Source: Candidatus Oscillochloris fontis
GTDB lineage: Bacteria > Chloroflexota > Chloroflexia > Chloroflexales > Chloroflexaceae
Assembly: GCF_004138135.1 (NCBI RefSeq)
Contig: NZ_RYFD01000002.1
Location: 1 to 64,000, forward strand
DNA length: 64,000 nt
Reading direction: 5' to 3'
Shown: positions 1 to 64,000 of the stretch, piece by piece
How the letters are laid out: each line of letters begins with the position of its first letter
How positions within the stretch are numbered: position 1 is the first letter of the stretch
Notes under the pieces: generated by a model
Told to the model about the DNA's origin: nothing
Seen by the model: only the letters and a program-made list of their open reading frames with translations
The model's database searches: none
Translations under genes and position numbers: made by a program

Positions 1-66
1 CCCGTTGCGGGCGTTCAAGGTGAGCGGGTGGGTAGTGCTATGTCGCAAAAAGACCTGGAAACTTAA
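1..66 (+). CDS. possible 3' end of a truncated gene at the left edge
   Basis: Frame 1 is open from the first base to a TAA at 64-66, giving only about 21 residues ending in MSQKDLET. This could be the tail of a gene cut by the window edge, but nothing in so short a stretch identifies a family. The AT-rich spacer that follows (67-144) holds three copies of a short ATCTGCGTA-like direct repeat at about 97-122. No other gene is visible before the convergent oxidoreductase that ends at 145. Confidence 0.25.
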   Translation, partial: PVAGVQGERVGSAMSQKDLET

Positions 67-144
67 TTTACGGACTAATTATTATTATAGAAAAATAATC
101 TGCGTAATCTGCGTAATCTGCGGACAAACCTCGTCCTCTGCGGC

Positions 145-1173
145 TCACCCCGCCCCGGCACGGATCGCATCCAACACCCGCTGGATCGCCAATCCATCCG
201 CAAAGGTCGCAGCCGACGCGAGGGCATGGGGCTGCCCCTCCAGCGCGGCCTTCAACGCCACCCCCAGGTAGACCGTCCCCTGCGGGAAGTCGCCGACAAT
301 CGCGTCGGGGAAACTCAGGCTATGCGGGGGCGTGATGTCCACAAAGCCAGTGCCGGGGTTGTGCCAGAGCTTGCCGTCGAAGAAACGCAGCGCCCCCGCC
401 GAGCCGTAGATCGTCACACTGTTCGGCTCATCGTGGGTGGCCACCGTCGTCGCCATGATCACCGCGCTCGCCCCATTGATGAAGCGCAATGTGGCCGCCA
501 TATAGTCATCGGCAGTGACGGGGCGTACCTGGCCAGTCGCGTCGCTGCGCTCAGCCACAAAGGTGTGGGTGGTACCACTCGCGGCGCTCACCTCATCCCC
601 GATCAAGTAGCGCAGCAGATCAATCTGATGCGAGCCAATCGCGCCCAGGACACCCCCGCCCTGGAGCGCATCGCTCCACCAATTCCAGGAGCGCTGAAGA
701 TTGCTGCGTGAAGCGTTGATCGCACGCACCTCCGCGTGGCGCACCGTACCGATCCGCCCCTGAGCGATCAGATCGCGAGCGTAGCGGATGGCGGGCAAAA
801 AGCGCAGTTCGTGGTCAATCAGGGTGAACAGTTCTGGGTGCGCCAGCGCCGCCTTGAGCATCATATCCGCCTCACCCGCATCGAGCGCGGTCGGCTTCTC
901 GCACAGAACGTGCTTACCCGCCTCCAGTGCAGCCAGCGTCATCTCACAGTGCAGCGCGGGCGGCGTGACAATACTGACCACATCCACCTGCGGGTGAACG
1001 ATCAGGTCGCGCCAATTCTCACCATGCCAAGGCACACCCAACTCCCCCGCGATCTGCGCCGTCTTGGCGGCATGGCTCCCCACCAAGGCCACCACATCCA
1101 AGCCCGCACTGCGGAAGGCCGGAACCTGGATGCGTGCGCCCCAGCCAGTGCCGATAATACCGATTCCTGGCAT
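145..1173 (-). CDS. Gfo/Idh/MocA family NAD(P)-dependent oxidoreductase
   Basis: A 342-residue protein of typical family length. Residues 8-13 (GTGWGA) form the N-terminal Rossmann dinucleotide-binding turn, and CEKPT at 91-95 is the EKP motif, whose Lys contributes to cofactor and substrate binding. The C-terminal half matches the alpha/beta dimerisation and substrate domain, seen here as the IGSHQIDLLRYL stretch. Such enzymes oxidise or reduce sugars, inositols or related polyols; the substrate cannot be read from sequence. The ATG at 1173 has a strong AGGAAGGAG ribosome site 7 bases upstream. It lies 14 bp downstream of the moeB/rhodanese gene on the same strand, so it may be the last gene of that transcript, although no functional tie to sulfur transfer is evident. 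Confidence 0.9.
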   Translation of the reverse strand: MPGIGIIGTGWGARIQVPAFRSAGLDVVALVGSHAAKTAQIAGELGVPWHGENWRDLIVHPQVDVVSIVTPPALHCEMTLAALEAGKHVLCEKPTALDAGEADMMLKAALAHPELFTLIDHELRFLPAIRYARDLIAQGRIGTVRHAEVRAINASRSNLQRSWNWWSDALQGGGVLGAIGSHQIDLLRYLIGDEVSAASGTTHTFVAERSDATGQVRPVTADDYMAATLRFINGASAVIMATTVATHDEPNSVTIYGSAGALRFFDGKLWHNPGTGFVDITPPHSLSFPDAIVGDFPQGTVYLGVALKAALEGQPHALASAATFADGLAIQRVLDAIRAGAG

Positions 1174-1187
1174 AGTGTTACTCCTTC

Positions 1188-2339
1188 CTAATACTTCGGC
1201 AGACTCGGATCAATCTCGTCGGCCCAGCGCAACACCCCACCCACCAGATTCTTCACCCGGCGAAACCCAGCATAGTGCAGAAGTTCGACTGCACGTTCAC
1301 TCCGCACCCCACTGCGACAATAGACCACGATCTCCTGATTGGGGTCGAGTTCATTCAGCCGAGCAGACAACTGACCGACCGGGATCACCTGGCTGGTGCC
1401 GGGGATGCTCGCAATCGCAACCTCATAGGGGTTACGTACATCAAGGAGGAAGGGGCGGGTCGTGTGTTGGAGTTGTTCAGCCAATTCGTGCGGAGTAATC
1501 TCATCGTCGCTGGTGAGCTGGCTTATCGTAGGCAGCATTGGAGCGCACATGGTAGCCTCATCGCTTAGGGTAAGAATGTGCGGTTGCGTCCCGCACACCG
1601 GACACGCCGGGTTACGCCGCAAACGCAGTTCGCTAAAACGCATCGAGAGAGCATCATAGAGCAGCAAACGTCCGATCAGCGGTTCGCCGATCCCCGTAAT
1701 CAGCTTAATCACCTCGGTCGCCTGGAGGCTACCGATCACGCCGGGGAGCACCCCCAACACCCCGCCTTCGGTACAACCCGGTACCAAACCAGCCGGGGGC
1801 GGGGTCGGGTAGAGGCAGCGGTAACACGGGCCTTGGGGCGGCGCAAAGACCGTCACTTGGCCCTCGAAGCGGAAGATACTGGCATAGACATTCGGTTTGC
1901 CCAGCAGCACCGCCGCATCATTGACCAGATAACGGGTGGGGAAGTTGTCACTCCCATCAACAACAATGTCGTAGGGGCGCAACAGATCGAGCGCATTCGC
2001 AGCACTCAGGCGGGTCGGATGAAGGCTCAGTTCAATCTGAGGATTAAGATCGGCAAGGCGGCGCTGAGCTGCTGCGGTCTTCGCGTCACCGAGCGCGGCG
2101 GTACCATAGAGCACCTGACGTTGCAGGTTAGTCAGATCAACCGTATCGTGATCAATCAGCGCCAGATGGCCAACCCCAGCCGCCGCGAGATAGAGCGCCA
2201 GCGGCGAACCCAAGCCACCCAGGCCCACCAGCGCCACCTGGGACTCTTTGAGGCGGCGTTGGCCCTCCATACCCAGTTCGGGCAGAACGAGGTGGCGCGC
2301 ATAGCGACTGATCTCATCACGCGAGAAAGTGGTACTCAA
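1188..2339 (-). CDS. moeB: E1-like adenylyltransferase/sulfurtransferase (MoeB/ThiF-rhodanese fusion)
   Basis: A 383-residue protein. The N-terminal E1-like domain (about 8-255) carries the nucleotide loop GLGGLGS (39-45), DGSDNFPTRY (128-137), the family cysteine in GCTEGGVLG (C189), and two zinc CxxC pairs (CYRC 172-175, CPVC 246-249). A C-terminal rhodanese domain (about 280-380) has the active-site loop CRSGVRS (C341). Proteins of this layout adenylate the C-terminal glycine of a ubiquitin-like sulfur carrier (MoaD, ThiS or CysO-like) and load it with sulfur. An open frame extends to 2519, but the start chosen is TTG at 2339: it has GGAGG 7 bases upstream, overlaps the TGA of the JAMM gene as TTGA, and begins exactly at the conserved FSRDEISRYARHL segment. 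No carrier gene is adjacent. Confidence 0.92.
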   Translation of the reverse strand: MSTTFSRDEISRYARHLVLPELGMEGQRRLKESQVALVGLGGLGSPLALYLAAAGVGHLALIDHDTVDLTNLQRQVLYGTAALGDAKTAAAQRRLADLNPQIELSLHPTRLSAANALDLLRPYDIVVDGSDNFPTRYLVNDAAVLLGKPNVYASIFRFEGQVTVFAPPQGPCYRCLYPTPPPAGLVPGCTEGGVLGVLPGVIGSLQATEVIKLITGIGEPLIGRLLLYDALSMRFSELRLRRNPACPVCGTQPHILTLSDEATMCAPMLPTISQLTSDDEITPHELAEQLQHTTRPFLLDVRNPYEVAIASIPGTSQVIPVGQLSARLNELDPNQEIVVYCRSGVRSERAVELLHYAGFRRVKNLVGGVLRWADEIDPSLPKY

Positions 2340-2758
2340 GCGAGATCCTCCGCGACAAAATCGGCATCCAGATCGGGCAGCCACCACGCCTGCAAAGTAG
2401 CGGCGCACCCGCCCCAAACCGCCTGGATCAAGAACGAAAAGCTCGGCCCCGCCCCCGCAGCCCCGTGGCGGTCGTAGGGCGAGGGCTGGGCGGGGGCGTC
2501 GGGGTGGGAGTGGTAACACCCCACCACATCCAAGCCTAAGGCGCGGGCCTGCCGATCCACCAGGAGGTAATCGTGCGGATCGAGGTAGAAGTGGCGACGC
2601 CGATCATCCTGACTACGATTGGGCACCGCCACCACCGCCTGCACCATCTTAGTGGTGCCATCAATCTGCCCCAACAACCAGCCGACACACTCCTCTGGGT
2701 AGGCTGCCTCGGCATAGTGGGCAATCCTATCAGCAAGCTGTGGAGCCAGAACGATCAT
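2336..2758 (-). CDS. JAMM/MPN+ zinc metallopeptidase (M67 family)
   Basis: A compact 140-residue single-domain protein. The zinc-site signature is complete: a glutamate in PEECVG (E22/E23), then HSH (H83 and H85) followed by PAQPSPYD with the conserved Ser (S93) and Asp (D96). Bacterial stand-alone JAMM proteins of this size (for example Mec of mycobacteria) cleave cysteine or other adducts from the C-terminus of ubiquitin-like sulfur carriers. The gene overlaps its upstream neighbour (sufU-like) by ATGA and its downstream neighbour (moeB/rhodanese) by TTGA, so translation is probably coupled. The context supports a role in sulfur-carrier processing for cysteine or cofactor synthesis; the actual substrate is not shown by the sequence. 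Confidence 0.9.
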   Translation of the reverse strand: MIVLAPQLADRIAHYAEAAYPEECVGWLLGQIDGTTKMVQAVVAVPNRSQDDRRRHFYLDPHDYLLVDRQARALGLDVVGCYHSHPDAPAQPSPYDRHGAAGAGPSFSFLIQAVWGGCAATLQAWWLPDLDADFVAEDLA

Positions 2759-3141
2759 CGCCCGGCTCGATAGCGCATTATTGCCACTTTGAGCGTATTG
2801 AGTGCCAAGGTGGAACAGCGCTGACGCGAGCGTACTACCTCACGCCCCAACATCTCAAATACGTCCTCATCATCCATAGACTCAATTGTGATGAGGAACT
2901 CGTCTTGGAGATACTCACACAGAATCGAAGCCCCAGCCTGACTAATCGTACATCCACGGCCCTCAAACGAGAGGCCAATGATCCGCTCAGTCGCCGGATC
3001 AATCTTCAGGTAGAAGGTAAGAAGATCACCACAATCGGGATTGCCCCCCGAATGCACCAGATCAGCATCCTCCAGCCTCCCTGAATGACGTGGGTGTTCG
3101 TAGTGGTCAAAGAGACGCTCAATGATCTGTTGACGATCCAT
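2755..3141 (-). CDS. sufU: SufU/IscU-like Fe-S cluster assembly scaffold
   Basis: A 128-residue NifU-N/IscU-fold protein. The three scaffold cysteines and the conserved aspartate are present: GNPDCGD (C37, D39), GRGCTIS (C64) and RCSTLALNTL (C109). The N-terminal HYEHPRHSG segment is also typical. It may serve as an Fe-S scaffold or, as shown for SufU of Bacillus, as a zinc-dependent sulfur acceptor for the cysteine desulfurase SufS. It is slightly shorter than usual SufU. It is first in a coupled operon with the JAMM peptidase and the E1/rhodanese protein, which favours a sulfur-relay role. No sufBCDS genes are in the window. The start at ATG 3141 has only a weak ribosome site (GGA about 9 bases upstream). 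Confidence 0.88.
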   Translation of the reverse strand: MDRQQIIERLFDHYEHPRHSGRLEDADLVHSGGNPDCGDLLTFYLKIDPATERIIGLSFEGRGCTISQAGASILCEYLQDEFLITIESMDDEDVFEMLGREVVRSRQRCSTLALNTLKVAIMRYRAGR

Positions 3142-3208
3142 GGTGGGTTTCCAAGCAAATTATGTTGTATCGTAGGCGTATTGTAGTGCCGGAAGCGCGG
3201 GGATGCAA

Positions 3209-3440
3209 GTAGGGGCGAAGCATCGCCAGGGCATGGGCAAAGTTCTTGGGGCTACGCCCCAAACCCCATTTTTGGTATGTTTTGGCGGCTTCGCCGCCAA
3301 AACATACCAAAAAATATCTGCGGGGGCGGCGCAGCCGCCCCCGCACCCCCACCGGAGGTGACTTTGCCCATGCCCTGGAAGCATCGCCCGCCCATATAGC
3401 CCGTTTTTGCCATGCCACATGCGGGGCGATGCTTCATCCC
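3209..3440. repeat. family-3 palindromic repeat interrupted by a family-1 element
   Basis: GTAGGGGCGAAGCATCGC on the left (3209-3226) and GAAGCATCGCCCGCC on the right (from 3378) are the two halves of a single repeat. Its far inverted arm is GGGGCGATGCTTC at 3423-3435. Removing the 151-bp insert plus one copy of GAAGCATCGC restores a continuous GTAGGGGCGAAGCATCGCCCGCC sequence like those at 39.7 and 53.0 kb. The family-3 repeat is therefore older than the insertion. The 3142-3553 spacer holds no credible gene; short open frames here run through the repeats. Confidence 0.85.
3227..3377. mobile_element. family-1 MITE-like multi-hairpin element, copy A (151 bp)
   Basis: It begins CAGGGCATGGGCAAAGT and ends with the exact reverse complement, giving 17-bp perfect terminal inverted repeats. 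It is flanked by a perfect 10-bp direct repeat, GAAGCATCGC (3217-3226 and 3378-3387), read as a target-site duplication. Inside are four hairpins: GGGGCTACGCCCC, a perfect 21-bp stem (3269-3289 with 3293-3313, loop TTC), a GC-rich stem at about 3320-3343, and CCCCCACCGGAGG. It encodes no protein. The element lies between the sufU operon and the cyclase gene, upstream of both. Confidence 0.88.
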
Positions 3441-3502
3441 AACAAGACCCGTAGGGGAAGTATGAAATGGAGTTACATTCGATACGTTCTATCGGCAGGT
3501 AG

Positions 3503-3511
3503 TGTTAGAAT
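3503..3511 (+). promoter_or_regulatory. candidate extended -10 promoter for the cyclase gene
   Basis: TGTTAGAAT at 3503-3511 reads as an extended -10 box (TGn then TAGAAT), 42 bases before the ATG at 3554. There is no convincing -35 hexamer 17 bases upstream, which is common with extended -10 sites. The assignment rests on the motif and position only. Confidence 0.4.
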
Positions 3512-3553
3512 AGAGACCACAGTAAGAGAACGTGTTAACCAGATTCTAACGAC

Positions 3554-6448
3554 ATGAACATGACACCCTACATCCTTCCCCTGATCGGGGCTGCCCTTCT
3601 TTCAACTGGGGTAATGTTCTATACATGGCAACGTCGGAGTACCGCCAACGCCATGGCCCTGAGCTCCACCGCCTTTGCCATTACCGAATGGTTAGTAGGC
3701 TACGTAATGGAACTGAGCAGTGCCAGCCTTGCGGGCAAGATCGCATGGGGCAAGTCGCAATACATTGGCATCGCTCTTATCCCGGTCACATGGTTCATCT
3801 TCTGTTTTGTCCACACCCAACCAGGACGGCGGATCGCCCCGCACTACCTCGTCGCACTCTTCACCCTGCCCAGCATCACTATGCTGCTGGCACTCACCAC
3901 CGAACAACATGGCCTCATCTGGAAAACCATGCACCTCGCGGAGAACGCCAATATCCCCAGCCTCTCAGTGACCTATGGGCCATGGTTCTGGATTCACTCG
4001 GCCTATTCCTACCTCATCTTGTTGATCGGTACCGTACTGATGCTGCAGTCTTTGCGCCGGAGTCAAGGACTCTATCGTGGCCAACTGATTGCCTTGATCA
4101 TTGGCGTCGCGGCACCATGGCTGGGGAACATTCTCTACCTCTCCGGGGCCAGTCCCATCCCTCACCTCGATCTGACTCCATTTGCGTTTAGCATCAGTGT
4201 CACCGCTCTCACCTGGGGCATCTGGGGCTACCGGCTGATTGATATTACCCCCATTGCGCGCGACCTGATCATTGATGGTCTACGCGAAGGGGTGATCGTT
4301 ATCAATAAACAGGGCCGGATTGTTGATCTCAATTCAGCGGCGAGTACCATCATCGGATTACCGCCCCATATGGTCTTAGGAGCACCCTATGCCGATGCCT
4401 TAACGCCTTGGCCGCACCTGATCGATCTCTTGCAGCAAGCCCTTACCACCACGACATCTGATCACTGCCTCACGAGTGAGATTGCGATTGGCCAAGCTGA
4501 AGCAACAATCCGCTATGCGATTGAACTTGATCCGCTGATTGATCACCAGCAGCGCACGATTGGTCAGGTGATGACCTTGCGCCGCTTGCTCCACGATGTA
4601 CCATCGGTTGCCTCGGCACCGCGATCTGCACCTGCTTCTCAGCCCAATATCCCCGTTCATAGCCCCAAACCTAGAGTAACCTTCTGGAATTGGTTGCTCG
4701 GCTTCGTCTTAGTGGAAGCCAAGGAGGATCTTCCAGTCCATCCAAATACCAACCATGTATGGATTCAAACTCAGGAGCGCATCTTTACATCAATGATGCG
4801 TTTAACCTCGCTTCTGGGTTTTATTGCCCTATTCATGGCTCAAACCACGATGTTCGTATTTACACCCGTCGTTTATCTGGTCAATCTTGCGATTGTCTGT
4901 ACCATAGGACTATTGGGTATTATACGTGGCATTGACTTTCGTTGGCGAACACACTTGTTTGTAATAATCATTTATGGATTATCATTAATCGAGATAGTTA
5001 ATTACGGTTTTTCTCTGGAATCATTTATTTATCTATTTGGTTTTATCATTGTATCTACGTTACTCATACATCGTGCAGGTGTCATTTCTTTGTTCATCAG
5101 CTTTGTAACATTAGGAATATTCTCTTGGTTGATAGGAAAAGGCGTATATATTCCAAAAGAACAACGAGAAAGTATTACTCCGAGTACCTTTGAATATGGT
5201 ATCACAAGTACAGTAACATTTCTCGCCGTAACTTCCGCCGTTACCTTTGCCATTTACACCTTATTGCGCAGCCTCAACCAATCGTGGCAGACCGAGACCC
5301 AAATACGGCATCTGCTCGAACAAGAGCGCGACATGCTCGAACAACGGGTCAGAGAGCGCACCGTACAACTCTCCACCACTCAACAAGAGTTGTTACAGAA
5401 GAATGCTGATTTGCGCAAATACTACCGCGCACTTGAGCAGAGTGGGAATACCATTGTTATTACGGATATCCACGGTGACATTGAATATGTAAATCCCCAT
5501 TTTGTTGCATCAACGGGGTACACGGTAGAAGAGGCATTAGGCCAGAACACGCGCATCATGAAATCTGGTGAACAAGACCCGAAATCCTATCAAGAACTAT
5601 GGCAAACAATCCTATCAGGACATATCTGGCGAGGAGATTTTCATAATCGGCGTAAAGATGGCACCCTCTTCTGGGAACGAGCAACCATCGCACCCATTCA
5701 GGATGACAATGGTAAAGTCACCCATTATGTAGCGGTGAAAGAAGATATTACCGAGATTAGAAATTTACAGATGCTCGCCAATGAAGAACATGCACGCGCA
5801 GAAGCACTATTATTAAATGTCCTTCCAGCAGAAATCGCCCAACGGCTCAAACTACGCAATTCGGTAGAGGAACCGATTGCTGATTATATGCCTAGTGTCA
5901 GTATTTTATTTGCGGATCTGGTAGACTTTACGAGCTTCACTGCGCAACTTCAACCGAAAGAACTGGTTGGAATCCTCGATAAGCTCTTCTCGCAATTTGA
6001 TGACTTGGTGAATAGTTATGGCCTAGAAAAGATCAAGACGATTGGTGACTCATACATGGTTGCGGCAGGCGTCCCCAAGGCATGCAAAGATCATGCCGTC
6101 AAGATCACAAGCTTGGCCATAGACATGATACGAGTTATCACCAATGAGCAGTTAAAGATTCATGCAAGTCAAGCAACCAACTTTACCTTTAAGATCCGGA
6201 TTGGAATTAACTCCGGGCCGGTTGTGGCAGGAGTATTGGGGCGCCAGAAGTTCATTTATGATCTGTGGGGTGATACCGTCAATGTCGCCAGCCGCATGGA
6301 ATCCCATGGGCAATCCAACATGATCCAAGTGACCGAAGCCACCTACCACATGATCAAACAGCAGTTTATCTGCGAACCACGTGGGCGGATCGAGATCAAG
6401 GGCAAGGGGATGATGCCGGTATGGGTGGTGGTGGGCGAATGTCCGTAG
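3554..6448 (+). CDS. membrane PAS-domain class III adenylate/guanylate cyclase
   Basis: A 964-residue protein. Order: a seven-helix membrane sensor like the N-terminus of 7TM histidine kinases (about 5-230), a PAS domain (about 235-330), a second block of about six membrane helices (about 410-575), a charged coiled coil (about 590-625), a second PAS domain (about 630-740), and a C-terminal class III cyclase (about 770-955). The cyclase core has metal aspartates in LFADLVDFTSF and GDSYM, and the transition-state Asn and Arg in NVASRMES. Lys in KIKTIGDSYM and Asp in FIYDLWGD are the residues usual for ATP, so cAMP is the more likely product. Two membrane sensor modules on one cyclase are unusual. 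A Crp/Fnr protein lies far off at 54.9 kb, but no link can be shown. An alternative start is ATG at 3560. Confidence 0.9.
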   Translation: MNMTPYILPLIGAALLSTGVMFYTWQRRSTANAMALSSTAFAITEWLVGYVMELSSASLAGKIAWGKSQYIGIALIPVTWFIFCFVHTQPGRRIAPHYLVALFTLPSITMLLALTTEQHGLIWKTMHLAENANIPSLSVTYGPWFWIHSAYSYLILLIGTVLMLQSLRRSQGLYRGQLIALIIGVAAPWLGNILYLSGASPIPHLDLTPFAFSISVTALTWGIWGYRLIDITPIARDLIIDGLREGVIVINKQGRIVDLNSAASTIIGLPPHMVLGAPYADALTPWPHLIDLLQQALTTTTSDHCLTSEIAIGQAEATIRYAIELDPLIDHQQRTIGQVMTLRRLLHDVPSVASAPRSAPASQPNIPVHSPKPRVTFWNWLLGFVLVEAKEDLPVHPNTNHVWIQTQERIFTSMMRLTSLLGFIALFMAQTTMFVFTPVVYLVNLAIVCTIGLLGIIRGIDFRWRTHLFVIIIYGLSLIEIVNYGFSLESFIYLFGFIIVSTLLIHRAGVISLFISFVTLGIFSWLIGKGVYIPKEQRESITPSTFEYGITSTVTFLAVTSAVTFAIYTLLRSLNQSWQTETQIRHLLEQERDMLEQRVRERTVQLSTTQQELLQKNADLRKYYRALEQSGNTIVITDIHGDIEYVNPHFVASTGYTVEEALGQNTRIMKSGEQDPKSYQELWQTILSGHIWRGDFHNRRKDGTLFWERATIAPIQDDNGKVTHYVAVKEDITEIRNLQMLANEEHARAEALLLNVLPAEIAQRLKLRNSVEEPIADYMPSVSILFADLVDFTSFTAQLQPKELVGILDKLFSQFDDLVNSYGLEKIKTIGDSYMVAAGVPKACKDHAVKITSLAIDMIRVITNEQLKIHASQATNFTFKIRIGINSGPVVAGVLGRQKFIYDLWGDTVNVASRMESHGQSNMIQVTEATYHMIKQQFICEPRGRIEIKGKGMMPVWVVVGECP

Positions 6449-6451
6449 GAA

Positions 6452-6460
6452 TGCTATACT
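6452..6460 (+). promoter_or_regulatory. candidate extended -10 promoter for prfC
   Basis: TGCTATACT (6452-6460) is a near-consensus extended -10 box, lying just after the cyclase stop codon and 49 bases before the prfC ATG. It suggests that prfC is transcribed independently of the cyclase gene. Confidence 0.45.
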
Positions 6461-6509
6461 ATGCTTCTTGGAATGCAAAGTACTATGAAACATACTGAAA
6501 TATCGCCTG

Positions 6510-8132
6510 ATGACAATTACCGAATTACCCACTGAGCGCGATGCCGCCTATCAGCAACTCGCCGTTGAGACCGCCCGCCGTCGCACGTTCGCGATCATCT
6601 CCCACCCAGATGCCGGTAAGACAACGCTGACTGAGAAGTTGCTGCTCTACTCTGGTGCGATTGACCTCGCCGGTTCGGTGCGTACCCGTAAGAACCAGCG
6701 CCACGCAACCTCCGATTGGATGGCGATGGAGCGCGAGCGCGGTATCTCGATCACATCCACGGTTCTTGCGGTTGATTATGCCGACTGCCGAATCAATCTT
6801 CTCGATACGCCTGGTCACCAGGACTTCAGCGAGGATACCTACCGCACGCTGATGGCGGTGGACAGCGCGGTGATGGTGCTCGACGCCGCTAAGGGGATTG
6901 AGGCGCAGACCCGCAAGTTGTTCGAGGTCTGCCGCCGCCGTGGTGTGCCCATCCTCACGTTCATCAATAAGCTCGACCAGCCCAGCCGTGAGCCGCTTGA
7001 TCTGCTCGATGAGATCGAGCGGGTGCTACACATTCATGCGGTGCCACTGAACTGGCCGATTGGCTCCGGGAGTAGTTTTCAGGGGGTGTACGACCTCCAA
7101 GGTGGCCAAGTGCTCCGCTTCGAGCGCACAGCCCACGGTGCGTACCGCGCCCCCGTGCAGGTTGCCTCGCTCAATGATGCGGCACTCGATACGGTGATCG
7201 GTTCCGCCGCCGCCCAGCATCTTCGCGATGATGTCGCCCTCCTCGATGGTGCCGGTGCCACGTTCGAGCGCGAGACGTTCCTGCGCGGTGAGGTGACGCC
7301 GGTCTTTTTTGGGAGCGCCCTGAATAACTTCGGCGTTGAGCCGTTTCTGCAAGCCCTGACTGACCTCGCGCCACCGCCTGGCCCGCGTGATAGCGACCGG
7401 GGGCCGATCAACCCGATCAGCGAGCCCTTCTCCGGCTTCGTGTTTAAGATTCAGGCCAACATGGACCCGCTACACCGGGATCGCACGGCCTTTATCCGCG
7501 TCTGTTCGGGCCGCTTCGCCAAGGATATGCAGGTCTTTAACCCACGCCTCAACAAGAGTATCCGCCTCACCCGCCCCAGCCGGATGTTCGCACGCGAACG
7601 CGAGACGGTGGCCGAAGCTTTCCCCGGTGATGTGATCGGTGTAACCAACCCCGGTGCCTTCGCTATCGGCGATACGCTCTGTGCCGGTACGCCACTTCAG
7701 TACGCCGCCATCCCGCGCTTCGCCCCCGAACGCTTCGCTGTGCTGCACAACCGCAGCCTCTCCAAGCATAAGCAGTTCCATAAAGGGCTGGGGCAGTTGG
7801 TCGAGGAAGGGGTGGTGCAACTGTTGTACGATGCAGAAGGTCAGCGCCGCGAGCCGATCTTGGCTGCGGTGGGCGATTTGCAGTTCGACGTGGTGCGGGC
7901 ACGCATGTCCACCGAGTACAACGTCGAGACCGACATTGAGCCATTGTCCTACGTCGCCGCTCGCTGGCTCGGCTGCACACCAGAGGTACTCGATCAGACC
8001 CGGCTGCCGCCCACGGTACGCCACGTGCGTGATGCGCACGAGCGTCCGATCCTGCTCTTCACCAGCGAGTGGGAACTGGCCTATATCGAGCGCGAGCGGC
8101 CCCTGCTCATGCTGCGCGGGCCAGACGGTTAA
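6510..8132 (+). CDS. prfC: peptide chain release factor 3 (RF3 GTPase)
   Basis: A 540-residue translational GTPase, close to the roughly 530 residues usual for RF3. The P-loop SHPDAGKTTLTEKLL, switch II DTPGHQDFSED and NKLDQPSREPLDL are all present. RF3-specific sequence is seen in MQVFNPRLNKSIRLTRP and in the C-terminal domain III. RF3 releases RF1 or RF2 from the ribosome after termination and recycles on GTP hydrolysis. The start ATG at 6510 has little Shine-Dalgarno sequence. It stands alone in orientation, and its stop is followed within two bases by a family-1 hairpin element. Confidence 0.95.
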   Translation: MTITELPTERDAAYQQLAVETARRRTFAIISHPDAGKTTLTEKLLLYSGAIDLAGSVRTRKNQRHATSDWMAMERERGISITSTVLAVDYADCRINLLDTPGHQDFSEDTYRTLMAVDSAVMVLDAAKGIEAQTRKLFEVCRRRGVPILTFINKLDQPSREPLDLLDEIERVLHIHAVPLNWPIGSGSSFQGVYDLQGGQVLRFERTAHGAYRAPVQVASLNDAALDTVIGSAAAQHLRDDVALLDGAGATFERETFLRGEVTPVFFGSALNNFGVEPFLQALTDLAPPPGPRDSDRGPINPISEPFSGFVFKIQANMDPLHRDRTAFIRVCSGRFAKDMQVFNPRLNKSIRLTRPSRMFARERETVAEAFPGDVIGVTNPGAFAIGDTLCAGTPLQYAAIPRFAPERFAVLHNRSLSKHKQFHKGLGQLVEEGVVQLLYDAEGQRREPILAAVGDLQFDVVRARMSTEYNVETDIEPLSYVAARWLGCTPEVLDQTRLPPTVRHVRDAHERPILLFTSEWELAYIERERPLLMLRGPDG

Positions 8133-8133
8133 G

Positions 8134-8310
8134 CATCGACATGAAATTTAGGGCTACCCCGCCCTAAAATCCACGCTTGGGGCTGCGCCCCAGACCCGCT
8201 TTTTTCTCGAATGGTGGCGGCAAAGCCGCCACCATTCGAGAAAAAAAGTTCTTCGGGGGAGGCGAAGCCTCCCCCGAACCCCCGCCAGGAGGCTTACATT
8301 CATGTCAATG
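8134..8310. repeat. family-1-like multi-hairpin element, copy D
   Basis: The ends CATCGACATGAA (8134-8145) and TTCATGTCAATG (8299-8310) form an 11/12 inverted repeat. Inside are TTTAGGGC...GCCCTAAA, GGGGCTGCGCCCC, a perfect 22-bp stem (8200-8221 with 8225-8246, loop AAA), and CGGGGGAGGCGAAGCCTCCCCCG. The inner part is nearly identical, in opposite orientation, to copy E at 59.75 kb except in the stem, where the two arms have changed together. It fills the gap between the convergent prfC and the hydrolase gene, and might also act as a transcription boundary. Confidence 0.8.
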
Positions 8311-8332
8311 GGCGCACTCGCTGCGCCTCTTC

Positions 8333-10258
8333 CTACTCCTGCGTCACACCAACCACCCAGGTGATGAAGTTCTCGGTGGCATCACCCGTCCGTTCGGCAA
8401 GGGTGTGGCCCTGCCCCCAGACGGTGGTAAAGTCAACGTCTTCAACGCCGGTATAGTCCTTCAGTGCGAGTGCGAGATTCATCTCCACGGTGGTAGCCGT
8501 ATCGCCCTGCTTGATACCGGTGCGGATGCGCCAGTGCGGTGCAATCGTCGCGGTCTGGTAGCCATCGTAGGCGGGCAACAGATAGTACATCGGGTTGTAG
8601 GCATTCATACGGTACGCGATGCTGTTGCCAAGCTTGTCGAGCGCCTGTATATCCGTTGCATACGCATCCACATAGGCGGCGTCCCAGTCAGCATAGGTGG
8701 CATACCGCGCCTGATTGCTCGCAAGGAGTTGCGCCAGCACCGAGTCGAAGTGTAGCGCGTCGCTCGTGTCGTTGCCGAAGACATCATTCTCGGCCTGGCT
8801 GCGATCAAGGCTATCGAATGCACCCACACTCTTCGAGGGGTTCTTCTGGCTCATCACAAAGCCCGCAAGGCTGGTGATCTGCGCCGTATTGGTCGTGGCA
8901 TCATAAACAACCCACTCGCCATCCTTGTTCAGTGCGTCAATATATTCCTGCACCGTCTGATAGGTTGTGGAACTCGCCTCCGATGCGCCTCCCGGCATCA
9001 TGCCCGCAGGTGGGGTACCCTGCGGCATCTCGCCCGCAGGTGGCCCGCCCTGCCCCGCTCCACCACCAAACCCACCGTCGGGGCGGAACCCACCCGCTGT
9101 TGCGGTATACGGAAAGGTCGTATCGGCCAGGAAATTGTTCAGCGACTCTTCGACTGTCGCGAGCAGATAGTCGTAGTAACTGCCTGCGGTATAGATGCCG
9201 CTATCGGTCGGCTCAAGCGTCAGGACATTGCCTTGCTCGTCTTTGATCCCCAGTGTATTGATATAGTCTGCATAGGCCGCTGCCAGATCTTTTGAGAGCG
9301 CCGAAGTCCATGTGCTCTCAGCGCGGGTTTCAGTCGCGGCATACTGGCCCATATTCCACTCATACGCCTCGTTGGCATAATCCAGGCTCGTGATTGGGCA
9401 CCACGCCATAACGCCCGCAACCGCATCACTCATGGGTTGCCCCTCGGTGTCGTACATGGCTGCGCCTATCGACTCAAGATAGGGAAGATACAGCTCGCTA
9501 TCCCCAGTTGTCCCAATCAGGGTACTCTGGGCACCACCACCACTCATACCAAAGACGAAGATGCTATCGGTATTCCCCGGCAACGCCGCCTGGTTATAGC
9601 GCAGGAAGCGAATCGCGGCCTTGAAATCGGTGACGCCCCAAGGCGCACCACCGCTATAGGTCAGTTGACCACTGGCATCATAGCCGTTTGCTCGCCCGCG
9701 TGCCCCGGCATAGACGTAGATAAAACCAGCATTCAGGTAGCTAGAGAGACCAGCATAACTATACTCGGTTGGTGCCTTCTGGGCCGCATAGCCAGCCGTA
9801 TTGATCGGCAGCACAATCGGTGCCGTCTGGGCGGTAAAGCCATTGATACTGCCCTGTGCATTCAGTTCGGCGGTGTAGGTACCATCAGCATTCGCCGTCG
9901 CTGTCATATAGACACCGGGAACATAGATGCCCAGAGTCTCATAATCGAGAGTCTCTGGAGTCGCCGCATACTGCACCCCAATCTGCCAATAGACATCGTT
10001 GTCGGCATCGTAATGCCAGGCCGTATTATTGAAGGTGAGGGCGGCGGCAGAGGAATCCGGGGTTGTAGTGCTGGTTGGCGCAGCCGTTACAGGTGATGGT
10101 TCGGTCGTTGGGCTAACGGGAACATCAGGCGTCGCCACGGCTTGGATCGCCGTCGGCACGGGCTGAGACGTGGCAGGAGCGCCACTACAAGCACTCAGAC
10201 TCAGGAGAACCAACATGGCCAGGAACAGAACCGGGGACGCAGTCACAATACGCTTCAC
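8333..10258 (-). CDS. secreted lipoprotein alpha/beta hydrolase, subtype B tannase-like
   Basis: A 641-residue predicted lipoprotein. It has a signal peptide with lipobox LSAC (C24), then a Thr/Pro-rich linker to about residue 72. The hydrolase core includes YVYAGARGR, GGAPWGVTDFKAAIRFLR and the nucleophile elbow FGMSGGGAQS (S239); late Asp (KQGDT) and His (GQGHT) residues could complete the triad. The layout resembles subtype B tannases and feruloyl esterases, so the likely role is cleavage of aromatic or plant-type esters outside the membrane. A Gly/Pro/Met-rich insert lies at about residues 390-426. The start is GTG at 10258 with GGAGG 7 bases upstream. It stands alone on the minus strand, 112 bp downstream of the response-regulator gene. 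Confidence 0.75.
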   Translation of the reverse strand: MKRIVTASPVLFLAMLVLLSLSACSGAPATSQPVPTAIQAVATPDVPVSPTTEPSPVTAAPTSTTTPDSSAAALTFNNTAWHYDADNDVYWQIGVQYAATPETLDYETLGIYVPGVYMTATANADGTYTAELNAQGSINGFTAQTAPIVLPINTAGYAAQKAPTEYSYAGLSSYLNAGFIYVYAGARGRANGYDASGQLTYSGGAPWGVTDFKAAIRFLRYNQAALPGNTDSIFVFGMSGGGAQSTLIGTTGDSELYLPYLESIGAAMYDTEGQPMSDAVAGVMAWCPITSLDYANEAYEWNMGQYAATETRAESTWTSALSKDLAAAYADYINTLGIKDEQGNVLTLEPTDSGIYTAGSYYDYLLATVEESLNNFLADTTFPYTATAGGFRPDGGFGGGAGQGGPPAGEMPQGTPPAGMMPGGASEASSTTYQTVQEYIDALNKDGEWVVYDATTNTAQITSLAGFVMSQKNPSKSVGAFDSLDRSQAENDVFGNDTSDALHFDSVLAQLLASNQARYATYADWDAAYVDAYATDIQALDKLGNSIAYRMNAYNPMYYLLPAYDGYQTATIAPHWRIRTGIKQGDTATTVEMNLALALKDYTGVEDVDFTTVWGQGHTLAERTGDATENFITWVVGVTQE

Positions 10259-10370
10259 AAGCGTGCCTCCTTAGGCAGTATGCGCGAACGATTCGCGGCG
10301 ATAAACACAGGGGAAGCGTAACTGGTGCAGGTTCAGATGGTGTGTAGTTTTATGCATGATTTGTGTATAC

Positions 10371-10994
10371 TCAACTGATCAGCCCACGTTGCAAGGCTAC
10401 AGCCACTGCCTCGGTGCGACTCTGGACATCAAGTTTGGCAAAAATATTACTGACATGGGTTTTGATCGTATTTTCCGACAGACCCAGTTGCAGGGCAATC
10501 TGTTTATTGCTCGCTCCGGCGACTAACAGACGTAGCACTTCCGTCTCACGGGTGGAAAGAGCATCGCTCTCCTCGCCATGGTGCATGCGCTGGAGCACTC
10601 GTGCTGCAATACCGGGTTCAAGCGCCGCGCCACCACGGGCAATCGAGCGAACAGCCTGGGCCAGATCTTCTGGTATCGCATCTTTGAGCAGATACCCCTG
10701 TGCGCCTGCTGCCAGTGCCGGTGCTAAGTATTCGTCGGTGTCGTAAGTGGTGAGTACCAGAAACCGCACGTTGGGAAGTTTCGGGCGGATCTGGCGCATC
10801 ACCTCGATCCCGCTCAATACGGGCATGCGTAAATCAAGCAGCACGACATCGGGCCGGATCTGATCGATCAATGCAACCGCCTCGCCGCCATCGCCTGCTT
10901 CACCCACAACTTCGATATCGGTTTCCCAGCGCAACATAGCACTCAATCCATGGCGCACCACTGGGTGGTCATCAACAACCAACACCCGAATCAT
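10371..10994 (-). CDS. NarL/FixJ-type response regulator
   Basis: A 207-residue regulator. An N-terminal receiver domain has the acidic pair DD (8-9), phospho-acceptor D54 in VVLLDLRMP and a later conserved Lys. A C-terminal LuxR-type helix-turn-helix (about 140-205) has the typical LSTRETEVLRLLVAGASN and ENTIKTHVSNIFAKL sequences. It overlaps the upstream kinase gene by ATGA, so the two form a coupled two-component pair. Family knowledge says phosphorylation drives dimer binding to DNA; target genes are unknown. The adjacent tannase-like gene downstream and the divergent MacAB operon upstream are candidates by position only. Confidence 0.95.
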   Translation of the reverse strand: MIRVLVVDDHPVVRHGLSAMLRWETDIEVVGEAGDGGEAVALIDQIRPDVVLLDLRMPVLSGIEVMRQIRPKLPNVRFLVLTTYDTDEYLAPALAAGAQGYLLKDAIPEDLAQAVRSIARGGAALEPGIAARVLQRMHHGEESDALSTRETEVLRLLVAGASNKQIALQLGLSENTIKTHVSNIFAKLDVQSRTEAVAVALQRGLIS

Positions 10995-12373
10995 GTCTGT
11001 TCCTTCGTCTCGTGTGCCGCGTGCAATGGGACACGAACCTCGATCTGGGCACCGCGATCATTCCACAGCCGCAGTCGTCCTCCCAGTGCCGCGATCCGTT
11101 CGCGCATCCCAGTAATCCCGAACCCACCCCAAGGGCTGCCAGTAGGCGCTGGAGTAGCCACCAACATGGTCGGTGGCCAGCCGATCCCATCGTCACTAAC
11201 ATGCAGGGTAATGCTCTCTTCCTCGTAGATCAGGCGTATTGTCGCCTGCGTCGCCTGCGCGTGCTTGCGCACATTCGCCAATGCCTCCTGGGCGATCCGC
11301 AGCACCTCGGCCTCGATCCGTATCGGTACGGGGCGTGCCGACCCATGCTCACTGAAGATCACGATCAATGCCTGATTGACCGGTTTAGCCGAGAGGCTGC
11401 GCAATGCGTCGGACAGAATCCCCTGGTCATCGGCTGGGCGGCGCAGATTCCAGACCGAACGGCGGGCCTCGTCGAGTGTCTCGCGGGCAGTGCGATAGGC
11501 GAGATCCAAGTTGGTCTCAATCGCCGCAATCTTCGGATTGTCGCTGTCAAGCATCAAAGCCGTCGCCGCCCGCCGCGCCGCGCCCAGTTGTACCGTTACC
11601 CCCGTGAGTCCCTGGGCCAACGTATCGTGAATCTCGCGCGCTAAACGTGTCCGTTCTTCCAGCGCGGCGGTCTCCTGAGCCTGCTTCAATAACGCATCGG
11701 TCTGCTGGGCAACCCGCGCTTCGAGTTGGGTACTCAGTTCGGCCAGTTGGGCGGCACGAGCACGACTCTGGCTGAGCGCCTGTTGCAGCCCACCAGCCAG
11801 TAATGCAGTCAGAATCGCAATCGTCCAGAAGAGAATAACCCAGAAGCCGAGCGATATGAGGGGCGTATGGGCCACCAGATCGGGCAGCCGCTGTGGGAGG
11901 AGATGCCAGTTATTGACTTCGAGGATCGTCGCCGCAATGACCATGACCGTTGCCAGAAAGGCCAGGATCACGCTGGCGATGCGATCAAGAAGGAGGCCCG
12001 CAGCACAGATCGGGATCATCATCAGCGCCGGGAGGTAGGTCGTCACACCCTGCTGGAATGCGGCAAATGTTGTCAGGAAGGTCCAAAGCCCGATCAACAG
12101 CAGAGCCGAGAGCGTCGGGCGTTGCAGGCGCACCAGCACAATCGTAGCAGCACTAAAGATCAGCAGGATCAGCACCAATGCAAAGAAACTCAGCCCACCC
12201 TGATGAATCGCTTGGGGTAACTGGTCGGCGAGGAGGAGCCGGGCGAAGAAGCCGGTGATAAGTGCCGACAGAAATGGAAAGAGTAGCAGGGGTAGGGTAT
12301 GTAACACCAAGCGGCTGCGGCGGTATGTCTCCTCCTCAATCAGCGGGTTGTGCGAGTCGGATGGTGATTCCAT
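10991..12373 (-). CDS. NarL-family sensor histidine kinase (HisKA_3, LiaS/DegS-like)
   Basis: A 460-residue membrane kinase. The N-terminal half holds about six hydrophobic helices (about 20-200). A HisKA_3 dimerisation domain follows, with the phospho-His in REIHDTLAQG (about residue 248), then an HATPase_c domain (about 345-455) with VSDDGIGW and GFGITGMRER. It pairs with the overlapping response regulator. An open frame runs upstream to 12607, but that part is translated from a repeat element. The ATG at 12373 is preferred because TGGTACAAT, an extended -10 box, ends exactly 7 bases before it, implying a leaderless message; there is no Shine-Dalgarno sequence. Confidence 0.92.
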   Translation of the reverse strand: MESPSDSHNPLIEEETYRRSRLVLHTLPLLLFPFLSALITGFFARLLLADQLPQAIHQGGLSFFALVLILLIFSAATIVLVRLQRPTLSALLLIGLWTFLTTFAAFQQGVTTYLPALMMIPICAAGLLLDRIASVILAFLATVMVIAATILEVNNWHLLPQRLPDLVAHTPLISLGFWVILFWTIAILTALLAGGLQQALSQSRARAAQLAELSTQLEARVAQQTDALLKQAQETAALEERTRLAREIHDTLAQGLTGVTVQLGAARRAATALMLDSDNPKIAAIETNLDLAYRTARETLDEARRSVWNLRRPADDQGILSDALRSLSAKPVNQALIVIFSEHGSARPVPIRIEAEVLRIAQEALANVRKHAQATQATIRLIYEEESITLHVSDDGIGWPPTMLVATPAPTGSPWGGFGITGMRERIAALGGRLRLWNDRGAQIEVRVPLHAAHETKEQT

Positions 12374-12380
12374 GGCTTGA

Positions 12381-12389
12381 ATTGTACCA
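12381..12389 (-). promoter_or_regulatory. extended -10 promoter, probably leaderless, for the histidine kinase
   Basis: On the minus strand TGGTACAAT ends 7 bases before the ATG at 12373. Transcription normally starts 6-7 bases after the -10 box, so the message would begin at or next to the start codon. The same TGGTACAAT and 7-base spacing occurs before the recombinase gene at 16568. Confidence 0.55.
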
Positions 12390-12410
12390 CTGCGCTCCCT
12401 CTGGGTGATC

Positions 12411-12563
12411 CAGGGCATGGGCAAAGTCCTTGGGGCTGCGCCCCAAACCCCAATTTTTGTTGTTTTTTGGCGGCTACGCCGCCAAAAAACAACAAAAAAA
12501 GATTTTCGGGGGCGGCGAAGCCGCCCCCGAACCTCCACCGGAGGTGACTTTGCCCATGCCCTG
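12411..12563. mobile_element. family-1 MITE-like multi-hairpin element, copy B (153 bp)
   Basis: Terminal inverted repeats CAGGGCATGGGCAAAGT are identical to copy A. The flanks are CTGGGTGATC (12401-12410) and CTGGGTGAGC (12564-12573), a 9/10 match read as a slightly decayed 10-bp target duplication. The central stem is a perfect 21 bp (12454-12474 with 12478-12498, loop TAC) but differs in sequence from that of copy A. It lies in the 313-bp gap between the divergent kinase and MacA-like genes. Two short ATCACCCACATGGGTGA-type direct repeats follow at 12580-12608. Confidence 0.86.
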
Positions 12564-12686
12564 CTGGGTGAGCAAGAGATCACCCACATGGGTGAGCAAA
12601 AGATCACCTGCTCGCATGGTGCTCTGCGCGCCGCTTCACGCTAGTCTAGGGATAGCGAACCTTGATATGCCATACGGAGCAAGCTG

Positions 12687-14444
12687 ATGAGTGCAACCAC
12701 GTTACCACGCCGCCAGCGCCGCGAGCATTCGCGTTGGATGGGAATCGGTATCGGTATCATTATCGTTGCGATGCTGGCGGCGGTAGCCTTTAACCTCGTG
12801 CGCACCGCCGAGCAACCCGCCCTTCATAACACCACTCCCGCCACCAGCGGCGCTCTCGTGGCCACGGTGAGTGGCAGCGGTGCCGTCGTGGCCGCGCAGT
12901 CGCTTGATGTCACCTTCCAGACCAGCGGCACCGTCACGAAGGTCTTCGTCAGCGAGGGCGATCTGGTGGTGGCGGGCCAAGTGCTGGCGCAACTCGATAC
13001 CCGCGAACTGGAATTGAATGTGGCGCAGGCGCAGGCGACGCTAGAGACGGCGCGCGTCCAGCTTGATCAGGCCCGTGACGGCAATGCGACTCAATCCGAT
13101 ATTGTGGCTGCCGAAGCTGCGCTGGCCAACGCCCAAGCCCAACTTGCCCGCAGCGTCAACAACAATGTGACCACAGAAGATATTGCTCAAGCCAAGGCCG
13201 CCCTCGTCTCGGCCCAGTCTCAACTCGACGAGTTACTGGCCGGAGCCGAGCATACTGAAGTCGTCTCCGCTCAAGCTAAGGTGGAACAGGCCCAGGCCAG
13301 CCTCGACGCCCAACGCACCAGCCTCTCGGTCGCCAAGACGCGCGCCGAGTCACAGATGACCCAAGCCGCCAACGATGTGCGGAATGCCCAAGACGAGTAC
13401 AGCCGGATCTACTGGAATAATCGTGAGATCGAAGATTCACCGCGTGATCTGACCCAAGCCGAGATTGACCAAGAAGCCGCCGCCTTGCGTAGCGTCAATA
13501 GCGCCGAAGAGTCACTGATGCAGGCCCAGATCGCCTACGAACAAGCGGTACAGAGCGAGATCAGTGGACTGGCCCAAGCCGAGGCCGATCTCGCCAGTGC
13601 CCAGGCCCAACTCGATGACCTGCTGGCTGGGGCGAGCGATTATGCGCTAACCCAGGCTCGCGCAGTGGTGGCCCAACGCCAAGCCGAACTGGATAAGCTC
13701 CTGGCTGGAGGTAGCGCAGCCGACATTGCTGCGGCCCAAGCTACCGCAGATCAGAAACAAGCCCAACTCGACCAGTTGACCGAGCCTGCCACACCGAACG
13801 ACCTACGCATTCGCGAAATGAGTGTGGCGCAGGCCGAACAATCACTGGCGCAGGCCGAACTTCAACTGAGCTATGCGACCCTCACTGCGCCCTTTGCCGG
13901 GGTGATCACCAGCGTCACTATCGTACCCGGCAGTGTTGTCGCTGGTAACGCGGCAGTCATTGGGCTGGTTGATCGCACCACTCTGCGTGTCGAATTGACC
14001 CTGAACGAGCATGACGTGGCCCAAGTCGAACTGGGCCAGCCAGTGACGCTGACCATCAACGCCCTAGCCGACTGGACGAGTCAGGGGAGCGTTACCTATA
14101 TCGCCCCGGCGGGTAAAGACAACTCAGGGGTCGTTACCTACGATGTCTATGTGGAATTACCCACAGTTGAAGAGCGAGTACGGGTAGGTATGAGCATTGA
14201 TGTCGAGATCGAAACAGCGCGAGTGGATCGAGCCGTCCTGGTACCCGCCACCGCCCTCCTGCCCAGTGGTGCGAACCAAGTCGTACAGGTTGTCGTGGCC
14301 AACGAAGTACGCGAAGTTATCGTGCAGACCGGCCTAAGTGACGGGCAGTATGTCGAAATTATCAGTGGCCTACAGCCCGGCGACGAGGTTGTGACGCTAC
14401 CGAGCCTTGAGACGAATATCCCGCGACTCCAGGCGTTACCGTAA
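12687..14444 (+). CDS. HlyD/MacA-family periplasmic adaptor (membrane fusion protein)
   Basis: A 585-residue protein with one N-terminal membrane helix (about 16-36), a biotinyl-lipoyl half-motif (GSGAVVAAQSLDVTF, about 57-71), a long alpha-hairpin, and beta-barrel and membrane-proximal domains at the C-terminus. The hairpin (about 110-390) is longer than in E. coli MacA and is built from AQAQLDxLLAGA-like heptad segments. It would couple an inner-membrane MacB-type ABC transporter to the cell exterior. The ATPase and permease genes follow after a 19-bp gap, so this is a three-gene operon. No TolC-like outer-membrane gene is present, which fits a monoderm envelope. A GGAG ribosome site precedes the ATG. 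Confidence 0.9.
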   Translation: MSATTLPRRQRREHSRWMGIGIGIIIVAMLAAVAFNLVRTAEQPALHNTTPATSGALVATVSGSGAVVAAQSLDVTFQTSGTVTKVFVSEGDLVVAGQVLAQLDTRELELNVAQAQATLETARVQLDQARDGNATQSDIVAAEAALANAQAQLARSVNNNVTTEDIAQAKAALVSAQSQLDELLAGAEHTEVVSAQAKVEQAQASLDAQRTSLSVAKTRAESQMTQAANDVRNAQDEYSRIYWNNREIEDSPRDLTQAEIDQEAAALRSVNSAEESLMQAQIAYEQAVQSEISGLAQAEADLASAQAQLDDLLAGASDYALTQARAVVAQRQAELDKLLAGGSAADIAAAQATADQKQAQLDQLTEPATPNDLRIREMSVAQAEQSLAQAELQLSYATLTAPFAGVITSVTIVPGSVVAGNAAVIGLVDRTTLRVELTLNEHDVAQVELGQPVTLTINALADWTSQGSVTYIAPAGKDNSGVVTYDVYVELPTVEERVRVGMSIDVEIETARVDRAVLVPATALLPSGANQVVQVVVANEVREVIVQTGLSDGQYVEIISGLQPGDEVVTLPSLETNIPRLQALP

Positions 14445-14463
14445 CTGAGCAGAAGGAACCCCC

Positions 14464-15174
14464 ATGACTGCCCCGATTATCACGCTTCAAGATCTACGCA
14501 AGACCTACCAGATGGGCGATGTTATCGTACACGCACTAGCCGGGGTCACTATCACCATTGAACAGGGCGAATTTGTCGCGATTATGGGGCCAAGTGGCAG
14601 CGGCAAGAGTACCCTCATGAATGTGATTGGCTGCCTCGACCGGCCTACCGCTGGGCGTTACGACCTCGATGGCGTCGCGGTAGCCGACCTTGCGGGTGAT
14701 GCGCTGGCACTCGTGCGAGCACAAAAGCTCGGCTTCGTCTTCCAGCAATACAACCTACTCGCCCGCCAAACCGCCCTGCGCAACGTCGAAATGCCGCTCA
14801 TCTACCGGGGGGTAGCAACCGAGGAGCGGCGGCAGCGCGCCGAAACCGCGTTACGCATTGTCGGGATGGGGGAACGCATGCAGCATCGCCCCAAAGAACT
14901 GAGTGGCGGCCAACAACAGCGGGTGGCAATTGCCCGCGCACTCGTCGGTAGCCCGGCAGTGCTCCTCGCCGACGAGCCAACCGGTGCATTAGATACACGC
15001 ACCGGTGCCGAGATCATGCAGATCCTCCAACAACTCAACCAGCGCCAGGGATTAACCATCGTCCTCGTCACACACGAGCCAGAGATAGCAGCACACACCC
15101 AGCGGATCATCACCTTACGTGACGGGCAATTACGCGAGGATCGGCGTAACGAGGCAAGGAGCGTCGCCGCATGA
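14464..15174 (+). CDS. MacB/LolD-type ABC transporter ATP-binding protein
   Basis: A 236-residue ATPase. Walker [10 protein letters not shown] (42-50), Q-loop FVFQQYNLL, signature [15 protein letters not shown], Walker [14 protein letters not shown] and switch His in LVTHEPE are all intact. It belongs to the group that works with FtsX-like MacB permeases to export peptides, antibiotics or lipoproteins. It overlaps the permease gene by ATGA, implying coupled translation. Here ATPase and permease are separate, whereas in E. coli MacB they are fused. The substrate is unknown. Confidence 0.95.
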
Positions 15175-16511
15175 ACACCCATAGTGACCATATCCCCATC
15201 GCCCTACCAATGTCCGCAACCTCTGGCGAGAAGTTGAGCCTGCTACCACCACTGAGTCATGCACACCAAGCGACCGATCCATGGGAAGTCGTGCGGATCG
15301 CTCGCGATAGCCTACTGGCGAATAAACTGCGCTCGATCCTGACCATGCTAGGGGTGATCATCGGGGTTGCCTCCGTGATCGCACTGCTCGCCATTGGTCA
15401 TGGAGCAAGCGCAGCCATCACCGGCGAGATCGAAGCGATGGGCACCAACGTCGTTACTATCATCCCCGGATCACCGAACAACTCCGGCCCAGGCAGCCGG
15501 ATCGGCGCGGCCCAGACGCTCACCATTGGTGACGCCGAGGCGATTGCCGCACTGAACCTGCCACTCACCGCAGTCGCACCGAGCCTCAATACAACCACCC
15601 AGATCATTGCCCCCGCTGCCGATACATCAGCCACCGTCGTGGGCGTCACAACCGACTACGCAGAAGCCAACACCCTGAGCATAACCAGTGGCACCTTCTT
15701 CGATGCGCGCCAGATCGAAAGCCATGCCACAGTTGTCGTCCTCGGTTCGACACTCGCCGAGGAACTATTTGGCAACGGCAGCGCAGTTGGTGAAACCGTG
15801 CGCATCAAAGGCCAAAACCTGCGCGTCATCGGAGTGCTCGCCGAAGAAGGCGGCAGTCCCCTCGGATCGGTTGATGATCAAGCCCTCGTACCCATCGGCC
15901 TCGCCCAACAGCGCCTCTTCGGTGCGCAAACCCCCGACGGAAATGGCTATCGAGTCACCTCCATCGCCATCGTTGCCAAAGACATCGCCGACCTCACGGC
16001 CATCGAGACCCGCATCGCCATCATCCTACGGGATCGGCATCAACTTGCCACCGATGGTGCAGAGGACGACTTCAGCTTCATCAACCAATCCGAGGTTCTG
16101 GGCACCCTCTCGACCGTAACAACCCTATTGACCATGTTTTTAGCCTCGGTTGCCGGGATCTCGCTCCTCGTCGGCGGGATCGGGATTATGAACATCATGC
16201 TCGTAAGTGTCACCGAACGCACCCGCGAGATCGGATTACGTAAAGCTGTCGGTGCGCGTGAACGGGACATTATGCTCCAATTCGTCGCCGAAGCCTTAAT
16301 GCTCAGCCTCGTAGGCGGCCTGATCGGGCTCCTGATCGGGTCACTCATTGCGCTTGGCGTAACGCTCACTGGGCTACTTACCGCAACTATTCAACCCACC
16401 GCCGTCGCAATCGCCCTCACCTTCTCGCTCGCCGTAGGACTCTTCTTCGGAATCTACCCCGCCCGCCGAGCGGCTCAACTCGACCCCATCGAGGCACTGC
16501 GCCATGAGTAG
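15171..16511 (+). CDS. MacB/FtsX-family ABC transporter permease
   Basis: A 446-residue permease. A roughly 50-residue cytoplasmic N-terminus leads to TM1 ([20 protein letters not shown]), then the large extracellular MacB core domain (about 80-315), then three helices grouped at about 318-345, 375-400 and 408-430. The [13 protein letters not shown] segment after TM2 is a family signature, and the protein ends [17 protein letters not shown], the canonical MacB-like tail. It is translationally coupled to the ATPase. It would act as a mechanotransmission exporter with the adaptor upstream. Confidence 0.94.
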
Positions 16512-16551
16512 GCTCTGACCTACTCGCTCACCACCACGTCATCGAAGAGAA

Positions 16552-16560
16552 TGGTACAAT
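16552..16560 (+). promoter_or_regulatory. extended -10 promoter, probably leaderless, for the tyrosine recombinase
   Basis: TGGTACAAT ends at 16560 and the ATG is at 16568, leaving 7 bases and no ribosome site. It is the same arrangement as at 12381-12389. Confidence 0.55.
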
Positions 16561-16567
16561 AGTTTCT

Positions 16568-17719
16568 ATGCTAGACCAAACGCTCAGCCCTGATGATACT
16601 CTCGACACTGCGGCCCAGTATTGGGTTACGCGGCTCAAGAGTGCTGGCCTCGATCCCGATGAAGACGAGGCCGATCTTGATGCCGACGAGTTGCGCATGC
16701 GTGACGAGCAGCGCCACTTAGCCCGCCGCACCATCGAGACCTATATGGTAGCGCTCAATCTCTTTTTGCGTTGGGCGGAGCGCCAAGGGCGCAGCCGCAT
16801 CGGGGATCTGCGGCTTGATGATCTGACCAGTTATGCGCGTAGTCTGCGCCGCCGCAACTATGATCTCTCCCAGCGTGCGCAACAGGCGCAAGCAGCCGGG
16901 GAACCCATCGAACGGCTCTCGGCACGCACTATTCATGGCTATGTGCGCCCACTGGTCGGCTTTCTGGCCCTGGCCGACTCAGCCGGTGCGCTCAACTTTC
17001 GCGTCGCCGCAATCCAGGACGAGATCAAGCGCGTGCTGCCGCGTCTCCCAGAGCCAGTGGCACCCACCCCGCCCGATCTGCGCCGCCTCGTCACCTACTA
17101 TGATCGCCCGCGTAGCGACGATGACGACCGCACCGAGCGCTTGCTGCTCATTCGGCTGCGCAATGCGGCGCTCTTGCATCTGCTCTTCTCCTCAGGCGCT
17201 CGCATCTCCGAATGTTTGGGTTTGGATGTGGGTGATGTGTGCCGGGATCGCAAGATCTTGCAGCAGGCCAGTATCTATGGCAAGGGGCGTAAAGAGGGGC
17301 GACTCTTCATCCGCCGGGCGGCTGAACGTGCGCTACTGCGCTACTTGGAGGCGCGCAAATGGCCCCCAGCCAACACCGCACTCTTCGAGTCGCTGGATCG
17401 CCGTACCGCTGGCAGCCGCCTGAGCCGCACCACCGGCTGGCGTGTCGTCCACGCCGCCGCCGAGGTGCTCGCCACGCAGTTGCGGCTAGAGGGCAAGGTG
17501 GATGAGGCCGATCTTCTGCTCACCACCTCCCCGCACACCTTCCGCCATTTTGTGGGCTACCACCTGCTCAACGAGGGCGTTGCCTTGGCCGAAGTCTCCC
17601 AGATCTTGCGCCACCATAGTGTCGAAGTCACCCGCAGTTACTATGCGGCCTACCGCGATGTGCAGTTGCAAGAAGTTCATGATCAGTTTAGTGCAGACCC
17701 TTTGGAGGAAGCGCAATGA
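16568..17719 (+). CDS. tyrosine recombinase / site-specific integrase (XerC/D-like)
   Basis: A 383-residue protein with an N-terminal SAM-like core-binding domain (about 50-150) and a C-terminal catalytic domain. Catalytic residues are visible: Arg in SSGARISECLGL (about 212), Lys in YGKGRKEGRL, HxxR in HTFRHFVGY (about 323), and a second His and the nucleophile Tyr in LRHHSVEVTRSYY (about 357). It is longer than housekeeping XerC/D (about 300), with extra N-terminal sequence and an acidic stretch at 30-45. No attachment site or cargo is apparent next to it, so it may be the host Xer or an orphan integrase. It overlaps the downstream peptidase gene by ATGA. Confidence 0.88.
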   Translation: MLDQTLSPDDTLDTAAQYWVTRLKSAGLDPDEDEADLDADELRMRDEQRHLARRTIETYMVALNLFLRWAERQGRSRIGDLRLDDLTSYARSLRRRNYDLSQRAQQAQAAGEPIERLSARTIHGYVRPLVGFLALADSAGALNFRVAAIQDEIKRVLPRLPEPVAPTPPDLRRLVTYYDRPRSDDDDRTERLLLIRLRNAALLHLLFSSGARISECLGLDVGDVCRDRKILQQASIYGKGRKEGRLFIRRAAERALLRYLEARKWPPANTALFESLDRRTAGSRLSRTTGWRVVHAAAEVLATQLRLEGKVDEADLLLTTSPHTFRHFVGYHLLNEGVALAEVSQILRHHSVEVTRSYYAAYRDVQLQEVHDQFSADPLEEAQ

Positions 17720-18831
17720 ATCCTTCCCGCCTTGATCGTCTGACCATCGCGATTCAGCGCTCTGGCCTCGCTGGCTTGGCGTTGATGCCCGATGCCAACC
17801 TGACCTACCTGAGTGGCCTGACCTTCCACCACGGGAAGCGGCTGACCTTAGCGATCATTCCTGCCCAGGGGCCAGCCTGCATGATCATCCCGGCGCTGGA
17901 GGCGAGCCGGGTGGCTGCGAGCAGCCGGGTTCCATTGCGCCTCTTTCCCTGGGCCGATACCGAGGGGCCGATGCAGGCGACAACCCTGGCGCTGAATGCA
18001 GCCTTCGGTGCGCAGCCGCGCAATCTGGTGCTGGGGGTGGAGTATACCGCGCTGCGGATGATGGAACTACGGGCGCTGGAGGCGGCATGGCCGGAAGTGC
18101 AGGTGGTTGATGCGACCAACCTCATGGCCGAATTGCGGATGGTGAAGGACGCAGATGAAGTGGCGATCATGGAGCGCGCCGCCCAGATCGTTGAGGCCGG
18201 GTTGGCCCAGGCGATCCGCCAGATCCAGGTGGGGATGAGCGAGCGCCAACTCTCACGCATCGTGAGCGCCGAAATTCTCGCTGCTGGCGCTGAGGGTGAG
18301 AGCTTTGAGAATATTATCGCCTCAGGGCCAAACGGAGCCAACCCGCACCATAGTAACAGTGAGCGCACCTTGCAGCCGGGGGATCTGATCATCATTGATT
18401 GTGGGGCGCGCTACCAGGGCTACATCTCCGACACCACCCGCACGGTGGCCTTGGGCGAACCCGACACTGAAGCACGCCAGATCTACGAGTTGGTGCGCGA
18501 GGCCAATGCGGCGGGCCGCGCTGCGGCGCGCCCAGGGGCCACGCCAAGCCAGATTGATGCCGCGACCCGTCAGGTGATCGCCGCCGCTGGCTATGGCGAT
18601 GCCTTCATCCACCGCACTGGCCACGGGATTGGGATCGAGGTTCACGAGTGGCCCAATATTCTCGCTGGTAATGATATGCCCCTGGCACCCGGTACGACCT
18701 TCACGATTGAACCGGGGATCTACCTGCCGGGGAAACTGGGCGTGCGGATTGAGGATGATATGCTGATTACCCCCGATGGGGCGCGCAGCCTGACCCAAAT
18801 GCCCCGCGAGTTGCAAATTGTAGCTGCATAA
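17716..18831 (+). CDS. M24-family Xaa-Pro aminopeptidase/dipeptidase
   Basis: A 371-residue protein with the creatinase-like N-terminal domain (about 1-130) and pita-bread catalytic domain (about 140-365). Metal ligands can be placed: Asp in IIDCGARY and in YISDTTRTV, His in HRTGHGIGIEVHE, and Glu in FTIEPGIYL and VRIEDDML. These two-metal enzymes cleave Xaa-Pro bonds in peptides in the cytoplasm. Start ATG 17716 overlaps the recombinase stop, and an AGGAAG site lies just upstream. The pairing with a recombinase probably reflects co-transcription only. The 120-bp gap that follows, up to the convergent zwf, holds nothing recognisable. Confidence 0.93.
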   Translation: MNPSRLDRLTIAIQRSGLAGLALMPDANLTYLSGLTFHHGKRLTLAIIPAQGPACMIIPALEASRVAASSRVPLRLFPWADTEGPMQATTLALNAAFGAQPRNLVLGVEYTALRMMELRALEAAWPEVQVVDATNLMAELRMVKDADEVAIMERAAQIVEAGLAQAIRQIQVGMSERQLSRIVSAEILAAGAEGESFENIIASGPNGANPHHSNSERTLQPGDLIIIDCGARYQGYISDTTRTVALGEPDTEARQIYELVREANAAGRAAARPGATPSQIDAATRQVIAAAGYGDAFIHRTGHGIGIEVHEWPNILAGNDMPLAPGTTFTIEPGIYLPGKLGVRIEDDMLITPDGARSLTQMPRELQIVAA

Positions 18832-18951
18832 TCATTGTTAGCCCGTGCATATACGGTTCAGAGCAGTGGGGCATATGAGGAAATCTTCGATGCCCTTCGC
18901 AACGGCACCACGACGCTGCTGGTCGGTGAGTTGAGCGGCGGTAAGCACTAC

Positions 18952-20460
18952 CTACATCCGCCGCCAGCGGCGCTTCTCACGCGCAAGCAACTCCATCGCC
19001 GCGTCCGGCCCCCAACTCCCGCGTGGGTAGGTGGCGGGTACAGGGGCGTGCGGGCTGTCCCAATGCTCAAGAACGGGCGTGATCAAGGCCCATGCGGCCT
19101 CGACCTCATCGCGGCGGATGAAGAGCGTGGCGTCACCCAAGAGCACATCGAGCAGCAAACGCTCGTAGGCTTCGGGAGTAGAATCGGTAAACCCCGCCGC
19201 ATAGCGGAAGTCGAGCGCCACCGGGCGTAACGCCATCTCCGGGCCGGGTGGCTTCAGCCCGATCTGAAGTGTGATCGCCTCGTCGGGTTGGATACGCAGC
19301 ACCAGCAAATTGGGTTCCATCTCATCGGCAGGGCCAACGTGATCCTCATGCTCGGCGTGGCTGAAGAGCGAGAGCGGCGGTTGGCGAAACTGAATGACCA
19401 CCTCGGTGAGGCGTTGCTGCAACGCCTTGCCGGTGCGCAGGTAGAAGGGCACCCCCGCCCAGCGCCAGTTATCAATCTGGAGCCGCAGCGCCACAAAGGT
19501 CTCGGTGGTAGATGTCGGAGCCACGCCGGATTCATCGTGGTAGCCCGCATACTGGCCACGTACCGCGAGATGATCAATAGACTCGTGGGCCAGGGTGCGG
19601 ATGGCTTGGAGCACCTTCACCTTCTCGTTGCGTACCGCCTCAGCATTGAAGGTCGCGGGTGGTTCCATGGCGATCAGTGCCAAGACCTGCAAGATATGGT
19701 TCTGGAGCATATCGCGGATGGCTCCGGCGCTATCATAATAACCACCGCGTCCCTCAACTCCAATCTCCTCGGCAACCGTGATCTGCACATGGTCAATATA
19801 GTTATGGTTCCAGAGCGGCTCGAAGATACTATTGCCCAAGCGGAAGGCGAGGATGTTCTGCACCGTCTCCTTGCCGAGGTAGTGATCAATACGGTAGACC
19901 TGGCGCTCGTGGAAGATACTGAGCACATGGGCATTGAGCGCCTCAGCACTGGCCAGGTCATGGCCGAAGGGCTTCTCGATCACAATCCGCGTCCAGCCGT
20001 GGCTGCCCGGTTGGGCCAGCGCCGCCCCCTGGAGCCCCGCCGCCCCCAGGTGGCTGATGATACCGGGGTAGGCTTCGGGGGGCGTGGCGAGGTAGAAGAG
20101 GCGGTGGCCATGCCCCGCCACCACCCCGGCTTCCACTTCGAGGTGCTCGATGCGCTCGCGCAGGCTGACAAAGCCCTGCGGGTCATCAAAGTTGGCGGCG
20201 TGGTAGAAGAGTTGCGTGGCGAATCGCTCCCAATTCTCCGCATCAAGGGGCTGCACACGCCCATGCGCCACCACCCCCGCCCGCTGCTCGGCGCGGAACT
20301 GGGCATCGCTCTTGGCACGGCGTGCATAGCCGATGACGCGCAGATTGCCCGGTAACAACCCCTCGCGGCAGAGTTGGAAGAGCGCCGGGATCAACTTGCG
20401 CTGGGTCAGATCGCCTGATGCGCCGAAGATCACGAGGCTGATTGGTGTGGGGTGGTGCAT
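18952..20460 (-). CDS. zwf: glucose-6-phosphate 1-dehydrogenase
   Basis: A 502-residue enzyme of normal length. The NADP-binding motif GASGDLTQRKLIPALF (about 14-29) and active-site RIDHYLGKETVQN are intact. It oxidises glucose 6-phosphate to 6-phosphogluconolactone, the first oxidative pentose-phosphate step. The usual partners (gnd, pgl, opcA) are not nearby. It begins only 9 bp after the stop of the large FG-GAP protein gene on the same strand, so it may be read through from that operon, although a housekeeping role is expected. The ATG at 20460 has a weak AAGG site. Confidence 0.95.
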   Translation of the reverse strand: MHHPTPISLVIFGASGDLTQRKLIPALFQLCREGLLPGNLRVIGYARRAKSDAQFRAEQRAGVVAHGRVQPLDAENWERFATQLFYHAANFDDPQGFVSLRERIEHLEVEAGVVAGHGHRLFYLATPPEAYPGIISHLGAAGLQGAALAQPGSHGWTRIVIEKPFGHDLASAEALNAHVLSIFHERQVYRIDHYLGKETVQNILAFRLGNSIFEPLWNHNYIDHVQITVAEEIGVEGRGGYYDSAGAIRDMLQNHILQVLALIAMEPPATFNAEAVRNEKVKVLQAIRTLAHESIDHLAVRGQYAGYHDESGVAPTSTTETFVALRLQIDNWRWAGVPFYLRTGKALQQRLTEVVIQFRQPPLSLFSHAEHEDHVGPADEMEPNLLVLRIQPDEAITLQIGLKPPGPEMALRPVALDFRYAAGFTDSTPEAYERLLLDVLLGDATLFIRRDEVEAAWALITPVLEHWDSPHAPVPATYPRGSWGPDAAMELLAREKRRWRRM

Positions 20461-20469
20461 AGAAATACC

Positions 20470-23400
20470 TTATCGACTCACCAACGGCAAATAGACCCCA
20501 TACTGCATGATTTCAATCGGGCGGCTATTCTCCCAGATCGCTGTACCAACTTCCTGACCCGCCACAAAGAAGGTGAGCGTTTGGCCAGGTATGCCACACC
20601 CGGCTGGGGTGGTCAGGCTGGCTGCGGGCACCTTGATCTTCATCTGGGTAGCATGTTGAATCTGGCTGCTCGCACACACCGTCGTACCACTCCGAGCCTC
20701 AACCACTTGGCCCACACTCACCGGATGAACCAGCGTGGCATAGAAGGTAGCCGGAGGCTGCGGTACCGTCGCGAGGCTGGCGTTAAGCTGCGGTGGTGCC
20801 CCATTGGGCGGCACGATAAACCAGTAGCCATTGCCATACTCTAGGCTATCGAGATCATTCACCCAATTCGGCACCGCGTAGTCATAGATCTTCCAAGGGT
20901 TGGCGCTATCGGTGGGAGTATGACTATGGATGGTGGTGTAGTGAACTCCGGCTTGGGCATTCAGGCGCGCCGTAGCGGCACTGATGCTCTCGATTTTTGA
21001 CCAAGGGTACGAGATGAGATTCCAGCCTTCGCGCACATCCAGTTGGGTCATCAGGGCATAAATACCTGGGCCAACCGCCATCGCGGCGATCTCATTGCGA
21101 TCTGTATCGTTATGGGTGGTAGTGAGTTGACGCCAACCTGTTCCGGCACTCCAATAGTAGAGCGCAAGTCCACCTTCCGTACCGGCGGGCATTTCTTGTT
21201 CCAGATAGGCAATCGTGACTGCCATCTGATTATCTGCCATCTGGGTGGCATTCAGGTTTGAGATGACCCGATAGGGTTGGCCGACCACGACCATCCATGG
21301 TGGCGGGGTGGGAATCTGGGCTGCACTCTGGATCGAGTAGTAGGTGTAATCCTTCAATGGATTGCTATAGATCATCAACTGACCGTCGCTGGATATGGCT
21401 ACCGGTGCCGGACGACAATTGGGTGGGGTACATGGTGGGGTATTGGGTGGCCCAGCAACCCCCGCAGCGGGCACACTCCCCACCCGCACATAGTCGGCTA
21501 CAACCATCAGATCTGGGGCTTGATCTGGGCTAGGTGGTTCTTGCACCAGCACCTTAGCATATTGTACATTCTCAAGCTCAAGCGTTGCCGCATAGGCCGT
21601 CTTATCGGGGCTGAGAATGAGCGTAGCCTCCACCGGATCACCCACCAAGGGGAAGATCCGCGCCTGCAATGTCAGGTTCGGGCGCGCATTGGTCACCCCG
21701 GCTGCCGGGATCGTAATGGTGAGGGAATCATTCCCCACCGGGGTCATGATCACATCGGGTTGCCAGTTGGGGCGGCTATTCAGGATCAGCGTACTGGTGC
21801 TGTCACTCATGATCGTACAGCCAACCAGATCGAGGAGCGGATCATAGACACACAGCGTATCGCCCGCCGCCGCGCCGTAAGCAATCACCTGATCACGGGT
21901 CGGTGCGCCCAGATCAATGGCCTTACTGCCATCCTGTTTGAAGAGGAAGGCGCGTGTACGCGAACCGGGTGTGTAGGTGTAGCGGCTGCCACTCTCATAC
22001 TGTAACGCAATGATCGGCGTGGTCAGGGCCATCTGCGGGCGATCACCCTGGATCGCAACACTCGTGAGCGCAAGACGCAACCCCGAAGGGCCGGGCACCG
22101 CATTAAAACTAGCCGGGACATTCAGCGGGGTATAGAAGCGCTTGATCGTCTCCCAGTCAGCCCGTTGCAGTTCGAGTTGCGAGAAAGTACGGCTACAGTT
22201 GGCATCCCACGCGGCGGTACGCGGGTGGAACTCGCTATAATCATCGCGGTAGGGGTCGCTCATCGCACCGGGGCAGGTGCTGATACTAATCACTTTACCC
22301 TCGGTATTGCGGCCAATATAGTTATCATCCAGGAAGAAGGCATAGTGGCCGATCTCGTGGGCCAGTGCGCGCGCCCAATCTTCGCCCACCGTTCCAGTCT
22401 GGCCGCCATAACGGCTCCAGATACTGCCCATCGAGACACTGCCGGGGGTGTAGGTGCGGCTGGTGATCGGGGCATCAACAATAGATGTTCGGGCGATCCC
22501 ACCTAGATCGGCATAGGGCCGCAGGCGGTTGGTGGCATAGACATGCACGCCCGCTTCAGGTGGGTTACTCCCATCGGCGATGACGCGCAAGGTGCCGAGC
22601 GCCGCTTGACCATCAGTCCAGTCGTAGAGCAGCTCACTGGCACGTTCGAGATCATTCTGCAAGCGCAGGAGGAAGGCCGGATCGTTGCGGGCATCCCACT
22701 CCAGATAGATCGGCAGATCAAACAGGTAGAGCGGGCGATCCGTGCTGGCTTCAAGGGTCTGGACACTATTGAGTTGGCGTGTCACTTGAATAGTTGGGCG
22801 CCCCGTATCGGCAGCAATCGGGCTAGTATAGAAGAGGCGCACATCGCGCAGATCACTGGGTTGGGAAGGGGCTGGTGCCAATGCCGCGAGGTAGTCACCT
22901 TCGGCAACCACCCCACGCCCCATCAGGTAGCCCTGTGTGTTAGTGGTGAGCGTGGTGCCAGTGCTATCACTCAGCGCCGTACCGCCGCGATTCTGGCTTG
23001 CAGTGAGCCGATAGACCAGCGCGTTGGTGGCAGGAGCACCATCAAGCATTACCCGAATCTGCGTGCCACGCACGCGGAAGAGCATGCTGCTACTCACCCC
23101 CATAGCGCGTGGAACACTCCCGGCGGTCTGACTAGGGTAGCGGTAAATGCCGGAGGCACCAGTACCGGGGCCAGGCGTTACAGCGGCTTGGAGGCGGATC
23201 ATGACCGTATCTGAACTGCCAAAGAAACCGCTGGCGAAGGTGTCCCAACTCAGGTCGAAGCTATTGCCGCTAGCTGGTGCCGCAATGCCTTGCAACGCTG
23301 CCGCACTGATCACCGCAGGTTGCCACGTTCCCCCGCCATCAAGTGAGTAGAAAGCGCGCAACGCCCCCACATGGTTGGATTGGGGATCAGCGAGGCTCAC

Positions 23401-25890
23401 CGGCAGACTGATCGTGGTGGTCTCGATATAGCGAGCCGTAGCCAGCAGATTGGCAGACGGGGTATCGGGGGCACGAATATGCACCTGCGGAGGGGTATCA
23501 TGTGGGGTTGCAATACCAGCTAGGCCATTGAGGTAGATCTGACCAGAGGCATTAAAGACGGCGACTGCCAGATCGAGATCACCATCAAGATCAGCATCAC
23601 CGAGAGCAATACCTCGGCTTGCTTGTACCGTTGGTTGCCAATTGGTATCAAGGCTAAGATTTCCGCTACTATTGCGGTAGAGTTGGTTCGCTTGCCCATT
23701 ATTAGCCACCACAAGATCGAGATCACCATCATAATCCACATCAGCCCAAGCAAGTCCAGTCGTGGCATCTAGTTCGGGCATCCAACTAGGATCGAGAAGC
23801 AGTTTTCCGCTCATATTGCGGTAGAGTTGGTTCGGTTGGTTCAGTGCCCCAATGGCCAGATCGAGGTCGCCATCCGCATCCACATCGCCCCAGGCAAGCG
23901 CACGAGCTTGGCTGCTGCTAGAGGTTTGCCATGCAGTCGAATCAAGACTCAATTGACCATTGGTATTGCGATAGAACTGACCAGCTTCGCTTGAATTGGC
24001 AAGCGCCAGATCGAGGTCACCATCGCCATCCATATCGCCCCAGGCAACTGCGTAGGTATCTGCTGTTGCGCTAGGTTCCAGATCAGTGGTAGCGCTGAAG
24101 CCGCTCCCGCTACAGACCCCCGTCGTATTCGGATTGCAGTTATTGCGATAGAGTACGCTGCCCTGATCAACCCCAACCGCCAGATCGAGATCGCTATCGC
24201 CATCCACATCGCCCCAGGCAAGGCTGCGCACAGTGCCACTACTGATGGTAATGGTGCTTGGGGTATTGAAACCGCTACCATTGTGTTGCAGGAGTATCAC
24301 ACGGCTTGCGCCACCAATCGCCAGATCGAGCCGACCATCATGGTTCAGATCGCCCCAGGCGAGCGCATTGGCATTCAGGCTACTTGTGTCTTGCCAGAAT
24401 GGTGCAGGGGCAAAGCTGGGAGCTTGGCTACACACATCGGCAGCGGTCGGGTTACAGGTATTGAGCAAGACCTGGCTATTGGTCTGGGACGCAAGCGCCA
24501 GATCGAGGTCACCATCGCCATCCACATCGCCCCAGGCCAGCGCACGGCTGGCCAAAGAGGGCAGATTCCAACCAGTTGCAAGATTGAAGCCGCTACTCAG
24601 GGTATTGCGATAGATCAGGAGTGGTTGATTTTCGTTGACGAGTACCAGATCGAGGCTGCCATCATTATCGAGATCGCCCCAGGCGATGCCTTTAGTCTTG
24701 AGCGAGGCTGAGGGTTGCCACGTTGGTTCAGGCTCCAGAGTTCCGCTATTGTTACGGTAGAGTTGGCTCCTCTGGTTTAAATTGCCCACAGCCAGATCAA
24801 GATCGCCATCGCCATCCAGATCACCCCAGGCTATGCTCGTGGTAGCATTGCTCCCCATACTCTGATCGGGCAGATTGGCTAAACCGATAGTACCACTACA
24901 TATTCCATTGACGGGGTTACAGGTATTCAAGAAGATCGCATTACCATCACCGTTGTTACCCACGGCAAGATCAAGATCAGCATCGCCATCCACATCGCCC
25001 CAGGCGAAGGCTGAGGCATTGGAAGCATTGCTGGTTGGTTCCCATCCATTCAGGGTCAGGCCAAAAGGTGTGCTACACACCCCAGCGTTGGGGTTACAGG
25101 TATTGAGGTAGAGTTGGGCGGGGGCATTTACATAGCCCAACACCAGATCGAGGTCGCCATCGCCATCCACATCGGCCAAGGCGAGGCTCTGCGTGCTGGG
25201 GAAGGGGTTGGTTTGCCACGTAGCTGGGCTTCCCATATTCCCCGTGCCATCATTACGATAGATCTGGCTGGCCTCTCCTTGATTGCCGAGCACGAGATCG
25301 AGGTCACCATCGCCATCCACATCACCCCAGGCCATGCTGGTGGTGTTAGGGGTATCGCTGGTCTGCCAGATGGTTGAGTTGCTGAGGCTGATGCCGATGG
25401 ACATTCCGCATGGATCACCGGGTTCGCCGCTCTTCACACTACAATTGCGGTAGATCTGACTAGCCTGCCCTTGGTTGGCAAGGCTCAGGTCAAGATCACC
25501 ATCGCCATCCACATCAACCAGGGCAACCCCCACACTCAGTGCGGGAGCCGGAGCCTCCCAGATCAGGCTGTTACTCATCGTACTACTCGTACTGCATGGG
25601 TCATCCGGCCTGCCCGTGCGGATGCTACAGTTGCGATAGACCCGGCTGGGTTGATTATAGTTAGCTACGGCGAGATCAAGATCGCCATCGCCATCCACAT
25701 CGCCCCAGGCTACTGCCCGTCCGGGTTGCGAGGTCGCTCCCATCCACACCAAAGAAAATGTATCACTCGCAGCCTGGGCGGTTGGCGTCACCAGTGCAGG
25801 AATCAGGGTAAGAACAATGCTCATTAGAGCAAAGAGGCCGATCATCCGCATCCAGCGCGACTGGTTTGTGAGTAGCATTAGAGATTTCAT
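20470..25890 (-). CDS. giant secreted FG-GAP/VCBS repeat protein with a zincin metalloprotease motif
   Basis: An 1806-residue secreted protein. It has a signal peptide of about 40 residues ending PTAQA, then fourteen FG-GAP repeats (about 45-790) of the type AWGDVDGDGDLDLAVAN, each with a DxDxDGxxD calcium-loop pattern. Fourteen would suit two seven-bladed propellers. Beta-sandwich-like segments follow, then HEIGHYAFFLD (about H1178, H1182, D1188), a gluzincin/metzincin-type site with Asp as possible third ligand. More beta-rich modules follow and the protein ends GVYLPLVSR. ATG 25890 is preferred over GTG 25899 because GGGAG lies 8 bases upstream. Its frame overlaps the end of the nSTAND gene. 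It is likely a surface adhesin or protease; the link to the CHAT/nSTAND genes is inferred from operon structure. Confidence 0.85.
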   Translation of the reverse strand: MKSLMLLTNQSRWMRMIGLFALMSIVLTLIPALVTPTAQAASDTFSLVWMGATSQPGRAVAWGDVDGDGDLDLAVANYNQPSRVYRNCSIRTGRPDDPCSTSSTMSNSLIWEAPAPALSVGVALVDVDGDGDLDLSLANQGQASQIYRNCSVKSGEPGDPCGMSIGISLSNSTIWQTSDTPNTTSMAWGDVDGDGDLDLVLGNQGEASQIYRNDGTGNMGSPATWQTNPFPSTQSLALADVDGDGDLDLVLGYVNAPAQLYLNTCNPNAGVCSTPFGLTLNGWEPTSNASNASAFAWGDVDGDADLDLAVGNNGDGNAIFLNTCNPVNGICSGTIGLANLPDQSMGSNATTSIAWGDLDGDGDLDLAVGNLNQRSQLYRNNSGTLEPEPTWQPSASLKTKGIAWGDLDNDGSLDLVLVNENQPLLIYRNTLSSGFNLATGWNLPSLASRALAWGDVDGDGDLDLALASQTNSQVLLNTCNPTAADVCSQAPSFAPAPFWQDTSSLNANALAWGDLNHDGRLDLAIGGASRVILLQHNGSGFNTPSTITISSGTVRSLAWGDVDGDSDLDLAVGVDQGSVLYRNNCNPNTTGVCSGSGFSATTDLEPSATADTYAVAWGDMDGDGDLDLALANSSEAGQFYRNTNGQLSLDSTAWQTSSSSQARALAWGDVDADGDLDLAIGALNQPNQLYRNMSGKLLLDPSWMPELDATTGLAWADVDYDGDLDLVVANNGQANQLYRNSSGNLSLDTNWQPTVQASRGIALGDADLDGDLDLAVAVFNASGQIYLNGLAGIATPHDTPPQVHIRAPDTPSANLLATARYIETTTISLPVSLADPQSNHVGALRAFYSLDGGGTWQPAVISAAALQGIAAPASGNSFDLSWDTFASGFFGSSDTVMIRLQAAVTPGPGTGASGIYRYPSQTAGSVPRAMGVSSSMLFRVRGTQIRVMLDGAPATNALVYRLTASQNRGGTALSDSTGTTLTTNTQGYLMGRGVVAEGDYLAALAPAPSQPSDLRDVRLFYTSPIAADTGRPTIQVTRQLNSVQTLEASTDRPLYLFDLPIYLEWDARNDPAFLLRLQNDLERASELLYDWTDGQAALGTLRVIADGSNPPEAGVHVYATNRLRPYADLGGIARTSIVDAPITSRTYTPGSVSMGSIWSRYGGQTGTVGEDWARALAHEIGHYAFFLDDNYIGRNTEGKVISISTCPGAMSDPYRDDYSEFHPRTAAWDANCSRTFSQLELQRADWETIKRFYTPLNVPASFNAVPGPSGLRLALTSVAIQGDRPQMALTTPIIALQYESGSRYTYTPGSRTRAFLFKQDGSKAIDLGAPTRDQVIAYGAAAGDTLCVYDPLLDLVGCTIMSDSTSTLILNSRPNWQPDVIMTPVGNDSLTITIPAAGVTNARPNLTLQARIFPLVGDPVEATLILSPDKTAYAATLELENVQYAKVLVQEPPSPDQAPDLMVVADYVRVGSVPAAGVAGPPNTPPCTPPNCRPAPVAISSDGQLMIYSNPLKDYTYYSIQSAAQIPTPPPWMVVVGQPYRVISNLNATQMADNQMAVTIAYLEQEMPAGTEGGLALYYWSAGTGWRQLTTTHNDTDRNEIAAMAVGPGIYALMTQLDVREGWNLISYPWSKIESISAATARLNAQAGVHYTTIHSHTPTDSANPWKIYDYAVPNWVNDLDSLEYGNGYWFIVPPNGAPPQLNASLATVPQPPATFYATLVHPVSVGQVVEARSGTTVCASSQIQHATQMKIKVPAASLTTPAGCGIPGQTLTFFVAGQEVGTAIWENSRPIEIMQYGVYLPLVSR

Positions 25891-25895
25891 GGGAA

Positions 25896-28800
25896 TCACT
25901 CCCGACCTGATGGATTCCGAAGGTTTGGTTCAGGATTCCAGGTACATGGATCAATGGCATAGGTAGCACACTCATCACTGGTCAGATCACGGATGGTACG
26001 CTGGCTGGCACGTTCAATCAGTTGGTTGGCATTGAGCAGTGCGAGACGCACAAAACCACTTGCATCAGCTATGATCGCTTGGCTCCCATCGGGGCTGAAG
26101 CGCACATCATTGGGGCTGCGGCTGCCCATACTATTGAGCACGAGTTGCCCCGTCTGGCTCTCCCACACGCGCACACTTCCATCTACATTTGGGAATACAA
26201 CTTGGCTACCATCGGCATTAAAGCGTACCCGTTCTGCGCCGCTCGGGTTCTGCTCCAATACCAACTTGGTTCCATCTTCTATATTGTACACAGTTGGGGG
26301 CTGATTCTGCCACACAACCGCAAGCCGTAGCCCATGAGGACTCCATGCAACCGCCCTGGTGTTGTTGAAGGTATCGAGTTTGGGAATGAGTAGTCCCGCA
26401 GTCACATTCCAGATCAGGAGATCATTCTGGCTGGCGGCAGCCAAGAATTGCCCATCGGCACTCCAACTGAGGCTAGGGATATAGCTGGTCTCGGTGGGAA
26501 ATGCACGTTCAAGGCTCAGATCATCAACGGACCAGATGCGTACATTATCCTCGGCACCACTCGTGGCCAACATGCGGCCATCCGGGCTCCATGCAAGATC
26601 GTAGCACCCACCGGGGTGCGCCATGATCGTCCGTGGCGCATTCAGGTTCGCCAGCGACCAGAGATAGGCTGTGCCACTCGCACCAGCGGCGGCCAAGGTC
26701 TGGCCATCGGGGCTAAAGCTGGGGTTGATCAGGTAGTATTCATCGGTGGTGAGGGTGTCGAGCAGGGCTTGGCTGGTAGCATCCCACAGTCTGACCTGAT
26801 TGCCGTTGCCCGTACTGACGATCATACGCCCATCGGGGCTATACGCCACCCCGTAGACCGCTTGCCCATGCACAAGGTGCAGATCCCAACTACGGATGCT
26901 ACGATCATACCCCGCGCTGATCAACGTTGCGCTATCGGGCGCGAAGGCGATCCGAAAGACGGCTCCGCTATGATCGCGCAGGCTGATCAATTCCTGGCCT
27001 GCGGCAACATCCCAAAGCCGAATGGTTGTATCGTTGCTGGCAGAGGCCAGGAAGGCTCCGTTGGGCGCAAAGGCGAGCTGAAAGATCGAATCGCCATGCC
27101 CAAAGAGGGTGCGCTCTTCACGTTGGCTGGCTATATTCCAGACGTGAATGAGCTTATCTTGGCCACTAGTAACCAACTGGTTGCTTTGGAGCGGATGAAA
27201 GGCCAGCGTGTAGAGCGGGTAGCTCGCATCCTCCGCATTGCGGCGCTGATCCAACGCCACCACCAGATCCCCGCTCCTGACATCCCAAATCCGCGCCACC
27301 CCATCGTTGCCCGCTGTGGCTAACCAGCGCCCATCGGGGCTAAAATCGAGCGCATTGACCAGATCGGGATGCACGAGCGGCGGCGTAGCCGGGCTGAAAT
27401 CGTCGGTCTTGAGGAGGTAGAGCGTCGTACCATCATAGCTATTGGCACTCAGCAGTTGCCCATCGGGGCTAAACTGGATCTGGGCGGGCAGGGTCGGGCT
27501 ATAGATCATGGTCGTGCGCAGTAACGCCATCTCCGGGAAGTTCCACAGCCGGATGGCCCCATCGGCCCCACTGGTGGCCACAAGACGCCCATCGGGGCTG
27601 AAGGCAATGCCGTAGGTACCGCCCTCATGCGCCGGGTAGCGTTGCGCTTCCTCCAAACTTCCATCGTTTGGCCAACGCAAGACCTCACCATCAAAGGTCG
27701 TCCCCACAATATTCTGCCCATCGGGGCTAAGCGCCATGGCAGAGAGATTGGGGGTTTCCAGCACCCAACGCAACCGCGATTCCTGCACGGCTTGTTGGAG
27801 GATCTGGCGGATCTCAGGTAGGTCAGGATCACCCGCAGCGGTGGTATTGACGGCGCGCAGGGCGAGCAAGAGGGCACGCTGAGGGTTACTCTGGATCTGC
27901 GTATGGGCACCAGCAGCGAGTTCGCGGGCGCGGCTCATCCGCGAGGAGCTTTCGGCGGTCATACGCGCCATTTCGGCGTGCTGGTAGTTGGTATTGGCCT
28001 GGGTATAAAAGTTGAAGGCGACGATAAAGGCCACCAGCGCCAACCCGGCGGCAACTGAGGCTCCAATCGCAAGGTTGCGCATCCGGCGCGCAGTGCGGGC
28101 GCGCTCCTCAAGGCGACGCTGTTCTTCGCGACAATTCTCAAGGAAGAGCCGCTCTTGGCTGGTCAGTTCGTCCTGATAGGCGGCGGCCCACGTCTCAGCG
28201 TCAGCCAGTTCGGCCTCGCGGAAGAGTAGGCTGTCGGGTTGACCCTGAGCCGTCCAGATCTCGGCTTGGCGCTGCAACGGGCTGAGGTGCTCAGCAAACC
28301 AACGCGCATTATTGGCGCGAACCGGGGCAATCAGGCGATCATGGGCGAGTTCGAGCCACGACACCCCCCGGCGGCGCTCTTCGCGCACCACATAGGCGTT
28401 GGTGAGCGTATCAACCGTGGTCTCATTCAGCCCAAAGCTGGCCTCATTCCCGGCCAAGACCTGGCTGCGGAAGCCCTGGCGGGTGATCAACTGGGTGTCT
28501 ACCCACGAACGCACCGCCCGTTCACGCACCTGGCCCGCCGCTGCCGCTCGCGCCACCCCGCTGGCATAATACTCCTCCAGCGCGTTATCAATGCTCCCCA
28601 TCGCCGCCACATCACCCGCACTGATCATCTGGCCCGCCGTCGCCGGAGTGGGGAAACGGCGCTCCCAGAGGCGGTAGCAGACCACCTGCAACTGCACGGG
28701 TTCAACGTTCAGTCCGACTCGTTCGACGGCCTGCCCGCTACTATCCTGCACCACCACCTTGGCCAGATCGCGCGCTAAAGCCTCGGCCACCCCAGGTTCA

Positions 28801-29483
28801 AACGCCACCCCCTGGGTCGCTGCCGGGCCACAGATTGCCTCCACGGCTGCCTCAACCCCCAAGAGGCTGAGGCGAAAACTATTCGCAAAGCGGGTCGGCA
28901 CGAGATGCGCATACTGTTCGAGCAGCGCCGCCACATACTCCTCGCGGATGGCGAAGAGCGCCCAGCGCCATGGATCGGCCAGTGCATCACCGAGCTGGGT
29001 GAAGAATTGCAGCCGCTCCTCCTCACCACTCGGATCGAGGGTTAAGACCTCCTCAAACTGATCGAAGATGAGCACCTGGCCATTGGTCGCATCAGGAGGC
29101 GTGCGTTGGTTCAGGTAGGCATCGAGGGTCAGGTTAGCCAACTCAGAAGTAGACAGTTGCTCACTGGTTGGGCGACCCTCCTCCAAACTCTGCATAACAC
29201 TGAGCAGGTAGCGATTCGCCCCGGCAATCGGTGCGGGTGCCCCCACGCGGATCGTCGGGCGCACCAAAAAGCGGCGCTGTTCGAGACGCGGAACGAGCGC
29301 GGCTTGGATCAGCGAGGTCTTACCCGCTCCGGAGGGCGAATTGAGCAACACAATGCGGTCACCAACCAGAAGGCTGAGCAGATCGCGTGATTCACGCGCA
29401 CGGCCATAGATAGTCTCGTTGCGGCGAAAGGGCCGCGCACCGATATAGGGCGGCGGTACAACGTGATCGGCAGAGGTGTGCAT
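25896..29483 (-). CDS. nSTAND ATPase with transmembrane helix and 14 WD40 repeats
   Basis: A 1195-residue protein. The N-terminal nSTAND1-type NTPase has P-loop SPSGAGKTS (49-57) and Walker B VLIFDQFEEV (137-146), then the helical region usual for the family (to about 460). One hydrophobic helix (about 466-490, start RNLAIGASVAAG) is followed by a short helical linker and fourteen WD40 repeats (about 570-1160, consensus FSPDGxxLATxGxDGxIRLWD), enough for two seven-bladed propellers. STAND proteins are nucleotide switches: the repeats sense a ligand and ATP binding triggers assembly and effector activation. The CHAT-SIR2 gene ends 8 bp before the chosen ATG (29483); TTG 29489 is an alternative start. 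The product is probably membrane anchored. Confidence 0.9.
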   Translation of the reverse strand: MHTSADHVVPPPYIGARPFRRNETIYGRARESRDLLSLLVGDRIVLLNSPSGAGKTSLIQAALVPRLEQRRFLVRPTIRVGAPAPIAGANRYLLSVMQSLEEGRPTSEQLSTSELANLTLDAYLNQRTPPDATNGQVLIFDQFEEVLTLDPSGEEERLQFFTQLGDALADPWRWALFAIREEYVAALLEQYAHLVPTRFANSFRLSLLGVEAAVEAICGPAATQGVAFEPGVAEALARDLAKVVVQDSSGQAVERVGLNVEPVQLQVVCYRLWERRFPTPATAGQMISAGDVAAMGSIDNALEEYYASGVARAAAAGQVRERAVRSWVDTQLITRQGFRSQVLAGNEASFGLNETTVDTLTNAYVVREERRRGVSWLELAHDRLIAPVRANNARWFAEHLSPLQRQAEIWTAQGQPDSLLFREAELADAETWAAAYQDELTSQERLFLENCREEQRRLEERARTARRMRNLAIGASVAAGLALVAFIVAFNFYTQANTNYQHAEMARMTAESSSRMSRARELAAGAHTQIQSNPQRALLLALRAVNTTAAGDPDLPEIRQILQQAVQESRLRWVLETPNLSAMALSPDGQNIVGTTFDGEVLRWPNDGSLEEAQRYPAHEGGTYGIAFSPDGRLVATSGADGAIRLWNFPEMALLRTTMIYSPTLPAQIQFSPDGQLLSANSYDGTTLYLLKTDDFSPATPPLVHPDLVNALDFSPDGRWLATAGNDGVARIWDVRSGDLVVALDQRRNAEDASYPLYTLAFHPLQSNQLVTSGQDKLIHVWNIASQREERTLFGHGDSIFQLAFAPNGAFLASASNDTTIRLWDVAAGQELISLRDHSGAVFRIAFAPDSATLISAGYDRSIRSWDLHLVHGQAVYGVAYSPDGRMIVSTGNGNQVRLWDATSQALLDTLTTDEYYLINPSFSPDGQTLAAAGASGTAYLWSLANLNAPRTIMAHPGGCYDLAWSPDGRMLATSGAEDNVRIWSVDDLSLERAFPTETSYIPSLSWSADGQFLAAASQNDLLIWNVTAGLLIPKLDTFNNTRAVAWSPHGLRLAVVWQNQPPTVYNIEDGTKLVLEQNPSGAERVRFNADGSQVVFPNVDGSVRVWESQTGQLVLNSMGSRSPNDVRFSPDGSQAIIADASGFVRLALLNANQLIERASQRTIRDLTSDECATYAIDPCTWNPEPNLRNPSGRE

Positions 29484-29491
29484 AATCAATC

Positions 29492-31594
29492 TCAGAAGAA
29501 GGGATTTTCATCTACGGTGGCAACTGGGGCTGGCTCGGCTGCGGACCATTTGCGATGGAGTTCTTGCATAAAATCATCAATACTGCCCCAGAAGAGACTG
29601 ATCTCGGCCCCACGCAGATAGCTCTCCATATAGCGACGGGCGCGTTCGGGGTCGAGGAAGAGACCCTCTTCAGGCAGAATCTGACCCGCAATATTGGCGT
29701 AGCGCGAGCGACGTTGGCGACCTTCGGGGCTGATCACACTACGGAAGAGGACGCGAAAACTCCAATCTTCGAGCCGGAAGCCGAGGAAGAGCAGGCCACT
29801 ATCGGCGAGGGCATCGCTCACCACCGGAGGAATCCACTTCTTATTGCGAGTCACCCCGATCAGATAATCGAAGTAATCATCCTCAGTGAGGACGAGCGAG
29901 TCAGGCACCTTGGTGACCCCAAAGAGGTAGAAGATGAGTGGTTGTTCAGGGCTAGGGGTATAGTTGGGGTTATCGAGCACTGAGGGGAAACGCATCAGGC
30001 GCTCATTCCAGCGACAGATCTCGACCTTCGGATCTTTGCCAGCGGCGCGCAGCGCTTCAACCAAGAGATTATCGGTACCGGCGCTAATATAGATGCGGAA
30101 GGGCAGTTCAGCCAGCACCTTATACGGATCAGCCGGATTCTGGCTGCGGCGCAACTTGCCAACCGCAGCGAAGGTATCCTCCAGGCTCGCATCGGGCTTA
30201 AGGTCGGGCAACTGATCGCCAAAGCGCTTGAGCAACTCATTGCGCATATAGGTATTGAGTTCACGGCGTGGCAACTGCGCATCCTGATTGACGGTGAGGA
30301 ACTCAGCCACCTGGGGGATTTGGTCGCGTTGATCAGGAGCCATGGGGAAGCGGTACTTTTCAGCGAGTGCCTCAGCCGCATGGCGCGGCGGCCCCACCAG
30401 CGACTCGTTCATCTGTGGGCCAAGGATGGGGGTACACAGCCCATCGCGGATATTGCCGATCAGCGCGGGCCACTTCTCTAGGTTACTATCACCACTAAAA
30501 CTAGGCACATACCAGATCTGGCCATTACGCAGGCGCATATAGAGCACCGGCATCCAATGATCAGCGGCATCGCGCACAGTGCCACGCGCCACCGCCATGG
30601 CACGATCAATCATGCCATCCTTGCGCAACTCGCGAAAGAAGACCGGCATAAAGCGCTCGATGGTCTGCATCGCGATCTTGCCCTGCATCGCAATCACCGC
30701 CGGGATGCCAGCACGGGCCAAGCGCGGGCCAAGCGCGTTCAGTGGCCCACCTTCACTGAAATTTGGTATCGCGGCACTCTCGCACGAAGCCAGGACAATC
30801 AGCCGTGGACGTTCGCGCAATTCACTGATCCGAGACACCAGATCGATCCCATCAATCGGGGCCGTCTGAGCATCCGCACCTTCCAAAAAGAGCATCGGCT
30901 TGCCCTTGGGAGTCAGCACCCCATGGGCCACAATGTAGAGGATGTCATAGTTATCGCGCAGGGCGGTGATCATGGCGTCCAAACTTGCGCGGGTCGTACC
31001 ATCACTCGCCAGCGCCGTCACACTGATCGTCTCGCCCATACCGGCACGAGCACGGGCCACCTCACCCGCCACATCAACCGGGTGGAGGCGGAACTTACTC
31101 TCCAGATCGGTTGGGTTAGCCACCACAACCAAGGCGCGCAACTCGCTCTGGGGCCGCAAGCGCACCGGCCCCCAGTCGTTACTACTCAGGAAGCGTGAGA
31201 AGAGCACGCGCTCGCCAGTGAGCAGCAATGAGCCATCCTTGGGGTCACGCAATGTCTCCCAGCGAATAGTCTGAAGTTCCGGGGCACTCGGATCAAGAAA
31301 GAGGCGGATGCGCAACACCCCATCTTGGGCGGCAGTAGCGGCGCGAGCCTCGGCGAAGGCGGTTAGCACGTCGGGTTGGGCGAAGAGCATACCACTCAAC
31401 GCCCGGCCATACGCCTCATGATCCATCTGTAACGCGATAAGTGCAGGAAGATCGAAACTCGCAAGTACAGGGCGATCCGTACTGAGGCGAATGTCGGCGG
31501 CGTCATCGGGGCGCGTAAAACGCAGTTCAACCGTAAAGCTCTCTGCATCACGCCGATAGAGGCCAATTTCTAGATCGGCGAAGCCAGAAGCCAT
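29492..31594 (-). CDS. CHAT caspase-like protease fused to a SIR2-like domain
   Basis: A 700-residue protein. An N-terminal beta-rich region (about 1-150) precedes a CHAT domain (about 150-365) with the catalytic dyad His in YIVAHG (H224) and Cys in LASCESA (C271). A C-terminal SIR2-like domain (about 375-680) is recognised by LVLTEDDYFDYL and LLFLGFRLEDWSFRVLF. Its usual catalytic LHG reads YLFG and the TTNYD-like site reads ISAGTD, so NAD hydrolysis may be lost or altered. CHAT proteases act as caspase-like executioners in several bacterial immune systems. ATG 31594 is chosen over TTG 31603, which would leave no room for a ribosome site. It is first in an operon with the nSTAND-WD40 sensor and the secreted FG-GAP protein. 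Confidence 0.85.
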   Translation of the reverse strand: MASGFADLEIGLYRRDAESFTVELRFTRPDDAADIRLSTDRPVLASFDLPALIALQMDHEAYGRALSGMLFAQPDVLTAFAEARAATAAQDGVLRIRLFLDPSAPELQTIRWETLRDPKDGSLLLTGERVLFSRFLSSNDWGPVRLRPQSELRALVVVANPTDLESKFRLHPVDVAGEVARARAGMGETISVTALASDGTTRASLDAMITALRDNYDILYIVAHGVLTPKGKPMLFLEGADAQTAPIDGIDLVSRISELRERPRLIVLASCESAAIPNFSEGGPLNALGPRLARAGIPAVIAMQGKIAMQTIERFMPVFFRELRKDGMIDRAMAVARGTVRDAADHWMPVLYMRLRNGQIWYVPSFSGDSNLEKWPALIGNIRDGLCTPILGPQMNESLVGPPRHAAEALAEKYRFPMAPDQRDQIPQVAEFLTVNQDAQLPRRELNTYMRNELLKRFGDQLPDLKPDASLEDTFAAVGKLRRSQNPADPYKVLAELPFRIYISAGTDNLLVEALRAAGKDPKVEICRWNERLMRFPSVLDNPNYTPSPEQPLIFYLFGVTKVPDSLVLTEDDYFDYLIGVTRNKKWIPPVVSDALADSGLLFLGFRLEDWSFRVLFRSVISPEGRQRRSRYANIAGQILPEEGLFLDPERARRYMESYLRGAEISLFWGSIDDFMQELHRKWSAAEPAPVATVDENPFF

Positions 31595-31697
31595 AGCGGT
31601 CAACTTTCAGTTAGTGCAGCGGGGTATAACGAATACGTCTAGTACGACTAAGAATAACGAGCATGGAGGGTTTCGTCAAGCGATCTGGGGTCTGGAT

Positions 31698-31786
31698 CAG
31701 GACATGGGTAACGTCACCTCCAGTGGGGGGTTGAGGGCGGCTGCGCCGCCAAAACACAACAAAAATGATGGTTTGGGGCGCAGCCC
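31698..31786. repeat. degenerate family-1 element, copy G
   Basis: CAGGACATGGGTAACGT (31698-31714) is a mutated family-1 end. It is followed by CACCTCCAGTGGGGGG, GGCGGCTGCGCCGCC, an AACACAACAAAAA arm and TTTGGGGCGCAGCCC in the order expected of a copy in reverse orientation. The right end is missing; a family-2 element begins 13 bases later. The 31595-32034 spacer contains only this decayed copy, the family-2 element and the CDF promoter region. Confidence 0.65.
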
Positions 31787-31798
31787 GTAGGTATAGCC

Positions 31799-31952
31799 GT
31801 ATCCGTTCACGATGGAGGTAAACGGATTGCCACTCCTACCCAAAACGACAGGTTGACGCAAAGGCGCGAAGACGCAAAGGTTTTGTTGCAGGCTTTGCGC
31901 CTTTGCGCCTTTGCGTCAAAATCTTGATGTTCGGGGCAGCGTGAACAGTTAC
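31799..31952 (-). mobile_element. family-2 MITE, intact copy (154 bp) with 9-bp target duplication
   Basis: The ends are GTATCCGTTCACG and, on the other strand, GTAACTGTTCACG. The element is bounded by a perfect 9-bp direct repeat GGTATAGCC (31790-31798 and 31953-31961). The core is a long imperfect palindrome of GACGCAAAGGCGCAAAG type (about 31854-31919). Over its whole length it matches, in opposite orientation, the copy at 60560-60713, which is also 154 bp. There is no reading frame of note. Orientation is given relative to the 60.6-kb copy. Confidence 0.9.
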
Positions 31953-32034
31953 GGTATAGCCCGCGACTTCAGTCGCTGGACGATTCGCTCTTTGTGGTAG
32001 TATCTATACCGGAGGCAACGAAAGGATACTATTG

Positions 32035-32991
32035 ATGGGGCACCACCACAGTCACAGCCACGGTCATCACCACCACCACGCACCAACCCACTTTGATCGC
32101 GCCTTTGCGATTGGGGTGGGCCTCAACCTCGTCTTTGTGGTGATCGAATTTGGCTTCGGTATTGCGGCGGGATCGTTGGCGCTGCTGAGTGATGCATGGC
32201 ACAACCTGAGTGATGTGCTCGGTCTCTTGCTGGCCTGGGGCGCACTGGCACTCTCGCGCCGCTTACCCACGATCCACCACACCTACGGCTTGCGCCGATC
32301 TACGATTCTGGCCGCCTTAGCCAACGCGGCCCTGCTCCTGATCGCCATCGGTGGGATTGCCTGGGAGGCCATCCAGCGCCTCTTCAACCCCGATGATGTG
32401 CCCGGCCTGACCCTGGTGATCGTAGCCGGGATCGGTATCCTGATCAATGGACTCACCGCGTGGCTCTTTGCACGCGGTAGCCACGAAGACCTCAACATTC
32501 GCGGTGCCTTCCTGCATATGGTCGCCGATGCGCTCATCTCACTCGGTGTGGTCGTAGCGGGCTTGCTGCTGATGTTTACGGGTTGGACATGGCTCGACCC
32601 GCTGGTGAGTCTGGTCATCGTCCTGGTGATTGGTTGGGGCACCTGGGGTCTGGCCCGCGATTCGGTCGATCTGGCGCTGGATGGGGTGCCAGCCTCGGTT
32701 GATCCCGTGGCAGTACGCAACTACCTGAATAAGCTACCAGGGGTGCGCGAGGTGCATGATCTACATATCTGGGCGCTCAGCACCACCGAACCTGCGCTGA
32801 CGGTTCACCTCGTGGTGGAGCAACACATCGAGGGCGATGCGTTGCTGGCACAGGTACGCACCCACCTGCACGACACATTTGGCATTGAACATGTGACAAT
32901 CCAGTTGGAGATGGGCAATCCCAACTACCCATGTCAACATTGCCCCGACGAGGTGCGCCCTAGCCCAATTGTTCACAAAATAGGTGTCTGA
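32035..32991 (+). CDS. cation diffusion facilitator (CzcD/ZitB-like zinc exporter)
   Basis: A 318-residue CDF transporter. A His-rich N-terminus (GHHHSHSHGHHHHH) precedes six membrane helices (about 20-205). The intramembrane metal site is seen as the HxxxD pairs in LLSDAWHNLSDVLG (helix 2) and LHMVADALISLG (helix 5). The C-terminal cytoplasmic domain (about 215-300) has the VHDLHIWALS motif. These proteins exchange cytoplasmic Zn, Co or Cd for protons. ATG 32035 with AAAGGA 8 bases upstream is preferred to the TTG directly before it. Its 3' end overlaps the convergent PadR-ModA gene by 19 bp. Confidence 0.95.
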   Translation: MGHHHSHSHGHHHHHAPTHFDRAFAIGVGLNLVFVVIEFGFGIAAGSLALLSDAWHNLSDVLGLLLAWGALALSRRLPTIHHTYGLRRSTILAALANAALLLIAIGGIAWEAIQRLFNPDDVPGLTLVIVAGIGILINGLTAWLFARGSHEDLNIRGAFLHMVADALISLGVVVAGLLLMFTGWTWLDPLVSLVIVLVIGWGTWGLARDSVDLALDGVPASVDPVAVRNYLNKLPGVREVHDLHIWALSTTEPALTVHLVVEQHIEGDALLAQVRTHLHDTFGIEHVTIQLEMGNPNYPCQHCPDEVRPSPIVHKIGV

Positions 32992-34268
32992 ATCAATGCG
33001 CCTGCCTGCTTGCCATCCGAAGCAAAGACAATCCCGGCATCGGCATCGCCACGGGTAATACACGTCACCACCTCGGTGACACTGGCCCCATAATAGACCA
33101 CGTTGCGCAAGACGGCGGCTTCTCCAGCGCTTCCCAACATGCCCCGTTCGGCAAGTTGGTGCAGCAGATCGCGGGTATACTGGCCCACAGCGGTCTGCTC
33201 CGAACCCAGGGCGAGCCGCAGGCCCGGTCGGGTCAGATCTTCAGGCTGACGCAACTGAACCGGAGCGCGTGGCGAACTGAGCAACACCAACTGGTTCGAG
33301 GCGAAGGGGTAGACACTCTCTGGCCAGACGCGCCCAGAATGCACAACCAGATCCATGGCTTGACGATGGGCGGGCGCAAAGATATCCGCCGTAGCCCCAC
33401 AGTTGAGTTGGGCACTAAGGATGTAGGAGCCACCAAACGTGAAGCGCAGCGCCACCCCGGCATAATGCGCGGAGAAGTCGGCGGCGATGGTGTGAAAGGC
33501 GTTGGCCAACGAAGCGGCGGCGAAGATGTGTAGGGTGCGCGGCGAAGTTGCGGTTGCCTCAGGAGGAAGAAGTGCGGGTGCCTCGCTCGGCAACGCCGGA
33601 ACCGTGGCAAACCCGGCATTGATCAGGCGCGCTTGCCCCAAGGGCGAACGCACAAAATCCACAAAAGCAGCCACGAGATCGGGCTGTTGGCTATCGGCAA
33701 CCACCGCAATACTACAGGTCACCGGTGCCGGTTCACGCAGCGGAGCAAAGGGATGATCGAGCCAGCGCAACAGACTCTCCATCTGGCGCACCTGCAATTG
33801 CAGGAAGAGACCAGCATCGGGTTGCGTGGCGCGTTGGATGAGTTGGCGGCGCAGATGATCGCGCCACGCACGCACGACGACACGCTGGTTGGTCAGCAGA
33901 CGCTGCACCACCTCTGGCCCGGCGCGTTGGGCAAAGTAGAGCCGCGCAAGTAGATCCATACGCAGATGATCGGGATCAGTCACCGGGCCACGCAACCACT
34001 CGGCAAAGGCCACCCGCCCAGCCTCGGTGAGGATCAGCAACTTACGCGGCGGTGTTTCATGCAGTTCCTCCTCACTCACCACATAGCCCGCCTGGATCAA
34101 TTTGGTGACGAGGGCATAGAAGTGGCTGAGCTTCACATGCCAGATCTTGCCCAACGCATCGGGCGCACTCAGTTGTTGATGCAGCGCATAGGCATGCAGT
34201 GGGCGTTCATGCAGAAAGCCTAAAATGGCATGTTCGATAGTGAGTGGAGATTGCCGCCGTGGACTCAT
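32973..34268 (-). CDS. PadR-family regulator fused to a circularly permuted ModA-like domain
   Basis: A 431-residue fusion. Residues 8-172 are a PadR winged helix plus its C-terminal helices, co-linear with the PadR encoded next door (shared PLTxE..ILGF, ERPLH/QEPLH and LYFAQ.AG.EV.QRL). Residues 181-222 (CSIAVVADSQQP, then AFVDFVRS and GQA) match the last 45 residues of ModA. A Pro/Ala-rich linker follows (223-244). Residues 245-431 match ModA from its mature N-terminus (LHIFAAASLANAF) to the DAGIVF region, where the chain ends. The binding-protein fold is thus complete but permuted. Without a signal peptide it should be cytosolic, a plausible ModE-like molybdate or tungstate sensor for modBA. 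The gene is divergent from padR across a decayed repeat. Confidence 0.85.
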   Translation of the reverse strand: MSPRRQSPLTIEHAILGFLHERPLHAYALHQQLSAPDALGKIWHVKLSHFYALVTKLIQAGYVVSEEELHETPPRKLLILTEAGRVAFAEWLRGPVTDPDHLRMDLLARLYFAQRAGPEVVQRLLTNQRVVVRAWRDHLRRQLIQRATQPDAGLFLQLQVRQMESLLRWLDHPFAPLREPAPVTCSIAVVADSQQPDLVAAFVDFVRSPLGQARLINAGFATVPALPSEAPALLPPEATATSPRTLHIFAAASLANAFHTIAADFSAHYAGVALRFTFGGSYILSAQLNCGATADIFAPAHRQAMDLVVHSGRVWPESVYPFASNQLVLLSSPRAPVQLRQPEDLTRPGLRLALGSEQTAVGQYTRDLLHQLAERGMLGSAGEAAVLRNVVYYGASVTEVVTCITRGDADAGIVFASDGKQAGALIQTPIL

Positions 34269-34274
34269 GGTTGC

Positions 34275-34362
34275 GTTCCTCCGGTGGGGATTTGGGGGCG
34301 GCTTCGTCGCCCAACACCAACAAAAAAAGAGGTTTGGGGCGCAGCCCCAAGGAGTTTACCGA
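34275..34362. repeat. degenerate family-1 element, copy H, between divergent padR genes
   Basis: Read on the minus strand, CTCCTTGGGGCTGCGCCCCAAAC, a TTTTTTTGTTGGTGTTGGGCG arm, GCCGCCCCC and CCCCACCGGAGG follow in family-1 order, but the terminal repeats are gone and one arm of the central hairpin is deleted. It fills most of the 108-bp gap between the two divergent padR genes, so their promoters and operators must lie in or beside it. Confidence 0.65.
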
Positions 34363-34376
34363 AAGGATTATAGCTA

Positions 34377-34889
34377 ATGCCAATGCAGAAACAACCACTC
34401 ACCTTTGAACTGGGCATACTCGGTTTTATGCGCCAAGAGCCGTTGCATGGCTACGAAATCTACCAGCGCATGCAAGCCAGCGAAGGGATGGGGTTAGCTT
34501 GGGGCTTGAAGCAGAACCAACTCTATGCCGAACTCATCCGCCTTGAGGAGGAAGGCTACCTGAGCAGCAGCATCGAAGAACAGGGAACCCGCCCGCCACG
34601 GAAGATCTTCCAACTCACCGCGTATGGTGTGCAACACTATACCGAATGGGTCAATAGCCCCGTAATGCACGGGCGCAACTTTCAGCGCGAGTTCCCGATT
34701 AAGCTCTACTTCGCCCAGCAGGCGGGGCGCGAGGTGGCTCAACGGCTTATCGCTACACAACAGGCAACCTGTGGCGATTGGCTGGCGGCGCTGCCAGCCA
34801 GTGCGGAGCCAGATCTCATCCATGAGTTCCGGCAGAGCCAGATCGAAACCATGCTGGCCTGGTTGGAGACATGTGCAGATTCAATATGA
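34377..34889 (+). CDS. PadR-family transcriptional regulator
   Basis: A 170-residue protein with an N-terminal winged helix (about 7-90) and a C-terminal helical region (about 95-165), of the Vir/AphA-like PadR subclass. The key stretches ILGFMRQEPLHGYEIY and QLYAELIRLEEEGYL are typical of the DNA-binding domain. It is a clear paralogue of the N-terminal part of the divergent PadR-ModA fusion, so the pair probably arose by duplication. It converges on modA with a 9-bp overlap. It is a likely local regulator of the molybdate genes; the ligand is unknown. ATG 34377 has an AAAGGA site 10 bases upstream. Confidence 0.9.
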   Translation: MPMQKQPLTFELGILGFMRQEPLHGYEIYQRMQASEGMGLAWGLKQNQLYAELIRLEEEGYLSSSIEEQGTRPPRKIFQLTAYGVQHYTEWVNSPVMHGRNFQREFPIKLYFAQQAGREVAQRLIATQQATCGDWLAALPASAEPDLIHEFRQSQIETMLAWLETCADSI

Positions 34890-35723
34890 GAGAAACCCAT
34901 ACGTAACCAAAATCGCCTGCCCTTCCGCCGAACGGACAAAATCCACAAACGCCTGCGCTACTTCGGGAGCAGCGCTCTTGGCGAGTGGGGCAATCGGATA
35001 GGTCGCAATCGAATTGATCGTCTCAGGGATGCTGATCTGTACCAACTCATCCGCCGCCAACGCCGCATCAGTCGTATAGAGAATCCCGGCGTCGGCCTCC
35101 CCTAGCCGCACCTTGGTCAGCACGCTGCGCACATCATCCTCGTAAGAGACCACATTGGCCAATACGGCCTCAGCATAGGTTGCGCCATATTCAGGTAGTT
35201 CGCTCGCCTTGCTCAGAACATCGAGCGTATACTGACCAATCGGAGTGGCCTTATCGGCCAAGACCAATTTGAGGCCCGGCTTGGTCAGATCAGCCAAGGT
35301 CTGTACTGCCGCCGGATTCTCCTTGGGCAGAATCAGCACTAACTGGTTCTGGGCAAAGTTCTGCTCCTGGCCACTGGCGACCATGCCACTCGCGATGACC
35401 ACATCCATCTGCTTGAGATTGGCCGACGCAAAGACATCCGCTGGGGCACCTTCGTTGATCTGGTTCGCCAATTGTTGCGACCCAGCAAAGTTATAGACGA
35501 CCGTTACCCCAGGATTGGCGGCTTCAAATGCGGTGGCGATCTCCTGAAAGGCTGTGGTGAGCGAGGCCGCCGCAAAGACGTTGAGGGTGGTTGTGGTCGC
35601 CACGATGGGGGCGGTGCTGGCTTCAGCACTAGGGCTTGGGGCGGCGGGCGTTGCCTGGCCACAGGCACTCAGCAGGAGCGCGAACAGGGCCATGAGCACG
35701 AACAGGGTGCGCCGTTGGGACAT
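34881..35723 (-). CDS. modA: molybdate ABC transporter substrate-binding lipoprotein
   Basis: A 280-residue lipoprotein. It has a signal peptide with lipobox LLSAC (C21), a Ala/Pro/Thr-rich linker to about residue 46, and a complete ModA fold. Ligand-site segments include NVFAAASLTTAF, NFAGSQQLANQI and DAGILYTTDA. The C-terminal IATYPIAPLAKSAAPEVAQ helix region is present in normal order, which makes this the natural reference for the permuted copy in the adjacent regulator. ModA captures molybdate or tungstate outside the membrane and delivers it to ModB. It is downstream of modB, with a family-2 element between the two. A GGGAGG site precedes the ATG. Confidence 0.95.
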   Translation of the reverse strand: MSQRRTLFVLMALFALLLSACGQATPAAPSPSAEASTAPIVATTTTLNVFAAASLTTAFQEIATAFEAANPGVTVVYNFAGSQQLANQINEGAPADVFASANLKQMDVVIASGMVASGQEQNFAQNQLVLILPKENPAAVQTLADLTKPGLKLVLADKATPIGQYTLDVLSKASELPEYGATYAEAVLANVVSYEDDVRSVLTKVRLGEADAGILYTTDAALAADELVQISIPETINSIATYPIAPLAKSAAPEVAQAFVDFVRSAEGQAILVTYGFLSY

Positions 35724-35748
35724 ACGAACCTCCCTTGCTAGAGCTACG

Positions 35749-35890
35749 GTAATTGTTCACACTTCTCCTCACATCCCGGTTTTGACGCAAAGACGCCAAG
35801 GCGCAGAGCTTTTACTAGAAGTTCTAATTACAACCTTTGCGTCTTTGCGTCAACCAAATGCTTCGGTTTACCCCAAGTGTGAACAGGTAC
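35749..35890 (+). repeat. divergent family-2 element (142 bp) between modB and modA
   Basis: The ends are GTAATTGTTCACACTT and AAGTGTGAACAGGTAC, a good inverted repeat resembling family 2, around the GACGCAAAGACGCCAAGGCGC...GCGTCTTTGCGTC palindrome. Only a 5-bp flanking match CTACG (35744-35748 and 35891-35895) is visible, so target duplication is less clear than in the 154-bp copies. It separates two genes expected to be co-transcribed and could fold into a strong hairpin in the modB-modA message. Confidence 0.75.
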
Positions 35891-35897
35891 CTACGGA

Positions 35898-36725
35898 CTA
35901 CACGCGCTGACGCAAGATCGCCTTGACCAGCCAGAGCACCCCAAAGGAGACCACCAGCATGATCATGGCTAGGGTCAGCGCAAGATTGAGATCGAGTTCA
36001 AAGCCGAGGTAGATGGCGAGCGGCATGGTTTGGGTGCGACCGGGGAAGTTGCCCGCAAAGATGATCGTGGCCCCAAATTCACCCAACGCCCGCGCCCAGC
36101 TCATCACCAATCCACCCAAGAGAACGGGCCACGCCAGCGGTACGGTCATATAGCGAAAGACCTGCCACGGACTCGCGCCATCAATCTCGGCTGCATATTC
36201 AAGCTCGCGCTCGACGCCCGCAAAGGCCGAGATCGCCGTCTTGATATAGAAGGGGGCCGACACAAAGACCTGCGCCAAGACCACCGCCACGGTGGTGAAG
36301 GCGAGGCTAATCCCGATATCGTTGAGCCAGGAACCGAGCATGCCGCGCCGCCCAAAGGCCATGAGCAGGGCGATACCCGCCACCGAGGGCGGCAATACCA
36401 TCGGTAAATCAATCAGCGTGTCAATGAGACTGCGCCCGCGAAACTGATACCGCGCTAACAGATAGGCCAGGGGGGTTCCGAAGAGCAAACTCAGCGCGGT
36501 ACTCCACGCCGATGTGAATAGACTCAGGCTGATCGCTTGGCTCACCTCGCGGGCCACGAGGTGCTCAAGCATAACACGCAGATCCACCCGGAAGATGATC
36601 GCCAGGATGGGGAAGAGCAGGTAGGCCAGAATCGGCAGGCTGGCAAGCATCAGGCCGAGCGGCGCGAGATTGCTGAACCGCCATGTTGGGCGGGCGGTGA
36701 GGCGGAAGGCGGTGCTGCGTGCCAT
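35898..36725 (-). CDS. modB: molybdate ABC transporter permease
   Basis: A 275-residue permease with about six membrane helices. The diagnostic EAA loop is seen in EYAAEIDGASPWQVFRYMTVP, with ModB-type sequence also in LPMVLPPSVAGIALL and ALGEFGATIIFAGNFPGRT. It forms the molybdate or tungstate channel. The gene precedes modA on the minus strand. No modC ATPase gene is adjacent or elsewhere in the window, so the ATPase must be encoded elsewhere or shared. AAGGTG lies 6 bases before the ATG. Confidence 0.95.
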   Translation of the reverse strand: MARSTAFRLTARPTWRFSNLAPLGLMLASLPILAYLLFPILAIIFRVDLRVMLEHLVAREVSQAISLSLFTSAWSTALSLLFGTPLAYLLARYQFRGRSLIDTLIDLPMVLPPSVAGIALLMAFGRRGMLGSWLNDIGISLAFTTVAVVLAQVFVSAPFYIKTAISAFAGVERELEYAAEIDGASPWQVFRYMTVPLAWPVLLGGLVMSWARALGEFGATIIFAGNFPGRTQTMPLAIYLGFELDLNLALTLAMIMLVVSFGVLWLVKAILRQRV

Positions 36726-36807
36726 ACATTCACCTTTTGATTACTCATTTAATGAATATACGATACAAGAGAAAAGAGGATGTGTCAAGGGGGGATGAGC
36801 GCACAGA

Positions 36808-36886
36808 TTTTGACACAAAGACGGAGAGCCACAAAGCAATACAAATTCAGAAAGCTTTGCGCCTTGGCGTCTTTGCGTCAAAATAC
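36808..36886. repeat. family-2 core palindrome without terminal repeats
   Basis: TTTTGACACAAAGACGGAG on the left pairs with CTTTGCGCCTTGGCGTC and GCGTCAAAA on the right. The left arm has decayed. No GTTCAC ends are seen. It occupies the 163-bp gap upstream of modB, whose promoter should therefore lie in the AT-rich stretch 36730-36790. Confidence 0.65.
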
Positions 36887-36888
36887 CG

Positions 36889-37911
36889 TCAACCCCTTAT
36901 CCCGCGCTCGATCAACACCTGCTGCAACGCTGGCTCGATCTGGGCCTGGATACTGGGGTTGGCGTAGCCGATCCAGCCCACATCACTCTCGGTATCCAGC
37001 GGGGCATCCAGAGTCGCCCCGCGCTCATCGGTCAGGATGACCCCGGCCTTATAGGCGAGCATGATCGTCGCTAGATCGTAGGGATGGCAGCAGATCCCCA
37101 AGGCTTCGCCGCGCTGGGCGAGGTGCTGATCGAGCAGCGGGCGCAGGTCGGCCACAAAGCGATCATGACCGGCGATCAGTTCGTAGAGTTGACCGGCGCT
37201 AGAGATGTATTGATCCTCAAAGCAGTGGGCCTTACCCGGCTGCGGGGGGCCGAGCGTGGCGCGGATGAGTGCCTCGTCAATCGCGGCCAGTTCCTCGCGT
37301 GCTCCGGGGAAGAAGCGGCTGATCATGGCGAAGCCGTGGGCAATGCTGCTCGCCCGCGAGGGGCGGAGCCGAATCGGACTCTGGGTGTCAGTAAGGCGGT
37401 TGAAGCGTACCGCATGCAGCGGGCCATCGGCAAAGGCCCAGAGTTGGTCGCTGAGATGTTGCTTCACCAGCGGGATCTCGGTCTGTACCGCCAAGGCAAT
37501 GTCGGAGAGGCGCGTCGCGGGGCCACGATTGGGCGCGATGCCGGTGAGAATCCAGGCGCTGCGCTTCTGGTACATGAGGCCACGGGTGCCATCAATCGGA
37601 TCAACTAGCACCCGAATCTGGGCTGCCGCCGCGTCGCTGCCGTGGGGCAACACCACGTAGCCGCCGGGGAGACCCTCGGCGACCAGCACCAGCGGCCACG
37701 TGGGAGCCACCCGTTGGGCGAAGAACTCGACCAACAACTCCTCGCTGACCCGATCAATCGCGTAGATGGTATCACCCGCCTGGTCATCCTCGACCACATC
37801 GGCCAGATCGTCCACCGCGCTGCGTTCGCACGAATCGATCACGGCGGCACGAATCTGGGCGTGGAGATCGAGGATCAGTGACAAGAGGCGCTCAGGATTG
37901 TGGATAGGCAT
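36889..37911 (-). CDS. inositol monophosphatase-family phosphatase
   Basis: A 340-residue protein. The metal-binding signature VDPIDGTRG (D104, D107) and the upstream glutamate in LVAEG (E79) mark the inositol monophosphatase / FBPase / CysQ superfamily. The last family motif, normally WD, is represented by HPYDLATIMLAYKAGG-like sequence (CCHPYDLATI), so the final metal Asp is kept although Trp is lost. It is longer than typical SuhB (about 265), with a roughly 60-residue insert around 160-240. Phosphatase activity on a sugar, inositol or nucleotide phosphate is likely; the substrate is undetermined. The gene follows osmC after 8 bp and forms an operon with it. Confidence 0.85.
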   Translation of the reverse strand: MPIHNPERLLSLILDLHAQIRAAVIDSCERSAVDDLADVVEDDQAGDTIYAIDRVSEELLVEFFAQRVAPTWPLVLVAEGLPGGYVVLPHGSDAAAAQIRVLVDPIDGTRGLMYQKRSAWILTGIAPNRGPATRLSDIALAVQTEIPLVKQHLSDQLWAFADGPLHAVRFNRLTDTQSPIRLRPSRASSIAHGFAMISRFFPGAREELAAIDEALIRATLGPPQPGKAHCFEDQYISSAGQLYELIAGHDRFVADLRPLLDQHLAQRGEALGICCHPYDLATIMLAYKAGVILTDERGATLDAPLDTESDVGWIGYANPSIQAQIEPALQQVLIERGIRG

Positions 37912-37919
37912 GCAACCCC

Positions 37920-38453
37920 CTAGCCAACTCGTTCGACCCGCCCCGCCACCTGAAGCGGGGTGGTCAGCGCCAGCAACACCGGGCAGAGGCGGGCAATCTC
38001 GCTCTGGATAAAGGCCATCTCAGCATCATCCACCGCCCCAACGAAGCGCAGCGTATAGCCGATATTGCTCGGTGGCACCAGCGCCTCCGGGGTCACATCG
38101 AGAGTGCCTCGATAATCGAGTTGGCCCGTCACTTCCACCTCAAACTGCTCAAAGACCACCCCTCGGTCAGCGGCGATCACCATTGCGGAATGAGCCAGAC
38201 AACTCGCCAACGCCCCCAGGAGCAATTCGGGCGCACTCGGCCCCAGGCCATACCCGCCCAACACCGCCCCGGCATCGGTGACCACCATATGATCCCGGAT
38301 GCGGATCGGGCGCACCCCGGAGCCTGCCGCGACCGTCACCGAGGCGCGCAGGGGCGTCGGGCCAGCATCGGAGGCGCGCAGTTGCTCGCGGTAGGCATCC
38401 ACTAATTCGCGCTTGCGCTCCAAATATTCGGGAAGATTCCAGGTGGCTGGCAT
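37920..38453 (-). CDS. OsmC/Ohr-family peroxiredoxin-like protein
   Basis: A 177-residue protein of the OsmC fold. The two redox cysteines can be placed as C85 (GALASCLAHS) and C157 (ARLCPVL), the usual spacing for the family. OsmC/Ohr proteins reduce organic hydroperoxides with thiol or lipoyl reductants. An N-terminal extension of about 30 residues (EYLERKRELVDAYREQL) is helical and less typical. AGAAGGAG precedes the ATG by about 7 bases. It is first in a two-gene operon with the phosphatase and divergent from the parvulin gene. Confidence 0.9.
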   Translation of the reverse strand: MPATWNLPEYLERKRELVDAYREQLRASDAGPTPLRASVTVAAGSGVRPIRIRDHMVVTDAGAVLGGYGLGPSAPELLLGALASCLAHSAMVIAADRGVVFEQFEVEVTGQLDYRGTLDVTPEALVPPSNIGYTLRFVGAVDDAEMAFIQSEIARLCPVLLALTTPLQVAGRVERVG

Positions 38454-38590
38454 AGAGGTTCTCCTTCTTCAAGATGCGTGCATGGTGCTGATTGTAGTCC
38501 AAGCGTAAGCGATGAGCAATATTGGCCATGCCCGCGCAGAATATGGTACGATACCCGCACGGATCCATCCATACCCACGAGGAGAGAACG

Positions 38591-39679
38591 GTGACCGACC
38601 CGCACTCCAGCGATGCGCACGAGACGCACTCGACTGAGCCAGATGACCAGAGACTATCCGACACTGAAGACTATCGGGATGAGCCGCTACGTAGTGGGAG
38701 TGCAGGTAACCGCCGCCTCCTGGTTCTGATCGGTTCACTCCTGCTCTTACTCGCTATTGGTGGTGGGGTTGTTGCCACGGTGATGCCACCGGCGGCAGCC
38801 ACGCCAGCGGTGAATAACCCCGCTGTTAGCTTGCCGACCTCCAACCTGCCCACCGCCCTACCCTTGCCGCAAGCCATCGGTGACGTAACCAGTACCGAAC
38901 CCGTAGCTCAAATTGGTGATACCGCCATTACTCGTGGCGACTTTGTACGCACCTACCAGCCCGGTGATGATCCCAGCGCAGTGCTGAAGCAACTGATTCA
39001 AGTAGAACTGTTGCTCCGCCAAGCCGAGATCGAAGGCGTGACGGTGGATGCCAGCGAGCTTGATGCTGAAATCGCGGCGATTAAGGGCAGTGTCGCGAGC
39101 GAGGAAGAGTTTGCTGCCATGCTCGCCGCCAACCAGATCGAGTCCGAAGAGGCGATGCGCGTCGTGATTGAGCGCAACATGCTGATTGATAAGATGGTAC
39201 TCAGCCACACCACGATGGAGCAGGTGCATGCGCGCCACATCCTGCTCAGTACCACCGAAGAGACCGTTGAGGCCCGTAAGGCTGAAGCAGAAGCCTTGCT
39301 GACCCAACTCCAAGGCGGTGCCGACTTCGCCCAAATCGCTGCCGAAAAGTCGGAAGACCCCGGCTCGAAAGAGAATGGTGGCGATCTTGGTTGGGCTGGG
39401 CGCGGCATGTTCGTCGAGCCATTCGATGCTGCGGTCTTTAGTATGCAAAAAGACGAGATCCGCCTCGTCCAGACCGACTTCGGCTGGCATATCATCCAGG
39501 TGATTGATCCGCCCGAAGTGCGCCCGCTCGATAGCTCTGATCTGCTGGGCACAATGGCCGGCCAGCAGGCATTTACCGAGACCTTTATGTCCTGGCTCAA
39601 TCAGATCTATACCGATGCCGAGCAGAAGAACGAGATCACCATCTTGATGACCAATGAACAATTGGTAAGTCAGCCGTAA
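38591..39679 (+). CDS. membrane-anchored parvulin-type peptidyl-prolyl isomerase (PpiC/PrsA-like)
   Basis: A 362-residue protein. A charged cytoplasmic N-terminus leads to one membrane helix (about 39-60), a Pro/Ala-rich linker, a SurA/PrsA-like helical chaperone region (about 100-210), and a parvulin domain (about 213-310) with HARHILLST, GADFAQIAAEKSEDP, GGDLGWAGRGMFVEPF and GWHIIQV. It would assist folding of secreted proteins at the outer face of the membrane. GTG 38591 is chosen over the upstream ATG 38522 because AGGAG sits 6 bases before it and the extra 23 residues overlap the promoter (TGGTACGAT at 38545-38553). Confidence 0.88.
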   Translation: MTDPHSSDAHETHSTEPDDQRLSDTEDYRDEPLRSGSAGNRRLLVLIGSLLLLLAIGGGVVATVMPPAAATPAVNNPAVSLPTSNLPTALPLPQAIGDVTSTEPVAQIGDTAITRGDFVRTYQPGDDPSAVLKQLIQVELLLRQAEIEGVTVDASELDAEIAAIKGSVASEEEFAAMLAANQIESEEAMRVVIERNMLIDKMVLSHTTMEQVHARHILLSTTEETVEARKAEAEALLTQLQGGADFAQIAAEKSEDPGSKENGGDLGWAGRGMFVEPFDAAVFSMQKDEIRLVQTDFGWHIIQVIDPPEVRPLDSSDLLGTMAGQQAFTETFMSWLNQIYTDAEQKNEITILMTNEQLVSQP

Positions 39680-39704
39680 CCTCTCTTCACAATCGCCCCC
39701 CATG

Positions 39705-39788
39705 CATCAGGTAGGGGCGAAGCATCGCCCGCCAACCTCGTTCGGGTTCGCCGAACTACATGGAGGGCGATGCTTCGCCCCTACGGGC
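39705..39788. repeat. family-3 inverted repeat (GTAGGGGCGAAGCATCGCCC)
   Basis: GTAGGGGCGAAGCATCGCCC at 39710 is matched by the exact inverted arm GGGCGATGCTTCGCCCCTAC ending at 39784. The loop contains CCAACCTCGTTCGGGTTCG, as in the tandem array at 53.0 kb. It is non-coding, between the parvulin and VWA genes. A 15-bp direct repeat TTTGCGCACACCCCT follows at about 39834-39864. Confidence 0.8.
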
Positions 39789-39872
39789 CGATGGGGAAAC
39801 CCGACAATGTGTGGAGCGAGCATGGTGGCGCAATTTTGCGCACACCCCTTTGCGCACACCCCTTTTGAGTGC

Positions 39873-39878
39873 TACAGT
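39873..39878 (+). promoter_or_regulatory. -10 box for a probably leaderless VWA gene
   Basis: TACAGT at 39873-39878 ends exactly 7 bases before the ATG at 39886, with no ribosome site between. The geometry equals that of the TACAAT boxes before the genes starting at 12373 and 16568. Confidence 0.45.
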
Positions 39879-39885
39879 ATGAGAC

Positions 39886-42690
39886 ATGATGCTCTCATTC
39901 ATCACGCCATCAGCGCTCTGGGCGCTGCTACTTCTTCCGCTTCTGTGGGGGCTGGCATGGCTTACCCGGCGGATGAATCTGGCCCGCTTGGGCCGAGTGC
40001 GCTATGGCCTGCTCCTGCTGCTACGCAGTGTGATGCTGCTGGCGCTGATCTTAGCTCTAGCGGGTACCCAGATCGTGCGAGCAGTGCAAGAGACTGCCGT
40101 CATCTTTCTGGTTGATGGGAGTGATTCTTTCGCTCCGGCGCTGCGCCAGCAAGCGCTGGAGTATCTCAATACCGCATACGCCAGCGCCCAACCCGACGAT
40201 CAAGCTGGGGTGGTAGTCTTTGCCGGGACAGCGGCGGTGGAGCGTGCCCCCGCCCCCGCCACCCCACTGACGCGCTTCACCTCGCTGGTGCCGGGGGGGC
40301 GCACCGATATTGCCGCCGCGATCCAACTGGGGTTGGCGCTGCTCCCTGCCGATGCTCAAAAACGCCTCGTGCTGCTCTCTGATGGCGGTGAAAATACGGG
40401 GCGCGCCGCCGATGCTGCACGCCTCGCCGCGCTGCGCGGGGTGCCGATTGAGGTCGTCCCGCTCACCGGTGCGGATGGCGCAGATGTGATGCTGACAACC
40501 CTACTGACCCCCGCCTCGGCACGGGAGAACCAGCGCATCCCGTTGCGCCTGCGCGTCCAGAGTAGTGTCGCTGGCCCCGCCACGATCACCGTCTTTGGCG
40601 ATGGGCAACTCATTGCCACACAAGAGATCGATCTACCTGTTGGCTCCAGCGATTTCGTGCTGGATGTCCCATCTGGAGCCGCCGGATTCCGCCGCTTTGA
40701 GGCGCGTATCGAGGCTCCCGCCGATACCCAACCGCTCAACAATCGCGCCGCCGCCTTTACGCTGGTCGAAGGGCCACCGCGTATCCTCTTGGTGGCTACG
40801 CTGCCCGAACGCGCAGCACCGCTCCAAGCGGTGCTACTCGCGGCTGGGTTGCGGGTTGACGCGATCCTTCCCAACCAGATCCCCGCCGATCAGGTGCGCT
40901 TGCGTGACTATGCCGCCGTGGTGCTGGTGGATGTACCGGAGTTGCAGGTGAGTAGTAGTGTCCAAAGTGCGCTGCTTAGCTATGTGCGCGACCACGGGGG
41001 CAGCCTCGCGATGATCGGCGGCAGCGAGTCGTTTGGGGCGGGAGGCTGGCGACGCTCCCCACTCGCTCCGGCGCTGCCGGTGGAACTCGATCCCCCCAAC
41101 CGCGACGAGCGCCCCGATTTGGGCCTCGCGCTGGTGATTGATCGTAGTGGCAGCATGATGGATATTGTGAGTGGCACCCGTACCCGCCTCGATCTGGCGA
41201 AAGAGGCGGTCTATCAGGCGACTCTGGGCCTGGATACCAACGACCAACTCGGTGTCTTTGTCTTTGATGAGCAGGCCCAAACCGTGCTGGAGATGCAGAA
41301 GCTGCCCGATATTGTTCAGATTGAGACCGTGCTGAGTGGCGTGAGTGAAGGGGGCGGGACGAACATCCGCAGTGGGATCGCGCTGGCTGCCGATGCGATG
41401 CGTAGCGTTGATGCCAAGATCCGCCATGTCATTCTGCTCACCGACGGGCAGGCCGATGATAATTATGCCGATCTGATTGATCAGATGCGTGCTGATGGGG
41501 TAACGATCACGATTGTGGCGGTGGGCGATCAGACCAACCCGCTCTTGCAGGCGATTGCCCAACGCGGTGGTGGTGCCTACTACCGAGTGTCGGGCGCAGC
41601 CGATGTACCCCAGATCTTCCTCGCCGAGACGGTGCGGGTAGCCAAGCGCGATCTGGTGGAAGAGACCTTTACCCCGGCGGTGGCGCTGGCCGCACCGCCA
41701 GTGCGCGATCTGTCGGCGTTGCCCGCACTGTATGGCTATAACGCCACGACACCCCGCGATTCGGCACGTACCCTGCTGGTTGCCCCCGATGGCTCACCGA
41801 TTCTGGCCGTCTGGCAGTATGGGTTAGGGCGCACCTTAGCTTGGACAAGTGACCTGAAGGGGCAATGGGCCAAGGATCTGATCACCTGGAGCGAGTTCCC
41901 CACGCTGGCCACGGGGATGATTGATGCGCTCTTACCGCCGATCAGCAATGAAGTGTTGAGCCTGGAGAGCATGAGCGATGGGCCACAGGCGATTCTGAAC
42001 CTCTACATCAGTGGGAATGATCGCGTGCCTCAGACTGGGGCCGAGATTGTGGGCCAGTTGGTTGATCCCGCCGGAGAATCAACCAGCCTGAGTTTCACCC
42101 AGGTTGGCCCCGGACACTACCGCGCCGTCACGGCAGCAGAGATCCCCGGAGCCTATCTGGCCAGGGTGGTTGCGCTCGATGGCGACGGTCAACCGTTGGG
42201 ATCTGCCAGCGGGGGGTTAGTGGTGAGCTACTCGCCAGAATATGGGCTACGCCGCAGTGATCCGGCCCTCCTCAATGATCTAGCCACACTCACGGGAGGC
42301 CGAATCAACCCACCCGCTGAGAGCCTCTTTAGCCCCACCGACCAACGGGTTGGCCAGGTGCGCGAGATCGCCTTGCCACTGATCTGGTTGGCACTGGCCC
42401 TGTTACCCTTCGACATCGCCCTGCGGCGGCTCTTCCTGCGGCGCGAACATCTCCCACACATCATTCGTCGCCCGGTTCCAGTCCCCGTTCATGCCGATGA
42501 TGTCGGCATGGCCCGCCTCCAAGCAGCGCGGGCACGCACCCGCCGTCCAAGCAGCCCGCCACCACCCATACCGCCGGTCGTAGCAACTCCGCCACCTGTG
42601 CAGGCAGCGCCGCCATCCGCGCCACCTGCGCCGCCATCCGCCGATTCGATAGAGAGCCTCCTCGCCGCCAAACGCCGCCGAGGAGGATAA
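39886..42690 (+). CDS. membrane protein with two von Willebrand factor A domains
   Basis: A 934-residue protein. Two N-terminal helices (about 5-28 and 40-62) and one near residue 830 (IALPLIWLALALLPFDIAL) anchor it. The first VWA domain (about 70-225) has MIDAS DGSDS (77-81). A glutamine-amidotransferase-like region follows (about 300-400, RILLVATLPERAAPLQAVLL). The second VWA domain (about 410-590) has MIDAS DRSGS (about 419) and its GTN loop. The tail is Pro/Ala-rich. This layout is common for Chloroflexota and other bacterial BatA-like or DUF1355-like proteins of unknown role; moxR or other bat genes are not next to it. ATG 39886 is directly followed by a second ATG. Confidence 0.85.
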   Translation: MMLSFITPSALWALLLLPLLWGLAWLTRRMNLARLGRVRYGLLLLLRSVMLLALILALAGTQIVRAVQETAVIFLVDGSDSFAPALRQQALEYLNTAYASAQPDDQAGVVVFAGTAAVERAPAPATPLTRFTSLVPGGRTDIAAAIQLGLALLPADAQKRLVLLSDGGENTGRAADAARLAALRGVPIEVVPLTGADGADVMLTTLLTPASARENQRIPLRLRVQSSVAGPATITVFGDGQLIATQEIDLPVGSSDFVLDVPSGAAGFRRFEARIEAPADTQPLNNRAAAFTLVEGPPRILLVATLPERAAPLQAVLLAAGLRVDAILPNQIPADQVRLRDYAAVVLVDVPELQVSSSVQSALLSYVRDHGGSLAMIGGSESFGAGGWRRSPLAPALPVELDPPNRDERPDLGLALVIDRSGSMMDIVSGTRTRLDLAKEAVYQATLGLDTNDQLGVFVFDEQAQTVLEMQKLPDIVQIETVLSGVSEGGGTNIRSGIALAADAMRSVDAKIRHVILLTDGQADDNYADLIDQMRADGVTITIVAVGDQTNPLLQAIAQRGGGAYYRVSGAADVPQIFLAETVRVAKRDLVEETFTPAVALAAPPVRDLSALPALYGYNATTPRDSARTLLVAPDGSPILAVWQYGLGRTLAWTSDLKGQWAKDLITWSEFPTLATGMIDALLPPISNEVLSLESMSDGPQAILNLYISGNDRVPQTGAEIVGQLVDPAGESTSLSFTQVGPGHYRAVTAAEIPGAYLARVVALDGDGQPLGSASGGLVVSYSPEYGLRRSDPALLNDLATLTGGRINPPAESLFSPTDQRVGQVREIALPLIWLALALLPFDIALRRLFLRREHLPHIIRRPVPVPVHADDVGMARLQAARARTRRPSSPPPPIPPVVATPPPVQAAPPSAPPAPPSADSIESLLAAKRRRGG

Positions 42691-42735
42691 GTCCGCTTGT
42701 CGTACCGTGCGATCTGCCAAGCAGGAGGAACGATC

Positions 42736-43248
42736 ATGAACACCGACTACTACATCAACCGCATGGAACTGAGTGCGCCTTTAATTGTCGCCATGATCCA
42801 AGACATGAGCGCCGAGCAACTACGCTGGCGCCCCGGCCCTGATGCTTGGTCGGCATTAGAGGTGCTCTGCCACCTGTACGACGAGGAGTGCGAGGATTTT
42901 CGGGTGCGAATTGATTACACCCTGAACCATCCGGGTGAAGCATTCCCCCCGATTGATCCGTTGGGGTGGGTAACCGCCCGCCACTACCAGGATCGTAACC
43001 CGGAAGAGGTACTCGAAGCATGGCTGACTGAACGCCGCCAATCTATTGAGTGGCTACGTAACCTGAATACGCCCGACTGGGGCTTGCGCTGTAGCGACCC
43101 GCATCTGCATGATCTGCGCACCGGAGATTTCCTGACTGCCTGGGCCGGCCACGATCTGCTCCACCTACGCCAGTTGGCCGAACTTCAGTGGGCCTACCAA
43201 GCCTATCAGGCCGCACCCTATTTCCCCGATTATGCTGGTGATTGGTAG
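42736..43248 (+). CDS. DinB/YfiT-family four-helix metalloprotein
   Basis: A 170-residue protein of the DinB-like four-helix bundle. The metal His ligands are visible in LEVLCHLYDEE and in AGHDLLHLRQLAEL (two His four residues apart). ALTxDQLRWRP-type sequence near the N-terminus (AEQLRWRPGPDAWS) is typical. Family members are often thiol-dependent transferases or stress proteins; the substrate here is not known. ATG 42736 is chosen since AGGAGGA lies 8 bases before it; an in-frame upstream start at 42697 lacks this. It follows the VWA gene by 45 bp on the same strand. Confidence 0.85.
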   Translation: MNTDYYINRMELSAPLIVAMIQDMSAEQLRWRPGPDAWSALEVLCHLYDEECEDFRVRIDYTLNHPGEAFPPIDPLGWVTARHYQDRNPEEVLEAWLTERRQSIEWLRNLNTPDWGLRCSDPHLHDLRTGDFLTAWAGHDLLHLRQLAELQWAYQAYQAAPYFPDYAGDW

Positions 43249-43252
43249 AGCC

Positions 43253-43294
43253 CAACCAGTACGTTGAGGGCGGTAGCCCTCAACGTACTGGTTG
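43253..43294. repeat. perfect 19-bp inverted repeat with GGTA loop
   Basis: CAACCAGTACGTTGAGGGC, loop GGTA, then the exact reverse complement. It begins 4 bases after the DinB stop. No T-run follows on the plus strand, so it is not a canonical intrinsic terminator, but it may still end or protect the DinB message. The rest of the 289-bp gap to 43538 holds a decayed CTTCGGGGGAGGC fragment of the repeat families, a GGGGTGA...TCACCCC hairpin and AT-rich promoter-like sequence (TATAAT at 43395-43400). Confidence 0.7.
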
Positions 43295-43537
43295 AGCCGC
43301 GCTCGATATCCTCTTTTTCACTAGAAAGCTTCGGGGGAGGCAAGCCCATTTGGGGTGAGTTTTTTCACCCCTATCTTTTTTTAGATCCACGTCGTATAAT
43401 ACGGTTCACGGCTACTCATCGTTGCCATCACCCACGTTTTTGACACACAGCGTCATGCAACCCAACACCCAGGGGTAGGCTGCGCGTATATAGAATCGAA
43501 CCTTGACAAACCACCAGGAATCAAGAGGAGGTGTGTG

Positions 43538-43807
43538 ATGGCAACGCTTGAAGAGATCCGCCGTGATGTACGTCAACTCCCCCCGGTTGATCAAATTCAG
43601 TTGATCCATGAACTACTGCGCGAACTTCAATTGAACTATCACATCAGTACTGAAGAAGCACCAACGATCAGTACTGCCCCACCGATTACTCGGCTGAACA
43701 ACCTCGCCTCGGATTTCTGGTCGGCACATGAGGCGGCTGAAGAACCACATAACTGCTTTGTGCCTAGCCGTAATCGCGGGCTGAAGGAACGGGCGGTTGG
43801 TTCGTAG
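43538..43807 (+). CDS. small hypothetical protein, possibly antitoxin-like
   Basis: An 89-residue protein with a very strong ribosome site (GAGGAGG 6 bases before ATG 43538). Residues 1-33 (ATLEEIRRDVRQLPPVDQ...LIHELLREL) form an amphipathic helical pair resembling the N-termini of small addiction-module or DUF2281-like proteins. The rest is low in structure signals. No toxin partner is adjacent: the next gene is the convergent J-domain protein. The good ribosome site and clear start support a real gene; the function is unknown. Confidence 0.6.
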   Translation: MATLEEIRRDVRQLPPVDQIQLIHELLRELQLNYHISTEEAPTISTAPPITRLNNLASDFWSAHEAAEEPHNCFVPSRNRGLKERAVGS

Positions 43808-43851
43808 ACTTACCGTTCGTGGTGCAGGGGGAAAGACGTTGTGAGGCCAGC

Positions 43852-44295
43852 CTAGTGCATAAGGCGATCCAGCGTGGCATTCCATGCCTTCATACGATCA
43901 GGATTCCCGCCCACATCTGGATGATGGAGGCGGGCCATCGCCTTACGGATCGCATTGATCTCATCTTCGCTGAGATGGCCAGATAGCCGCGTCAGATCAA
44001 GGTGGGGATCATGTTCAGGCTCGGCAGTCAGGCCAGCCGCGAGACGTTGCGCACGATGACGCCACATATCACGGTCGTTGGTGAGTACCATATTCTCGCG
44101 CATCGTCTCCGAGAGGGTGTTGACCATCTTGGCATGTGCCCGTTGCGCCTCGGTAACCGCAGCTAACGCCTTCTCAAGTTGGCGACGCAGGCTGCGGTTC
44201 TGGACATGGGCCTCGTTCAATTCGTTGCGCAGCAGCGTATATTCACGCTGGCTCACACCTTCATCAGGTGGTGGTAGATCATTAGATGAAAGCAC
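43852..44295 (-). CDS. coiled-coil protein with a C-terminal J-domain-like segment
   Basis: A 147-residue protein. Residues 15-90 are a strongly heptad-like coiled coil (LLRNELNEAHVQNRSLRRQL onward). Residues 105-147 look like the second half of a DnaJ domain: EDEINAIRKAMARLHHPDVGG with the HPD tripeptide at 125-127, then NPDRMKAWNATLDRL. The HPD loop is what stimulates Hsp70 ATPase in J-proteins, so a role as a minimal Hsp70 recruiter is possible. It lies 12 bp downstream of the large hybrid kinase gene and is the last gene of the signalling cluster. A chaperone role is inferred only from the motif. Confidence 0.7.
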   Translation of the reverse strand: MLSSNDLPPPDEGVSQREYTLLRNELNEAHVQNRSLRRQLEKALAAVTEAQRAHAKMVNTLSETMRENMVLTNDRDMWRHRAQRLAAGLTAEPEHDPHLDLTRLSGHLSEDEINAIRKAMARLHHPDVGGNPDRMKAWNATLDRLMH

Positions 44296-44307
44296 GTAAT
44301 CTCCGGT

Positions 44308-47300
44308 CTAGGTAGGTATTTCATCAACCGTAAAACGTGAGCGCAGCGTCAATAGGTCTGCACGCATCTGCTCACATGCGGCGATGAGTTGCGCTTTGTG
44401 GGTAGCAACTTCGTTCAGATCGCCCAGTTGGGTCAAATGTTCAAGTTCGGCACTCAGATTGGCCAGTTGGTTGGCACCAACCGTCGCGGCACTCGCCTTG
44501 ATTGTATGCACGGCCCGCTTGACCGACATCACATCACCTGTCTGGATTCCATCCTGGAACGTTCGGATCTGGAGCGGTAGATCTTCGAGAAAGAGATCGA
44601 TCAGATCAACCACAATCGTAGGGCTACCATCGCCCAAACTCGACTGAAGTTCTTCCAACACATGGACATCAACCGTAGACGCACGCGCCGGTTGATCTGG
44701 TGTATTGGCTTGCGGATTGAGTATTACCCGACCGCGACTAAGTGCCGCCACCAACTCCTCGATCCGCACTGGTTTACTGATATAGTCGTCCATTCCTGCG
44801 GCGATACAGAGATCGCGATCACTCTGCATGGCATTGGCCGTCATGGCAATAATGCGCGGCTGGCGTGCCGTAGGCACTTCGTTGCGAATACGTCGCGAAG
44901 CACCCAACCCATCCAACTCCGGCATCTGGACATCCATCAGAACCACATCGTAGCGTTGACGGGCAAGCGCATCGAGCACCTCCAGACCATTCGCAGCCAC
45001 ATCGGTACGGTAGCCGAGTTTGGCTAAAGTCTTGGTGGCAACCTTCTGATTGACGACATTATCTTCGGCCAGCAGAATGCGCAATGGCAGACGTTCTGCC
45101 ATAGTTGTATCATATGCGGTTACTAAGGGCAAGGTAGGCTGTTGTTCGGTCACCCGTTTGCCTAAAATGGCCAGCAAGGTCTGGTAGAGTTGGGCGGCCT
45201 TGATCGGCTTGGTGATGCTGGTGGCAAAGTTACCATTTGCGATATCCTCAATCCGGCGTCCAAGCGAGGTAAGCAAAATAAGAGGAATATCGGAGGTAGC
45301 AGGAGTGGAATGGATCATCTCGGCCAATTGCGAGCCATCCATTCCAGGCATCTGCATATCAAGAATCGCAATATCAACCGCCTCGTTCTGAATCGCCAAC
45401 CACTCTAGGGCTTGGGGGCCAGAGGCAAAGACATGCACCCGCATCCCCCACGACTCAGCCTGGGTCGTCAGGATGCGGCGATTGGTCTCGTTATCATCAA
45501 CCACCAGCAGGTGCTTACCAGTAAGTTCGGGGACGGCACCGCGCAGGTCGAGGCGGGGTGGGGCTTCGGCGGCGGGGGCAATGAGGGTAAAGTGGAAGGT
45601 GCTGCCCACCCCAACACTACTCTCGACCCACATGCGGCCACCCATCAGCGCACACAGGCGTTGGCTGATCGCCAGACCAAGACCCGTCCCACCATACTGG
45701 CGAGTAGTCGAAGCATCAACCTGGCTAAAGGCTTTGAAGAGCCGATTTAGGCGGTCGGCGGGAATACCGATCCCGGTATCGCGCACCGCAATATGCACCT
45801 CGAAGAGTTGATCGCGGATACGCCGACCCTCGATCATCACCACCACCTCACCAGCCGGAGTGAACTTGACCGCATTCGCCAGAAGGTTGACCAGGATCTG
45901 GCGCACACGGGTCACATCGCCCTCGATTGCCTGGGGCACACTGCGCGCAATCATGTAGGCCAGATCAATCTGCTTTTCGGCGGCGCGCGCCGAGACCAGA
46001 TCGAGCGCAGCTTCGAGGCAGTCACGCAGATCGAAGGGTTGCTGTTCGAGTTCAAACTTACCCGACTCGATCTTCGAGAAGTCGAGGATATCGTTGATGA
46101 TAGTTAAGAGTGCATCACCGCTATTACGAATCGTCTCGACAAAGTCGCGCTGTTCTGCATTGAGCGGCGTATCGAGGAGCAGCCCGGTCATGCCGATCAC
46201 GGCATTCATAGGGGTACGGATCTCGTGGCTCATGGTGGCGAGGAAATCGGACTTAGCGCGAGTCGCTGCTTCAGCCGCCTCCTTCGCCTCCACCAACTCC
46301 AGGTGGGTATGCTTCTGTACCGTTATGTCACGCAGATAGATCGCCAAGCCATCGGGCGAGGGATAATCGCGGACTTCAAACCAGCGCTTATACTGAGGTG
46401 TATAGGTTTCAAACTGGAGCGTGGTTTGGGTCTTGAGCGCATAGCGATGGTTAGGTTCCATATCTAGGCCCAACGGTTTGGGGAAGATTGACCAAAAATC
46501 GTGACCAATCAGTTGGTCACGCGGCTTCCCAAGGAGGCGTTCCGATTCCTGATTGACATAGGTAAAGCGCCAATTGGCATCCACCGCAAAGAAGGCATCG
46601 GTAATACTCTCCAAGATCCGTGAGATCTGGATTGTACTCTCACGCAGCGCGGCCTCAGTCCGTGAGCGTTCGGCCAATTCTTGCTGGAGCGCATTGGTGA
46701 GTTGCACATTCGCCAGCGCCTGCCCTGCCGCCCAGATCACTGCTTGAGCCAACTCGATCTCTTCGGGCGTAAAGGTGTGCGGCTCAAGCGCATCAATCCC
46801 TATCGTCCCCACCACGGTATCACGAATGAGTACCGGCAAGACCAGAATAGCAGCGGTGCCACGGCGTTCAAAAAGATCTGCACTCACCATTGCACGCGGA
46901 TCAGTATGGATATTATTAATCTGGACGGGAGAACGAGTATGAAAGACCTCCTCGACCAACGCATTGCCAACCTTAGGAATGATCGCTCCCATTCCAGAGG
47001 GCCGCCCAGGGACACAGAACTCACTCACCACCTTCAAGTTCAGTTCATCTTCATCAAGCAACGCACATGCAACCTGCGGCACATTAAAGGCACCCGCTAA
47101 CTCACGGCAGACCACATTCAGTACGGTGGTGACATCGTTCGACATAGTAGCCGAAATGACCCGGTTGAGGAGGAGCGTTTCACTGACGGTACGTTGTTGT
47201 TCTTGATAGAGTTGGGTGCGTTCCATCATCACTGCAAGGTGATCAGCAAGCGCACTGAGGAGATCATAATCAGCATTACCCAATTTATGGGGTTTCGTAC

Positions 47301-48228
47301 ACTCGATATTGATAACACCCAAAACCTGATCAAGGGAGCGGATGGGCACACAGATCTGAGCTTTGGTGTGGTCAGCATCCGGTGCCTGGTCATTGAGCAG
47401 AAAGAGCGGTGAGCCAACCCGCACCACCTGGCCCATTCCGCCCTCACTAATCGAGACATGCGTATTGAGATGCGGTTCACCCGCTTGATACTCTAGAACC
47501 AGTTGATCGTCATGGCACAAGTAGATACTAATATGGTCATAATCAAAAGCTTCATAGCTAGCCGAAACAATGGTACGAATGGCGGCACTTACATCCATCT
47601 CGTGCGCCACTGCAGTCCGCACATGATCGAGCAGAGCCAACATCCGCGCCTGTTGTTGGGCCTCCGCAGCCAGATGTTGCGCCCGCGCCTCACTCGCAAT
47701 TCGCGCCTCGACCATCTCGTGGAGGGTGCGAATCTGACGCCGCTGCTCCAATTGCATGACCACCTGATTCCCCAGCACATCGAGGGTCTGGTACTGCGTC
47801 GCTGTAAGTTGGCGTGGAACATGATCGAGCACACAGAGCGTTCCTAGCGGAAGACCCTCAGGTGTGACCAGGGGCACACCAGCATAGAAGCGAATATTGG
47901 GAGTCTCAGTAACCAAGGGGTTATCGGCAAAGCGCGGGTCTTGTTGCGTATCGGACACCACCAGCGGAATATCAGGCTGCGTAATCGCGAAGGAGCAAAA
48001 GCCAATCTCACGCATACACTCAGGGTCTTCAATCCCCACCCGTGCCTTGAACCAAACCCGTTGCGCATCAACCAACGAGACTAAGGCCATCGGTGTTTCG
48101 CAGATTGCTGCAGCCAGATGCACAATCTCATCAAAGGCATGCTCGGCGGGAGTATCAAGGATCTGATAACTCTCCAGCGCGGCTTGGCGCTCCGGCTCAT
48201 TAGGGATAGGAGGAGGTAATATTGGCAT
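44308..48228 (-). CDS. hybrid histidine kinase (GAF-GAF-GAF-PAS-HisKA-HATPase-REC-REC-Hpt)
   Basis: A 1306-residue soluble hybrid kinase. Three GAF domains (about 25-165, 205-345, 370-515) are followed by PAS (about 530-640), HisKA with SHEIRTPMNAVIG (about 660), HATPase_c ending GTGLGLAISQRL (to about 875), two receivers (VVDDNETNRR about 908, AEDNVVNQK about 1052), and an Hpt domain with HTIKASAATVG (about 1239). All phosphorelay residues seem present, so it could autophosphorylate and pass phosphate through a complete internal relay. Lack of membrane helices suggests that it senses intracellular signals through GAF/PAS ligands. AAGGAG lies 6 bases before the ATG. It is downstream of the CpaE-like gene. 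Confidence 0.93.
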   Translation of the reverse strand: MPILPPPIPNEPERQAALESYQILDTPAEHAFDEIVHLAAAICETPMALVSLVDAQRVWFKARVGIEDPECMREIGFCSFAITQPDIPLVVSDTQQDPRFADNPLVTETPNIRFYAGVPLVTPEGLPLGTLCVLDHVPRQLTATQYQTLDVLGNQVVMQLEQRRQIRTLHEMVEARIASEARAQHLAAEAQQQARMLALLDHVRTAVAHEMDVSAAIRTIVSASYEAFDYDHISIYLCHDDQLVLEYQAGEPHLNTHVSISEGGMGQVVRVGSPLFLLNDQAPDADHTKAQICVPIRSLDQVLGVINIECTKPHKLGNADYDLLSALADHLAVMMERTQLYQEQQRTVSETLLLNRVISATMSNDVTTVLNVVCRELAGAFNVPQVACALLDEDELNLKVVSEFCVPGRPSGMGAIIPKVGNALVEEVFHTRSPVQINNIHTDPRAMVSADLFERRGTAAILVLPVLIRDTVVGTIGIDALEPHTFTPEEIELAQAVIWAAGQALANVQLTNALQQELAERSRTEAALRESTIQISRILESITDAFFAVDANWRFTYVNQESERLLGKPRDQLIGHDFWSIFPKPLGLDMEPNHRYALKTQTTLQFETYTPQYKRWFEVRDYPSPDGLAIYLRDITVQKHTHLELVEAKEAAEAATRAKSDFLATMSHEIRTPMNAVIGMTGLLLDTPLNAEQRDFVETIRNSGDALLTIINDILDFSKIESGKFELEQQPFDLRDCLEAALDLVSARAAEKQIDLAYMIARSVPQAIEGDVTRVRQILVNLLANAVKFTPAGEVVVMIEGRRIRDQLFEVHIAVRDTGIGIPADRLNRLFKAFSQVDASTTRQYGGTGLGLAISQRLCALMGGRMWVESSVGVGSTFHFTLIAPAAEAPPRLDLRGAVPELTGKHLLVVDDNETNRRILTTQAESWGMRVHVFASGPQALEWLAIQNEAVDIAILDMQMPGMDGSQLAEMIHSTPATSDIPLILLTSLGRRIEDIANGNFATSITKPIKAAQLYQTLLAILGKRVTEQQPTLPLVTAYDTTMAERLPLRILLAEDNVVNQKVATKTLAKLGYRTDVAANGLEVLDALARQRYDVVLMDVQMPELDGLGASRRIRNEVPTARQPRIIAMTANAMQSDRDLCIAAGMDDYISKPVRIEELVAALSRGRVILNPQANTPDQPARASTVDVHVLEELQSSLGDGSPTIVVDLIDLFLEDLPLQIRTFQDGIQTGDVMSVKRAVHTIKASAATVGANQLANLSAELEHLTQLGDLNEVATHKAQLIAACEQMRADLLTLRSRFTVDEIPT

Positions 48229-48258
48229 AGCGAACTCCTTCGATGCGCCACAGCAGAT

Positions 48259-49482
48259 CTAGCGGGTCTTACGAGCATAATTGGACTGAGCCACCCGCTG
48301 CCATGCTGGAGTCGGCGTCGCGGGGCGTTGCATCCGCTGTGCCTCACGACTCAGATGGAAGGCCCAACGTTCGAGAATGGCCCCCAACGGTTTGTTGGGC
48401 TGATCCAGCACCGGCGGAACACCACGATTGAGCGCACTCAGATAGGCTTCGGCTGCATAGGGGAGGGCTTGGGCGATTGGGTGATGGAGCGCCAGTTCAA
48501 TATCTTTGCGCACTAAGCCACCCTGCTCAACGGTCGTATTGAGCAGCAGCAGCAGCTTATCCGGGGCATAATCAAGCTTTACAAAGACATCTAAGGCACA
48601 TGCGGTAGCCCGCACCGAAGCGATTTCCGGGGCGAGTACCAGCAATACAGTATTGGCACTATCCAAACCTGTTAGGGTCGTCGCACTAAAATCATGTGGC
48701 AGATCAAGCACCACATAGGAGTAGTGTTGGCGCAGGATACTCAAGACATGCGCTACCTTCTCAGCCGTGATCAGTTCGCTCTGCTCCGGGCGAGCAGCGG
48801 ACGCCAAGACATGCACCCCACTACTGTGGGGCATCAACACCTGCTGCAAGAGATCATAGTCAATCTCATAGATCGGAGGCGTCGCCAGATCACCCCAAGT
48901 GGTACGCAGTGGCAAGTTGAGCATCAACGCACTCTGGCCACTAATAAAGGCCAGATCCACCAGCGCCACCGGCTCACCCCAGATCTGGGCCAAACCGACT
49001 GCCAAGTTGGTTGCCAGGGTCGAGATCCCCACCCCACCGCGCAACGAGAAGAAGGCCAGCGTCTCATTACGAACCAATGCTAGTGGCGGAGCCGTAGCCA
49101 CCGACATACGGCGCAAGAGCGCCTTCACCCGTGCTTGGAGTTCAATTGGCTGGAAGGGTTTGCTCATATAGTCATCAGCCCCGGCCTCCAAGCCACGCAC
49201 CCGCTCTTCCAGGCTATCATTGGCCGTCAGCATCAGAATCGGATGCTGGGCAAAGGCAGACATCCGACGTAGACGACGACACACTTCATAGCCATCAATA
49301 TCGGGCATCATCACATCAAGGATGAAGAGATCGGGACGAAAGGAGACCGCACGATCCAGCGCCATTTGGCCACTTGTCGCCGTTTCGATCTGATAGCCCC
49401 CCGGTGCCAACGCCGCACTGACCATCTTCAGGTTGAGGGGGGTATCATCAACGATCAGAATGCGATGGTTTGTAGTAGTCAT
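48259..49482 (-). CDS. response regulator fused to a CpaE/TadZ-like ATPase
   Basis: A 407-residue protein. A receiver domain (about 7-125; VDDTPLN, FILDVMMPDIDGYEV, KPF) is followed by a MinD/ParA-superfamily domain (about 145-390). Its Walker A reads RGGVGISTLATNLA: the usual Lys is replaced by Ile, as is common in CpaE/TadZ, so ATP may be bound weakly or not hydrolysed. CpaE-like proteins place pilus or secretion machines at particular cell sites. No tad/cpa pilus genes are nearby, which suggests a polarity or signalling role. ATG 49482 is chosen (GGAG 8 bases upstream); an open frame up to 49713 lacks a start signal and homology. Confidence 0.88.
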   Translation of the reverse strand: MTTTNHRILIVDDTPLNLKMVSAALAPGGYQIETATSGQMALDRAVSFRPDLFILDVMMPDIDGYEVCRRLRRMSAFAQHPILMLTANDSLEERVRGLEAGADDYMSKPFQPIELQARVKALLRRMSVATAPPLALVRNETLAFFSLRGGVGISTLATNLAVGLAQIWGEPVALVDLAFISGQSALMLNLPLRTTWGDLATPPIYEIDYDLLQQVLMPHSSGVHVLASAARPEQSELITAEKVAHVLSILRQHYSYVVLDLPHDFSATTLTGLDSANTVLLVLAPEIASVRATACALDVFVKLDYAPDKLLLLLNTTVEQGGLVRKDIELALHHPIAQALPYAAEAYLSALNRGVPPVLDQPNKPLGAILERWAFHLSREAQRMQRPATPTPAWQRVAQSNYARKTR

Positions 49483-49525
49483 AACGAGATCTCCAACACC
49501 AGCAAAACACCACCAACCCTTGTGC

Positions 49526-51214
49526 TTACGTATCACCCACCATTTTGCTGGTTGAACGTGGGTGGCGTGGTGCGCAAATAATCTGGTTACGGCCCGCCCG
49601 TTTGGCGGTATAGAGTGCATCATCGGCGATTGCGAGCAGGGTACGCGGATCATCACCCCGGCGCAATGCTGCGATGCCACCACTAAACGTGATCGTAACC
49701 TCTTTCTTACCAAATTGATGACCGATCATCGCAAAGCGAGCACGCGCATCATCCAACACCCGTAACGCCGTTGGGCCATCAGTTTGCGGGAAGATGAGTA
49801 GAAACTCTTCGCCGCCATAGCGCCCAATCGTATCACTCATGCGGAGGCGTTGGTGGAGCAAGCGAGCCAACCCTTTGAGCACCCGATCTCCTGCCGCATG
49901 GCCATAGTGATCATTAATCTGCTTAAAATGATCAATATCAATCATAGCCACCGATAAGATCTGTTCATAGCGTTGGGCACGCATGATTTCACGTACCAAC
50001 TGTTCCTTGATCGAGGCATGGGTGAAGAGTCCCGTCAGGCCATCGCGGGTGAGTTGGGCGCGCATGGCCCGCCCACGGCGGGCGCGGCTGGTCACGGCGG
50101 AGACGAGTTGCGGTGCAGTGATCGGCTTGGTCAGGAAGTCATCGCCGCCCTGATCAAGGGCGGCCAGTTGATGATCGCGATCCTGTTCGCCCGACAAGAA
50201 GACGATGGGCAAGCTCACAAACTCGGTCTGCTGGCGAATAATTGCGGCAACCTCCGGGCCAGTACAGATCGGCATATACATATCCAACAGCAGTAGATCG
50301 GGCTGAAACTCGTGGAGGGCAAACATCACCTCGGCTGGATCATTCAGCACCATGGTGAGCATTCCCGCCTCCTCCAGCATCGCCGCATAGAGGCTACTCA
50401 TCAGGCGCGAATCATCCAGAATCAGCACGCGGTAGGGTTCAGGAATAAAGGCTCCCGTGAGGCCATCGAGCACCATCACAAGCGCATCCACATCGGAGGG
50501 CTTGGTGAGATAGGCGCGGCCCCCGGCACGCAAGGCCCACAGGCGGGCCTCAAAATCATTGCGCTGGGAGACAAAGACAACCGGAACACTCAGCGTAGGA
50601 TCAAGCAGCGTTGCTATCCGTTGCGGGCCAGCCAGATCGCCTTCAGGAAAGACGATATCCAGAATGATTGCCGCCGGATGGTGGGTGCGCACCGCCTGCT
50701 CAAGATCATCAAGCTGTTGAACAACCATCGCACAGTAGCCAAAATGCTCCAACTGAAGAGCAAGATGCTCCCCGACAACCACATCATCCTCGACAATCAG
50801 CACCGGCGTCTGTTCTTGTTTGCGTACCGGAATGGCGATTGGCAACGGATCTTGTACCTCAATCGGGAGATCACCCACCTGATGGGCCACATCAATGAGT
50901 TGCGTAATCGCCACAGTGATCATCGCCTGCATCTCAGACGGCATGTTCTGGACACCCGTGGCATTCAGATGGGCAAACAGATTTTCAAGATGGGTGGCAA
51001 CCTCACTCACTTCAGGCAGATTGAAACTTCCGGCTGATCCAGCCAGGGTATGCGCCTGCGCATAGAGCGACGTGATCTGATCGGATGAAAGTCCATCAGC
51101 AATGCCATGCTGCCACAGGGCTGAGATAGCCTGGGCGCGATCTTCGAGTTGCTGAATATAGCGCATACGAATAGCCGCTATTTGTGGTGAGATCGAATGG
51201 GCATGAAAGGGCAT
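49526..51214 (-). CDS. Hpt-REC-REC-GGDEF diguanylate cyclase
   Basis: A 562-residue protein. Order: an Hpt domain with AHTLAGSAGSF (His about 55), two receivers (about 145-262, VEDDVVVG...AIILDIVFPEGD; about 265-385, LDDSRLMSS...LLLLDMYMP), and GGDEF (about 395-555). The catalytic loop is GGEEF and RMSD five residues before it is an intact inhibitory site, so active, feedback-regulated c-di-GMP synthesis is expected. The His in Hpt may receive phosphate from one of the neighbouring hybrid kinases. ATG 51214, with GGGGAG 7 bases upstream, is preferred to an upstream in-frame start at 51295. Confidence 0.92.
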   Translation of the reverse strand: MPFHAHSISPQIAAIRMRYIQQLEDRAQAISALWQHGIADGLSSDQITSLYAQAHTLAGSAGSFNLPEVSEVATHLENLFAHLNATGVQNMPSEMQAMITVAITQLIDVAHQVGDLPIEVQDPLPIAIPVRKQEQTPVLIVEDDVVVGEHLALQLEHFGYCAMVVQQLDDLEQAVRTHHPAAIILDIVFPEGDLAGPQRIATLLDPTLSVPVVFVSQRNDFEARLWALRAGGRAYLTKPSDVDALVMVLDGLTGAFIPEPYRVLILDDSRLMSSLYAAMLEEAGMLTMVLNDPAEVMFALHEFQPDLLLLDMYMPICTGPEVAAIIRQQTEFVSLPIVFLSGEQDRDHQLAALDQGGDDFLTKPITAPQLVSAVTSRARRGRAMRAQLTRDGLTGLFTHASIKEQLVREIMRAQRYEQILSVAMIDIDHFKQINDHYGHAAGDRVLKGLARLLHQRLRMSDTIGRYGGEEFLLIFPQTDGPTALRVLDDARARFAMIGHQFGKKEVTITFSGGIAALRRGDDPRTLLAIADDALYTAKRAGRNQIICAPRHPRSTSKMVGDT

Positions 51215-51324
51215 CACTGGACTCCCCAAATGATTATTGGGTAATGGGGACACAATGCACATATCAGATGCACTGCCCTCCTTCGTTCCCTCCAAGGAAA
51301 GGAGTGGGAACTATGAGTATAACA

Positions 51325-52932
51325 CTAACGACGTACTTGTTCGATCTGTGCGACCAAACGATGAAATGTCACTGGTTTACTCACATACCCATTAGCCCCC
51401 ACTTCGAGGCAGCGTTCAAGATCGCCTTCGATAGACAATGCCGTCATGGCAATAATCGGTGTTGTACTGATACTGCGTTCAGCCCGAATCTTCCGTATAG
51501 CCTCACACCCATCCATAACCGGCATATGCAGATCCATCAGAATACATTGTGGGCGCAGCTTTCGTACCATATCCACAGCTTCCAGGCCATTGCGTGCCAC
51601 ATGTACGCGGTAGCCATAGGCCGTCAGATAGTTCACCATGGTATAGAGAATGACCTCATGATCCTCAGCCAGCAACAGAAGCGGCTGCTCCAGGCTATCG
51701 GGAGCGAAGAGCGGCTCAATGTCAGTTACCGCTGGCAGGTTCCAGGGCAGCATGAGGGTAAAACAACTCCCCACCCCAAGGGTGCTCTGAATATGCACTC
51801 CACCATTGTGCAGTTCGGTCAGATGAGCAACCAAGGCCAAGCCCAGCCCGGCACCCTCATGACGGCGGCTTAAACGGGTATCGAGTTGCACAAAGGGGCG
51901 GAAGAGCCGAGGTAGATCGGCACGGGAGATCCCGATCCCAGTATCTTCGACCCGCAGATAGAGCAACTGGGCCACTGGATCTCCCCGTACCTCCAATATG
52001 ACTCGCCCACCCTCAGGGGTAAACTTGACCGCATTGGAGAGTAGATTGACCAGAATCTGTTTCAGGCGGCGTGGATCTGCCTCAACCAATTCGACTTGAG
52101 GATCGATCTCGCTCCTGATCTGAATACGTTTGGCATACGCGATCTGGCGCACCATGCGAATACTCGCTGCACAGATTTCGTCAATTTCAACTGGTTCGAT
52201 CTGTAATTCGATCTTCCCAGCTTCGATCTTTATCATATCCAGAATATCATTCACGATCCCCAACAGATGTTGGCCACTCTCGGTGACCACATCAAGCACC
52301 TGCTGTTGGCGATCATTGAGCAAACCATAGACCCCCTCACTCACCGCCTCGGTGAGCGACAGAATAGTATTGAGTGGGGTGCGTAGTTCGTGGGACATAT
52401 TGGCCAGGAACTCATTTTTGAGTTGGGCTACTCGTTCTAGCTCAGTACCAGGCTCCATGGCGCGCCGCGCAGCCTGATTTTGCTGCCGCTCAGTGATATC
52501 ACGAACCACACAGGTGAAGTATTCGCCCTGGAGCGAACGCCACGTCGCCAACACAAACTGGGCCGGAAACTCACTGCCATCACGGCGACGCGCATGCACC
52601 TCTATCGTCGCATCCAATGCCGGACCTTGACGTTGATCCGCAATCAGGCTGAAGTAAATGGAGGCATCGCGGGTGGCGATCAGCCGATTCAAGGGCTGGC
52701 CCATCACCTCCGCAGCCAAGTAGCCAAACATCCGCTCTGCCGCCGCATTCCATGTCAACACATGTTCATCGGCATCAGCGATCATCATGGCATCTGGTGC
52801 CGCATCTATCACCAAACGCAAGAGGCGTTCACGCTCACTGATCGCTGCGTAGTCTTGCAGCAGCGTAGCCATCTGTTGTTCAAGAAGTGGCGGTACCGCT
52901 ACCACATCTCTTCGGTCATGATCGTTCATCAT
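51325..52932 (-). CDS. hybrid histidine kinase (PAS-HisKA-HATPase-REC)
   Basis: A 535-residue soluble kinase: N-terminal helix, PAS (about 30-145, ending with the PAC-like FTCVVRDITERQ), HisKA with MSHELRTPLNTILS (about 180), HATPase_c (about 275-385, VEDTGIGIS and GAGLGLALV), and receiver (about 405-530, LLAEDHEVI and CILMDLHMPVMDG). The frame continues upstream to 52995, but that part is translated from the end of a family-2 repeat, so ATG 52932 is used; no strong ribosome site is seen. It is followed by the GGDEF gene and probably contributes to the same relay. Confidence 0.9.
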   Translation of the reverse strand: MMNDHDRRDVVAVPPLLEQQMATLLQDYAAISERERLLRLVIDAAPDAMMIADADEHVLTWNAAAERMFGYLAAEVMGQPLNRLIATRDASIYFSLIADQRQGPALDATIEVHARRRDGSEFPAQFVLATWRSLQGEYFTCVVRDITERQQNQAARRAMEPGTELERVAQLKNEFLANMSHELRTPLNTILSLTEAVSEGVYGLLNDRQQQVLDVVTESGQHLLGIVNDILDMIKIEAGKIELQIEPVEIDEICAASIRMVRQIAYAKRIQIRSEIDPQVELVEADPRRLKQILVNLLSNAVKFTPEGGRVILEVRGDPVAQLLYLRVEDTGIGISRADLPRLFRPFVQLDTRLSRRHEGAGLGLALVAHLTELHNGGVHIQSTLGVGSCFTLMLPWNLPAVTDIEPLFAPDSLEQPLLLLAEDHEVILYTMVNYLTAYGYRVHVARNGLEAVDMVRKLRPQCILMDLHMPVMDGCEAIRKIRAERSISTTPIIAMTALSIEGDLERCLEVGANGYVSKPVTFHRLVAQIEQVRR

Positions 52933-52951
52933 TATCAATACCAACACCCAC

Positions 52952-52976
52952 GGTAATTGTTCACACTTGGGGTAAG
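52952..52976. repeat. solitary family-2 end
   Basis: GGTAATTGTTCACACTTGGGG followed by TAAG repeats the outer end of the element at 35749-35890 (inverted). No partner end or core is present, so this is a remnant. It lies just upstream of the hybrid kinase start. Confidence 0.6.
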
Positions 52977-52999
52977 AGTCCCCCATCATCGCCAAGTTT

Positions 53000-53189
53000 C
53001 CCGATCATCCCGTAGGAGCGAAGCATCGCCCGCCAACCTCGTTCGGGTTCCCCGATCATCCCGTAGGGGCGAAGCATCGCCCGCCAACCTCGTTCGGGTT
53101 CCCCGATCATCCCGTAGGGGCGAAGCATCGCCCGCCAACCTCGTTCGGGTTCCCCTACCACATGGAGGGCGATGCTTCGCCCCTACTCA
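53000..53189. repeat. 51-bp tandem array of family-3 repeat
   Basis: Three units with a period of 51 bp (starting near 53002, 53053 and 53104) read CCGATCATCCCGTAGG.GCG, AAGCATCGCCCGCC, AACCTCGTTCGGGTTC. A closing inverted arm GGGCGATGCTTCGCCCCTAC ends at 53185. Only one base separates the first unit from the others. The period is a multiple of three, so frames on both strands give 17-residue repeats; these are not taken as genes. The array lies between two kinase genes transcribed in the same direction. Confidence 0.85.
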
Positions 53190-54640
53190 TCTAACGGTAA
53201 TTCCAATTCGACCGCGATACCCGGCCCATCGGGACGGTTATTTATGCGGCACCTGCCGCCCACCGAAAGACAGATCTGGTTGATCGTGGGTAACCCCAGA
53301 CCAACACCAGGGATCTGGCCAGTAAATTCGTCATCAATCTGCTGGTAGGGCTGCCAGATGGTACGGAGTTGACTTGCTGAGAGCGTGACCCCATTATCCG
53401 TCACCCGGATCATCAGCCGATCATGCTGGCGCTGAAGGAGCACATCAACCACTGGCTGTTTGTGGGGGTGGAATTTACGCGCATTCTCCAGTAGTTCGGT
53501 CAGCAATAGCTCGATGGTATTCCGACTCACCCGCAGCATGGCCGATCCCGAACCCAGATCCGTCACGAGGTGCAGATTCTCAACACCCACCTCCTGCCCC
53601 AACGGGATGACAACGCCCGGCAATTCGGTCAACGGCATCCCCTGGCCATGGCTTACCATCATGGGCAGATCAAGGTAGCGGAAAATATCATCTACCACTT
53701 CCTTGAGTTGCTGTATGCCACCATAGGCCGTGGTAACCAACATTGCCATTTCTGGCTCAAACTGATTACGACGCTGGTGAATCAGCCACATGCCACCCAG
53801 CAAACTGGTAAGCGGAGTACGCAGTTTGTGTGAAACAAAGCTGTGGAAGGTCCACATATGACGCTGAACATTGATCTTCAGGGTCACATCACGCATATGA
53901 ACCAAGCGGCTTCCCGTCATACCCTCAGGAAGATCGAGCAGATCAACCTGGAGCCAAAGCGCCGCGTGGCGACCTTCGGGGCGCACTAGATAGCGGGGTT
54001 GGTTCGTAGCGTTGGGCCAGTTGGCCCAACGTTCAGCCGGTTCATACTGATAGAGACGCTGTATGGTGCGCAAGAAGGGTTCATGCGACCGCGACTCTGG
54101 GCGTTCATCAAATCCCAAGTAGCGCCACGCCTGAAGATTACCATCGAGTGGGCATCCCTCATGGTCGAGCAATAGATAGCCATCCTCGGAACGTTCAATC
54201 GCCCAGAGGAACTGCGCCCGTTCACTATTGACGGTTCGTTGCTCGTCAAGCAGGGTGCGGAAGCGGTTCAGCCGGGTAATCGTGCGAATTCGCGCCCGCA
54301 GTTCGGTGCGGTTGAAGGGCTTGGTGACAAAATCATCCGCCCCCGACTGAATACCCCGCAACAACGAATCATGATCGTCAAGCGCAGTCACCATCACCAC
54401 CGGGATCGTCGCAAAGGCCGGATCGGCACGGATACGCTCACACACCTCAAAGCCATCCATATCCGGCATCATCACATCGAGCAGAATCAGGTCAGGCGCA
54501 ATCAAGCGCATCTGCGCCAATGCCTCCGGCCCAGATGACGCAAACGCCAAACGATATCCCTCCGGTTCAAGCAGGCTGGCAAGTGCCATCTGGCTTCGGG
54601 GTTGGTCATCCACAACTAAGATGAGGCTGTGTGCTTCCAC
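53183..54640 (-). CDS. receiver-histidine kinase (REC-PAS-HisKA-HATPase)
   Basis: A 485-residue protein. An N-terminal receiver (about 5-122; VVDDQPRS, LILLDVMMPDMDGFEV, KPF) is followed by a PAS-like segment (about 145-260), HisKA with SHKLRTPLTSLLGG (about 280; the usual Glu/Asp after His is Lys), and HATPase_c (about 375-485; TDNGVTLS, GVGLGLPTI). A receiver in front of a kinase core suggests that it is itself a relay target. GTG 54640 is chosen: GAGGGG is 6 bases upstream and a TGTACAAT -10 lies 35 bases upstream. The frame extends to 54880 through a family-1 repeat and is rejected there. The last codons overlap the end of the family-3 array. Confidence 0.88.
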   Translation of the reverse strand: MEAHSLILVVDDQPRSQMALASLLEPEGYRLAFASSGPEALAQMRLIAPDLILLDVMMPDMDGFEVCERIRADPAFATIPVVMVTALDDHDSLLRGIQSGADDFVTKPFNRTELRARIRTITRLNRFRTLLDEQRTVNSERAQFLWAIERSEDGYLLLDHEGCPLDGNLQAWRYLGFDERPESRSHEPFLRTIQRLYQYEPAERWANWPNATNQPRYLVRPEGRHAALWLQVDLLDLPEGMTGSRLVHMRDVTLKINVQRHMWTFHSFVSHKLRTPLTSLLGGMWLIHQRRNQFEPEMAMLVTTAYGGIQQLKEVVDDIFRYLDLPMMVSHGQGMPLTELPGVVIPLGQEVGVENLHLVTDLGSGSAMLRVSRNTIELLLTELLENARKFHPHKQPVVDVLLQRQHDRLMIRVTDNGVTLSASQLRTIWQPYQQIDDEFTGQIPGVGLGLPTINQICLSVGGRCRINNRPDGPGIAVELELPLDE

Positions 54641-54706
54641 AAGACACCCCTCGGTAACAGTATCTGATGGAATTTCATTGTACACCATCCCAAGCCGCGT
54701 TTCCGC

Positions 54707-54812
54707 TAGGGCATGGGCAACGTCCTTGGGGCTGTGTGCCCCAAACTCCATTTTGGGGGGGCGGCTGCGCCGCCCCCGCCCTCCCACCGGAGGCGACGTT
54801 GCCCATGCCCTA
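54707..54812. mobile_element. family-1 element, short variant, copy C (106 bp)
   Basis: The ends TAGGGCATGGGCAACGT and ACGTTGCCCATGCCCTA are perfect 17-bp inverted repeats. Compared with copies A and B, both ends carry compensating changes (CAAAGT to CAACGT with ACTTTG to ACGTTG, and C to T with G to A at the tips). The long central hairpin is absent; GGGGCTGTGTGCCCC, the GC-rich stem and CTCCCACCGGAGG remain. No target duplication is evident. It lies between the divergent kinase and Crp genes. Confidence 0.82.
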
Positions 54813-54903
54813 GGACGACACACCCCTTGTGGCGCATCGCCACCTTCCATGTGATAAGATTCAAGCCTTGGGAAATTCAACTTCTGGGAATTTCGGTAGG
54901 TGT

Positions 54904-55587
54904 ATGCCTAACACGACCACTTCGGCAACGGCAACTATCGCCGCCGCCCCGCTCTTTGCCGATCTTGAACCACATATTCAATCCGCCATTGCTCAGACGG
55001 CACGCCGAATCCACTATGCAGCACGCGAGGTGGTTTTTTTGGCTGGGGAGCCATTGGATGCGTTGTATCTGGTGGAGAAGGGCTGGCTGAAGGCGGTGAA
55101 GAGTGCAGCGAATGGGCGCGAGCAGACGGTCGCGACCTTTGGGCCAGGTGCGACGCTGAATGATGTGGCGATCCTTGCTGGGGCACCGACGCAGGCGAGT
55201 CTGATCGCGCTTGAACCATGCCAGATCTGGTGTATTCCTGGCTCGGTTATTCTGTCAATGAGCGCCCAGTATCCCGCATTGGCGCAGGCACTGATCCGTA
55301 GCCTCGCCACGCGCATCCTCTACCTCTCCAACTTGGTTGAGGATCTGGCTTTTCGCTCGGTGGAGGCGCGGCTGGCACGTATGATCTTAGCCCAGGCGCA
55401 GGATGGGCGTATCGAGCGTCAGCGCTGGGCAACCCAATCTGAACTGGCGGCCCAGATCGGAACCGTGCCCGATGTGCTCAACCGTGCGCTACGCAACCTG
55501 GTGGATGCCGGGTTGATCACGGTCAACCGCCGTCGCATCGAGATCCTTGATCCCACCGGGTTGGCAGCGCGGGTTGATGAGGGCTAA
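54904..55587 (+). CDS. Crp/Fnr-family transcriptional regulator
   Basis: A 227-residue protein. A cyclic-nucleotide-binding-type beta-roll (about 15-125; VVFLAGEPLDALYLVEKGWLK is the family signature) leads to a dimer helix and a winged helix (about 150-220; QSELAAQIGTVPDVLNRALRNL). The phosphate-binding Arg/Ser pair of true cAMP receptors is not obvious and no Fnr-type cysteine cluster is present, so the ligand is uncertain. The N-terminus before residue 15 is low complexity (TTTSATATIAA). ATG 54904 is chosen because the upstream open part (from 54829) has no ribosome site and overlaps likely promoter DNA. The gene is divergent from the REC-kinase. Confidence 0.9.
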   Translation: MPNTTTSATATIAAAPLFADLEPHIQSAIAQTARRIHYAAREVVFLAGEPLDALYLVEKGWLKAVKSAANGREQTVATFGPGATLNDVAILAGAPTQASLIALEPCQIWCIPGSVILSMSAQYPALAQALIRSLATRILYLSNLVEDLAFRSVEARLARMILAQAQDGRIERQRWATQSELAAQIGTVPDVLNRALRNLVDAGLITVNRRRIEILDPTGLAARVDEG

Positions 55588-55604
55588 GCTTCGCGGAAGC
55601 TAGG

Positions 55605-55838
55605 TTAGGAACGCGCCTGGCGCGCTGCATTCACGCGCTGCTTGGCGCGCCGCGACTTAACCCAGAGGGGGTAGGTGAAGAGATAGAGGCCAGTCAGGGC
55701 GAAGATGACCACCATGACCTGTTGGATGCGTTGGAGGATCAGCCCCACCGCGTTGCCTTGGGTACTGATGACGGCGATCATCACGACGATAAAGACCGGA
55801 GCCAGCCAGCGGTGAATGAGGCGTAGGGTTTTGGACAT
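55605..55838 (-). CDS. small two-helix membrane protein, unknown function
   Basis: A 77-residue protein with two hydrophobic helices (about 12-30, APVFIVVMIAVIST; about 40-60, VVIFALTGLYLFTYPL) and a basic C-terminus (KSRRAKQRVNAARQARS). RLIHRWLAPVF at the start resembles the first helix of PepSY-type or small cytochrome-like membrane proteins, but no His pair is visible. GGGAG lies 8 bases before ATG 55838. It converges on the Crp gene with a 17-bp gap. Confidence 0.65.
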   Translation of the reverse strand: MSKTLRLIHRWLAPVFIVVMIAVISTQGNAVGLILQRIQQVMVVIFALTGLYLFTYPLWVKSRRAKQRVNAARQARS

Positions 55839-55916
55839 GGAATGTTCTCCCGTGAGTATAGATGCTCTTTGCTCTAGCATACCCACGGAGGGCGTGGTTG
55901 TCCTTGACTCAAGTCG

Positions 55917-55995
55917 GTTTTATGGGGCTGAAGCCCCAAATCCTCTTTTTCTCATATTTTGGCGGCGAAGCTGCCAAAATATGAGAAAAAAGCCG
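55917..55995. repeat. family-1-like element, copy F (partial)
   Basis: GGGGCTGAAGCCCC is followed by a 21-bp stem (TTTTTCTCATATTTTGGC at its left arm, loop GAA) with one G-T pair; the arm sequence differs from copies D and E yet stays self-complementary. The GC-rich hairpin and ends are missing. It lies in the 316-bp gap between the small membrane protein and the phosphoribosyltransferase; the remainder of that gap is unremarkable. Confidence 0.7.
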
Positions 55996-56154
55996 CATCA
56001 GAGGCGAAGATGTAACTACTCTCCGTAGCGACATATTCCCGCAAGCTAACGCATAGGGGTGTTATACTTGGATAGTAGTTACCGACTTCCTCAACAACAT
56101 CTCCACTCAAAGCCTCGCGTGATCTGCGGGTCTGTCTACCCCAGGAGTGGCGCG

Positions 56155-56865
56155 ATGAAAAAGCAGCAACCACATCCGACCCAAGGTGGCAGCGAGCAAC
56201 GCTTTCTCAACCGTACTGCTGCGGGACGTGCTCTAGCGACATGTTTGATGCCTTATGCTGGTCACGCAGATCCGTTGGTATTGGCGCTGCCGCGTGGTGG
56301 CGTACCGGTGGCCGTCGAGATTGCCTATGCGCTGCGCGCACCGCTGGATCTGGCGCTGGTGCGTAAGTTGGGGGTACCCCATCAACAGGAGTTAGCGCTG
56401 GGGGCCATCGGCGAGGGTGGCGTGCAGGTCTTTAACCAGGATGTGATTGTATCCCTTCATATTCCGCAATCTGTCATCACCCAGATTGTCGCCTACGAAG
56501 CCCAGGAGCTGGCCCGGCGTCGGACTGCCTACCGAGGCGACCGTCCGCCCCCGTCTGTGGCGGGGCGCACGGTCATCCTCGTGGATGATGGGATCGCCAC
56601 CGGGGCGACGATGCGGGCGGCGATTGATCTGGTGCGGGCGCAGCAGGCGGCGCGAGTGGTGGTGGCTGCGCCGGTCATTCCGCTCAGTACAGTGCAAGAG
56701 TTGGGTGACATTGCCGATGATCTGGTCTTTGTGATCGCGCCGGTTGCCTTTGGGGCACTCGGCTTCTGGTATGAGGATTTCCATCAGGTGAGTGATGATG
56801 AGGTGCGCAGTCTGTTGGCGCAGGCCGATGCACGGGTGGATCTGAATAATGCCTCCCGGTTTTGA
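56155..56865 (+). CDS. phosphoribosyltransferase-family protein
   Basis: A 236-residue protein with the PRPP-binding signature VILVDDGIATGATM (about 139-152) and LALPRGGVPVA near the start. This group of stand-alone type I PRTases is often found beside stress or dienelactone-hydrolase genes; the accepted base is unknown and some members may be regulatory. ATG 56155 follows CAGGAG by 7 bases. Its TGA stop (56863-56865) lies inside the GGTTTTGACGCC start of a family-2 core repeat, so the last few residues (SRF) and the stop appear to come from the inserted repeat. Confidence 0.82.
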   Translation: MKKQQPHPTQGGSEQRFLNRTAAGRALATCLMPYAGHADPLVLALPRGGVPVAVEIAYALRAPLDLALVRKLGVPHQQELALGAIGEGGVQVFNQDVIVSLHIPQSVITQIVAYEAQELARRRTAYRGDRPPPSVAGRTVILVDDGIATGATMRAAIDLVRAQQAARVVVAAPVIPLSTVQELGDIADDLVFVIAPVAFGALGFWYEDFHQVSDDEVRSLLAQADARVDLNNASRF

Positions 56866-56939
56866 CGCCAAGACGCCAAGGCGCAAATTTCAAGATATGC
56901 CTCGATTAAAATCTTTGCGTCTTTGCGCCTTGGCGTCAA
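56860..56939. repeat. family-2 core palindrome supplying a stop codon
   Basis: TTTTGACGCCAAGACGCC and AAGGCGCAAA pair with TTTGCGCCTTGGCGTCAA on the right; no GTTCAC ends are seen. The preceding CCCGGTTTTGACGC also matches the element at 35.77 kb. It separates the phosphoribosyltransferase from the P-type ATPase, whose ATG is 36 bases downstream. Confidence 0.75.
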
Positions 56940-56975
56940 TAAGAAGGCTTCTATTAATCCTAATCACATACCTCT

Positions 56976-59741
56976 ATGGCAACTCCAAACCCGTCCGATC
57001 ATGCCACCGCCGACTGGGGGGAGATGTATCGTCTCTCTACAGCCGACGCATTGATTGCGTTGGGAACCGGGCCAACTGGCCTTGCGATGGATGCGGCCGA
57101 GGCACGGTTGGTTGCGTATGGCCCAAATCGGCTGCCTACCCCGGCGGCCAAGCCGTTGCTGCGGGTCTTTCTGGAGAATTTTACCCACCTGATGGCGCTC
57201 TTGCTCTGGGTGGGTGGGATCATCGGTTTCATTGCCCAGATGCCGCAGTTGGCGATTGCGATCTGGTCGGTGAACCTGATCAATGGCCTGTTTAGTTTCT
57301 GGCAGGAATTTCGTGCTGAACGGGCTGCTGCTGCCCTGCGGGCGCTACTGCCCGCCCAGGCGCGGGTGCTGCGTGCTGGGGTGGTGCAGGAGGTTCCCCG
57401 CGAGGCGCTGGTTCCCGGCGATCTGCTGGTGTTGGCCGAGGGCGATCTGATCGCCGCTGATGGCCGCTTGATCGAGGCGGCGGAGTTGCGGGTGGATCAG
57501 GCCACCCTGACCGGCGAGTCGCGCCCGGTGCCCAAGCACTGCGAAATCTATGCTGAAGCAACGACGGATCGGGTCGGGTTGCCCAATCTGGTCTTTACGG
57601 GTACCACGGTGGTGGCCGGAACGGCCAAGGCGCTGGTCTTTGCTACGGGTGCGCATAGCGCCTTTGGCCAGATTGCGCACCTCACCGAGACGATAGCGGA
57701 AGCGCCTAGCCCGTTGCAACAAGAACTGGCCCGCCTCACGCGGGTGGTGAGTGTGATCGCGGTGAGTATGGGGGGAATCTTCTTTGGGCTGGCGGTGGGG
57801 GTGGCCGGGGTCAATCTGGCCGAGAGCCTCATCTTTGCCATGGGAATGATCGTTGCGTTTGTGCCTGAGGGCTTGCTACCTACTGTGACGCTGGCCTTGG
57901 CGATTGGTGTCCAACGTATGGCCCGCCGCAACGCGCTGGTCAAGCGGCTCTCGGCGGTGGAGACGCTGGGGTGTACCGAGGTGATCTGTACCGATAAGAC
58001 CGGTACGCTCACCCAGAATGCGATGACGGTGCGCCAGATCTGGGCCGCCGGACGTATGTTTGAGGTGCAGGGGGGCGGCTATACCCCCGTCGGCGCAATT
58101 GTGCTTGATGGCCAGCCGGTGGGGCATGATGCAGATCTCGAAACACTGCTGCGTGCGGCTGCACTGTGTAATGATGCGCGTCTGATTGCGCCGCCTGACC
58201 CGCAAGGTGATTGGACAATCCTGGGCGATCCGACCGAGGCGGCATTGCTGGTCGCGGCGCACAAGGCGGGGCTGGATCTGGAGACTGAGCTACAACACGC
58301 CCCGCGCATCCACGAGATTCCCTTCGAGTCGCGCCGCAAAATGATGAGTAGTATCCACCAACCCGGCCAGCGCGTGGTCTATGTGAAGGGTGCCCCCAAC
58401 GAGGTGTTGGCCTGCTGTGTGGCGCTGCGGATGAACGGCGCGCTGCGCCCACTCGATGCCGCACTGCTGGACGAGATCAGCACGATCAAGGACGGGCTGG
58501 CCCGTAGTGGGCTGCGTGTGCTGGGCGTGGCCATGCGCGATCTGGCCCCCAACTGCGATCTGAGTAGCGCCGCCACCATCGAGACCGATCTCACCTTCCT
58601 GGGGCTGATCGCCATGTACGATCCGCCGCGCCCCGAAGTGGCCGCAGCGGTGACGCAGTGCCACCAGGCCGGGATTCGTATCATTATGATCACCGGCGAT
58701 GATGGCCTGACTGCCACCACCATCGCCCAGCGCCTCCAGATCGTCACGAGTCCCCAGCCGCGCATGATCAGTGGCAGCGAGTTGGCCCAGCTTGATGAAC
58801 CTGCCCTGGCCGCTGCCCTTCAGGGCGAGGTGGTCTTTGCGCGGGTGGCCCCGGAGCAAAAGTTGCGTATCGTCAGCGCCCTGCAACACCTCGGCAAGGT
58901 GGTGGCGGTAACGGGCGACGGGGTGAATGATGCGCCCGCACTCAAGCAGGCCGACATCGGGGTGGCCATGGGCAAGTCGGGCACCGATGTGGCACGCGAG
59001 TCGGCGGATATGATCCTCACCGACGATAATTTCGCCACGATTGTGCATGCGATTGAGGAGGGGCGGGCAGTCTACGCCAACATCCGTAAGTTTGTCAGCT
59101 ACATCTTCACCAGCAACGTGCCGGAGGCGGTGCCGTTTGTGCTCTTCGCGCTCACGGGCGGGCGCATCCCGCTGGCGCTGACGGTGATGCAGATCTTGGC
59201 GATTGACCTCGGTACGGACATGGTGCCTGCGCTGGGCCTCGGAGCCGAGCGCCCCGAACCGGGCTTGATGGCGCGCCCACCCCGGCGACGTAGCGACCAC
59301 ATTATCAGTCGGGGCTTGCTCGTGCGTTCCCTACTCTTCCTGGGCATGATCCAAGGTGCAGTAGCGATGCTGGCCTTCTTTGCTATCTACTGGAGCCAGG
59401 GTTATGCTGGTCTGTGGCTTGATCTCCCCGCTGAGGGCCACATCTACCAGGTGGCGACCACCGCCACCCTCGCGGCCATCGTGGCCACCCAGATCGGCAA
59501 CCTGTTTGCCCAGCGCACCACCCATGCCTCGATCCTGGCGATCAATCCCTTCACCAACCGGCTGATCTGGATCGGTATCGGGATCGAAATTCTCTTGATT
59601 CTAGCGATCTCCTACGTCCCATGGCTGCAATGGATCTTTGGGACGGCGGCGCTACCCGCGAGCAGTTGGCTGTTGCTGCTGGCCTGTGTGCCGGTGCTGC
59701 TTATTGCTGATGAGCTACGGAAGGCGATTGTGCGTGCATAG
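56976..59741 (+). CDS. P2-type cation-transporting ATPase
   Basis: A 921-residue P-type ATPase. It has an N-terminal cation ATPase domain, about ten helices, the actuator TGES (LTGESRPVPK), the phosphorylation site ICTDKTGTLTQNA, nucleotide-domain KGAPNEVL, and the hinge GDGVNDAPALKQADIG. Helix 4 reads VPEGLLPTVTLAL, closer to the VPEGLL of Na/K-type and related bacterial pumps than to the IPEGLP of calcium pumps, so the ion is uncertain (Na, K, Ca or Mg). No ribosome site precedes the ATG. It is followed by two KTN proteins and a stress protein, a setting that suggests monovalent cation control. Confidence 0.92.
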   Translation: MATPNPSDHATADWGEMYRLSTADALIALGTGPTGLAMDAAEARLVAYGPNRLPTPAAKPLLRVFLENFTHLMALLLWVGGIIGFIAQMPQLAIAIWSVNLINGLFSFWQEFRAERAAAALRALLPAQARVLRAGVVQEVPREALVPGDLLVLAEGDLIAADGRLIEAAELRVDQATLTGESRPVPKHCEIYAEATTDRVGLPNLVFTGTTVVAGTAKALVFATGAHSAFGQIAHLTETIAEAPSPLQQELARLTRVVSVIAVSMGGIFFGLAVGVAGVNLAESLIFAMGMIVAFVPEGLLPTVTLALAIGVQRMARRNALVKRLSAVETLGCTEVICTDKTGTLTQNAMTVRQIWAAGRMFEVQGGGYTPVGAIVLDGQPVGHDADLETLLRAAALCNDARLIAPPDPQGDWTILGDPTEAALLVAAHKAGLDLETELQHAPRIHEIPFESRRKMMSSIHQPGQRVVYVKGAPNEVLACCVALRMNGALRPLDAALLDEISTIKDGLARSGLRVLGVAMRDLAPNCDLSSAATIETDLTFLGLIAMYDPPRPEVAAAVTQCHQAGIRIIMITGDDGLTATTIAQRLQIVTSPQPRMISGSELAQLDEPALAAALQGEVVFARVAPEQKLRIVSALQHLGKVVAVTGDGVNDAPALKQADIGVAMGKSGTDVARESADMILTDDNFATIVHAIEEGRAVYANIRKFVSYIFTSNVPEAVPFVLFALTGGRIPLALTVMQILAIDLGTDMVPALGLGAERPEPGLMARPPRRRSDHIISRGLLVRSLLFLGMIQGAVAMLAFFAIYWSQGYAGLWLDLPAEGHIYQVATTATLAAIVATQIGNLFAQRTTHASILAINPFTNRLIWIGIGIEILLILAISYVPWLQWIFGTAALPASSWLLLLACVPVLLIADELRKAIVRA

Positions 59742-59749
59742 TTACGCCT

Positions 59750-59890
59750 CCCGGCGGGGGTTCGGGGGAGGCGAAGCCTCCCCCGAAGAACTTTTTTTCT
59801 CTGATTTTGGCGGCGAAGCCGCCAAAATCAGAGAAAAAAGCGTGTCTGGGGCGCAGCTCCAAGCGTGGGTTTTAGGGCGGTAGCCCTAAT
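59750..59890. repeat. family-1-like multi-hairpin element, copy E
   Basis: In reverse orientation it repeats copy D almost base for base: CGGCGGGGGTTCGGG, the GC-rich hairpin, AAGAACTTTTTTTCTC, a perfect 22-bp stem (59793-59814 with 59818-59839, loop GAA), AAAAAGCG, GGGGCGCAGCTCC, and TTTAGGGC...GCCCTAA. Between D and E each stem arm differs at four positions and every change is compensated in the other arm. It lies between the P-type ATPase and the first trkA gene. Confidence 0.8.
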
Positions 59891-59907
59891 GAGAGAAGGA
59901 ACATATC

Positions 59908-60552
59908 ATGCGTATCATCATCCTTGGCTGTGGCCGAGTTGGTGCGGGGTTGGTGCAACACCTCAGCCTGCATGGCCACGAGATCACTATCGTAGATAGC
60001 GATCCCTCCGGCTTCGCCCGCCTCGCGCCGGGCTTCCACGGGCGCATGATCGTCGGGGATGTGTTGGATCGCCAAGTTCTGCTCGAAGCCCAGATCGAGC
60101 GCAGCGACGCGTTGGTGGCCGTTACCACCAGCGATGACGTGAACATTGTAGTGGCACGGTTGGCACGGCTGATCTTTCGCGTGCCACGGGTAGTAGCGCG
60201 GGTCTATGATCCGCCCAAGGCCGAAATTTACCACCGCCTGGGCATCCAGACCGTCACGACCACCGCATGGACGATCAACCGCATCAGCGAACTGATCAGC
60301 TACTCCGAACTAGAACCAATAGCCAACGTGGGTGATCAGGTAGAAATAGTGGCTGCGAGCGCCCCACCGTTGTTGGTCGGGCAGCCGATCAGCCGATTGA
60401 CTCACCCCGGTGAGAGCCGGGTGGTGGCGATCAGCCGCAGTGGTAAGACCTTCCTGCCCCAATCGGGAACGCTGATCGAGGCGGGCGATCTCCTGCACCT
60501 CGTTGTGATCAGCGCGGCGCTAGGGCGGGTGGCAGCACAGTTGCGACATTGA
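59908..60552 (+). CDS. TrkA/KtrA-family potassium channel regulatory protein (RCK N + C)
   Basis: A 214-residue protein. A Rossmann RCK-N domain has GCGRVGAGL (8-16) and an acidic ribose-binding Asp in TIVDSDPS, and is followed by an RCK-C domain (about 135-214; LVGQPISRLTHPGE, GTLIEAGDLLHLVV). Such subunits gate TrkH/KtrB potassium channels in response to NAD(H) or ATP. No channel gene is in the window. A GAGAAGGA site lies 8 bases before the ATG. The next trkA-like gene was originally only 12 bp downstream, before a family-2 element entered the gap. Confidence 0.9.
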   Translation: MRIIILGCGRVGAGLVQHLSLHGHEITIVDSDPSGFARLAPGFHGRMIVGDVLDRQVLLEAQIERSDALVAVTTSDDVNIVVARLARLIFRVPRVVARVYDPPKAEIYHRLGIQTVTTTAWTINRISELISYSELEPIANVGDQVEIVAASAPPLLVGQPISRLTHPGESRVVAISRSGKTFLPQSGTLIEAGDLLHLVVISAALGRVAAQLRH

Positions 60553-60559
60553 AGGAAGT

Positions 60560-60713
60560 GTAACTGTTCACACTGCCCCGAACATCACGATTTTGACGCA
60601 AAGACGCCAAGGCGCAAAGCCTTCAACAAAACCTTTGCGTCTTTGCGCCTTGGCGTCAACCTGTCGTTTTGCGTAGGAATGATAATCCGTTTACCCTTAT
60701 CGTGAACGGTTAC
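60560..60713 (+). mobile_element. family-2 MITE, intact copy (154 bp) with 9-bp target duplication
   Basis: It runs from GTAACTGTTCAC to GTGAACGGTTAC and is bounded by a perfect 9-bp duplication GAAGGAAGT (60551-60559 and 60714-60722). The central palindrome GACGCAAAGACGCCAAGGCGC spans about 60595-60659. Removing the element and one duplication leaves a 12-bp spacer between two trkA-like genes, so it split an operon. The duplicated GAAGGAAG is also the ribosome site of the second gene, which the insertion therefore preserved. Confidence 0.92.
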
Positions 60714-60727
60714 GAAGGAAGTACACG

Positions 60728-61132
60728 ATGAACATGCTCATTATTGGTGGCGGGCAAGTTGGCTCTTACCTCGCCAGCCTGCTTTTGGCCAACAAACACC
60801 ATGTCACCGTTGTTGAACGCCGCGAAGAAGCCCAAGATCTGCTGCGGCGCTCAGCACCGTCCGCACACATCATCCTCGGCGACGGTACCGATCCGCAGAT
60901 CCTCGAATCAGCCGGGGTGCGCGTTGCCGATGTTGTCGCGGCGGTCACCGGCGCAGACGAGACCAACCTGGTGATCACCAGCCTCGCTCGTTTTGCCTTC
61001 AACGTGCCGCGTGCCGTTGCCAGAGTGAACAACCCGCACAATACGTGGATGTTCACCCCGGCGATGGGGGTTGATGTGGCGCTCAATCAGGCCGATGTGA
61101 TGGCGCATCTGATTGCGCAGGCGGTGGGGTAG
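60728..61132 (+). CDS. TrkA-N domain protein lacking the RCK-C domain
   Basis: A 134-residue single Rossmann domain: GGGQVGSYL (7-15), VVERREEAQDLL with acidic Glu for NAD(H) ribose, and GDGTDPQIL. It ends soon after the last Rossmann helix (NQADVMAHLIAQAVG), so no C-terminal ligand domain follows. It may pair with the two-domain protein encoded upstream to form a hetero-assembly on a potassium channel. The ribosome site GAAGGAAG is the downstream copy of the target duplication of the inserted element. Confidence 0.88.
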   Translation: MNMLIIGGGQVGSYLASLLLANKHHVTVVERREEAQDLLRRSAPSAHIILGDGTDPQILESAGVRVADVVAAVTGADETNLVITSLARFAFNVPRAVARVNNPHNTWMFTPAMGVDVALNQADVMAHLIAQAVG

Positions 61133-61156
61133 GTAGCGACACAAAATATTGCGTCG

Positions 61157-62068
61157 CTATTCATCTGGCGGGCGATAGATCAAGACCGGGAGGGTCGTGC
61201 TGCGCAACACCTTATCCGCCACACTACCCATAAACATACGTGCCATACCTTTGCGCCCGTGGGTAGTCATAGCAATCAGGGCCACCCCATCCTTTTCGGC
61301 ACGTTCGAGGAGCGCATTGGCGATGTGCCCAATGGGTGCGTAGGTCATCACCACATGGCCCTTTGCGCGCAGTGGCACCGCCACTTCCTCTACATAGAGT
61401 GTTGCCTGCTGCCATGCCTGCTCCTGCGCCTCCACATCAATCACTGGCTCCACCCCACTGAGGGTAAAGCCGTGGACAAGTGGTTCGACCACGCGCACCA
61501 GATCCAGATGGGCAGCATGCGATCCACGCATCTGCAAAACAACGTTGGTTGCCTGTTCGGCTAGTTCGGTACCATCGAGTGGAATGAGGATGTGGTCGAA
61601 CTGGGGGGACTGATCAAGTTGGAGCGGCGCATCGGTGGGATGAATCGCGAGCGTCGGGATCTGTGACTGACGGATCACCCGATCTGCCACACTGCCCAAC
61701 CAAGCACGGGCTAATCCGCCCCGTCCGTGGGTGCTGAGCACGATCATCCCCGTATCTACCTCATGCGCGTAGGTACAGATTGCATCCGCGACGACCCCGC
61801 GTAGAACGGTATGTTCCACTGGGCCGCCCCAGACCTGTGCGATTCGGGCGGCAACTTCCGCGAGGTAGTTCTGCTCGTGGGCACACAGCGCCAGATCAAC
61901 ATCGGGGTCAAAGAAGGGAGTTCCCGCCGGTGAGAGGGTATTGGCGACCATCTCATGCACATGGAGGAGCTTGATCTGTGCCGACCACTGGCGTGCTATA
62001 GCTAAAGCCGCTGGAAGGGCGTGCTCACCAAAGGGCGAACCATCAAGGGGAACGAGGATCGTCTTCAT
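61157..62068 (-). CDS. tandem universal stress protein (UspA x2)
   Basis: A 303-residue protein made of two Usp domains (about 1-145 and 152-300). Each carries the ATP-binding GxxGxxxxxxxxxGS pattern: HGRGGLARAWLGSVADRV and HGRKGMARMFMGSVADKV. Tandem Usp proteins are typical of stress, starvation and membrane-energy responses and often sit near ion transporters, as here. It converges with the trkA-like pair. GGAAAGG lies 6-7 bases before the ATG, with a promoter and palindrome upstream. Confidence 0.92.
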   Translation of the reverse strand: MKTILVPLDGSPFGEHALPAALAIARQWSAQIKLLHVHEMVANTLSPAGTPFFDPDVDLALCAHEQNYLAEVAARIAQVWGGPVEHTVLRGVVADAICTYAHEVDTGMIVLSTHGRGGLARAWLGSVADRVIRQSQIPTLAIHPTDAPLQLDQSPQFDHILIPLDGTELAEQATNVVLQMRGSHAAHLDLVRVVEPLVHGFTLSGVEPVIDVEAQEQAWQQATLYVEEVAVPLRAKGHVVMTYAPIGHIANALLERAEKDGVALIAMTTHGRKGMARMFMGSVADKVLRSTTLPVLIYRPPDE

Positions 62069-62093
62069 GATCGGGCCTTTCCGATAACTGCCT

Positions 62094-62105
62094 TACAGCG
62101 CTGTA
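62094..62105. promoter_or_regulatory. perfect palindrome TACAGCGCTGTA, candidate operator of the usp gene
   Basis: A 12-bp perfect palindrome between the predicted -10 box and the start codon of the stress-protein gene, so within its 5' leader or transcription-start region. The position suits a repressor site; no cognate regulator can be named. Confidence 0.35.
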
Positions 62106-62117
62106 GGACATGGCTCT

Positions 62118-62123
62118 ATTGTA
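62118..62123 (-). promoter_or_regulatory. -10 box of the universal stress protein gene
   Basis: TACAAT on the minus strand, about 50 bases before the ATG at 62068. Unlike the leaderless cases in this window, this gene has a leader with a ribosome site. Confidence 0.4.
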
Positions 62124-62160
62124 CTCCCTGCGGGTTCTGTATGTTAGAAAGACTTGACTA

Positions 62161-62252
62161 GTAATTGTTCACACAAACCTTATTGTTCACGCGAAGGCGC
62201 GAAGCCGCGAAGGTTTTGTTATAGACGTTGCGCCTTGGCGTCTTTGCGTCAA
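62161..62252 (+). repeat. truncated family-2 element
   Basis: The GTAATTGTTCACAC end is followed by a second GTTCACGCGAAGGCGCG and the core GCGAAGGTTTTGTTATAGACG...GCGTCTTTGCGTCAA. The right-hand terminal repeat is not found before the glycosyltransferase stop codon at 62270, so the copy is truncated. It fills most of the gap between the usp and glycosyltransferase genes. Confidence 0.7.
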
Positions 62253-62269
62253 TAGCGGAATGCTAGGAG

Positions 62270-62956
62270 CTACCCAAACGCTGGCCCCTGCGCATAGCTT
62301 TGCGCCAATTGCGTTGGAGGAACCCCCAGCACATACTGTAGCCAGAGCCACATGTCGTGGAGCAGTTGGGGGATCGCGCCATTGGCGGTGAAGCGGCGTG
62401 CCGAGGTGATCACCTCGGCGGGGATGACATGCACCGATGTCCGGGCGCGAGCCAACTCGAAGAGACGCACATCTTCAAAGAGCGGCCATGCGGGAAAGCC
62501 GCCCAATTCCTGGTAGAAGGAGCGCCGGATGACGATCCCCTGATCGCCATAGCTGGTGAGCAGCGAATCCCACCACATCAGGCGCGCAGCCAGGGCGAGG
62601 ATGGGATCATTACTATCAAAACTGAGGCGGAATTTGGCGATCTGGACATTTGGATCGCTGAAGCAGGATTCGAGGAGCGGGAAGGCATCAGTGGGTAGGC
62701 GGGTATCGGCATGCAGGAAGAGTAGCACCTCACCATGTGCCTGTGCTGCCCCGGCATTGCACTGTGGCCCGCGCCCACGTTCGCTCATCACCACCTGCGC
62801 TCCGGCTGTCTGGGCAAGATCGGCAGTTGCATCGCTACTGCCGCCATCAACCACAATAATCTCAGCCTCCGCGTTGAGCGCCCGCAGCGTAGTGATGTTT
62901 TGGCCAATTCCCGCCGCCTCGTTGAGGGCGGGGATGATGATACTCCATGTGGTCAT
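62270..62956 (-). CDS. family 2 glycosyltransferase, TIGR04283-type
   Basis: A 228-residue GT-A-fold enzyme. SIIIPALNEAAGIG at the start, IIVVDGGSSDATADLAQ, RGRGPQCNAGAAQAHGEVLLFLHADTRLP (with the DxD-like HADT) and FEDVRL match the rSAM/selenodomain-associated transferase 2 type. Members transfer sugars to unknown acceptors. AAAGGAG lies 5 bases before the ATG. The gene follows the hypothetical gene at 62958 by one base, so the three last genes form one minus-strand operon. Confidence 0.88.
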   Translation of the reverse strand: MTTWSIIIPALNEAAGIGQNITTLRALNAEAEIIVVDGGSSDATADLAQTAGAQVVMSERGRGPQCNAGAAQAHGEVLLFLHADTRLPTDAFPLLESCFSDPNVQIAKFRLSFDSNDPILALAARLMWWDSLLTSYGDQGIVIRRSFYQELGGFPAWPLFEDVRLFELARARTSVHVIPAEVITSARRFTANGAIPQLLHDMWLWLQYVLGVPPTQLAQSYAQGPAFG

Positions 62957-62957
62957 C

Positions 62958-63440
62958 TTACTCCTTTAACAAACTCGCCGCGACCCGCGCCAACTCGACA
63001 TGACCGAGCCGCCCGCCGACCAACCAGCAGGTTGTGGGGCTGGCGCGCAGGGCAATCAGGGGCAGGCGGTCGGGGCTAACGGCGCTCCAGGCGGCAGGGA
63101 GAAAGGCAGCAGCACACCCATCGAGGTTGAGCGCTTGCAGCTTGGGTGTCGGGCCATCAGCGGGATTCCAGGCGAGTGGCAGCGGTTCATTGGGCGGCAG
63201 ATCGAGCGCGATCCACGAGACCATCAACTGCCCCTGGGCATCGAGCGCACAGTAGCCCTCACCGATCCGGTGGGGCGTCAAGCCAGCGGGCAGGAAGCTC
63301 GGCATGGGGTGATCACTGGCGGGATCGAGTGGTTCAATCGGCGGCAGCGCGTCGGGGAAACCCGCCGCGATGGGGCCGGAGACCGCCAGTAGTGCCACGC
63401 GCAAACCGGGTAGATCAAGAAGTGCCAGAACTGTACTCAT
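62958..63440 (-). CDS. hypothetical protein, alpha/beta, possibly roadblock-like
   Basis: A 160-residue protein with no recognised family. Alternating hydrophobic strands (VLALLDLPGLRVALLAVSG, LMVSWIALDLP, LPLIALRASPTTCWLVGG) and a final helix (HVELARVAASLLKE) are visible. The C-terminal stretch loosely recalls the longin/roadblock proteins that bacterial gene clusters pair with VWA or GTPase genes, but this is weak. It starts with an ATGA overlap on the upstream partial gene, so the two are translationally coupled. Confidence 0.6.
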   Translation of the reverse strand: MSTVLALLDLPGLRVALLAVSGPIAAGFPDALPPIEPLDPASDHPMPSFLPAGLTPHRIGEGYCALDAQGQLMVSWIALDLPPNEPLPLAWNPADGPTPKLQALNLDGCAAAFLPAAWSAVSPDRLPLIALRASPTTCWLVGGRLGHVELARVAASLLKE

Positions 63441-64000
63441 GGAACCTCTTGTTCTCCCAAACGGCGTGTCGCGTAGGTCAGTTCACGCCGCCCCACCCCG
63501 CTGGTGGTGCCGGTGGCTTCAAGATTCGCCGCTTCGTGGAGCGCCACCTGGGCCAACTCAGCTTCGCCGAGGTCGTGCAGACGGGCAGCAGCGGCGCGCA
63601 GCAGGCTCATCGCGCTGGTCGCATCGCCCCGGTTAACGGCATCTATCGCTCGTCGTTGTAGGCGCATCGCCGTAGCACGCCCAGCCGCATAGAGCAGCGC
63701 GGGCGGGGTAGGGGCGGGCGTGGCGGTGTAGTGGGCCACCAGATCGGCGCTCACTTCGACATCAGCGCTACTCGCCCGCAGCGCACACAGCCGCCGCCGC
63801 GCCCCATTGGGCGCGGGGCGCGGCGGCGTGGGCGGGGCCAGCAGTTCAAGCAAGAGGCGTATCGGGGTGCCGCGCTCCAGATCACCCAGGTGGATCAAGA
63901 GCCGCCGTGGGTCATCCCCCAGCGCCTCCAGCGGGGCCAGCGTGGGGCTGATCCGCGTCACCCGGCGCACCTCCACCCCCTGCGGGAGTTGGAGTTCCAG
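63437..64000 (-). CDS. C-terminal part of a VWA-type protein (runs off the right edge)
   Basis: The frame is open through the window end, where the last bases encode LELQLPQGVEV in frame, so the true start lies outside. The visible 187 residues contain a beta-rich region (LLIHLGDLERGTPIRLLLELL) and a helical region (RLQRRAIDAVNRGDATSAMSLLRAAAARLHDLGEAELAQVAL), a pairing usual at the C-terminus of VWA-domain proteins in Chloroflexota and Actinobacteria. The VWA domain itself is not seen, so the family call is an inference. It overlaps the next gene by ATGA. Confidence 0.65.
   Translation of the reverse strand: MELQLPQGVEVRRVTRISPTLAPLEALGDDPRRLLIHLGDLERGTPIRLLLELLAPPTPPRPAPNGARRRLCALRASSADVEVSADLVAHYTATPAPTPPALLYAAGRATAMRLQRRAIDAVNRGDATSAMSLLRAAAARLHDLGEAELAQVALHEAANLEATGTTSGVGRRELTYATRRLGEQEVP

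What the first reader, a model, noticed from the sequence alone, without database searches (positions are those of the whole stretch)
32973..34268. PadR regulator fused to a circularly permuted ModA: a new type of molybdate sensor
Residues 181-222 of the fusion match the last 45 residues of the neighbouring ModA (shared AFVDFVRS and GQA), while residues 245-431 match ModA from its mature N-terminus up to DAGIVF and then stop. The two parts together make one complete ModA fold with the C-terminal piece moved to the front. The joining linker is Pro/Ala/Thr-rich like the linker behind the ModA lipobox, as expected if a tandem ModA duplication was trimmed at both ends. With no signal peptide, the sensor should read cytoplasmic molybdate or tungstate and control modBA through the PadR head. 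ModE is the classical regulator and is built differently.
Basis: partly seen in the sequence, partly recalled or inferred. Interest (0 to 1): 0.87.

Follow-up and report, generated by a model that had tools for sequence, protein, structure and literature searches.

The report
Circularly permuted ModA fused to PadR
A family of green photosynthetic bacteria (Chloroflexales) has turned its molybdate-catching transport protein into the sensing half of a gene switch by cutting it at its hinge, joining its two old ends, and attaching a DNA-binding head at the cut; the switch most likely turns molybdate uptake off when the cell has enough.

Summary
The 431-aa ORF at 32973-34268(-) is a PadR winged-helix head followed by the last ~42 residues of ModA, a Pro/Ala-rich linker, then ModA from its mature start to the loop before those residues. 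Aligned to two ModA copies in tandem it gives one continuous match covering 228 of 236 mature residues. Eleven genomes, all in one Chloroflexales family, carry the same order (two only in pieces); the nine analysed in the tree form one ModA clade (100/100). It is therefore not an assembly error. AlphaFold2 folds the permuted domain confidently (pLDDT 92, pTM 0.86). PadR and ModA parts are under purifying selection; the linker is not.

New here: a 17-bp palindrome, TAyTCA-N5-TGArTA, lies just behind the -10 box of mod promoters across Chloroflexota that have a mod-linked PadR (15 of 22 PadR genes; chance 0.5%), with none near modAB in 11 genomes lacking that PadR. The window's copy (36742-36758) is 16 bp before modB. 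Two genomes have operon fusion-modA-modB with a perfect operator and no separate mod-type PadR. The genome has no ModE or TOBE protein.

Best reading: a cytoplasmic molybdate/tungstate-responsive PadR repressor of modBA, sensing through a hinge-cut ModA. Ligand and DNA binding are inferred, not shown.

The parts
32973..34268 (-). PadR-cpModA fusion gene (431 aa)
   Evidence: same order in 11 genomes, two of them in pieces
33990..34241 (-). PadR winged-helix DNA-binding domain, residues ~10-93
   Evidence: PF03551; helices and wing in AF2 model
33756..33974 (-). PadR C-terminal helices (dimerisation type), residues 99-171
   Evidence: AF2 helices 99-116, 118-145, 150-171; PF10400 just under cut-off
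33729..33755 (-). short linker 1, residues 172-180, joins PadR to the ModA hinge-2 strand
   Evidence: pLDDT drops to about 61
33603..33728 (-). ModA C-terminal piece moved to the front, residues 181-222
   Evidence: strand 183-190 and helices 196-217 at pLDDT ~95
33540..33602 (-). linker 2, residues 223-243, joins old C-terminus to old N-terminus of ModA
   Evidence: 14-33% identity between most orthologues, omega ~0.4-1.3; low pLDDT
32976..33539 (-). ModA main piece, residues 244-431, mature start to the loop before hinge 2
   Evidence: TIGR01256 and PF13531; oxyanion positions S253, S281, V361, V397, F415
34377..34889 (+). unfused PadR paralogue (PadR2), divergent to the fusion
   Evidence: PF03551 54.8 bits; separate clade 100/99
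34881..35723 (-). modA lipoprotein, normal order
   Evidence: TIGR01256 169.9 bits
35898..36725 (-). modB permease
   Evidence: TIGR01581 and TIGR02141 over cut-off
36742..36758 (.). operator palindrome TACTCA-TTTAA-TGAATA, 16 bp before modB start
   Evidence: only promoter-proximal exact site in the genome
36760..36788 (-). modB promoter: -35 TTGACA (36783-36788), 17-bp spacer, -10 TATCGT (36760-36765); operator lies over the expected start
   Evidence: sequence

Best explanation
The gene encodes a cytoplasmic one-component regulator. Its sensor is a complete two-lobed ModA domain, circularly permuted at the loop just before the second inter-lobe hinge; the PadR head is attached at that cut by a ~9-residue linker, and the natural ModA ends are closed by a ~20-residue flexible linker. 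Molybdate (or tungstate) in the cytoplasm closes the two lobes; because the PadR dimer helices are tied to the hinge strand, closure changes the dimer's DNA-binding state. The ligand-bound form is expected to sit on TAyTCA-N5-TGArTA, which overlaps the start of transcription of modBA (and, in most relatives, of the fusion gene itself), shutting off uptake when molybdenum is plentiful. Shown by computation: architecture, permutation, single origin, selection on both parts, operator conservation and its co-occurrence with mod-linked PadR. Inferred: oxyanion binding, PadR binding to this operator, sign of the response, hinge coupling.
For: Permutation. Conservation in 11 genomes and one clade. 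Fold. Selection (omega PadR 0.13-0.20, ModA main piece 0.09-0.30, linker 2 ~0.4-1.3). Oxyanion positions kept except Tyr170->Phe; P. aeruginosa ModA also lacks a fifth ligand yet binds at ~1 nM (PMC9171197). Operator. Operons fusion-modA-modB(-modD) with a perfect operator and no other mod-type PadR in G020 and G043. No TOBE protein in the genome, no ModE-model hit.
Against: No binding data for ligand or DNA. The window's own fusion promoter region lacks the operator, as does that of G015 (L041). In genomes with PadR2, either PadR or a heterodimer could be the operator binder. Unfused PadRs use the same operator without a ModA domain, so the sensor is not needed for DNA recognition, and how they sense molybdenum is unknown. 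Val152's position is Pro in one fusion (L045) and Ser12 is Thr in two.
Confidence: 0.76

Rival explanations
1. The sensor is real but reads another small anion or metabolite (for example tungstate only, sulfate, chromate), and ligand releases the PadR head from DNA instead of promoting binding.
For: Tyr170 is Phe in 8 of 9 fusions; SBP families drift in specificity; most PadRs are released from DNA by ligand (own knowledge).
Against: Best families are ModA, not sulfate binders; gene neighbours are modA, modB, modD; Phe at this place also occurs in transport ModAs.
Confidence: 0.13
2. PadR2 alone controls modBA; the fusion is a modulator that heterodimerises with PadR2 or titrates molybdate.
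For: PadR2 sits divergent to the fusion in several Oscillochloris-type genomes, including the window's; the window fusion promoter has no operator.
Against: In G020 and G043 the fusion is the only PadR of this type and the operator is perfect; fused heads group with operonic PadRs, though with modest support (86/87).
Confidence: 0.2
3. The ModA part is a decaying passenger of a chance gene fusion with no function.
For: One MAG has broken copies (L052).
Against: omega 0.09-0.3 on the main piece over six pairs, ligand residues kept, high-confidence fold.
Confidence: 0.03
4. Assembly or annotation artefact joining neighbouring genes.
For: PadR and modA are neighbours.
Against: Same swapped order at 38-60% identity in independent assemblies, including named strains ZM17-4 and ZM16-3; a join of PadR with modA would keep the normal ModA order.
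Confidence: 0.01

Closest known systems
ModE (E. coli molybdate regulator)
   Same: Cytoplasmic molybdate-responsive control of the mod operon (inferred here)
   Different: ModE has a LysR-type winged helix and TOBE/Mop-type sensor; here a PadR head and a ModA-fold sensor; no TOBE protein in the genome
PadR family regulators (B. subtilis PadR 5x11; M. tuberculosis Rv0047c 8jxk)
   Same: Winged helix plus helical dimer domain, palindromic operator
   Different: Known PadRs hold their ligand inside the dimer (own knowledge); here a separate 250-residue sensor is appended
ModA (E. coli 1amf/1wod; Yersinia 6nio; Listeria Lmo1041 7tav)
   Same: Sequence family, two-lobe fold, oxyanion positions
   Different: No signal peptide, circularly permuted, fused to a DNA-binding head
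LysR-type regulators and PBP_like (PF12727) HTH proteins
   Same: DNA-binding head joined to a solute-binding-protein-type cytoplasmic sensor
   Different: Sensor in normal order and a different head; PBP_like scores below cut-off here (13.3 vs 27 bits)
Engineered periplasmic-binding-protein biosensors (e.g. reviewed in PMC6335823)
   Same: Output domain joined to a binding protein so that lobe closure drives it, sometimes using circular permutation
   Different: Man-made; here evolution appears to have done it with a transcription factor

Membership tests
PadR family | PadR winged-helix domain over the curated cut-off | tested here: met
   PF03551 37.3 bits, cut-off 27
PadR family | C-terminal dimerisation helices | tested here: inconclusive
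   Three helices 99-171 in the model; PF10400 21.9 bits, just under 22.4
PadR family | Binds a palindromic operator as a dimer | not testable with these tools
   Conserved palindrome found; binding not measured
ModA (TIGR01256) | Sequence score over cut-off | tested here: met
   87.1 bits, cut-off 62.5
ModA (TIGR01256) | Exported or lipoprotein with signal peptide | tested here: not met
   N-terminus is the PadR head; no signal sequence or lipobox seen on reading it
ModA (TIGR01256) | Normal N-to-C order | tested here: not met
   Circularly permuted
ModA (TIGR01256) | Five oxyanion-contact positions (E. coli S12, S39, A125, V152, Y170; from memory) | tested here: inconclusive
   S, S, V, V kept or conservative; Y replaced by F
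ModE | LysR-type HTH plus TOBE domain | tested here: not met
   Neither domain in this protein; no TOBE in the genome, no ModE-model hit
LysR-type regulator | LysR HTH with solute-binding-type domain in normal order | tested here: not met
   PadR head, permuted sensor
PBP_like HTH regulators (PF12727) | PF12727 over cut-off | tested here: not met
   13.3 bits vs 27

The most novel reading that the evidence does not exclude
A natural hinge-cut, circularly permuted solute-binding protein serves as the allosteric sensor of a transcription factor: evolution used the same trick as biosensor engineers. The fusion also points to an otherwise unknown PadR-based molybdenum regulation system, with its own operator, across Chloroflexota, in which unfused PadRs sense molybdenum by some other route.
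Probability: 0.65. Interest if true: 0.8.

Novelty: new variant of a known kind. Interest (0 to 1): 0.7.

Why it matters
I know of no other naturally permuted periplasmic binding protein used as a regulator's sensor, and the paper searches run here found none. If true, it shows how a transporter's binding protein can become a cytoplasmic sensor in one gene rearrangement, with the new end placed at the hinge. It gives Chloroflexota genomes without ModE a testable molybdenum regulator with a defined 17-bp operator, and offers a natural template for oxyanion biosensors.

Tried and rejected
Assembly artefact: rejected (orthologues). Dead passenger domain: rejected on selection and fold. ModE or TOBE in the same genome: none. 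Riboswitch or other known RNA near the locus: none in 28000-42000. Regulon beyond modBA in the window's genome: five other exact sites are within or at the end of ORFs, so no support. PadR-ModA fusion in normal order: none seen; the G025 hit spanning both is two separate genes, and a similar G310 hit has stops inside and was not followed up. Broken copies in MAG G041 (L052, L043 4944-5357) were set aside as unreliable.

Full report
What is there. The ORF at 32973-34268 on the minus strand (431 aa, ATG) begins with a PadR winged-helix domain and helical dimer region (residues ~10-171), followed by a ModA domain in swapped order. Residues 181-222 match the last part of the neighbouring ModA and residues 244-431 match ModA from its mature start up to the loop before that part. 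BLASTP gives the two pieces in swapped order. Aligned to two copies of mature ModA in tandem, the sensor gives a single continuous alignment (score 400 against 344 for one copy), missing only eight loop residues; the C-piece alone scores 87 against a maximum of 54 in 5000 shuffles. All nine fusions analysed there score higher against the tandem.

It is not an artefact. Eleven genomes carry the same order: the window's, plus G001, G003, G004 (split over two contigs), G005, G014 (PadR reading frame split), G015, G018, G020, G041 and G043. All lie in one Chloroflexales family; named records include Oscillochloris sp. ZM17-4 and Chloroflexales bacterium ZM16-3. Of 158 Chloroflexia genomes and 400 sampled across the phylum, none outside this family showed the fusion, though the scan of named genomes used only two peptide patterns, so other families may be missed. 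On a tree of re-ordered fusion domains and ordinary ModAs the nine fusions form one clade (100/100), so the permutation most likely arose once.

Fold. AlphaFold2 of the full protein gives mean pLDDT 91; the C-piece is at ~95, and only the two linkers and the ends are weak. The sensor alone gives pLDDT 91.8 and pTM 0.86, with the C-piece strand in a sheet; since it is the C-piece's only strand, it must pair with strands of the main piece. Foldseek finds ModA structures over ~190 columns and no solved structure in the permuted order among the best hits. In P. aeruginosa ModA the second hinge is residues 209-212 of 251 (PMC9171197); counting from the C-terminus this is the start of the C-piece, so the PadR head is joined through ~9 residues directly to hinge 2. 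That count was not checked by alignment to the P. aeruginosa sequence.

Selection and ligand site. Across six ortholog pairs omega is 0.13-0.20 for PadR, 0.09-0.30 for the main piece, 0.19-0.66 for the C-piece (undefined for the window pair) and ~0.4-1.3 for linker 2. Of the five E. coli ModA oxyanion contacts (positions from memory), four are kept or conservative in the window; Tyr170 is Phe in all analysed fusions but L127. Phe at this place also occurs in unfused ModAs, and P. aeruginosa ModA, which lacks a fifth ligand, binds molybdate at about 1 nM.

Context and operator. The window order is fusion(-), PadR2(+), modA(-), modB(-). In order-level relatives an unfused PadR directly precedes modA-modB (L029, L031, L033, L037, L039, L048, L053). 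In G020 and G043 the fusion takes that place: fusion-modA-modB, with modD next in G020. Reading upstream regions revealed a palindrome, TAyTCA-N5-TGArTA, right behind TTGACA-N17-TATAAT-type promoters. Within 250 bp upstream, 22 of 50 mod-locus genes have it with at most one mismatch against 0.5% of random stretches. The motif was read from eight of these sites; among 22 unfused mod-linked PadR genes not used to define it, 15 have it. In 11 genomes whose mod loci lack a PadR (G008, G011, G016, G022, G023, G026, G029, G032, G035, G038, G058) none has a site near modAB with at most one mismatch; G006 and G010 are the exceptions, and G010's contig ends there. The window's copy, 36742-36758, is exact and lies over the expected transcription start of modB, which suits a repressor. 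It is the only promoter-proximal exact match in the genome. The fusion gene itself has the site (0-2 mismatches) in L025, L042-L045 and L127, but not in the window or L041.

Regulator replacement. The genome (99.99% complete) has no TOBE-domain protein and no hit to the ModE model. G020 has no second PadR match at all and G043 none at the strict threshold used, so there the fusion is the only candidate binder of the operator that was found. The fused heads group with operonic PadRs of relatives and apart from PadR2, with modest support (86/87).

Origin. The likely path is in-place duplication of modA in a PadR-modA-modB operon, fusion of PadR to the tail of the first copy, read-through into the second, and loss of the ends. 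ZM16-3 has the C-terminal half of another ModA right behind the fusion (L046 9526-9951), consistent with an extra copy that decayed. Similar fragments in MAG G041 may be assembly faults. The likeness of linker 2 to the lipobox linker is compositional only.

Mechanism. Uptake genes should be off when molybdenum is ample, so the oxyanion-bound, closed sensor should be the DNA-binding form; this sign is inference. Unfused PadRs use the same operator without a ModA domain, so what they sense is an open question; PadR2 may pair with the fusion. No paper found in the held library describes a PadR-ModA fusion or a naturally permuted ModA; most subscription journals are not in that library.

Noticed in passing
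25896-31603 (-): A CHAT + SIR2_2 protein (703 aa) beside an nSTAND1 NTPase with WD40 repeats (1197 aa): an arrangement like bacterial immune or signalling pairs.
   Followed up: partly
35780-35853 and 36851-36883: Repeats of the type TTTTGACGCAAAGACGCCAAGGCGCAAAGC in inverted arrangement between modA and modB and upstream of modB (33-nt arms 97% complementary); they look like dispersed intergenic repeats.
   Followed up: no
L048 4577-4608, L045 7945-7976, L062 1034-1065, L139 1464-1495: The operator often occurs as two palindromes 15 bp apart that share a TA, suggesting two PadR dimers side by side.
   Followed up: partly
L046 9526-9951: C-terminal half of an extra ModA directly behind the fusion in strain ZM16-3 (probable remnant of the duplicated modA).
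   Followed up: yes
L052 2055-3332 and 972-1673; L043 4944-5357: In one MAG (G041) a fusion copy and two modA copies all have internal deletions; probable assembly faults or decay.
   Followed up: partly
L044 7834-8742: modD directly behind the fusion gene in another Oscillochloris MAG, a further link to molybdenum.
   Followed up: yes
L172 4383 (G006) and L160 3813 (G002): Operator-like sites upstream of modA in genomes where no mod-linked PadR was found; the regulator may be elsewhere or missing from the assembly.
   Followed up: no
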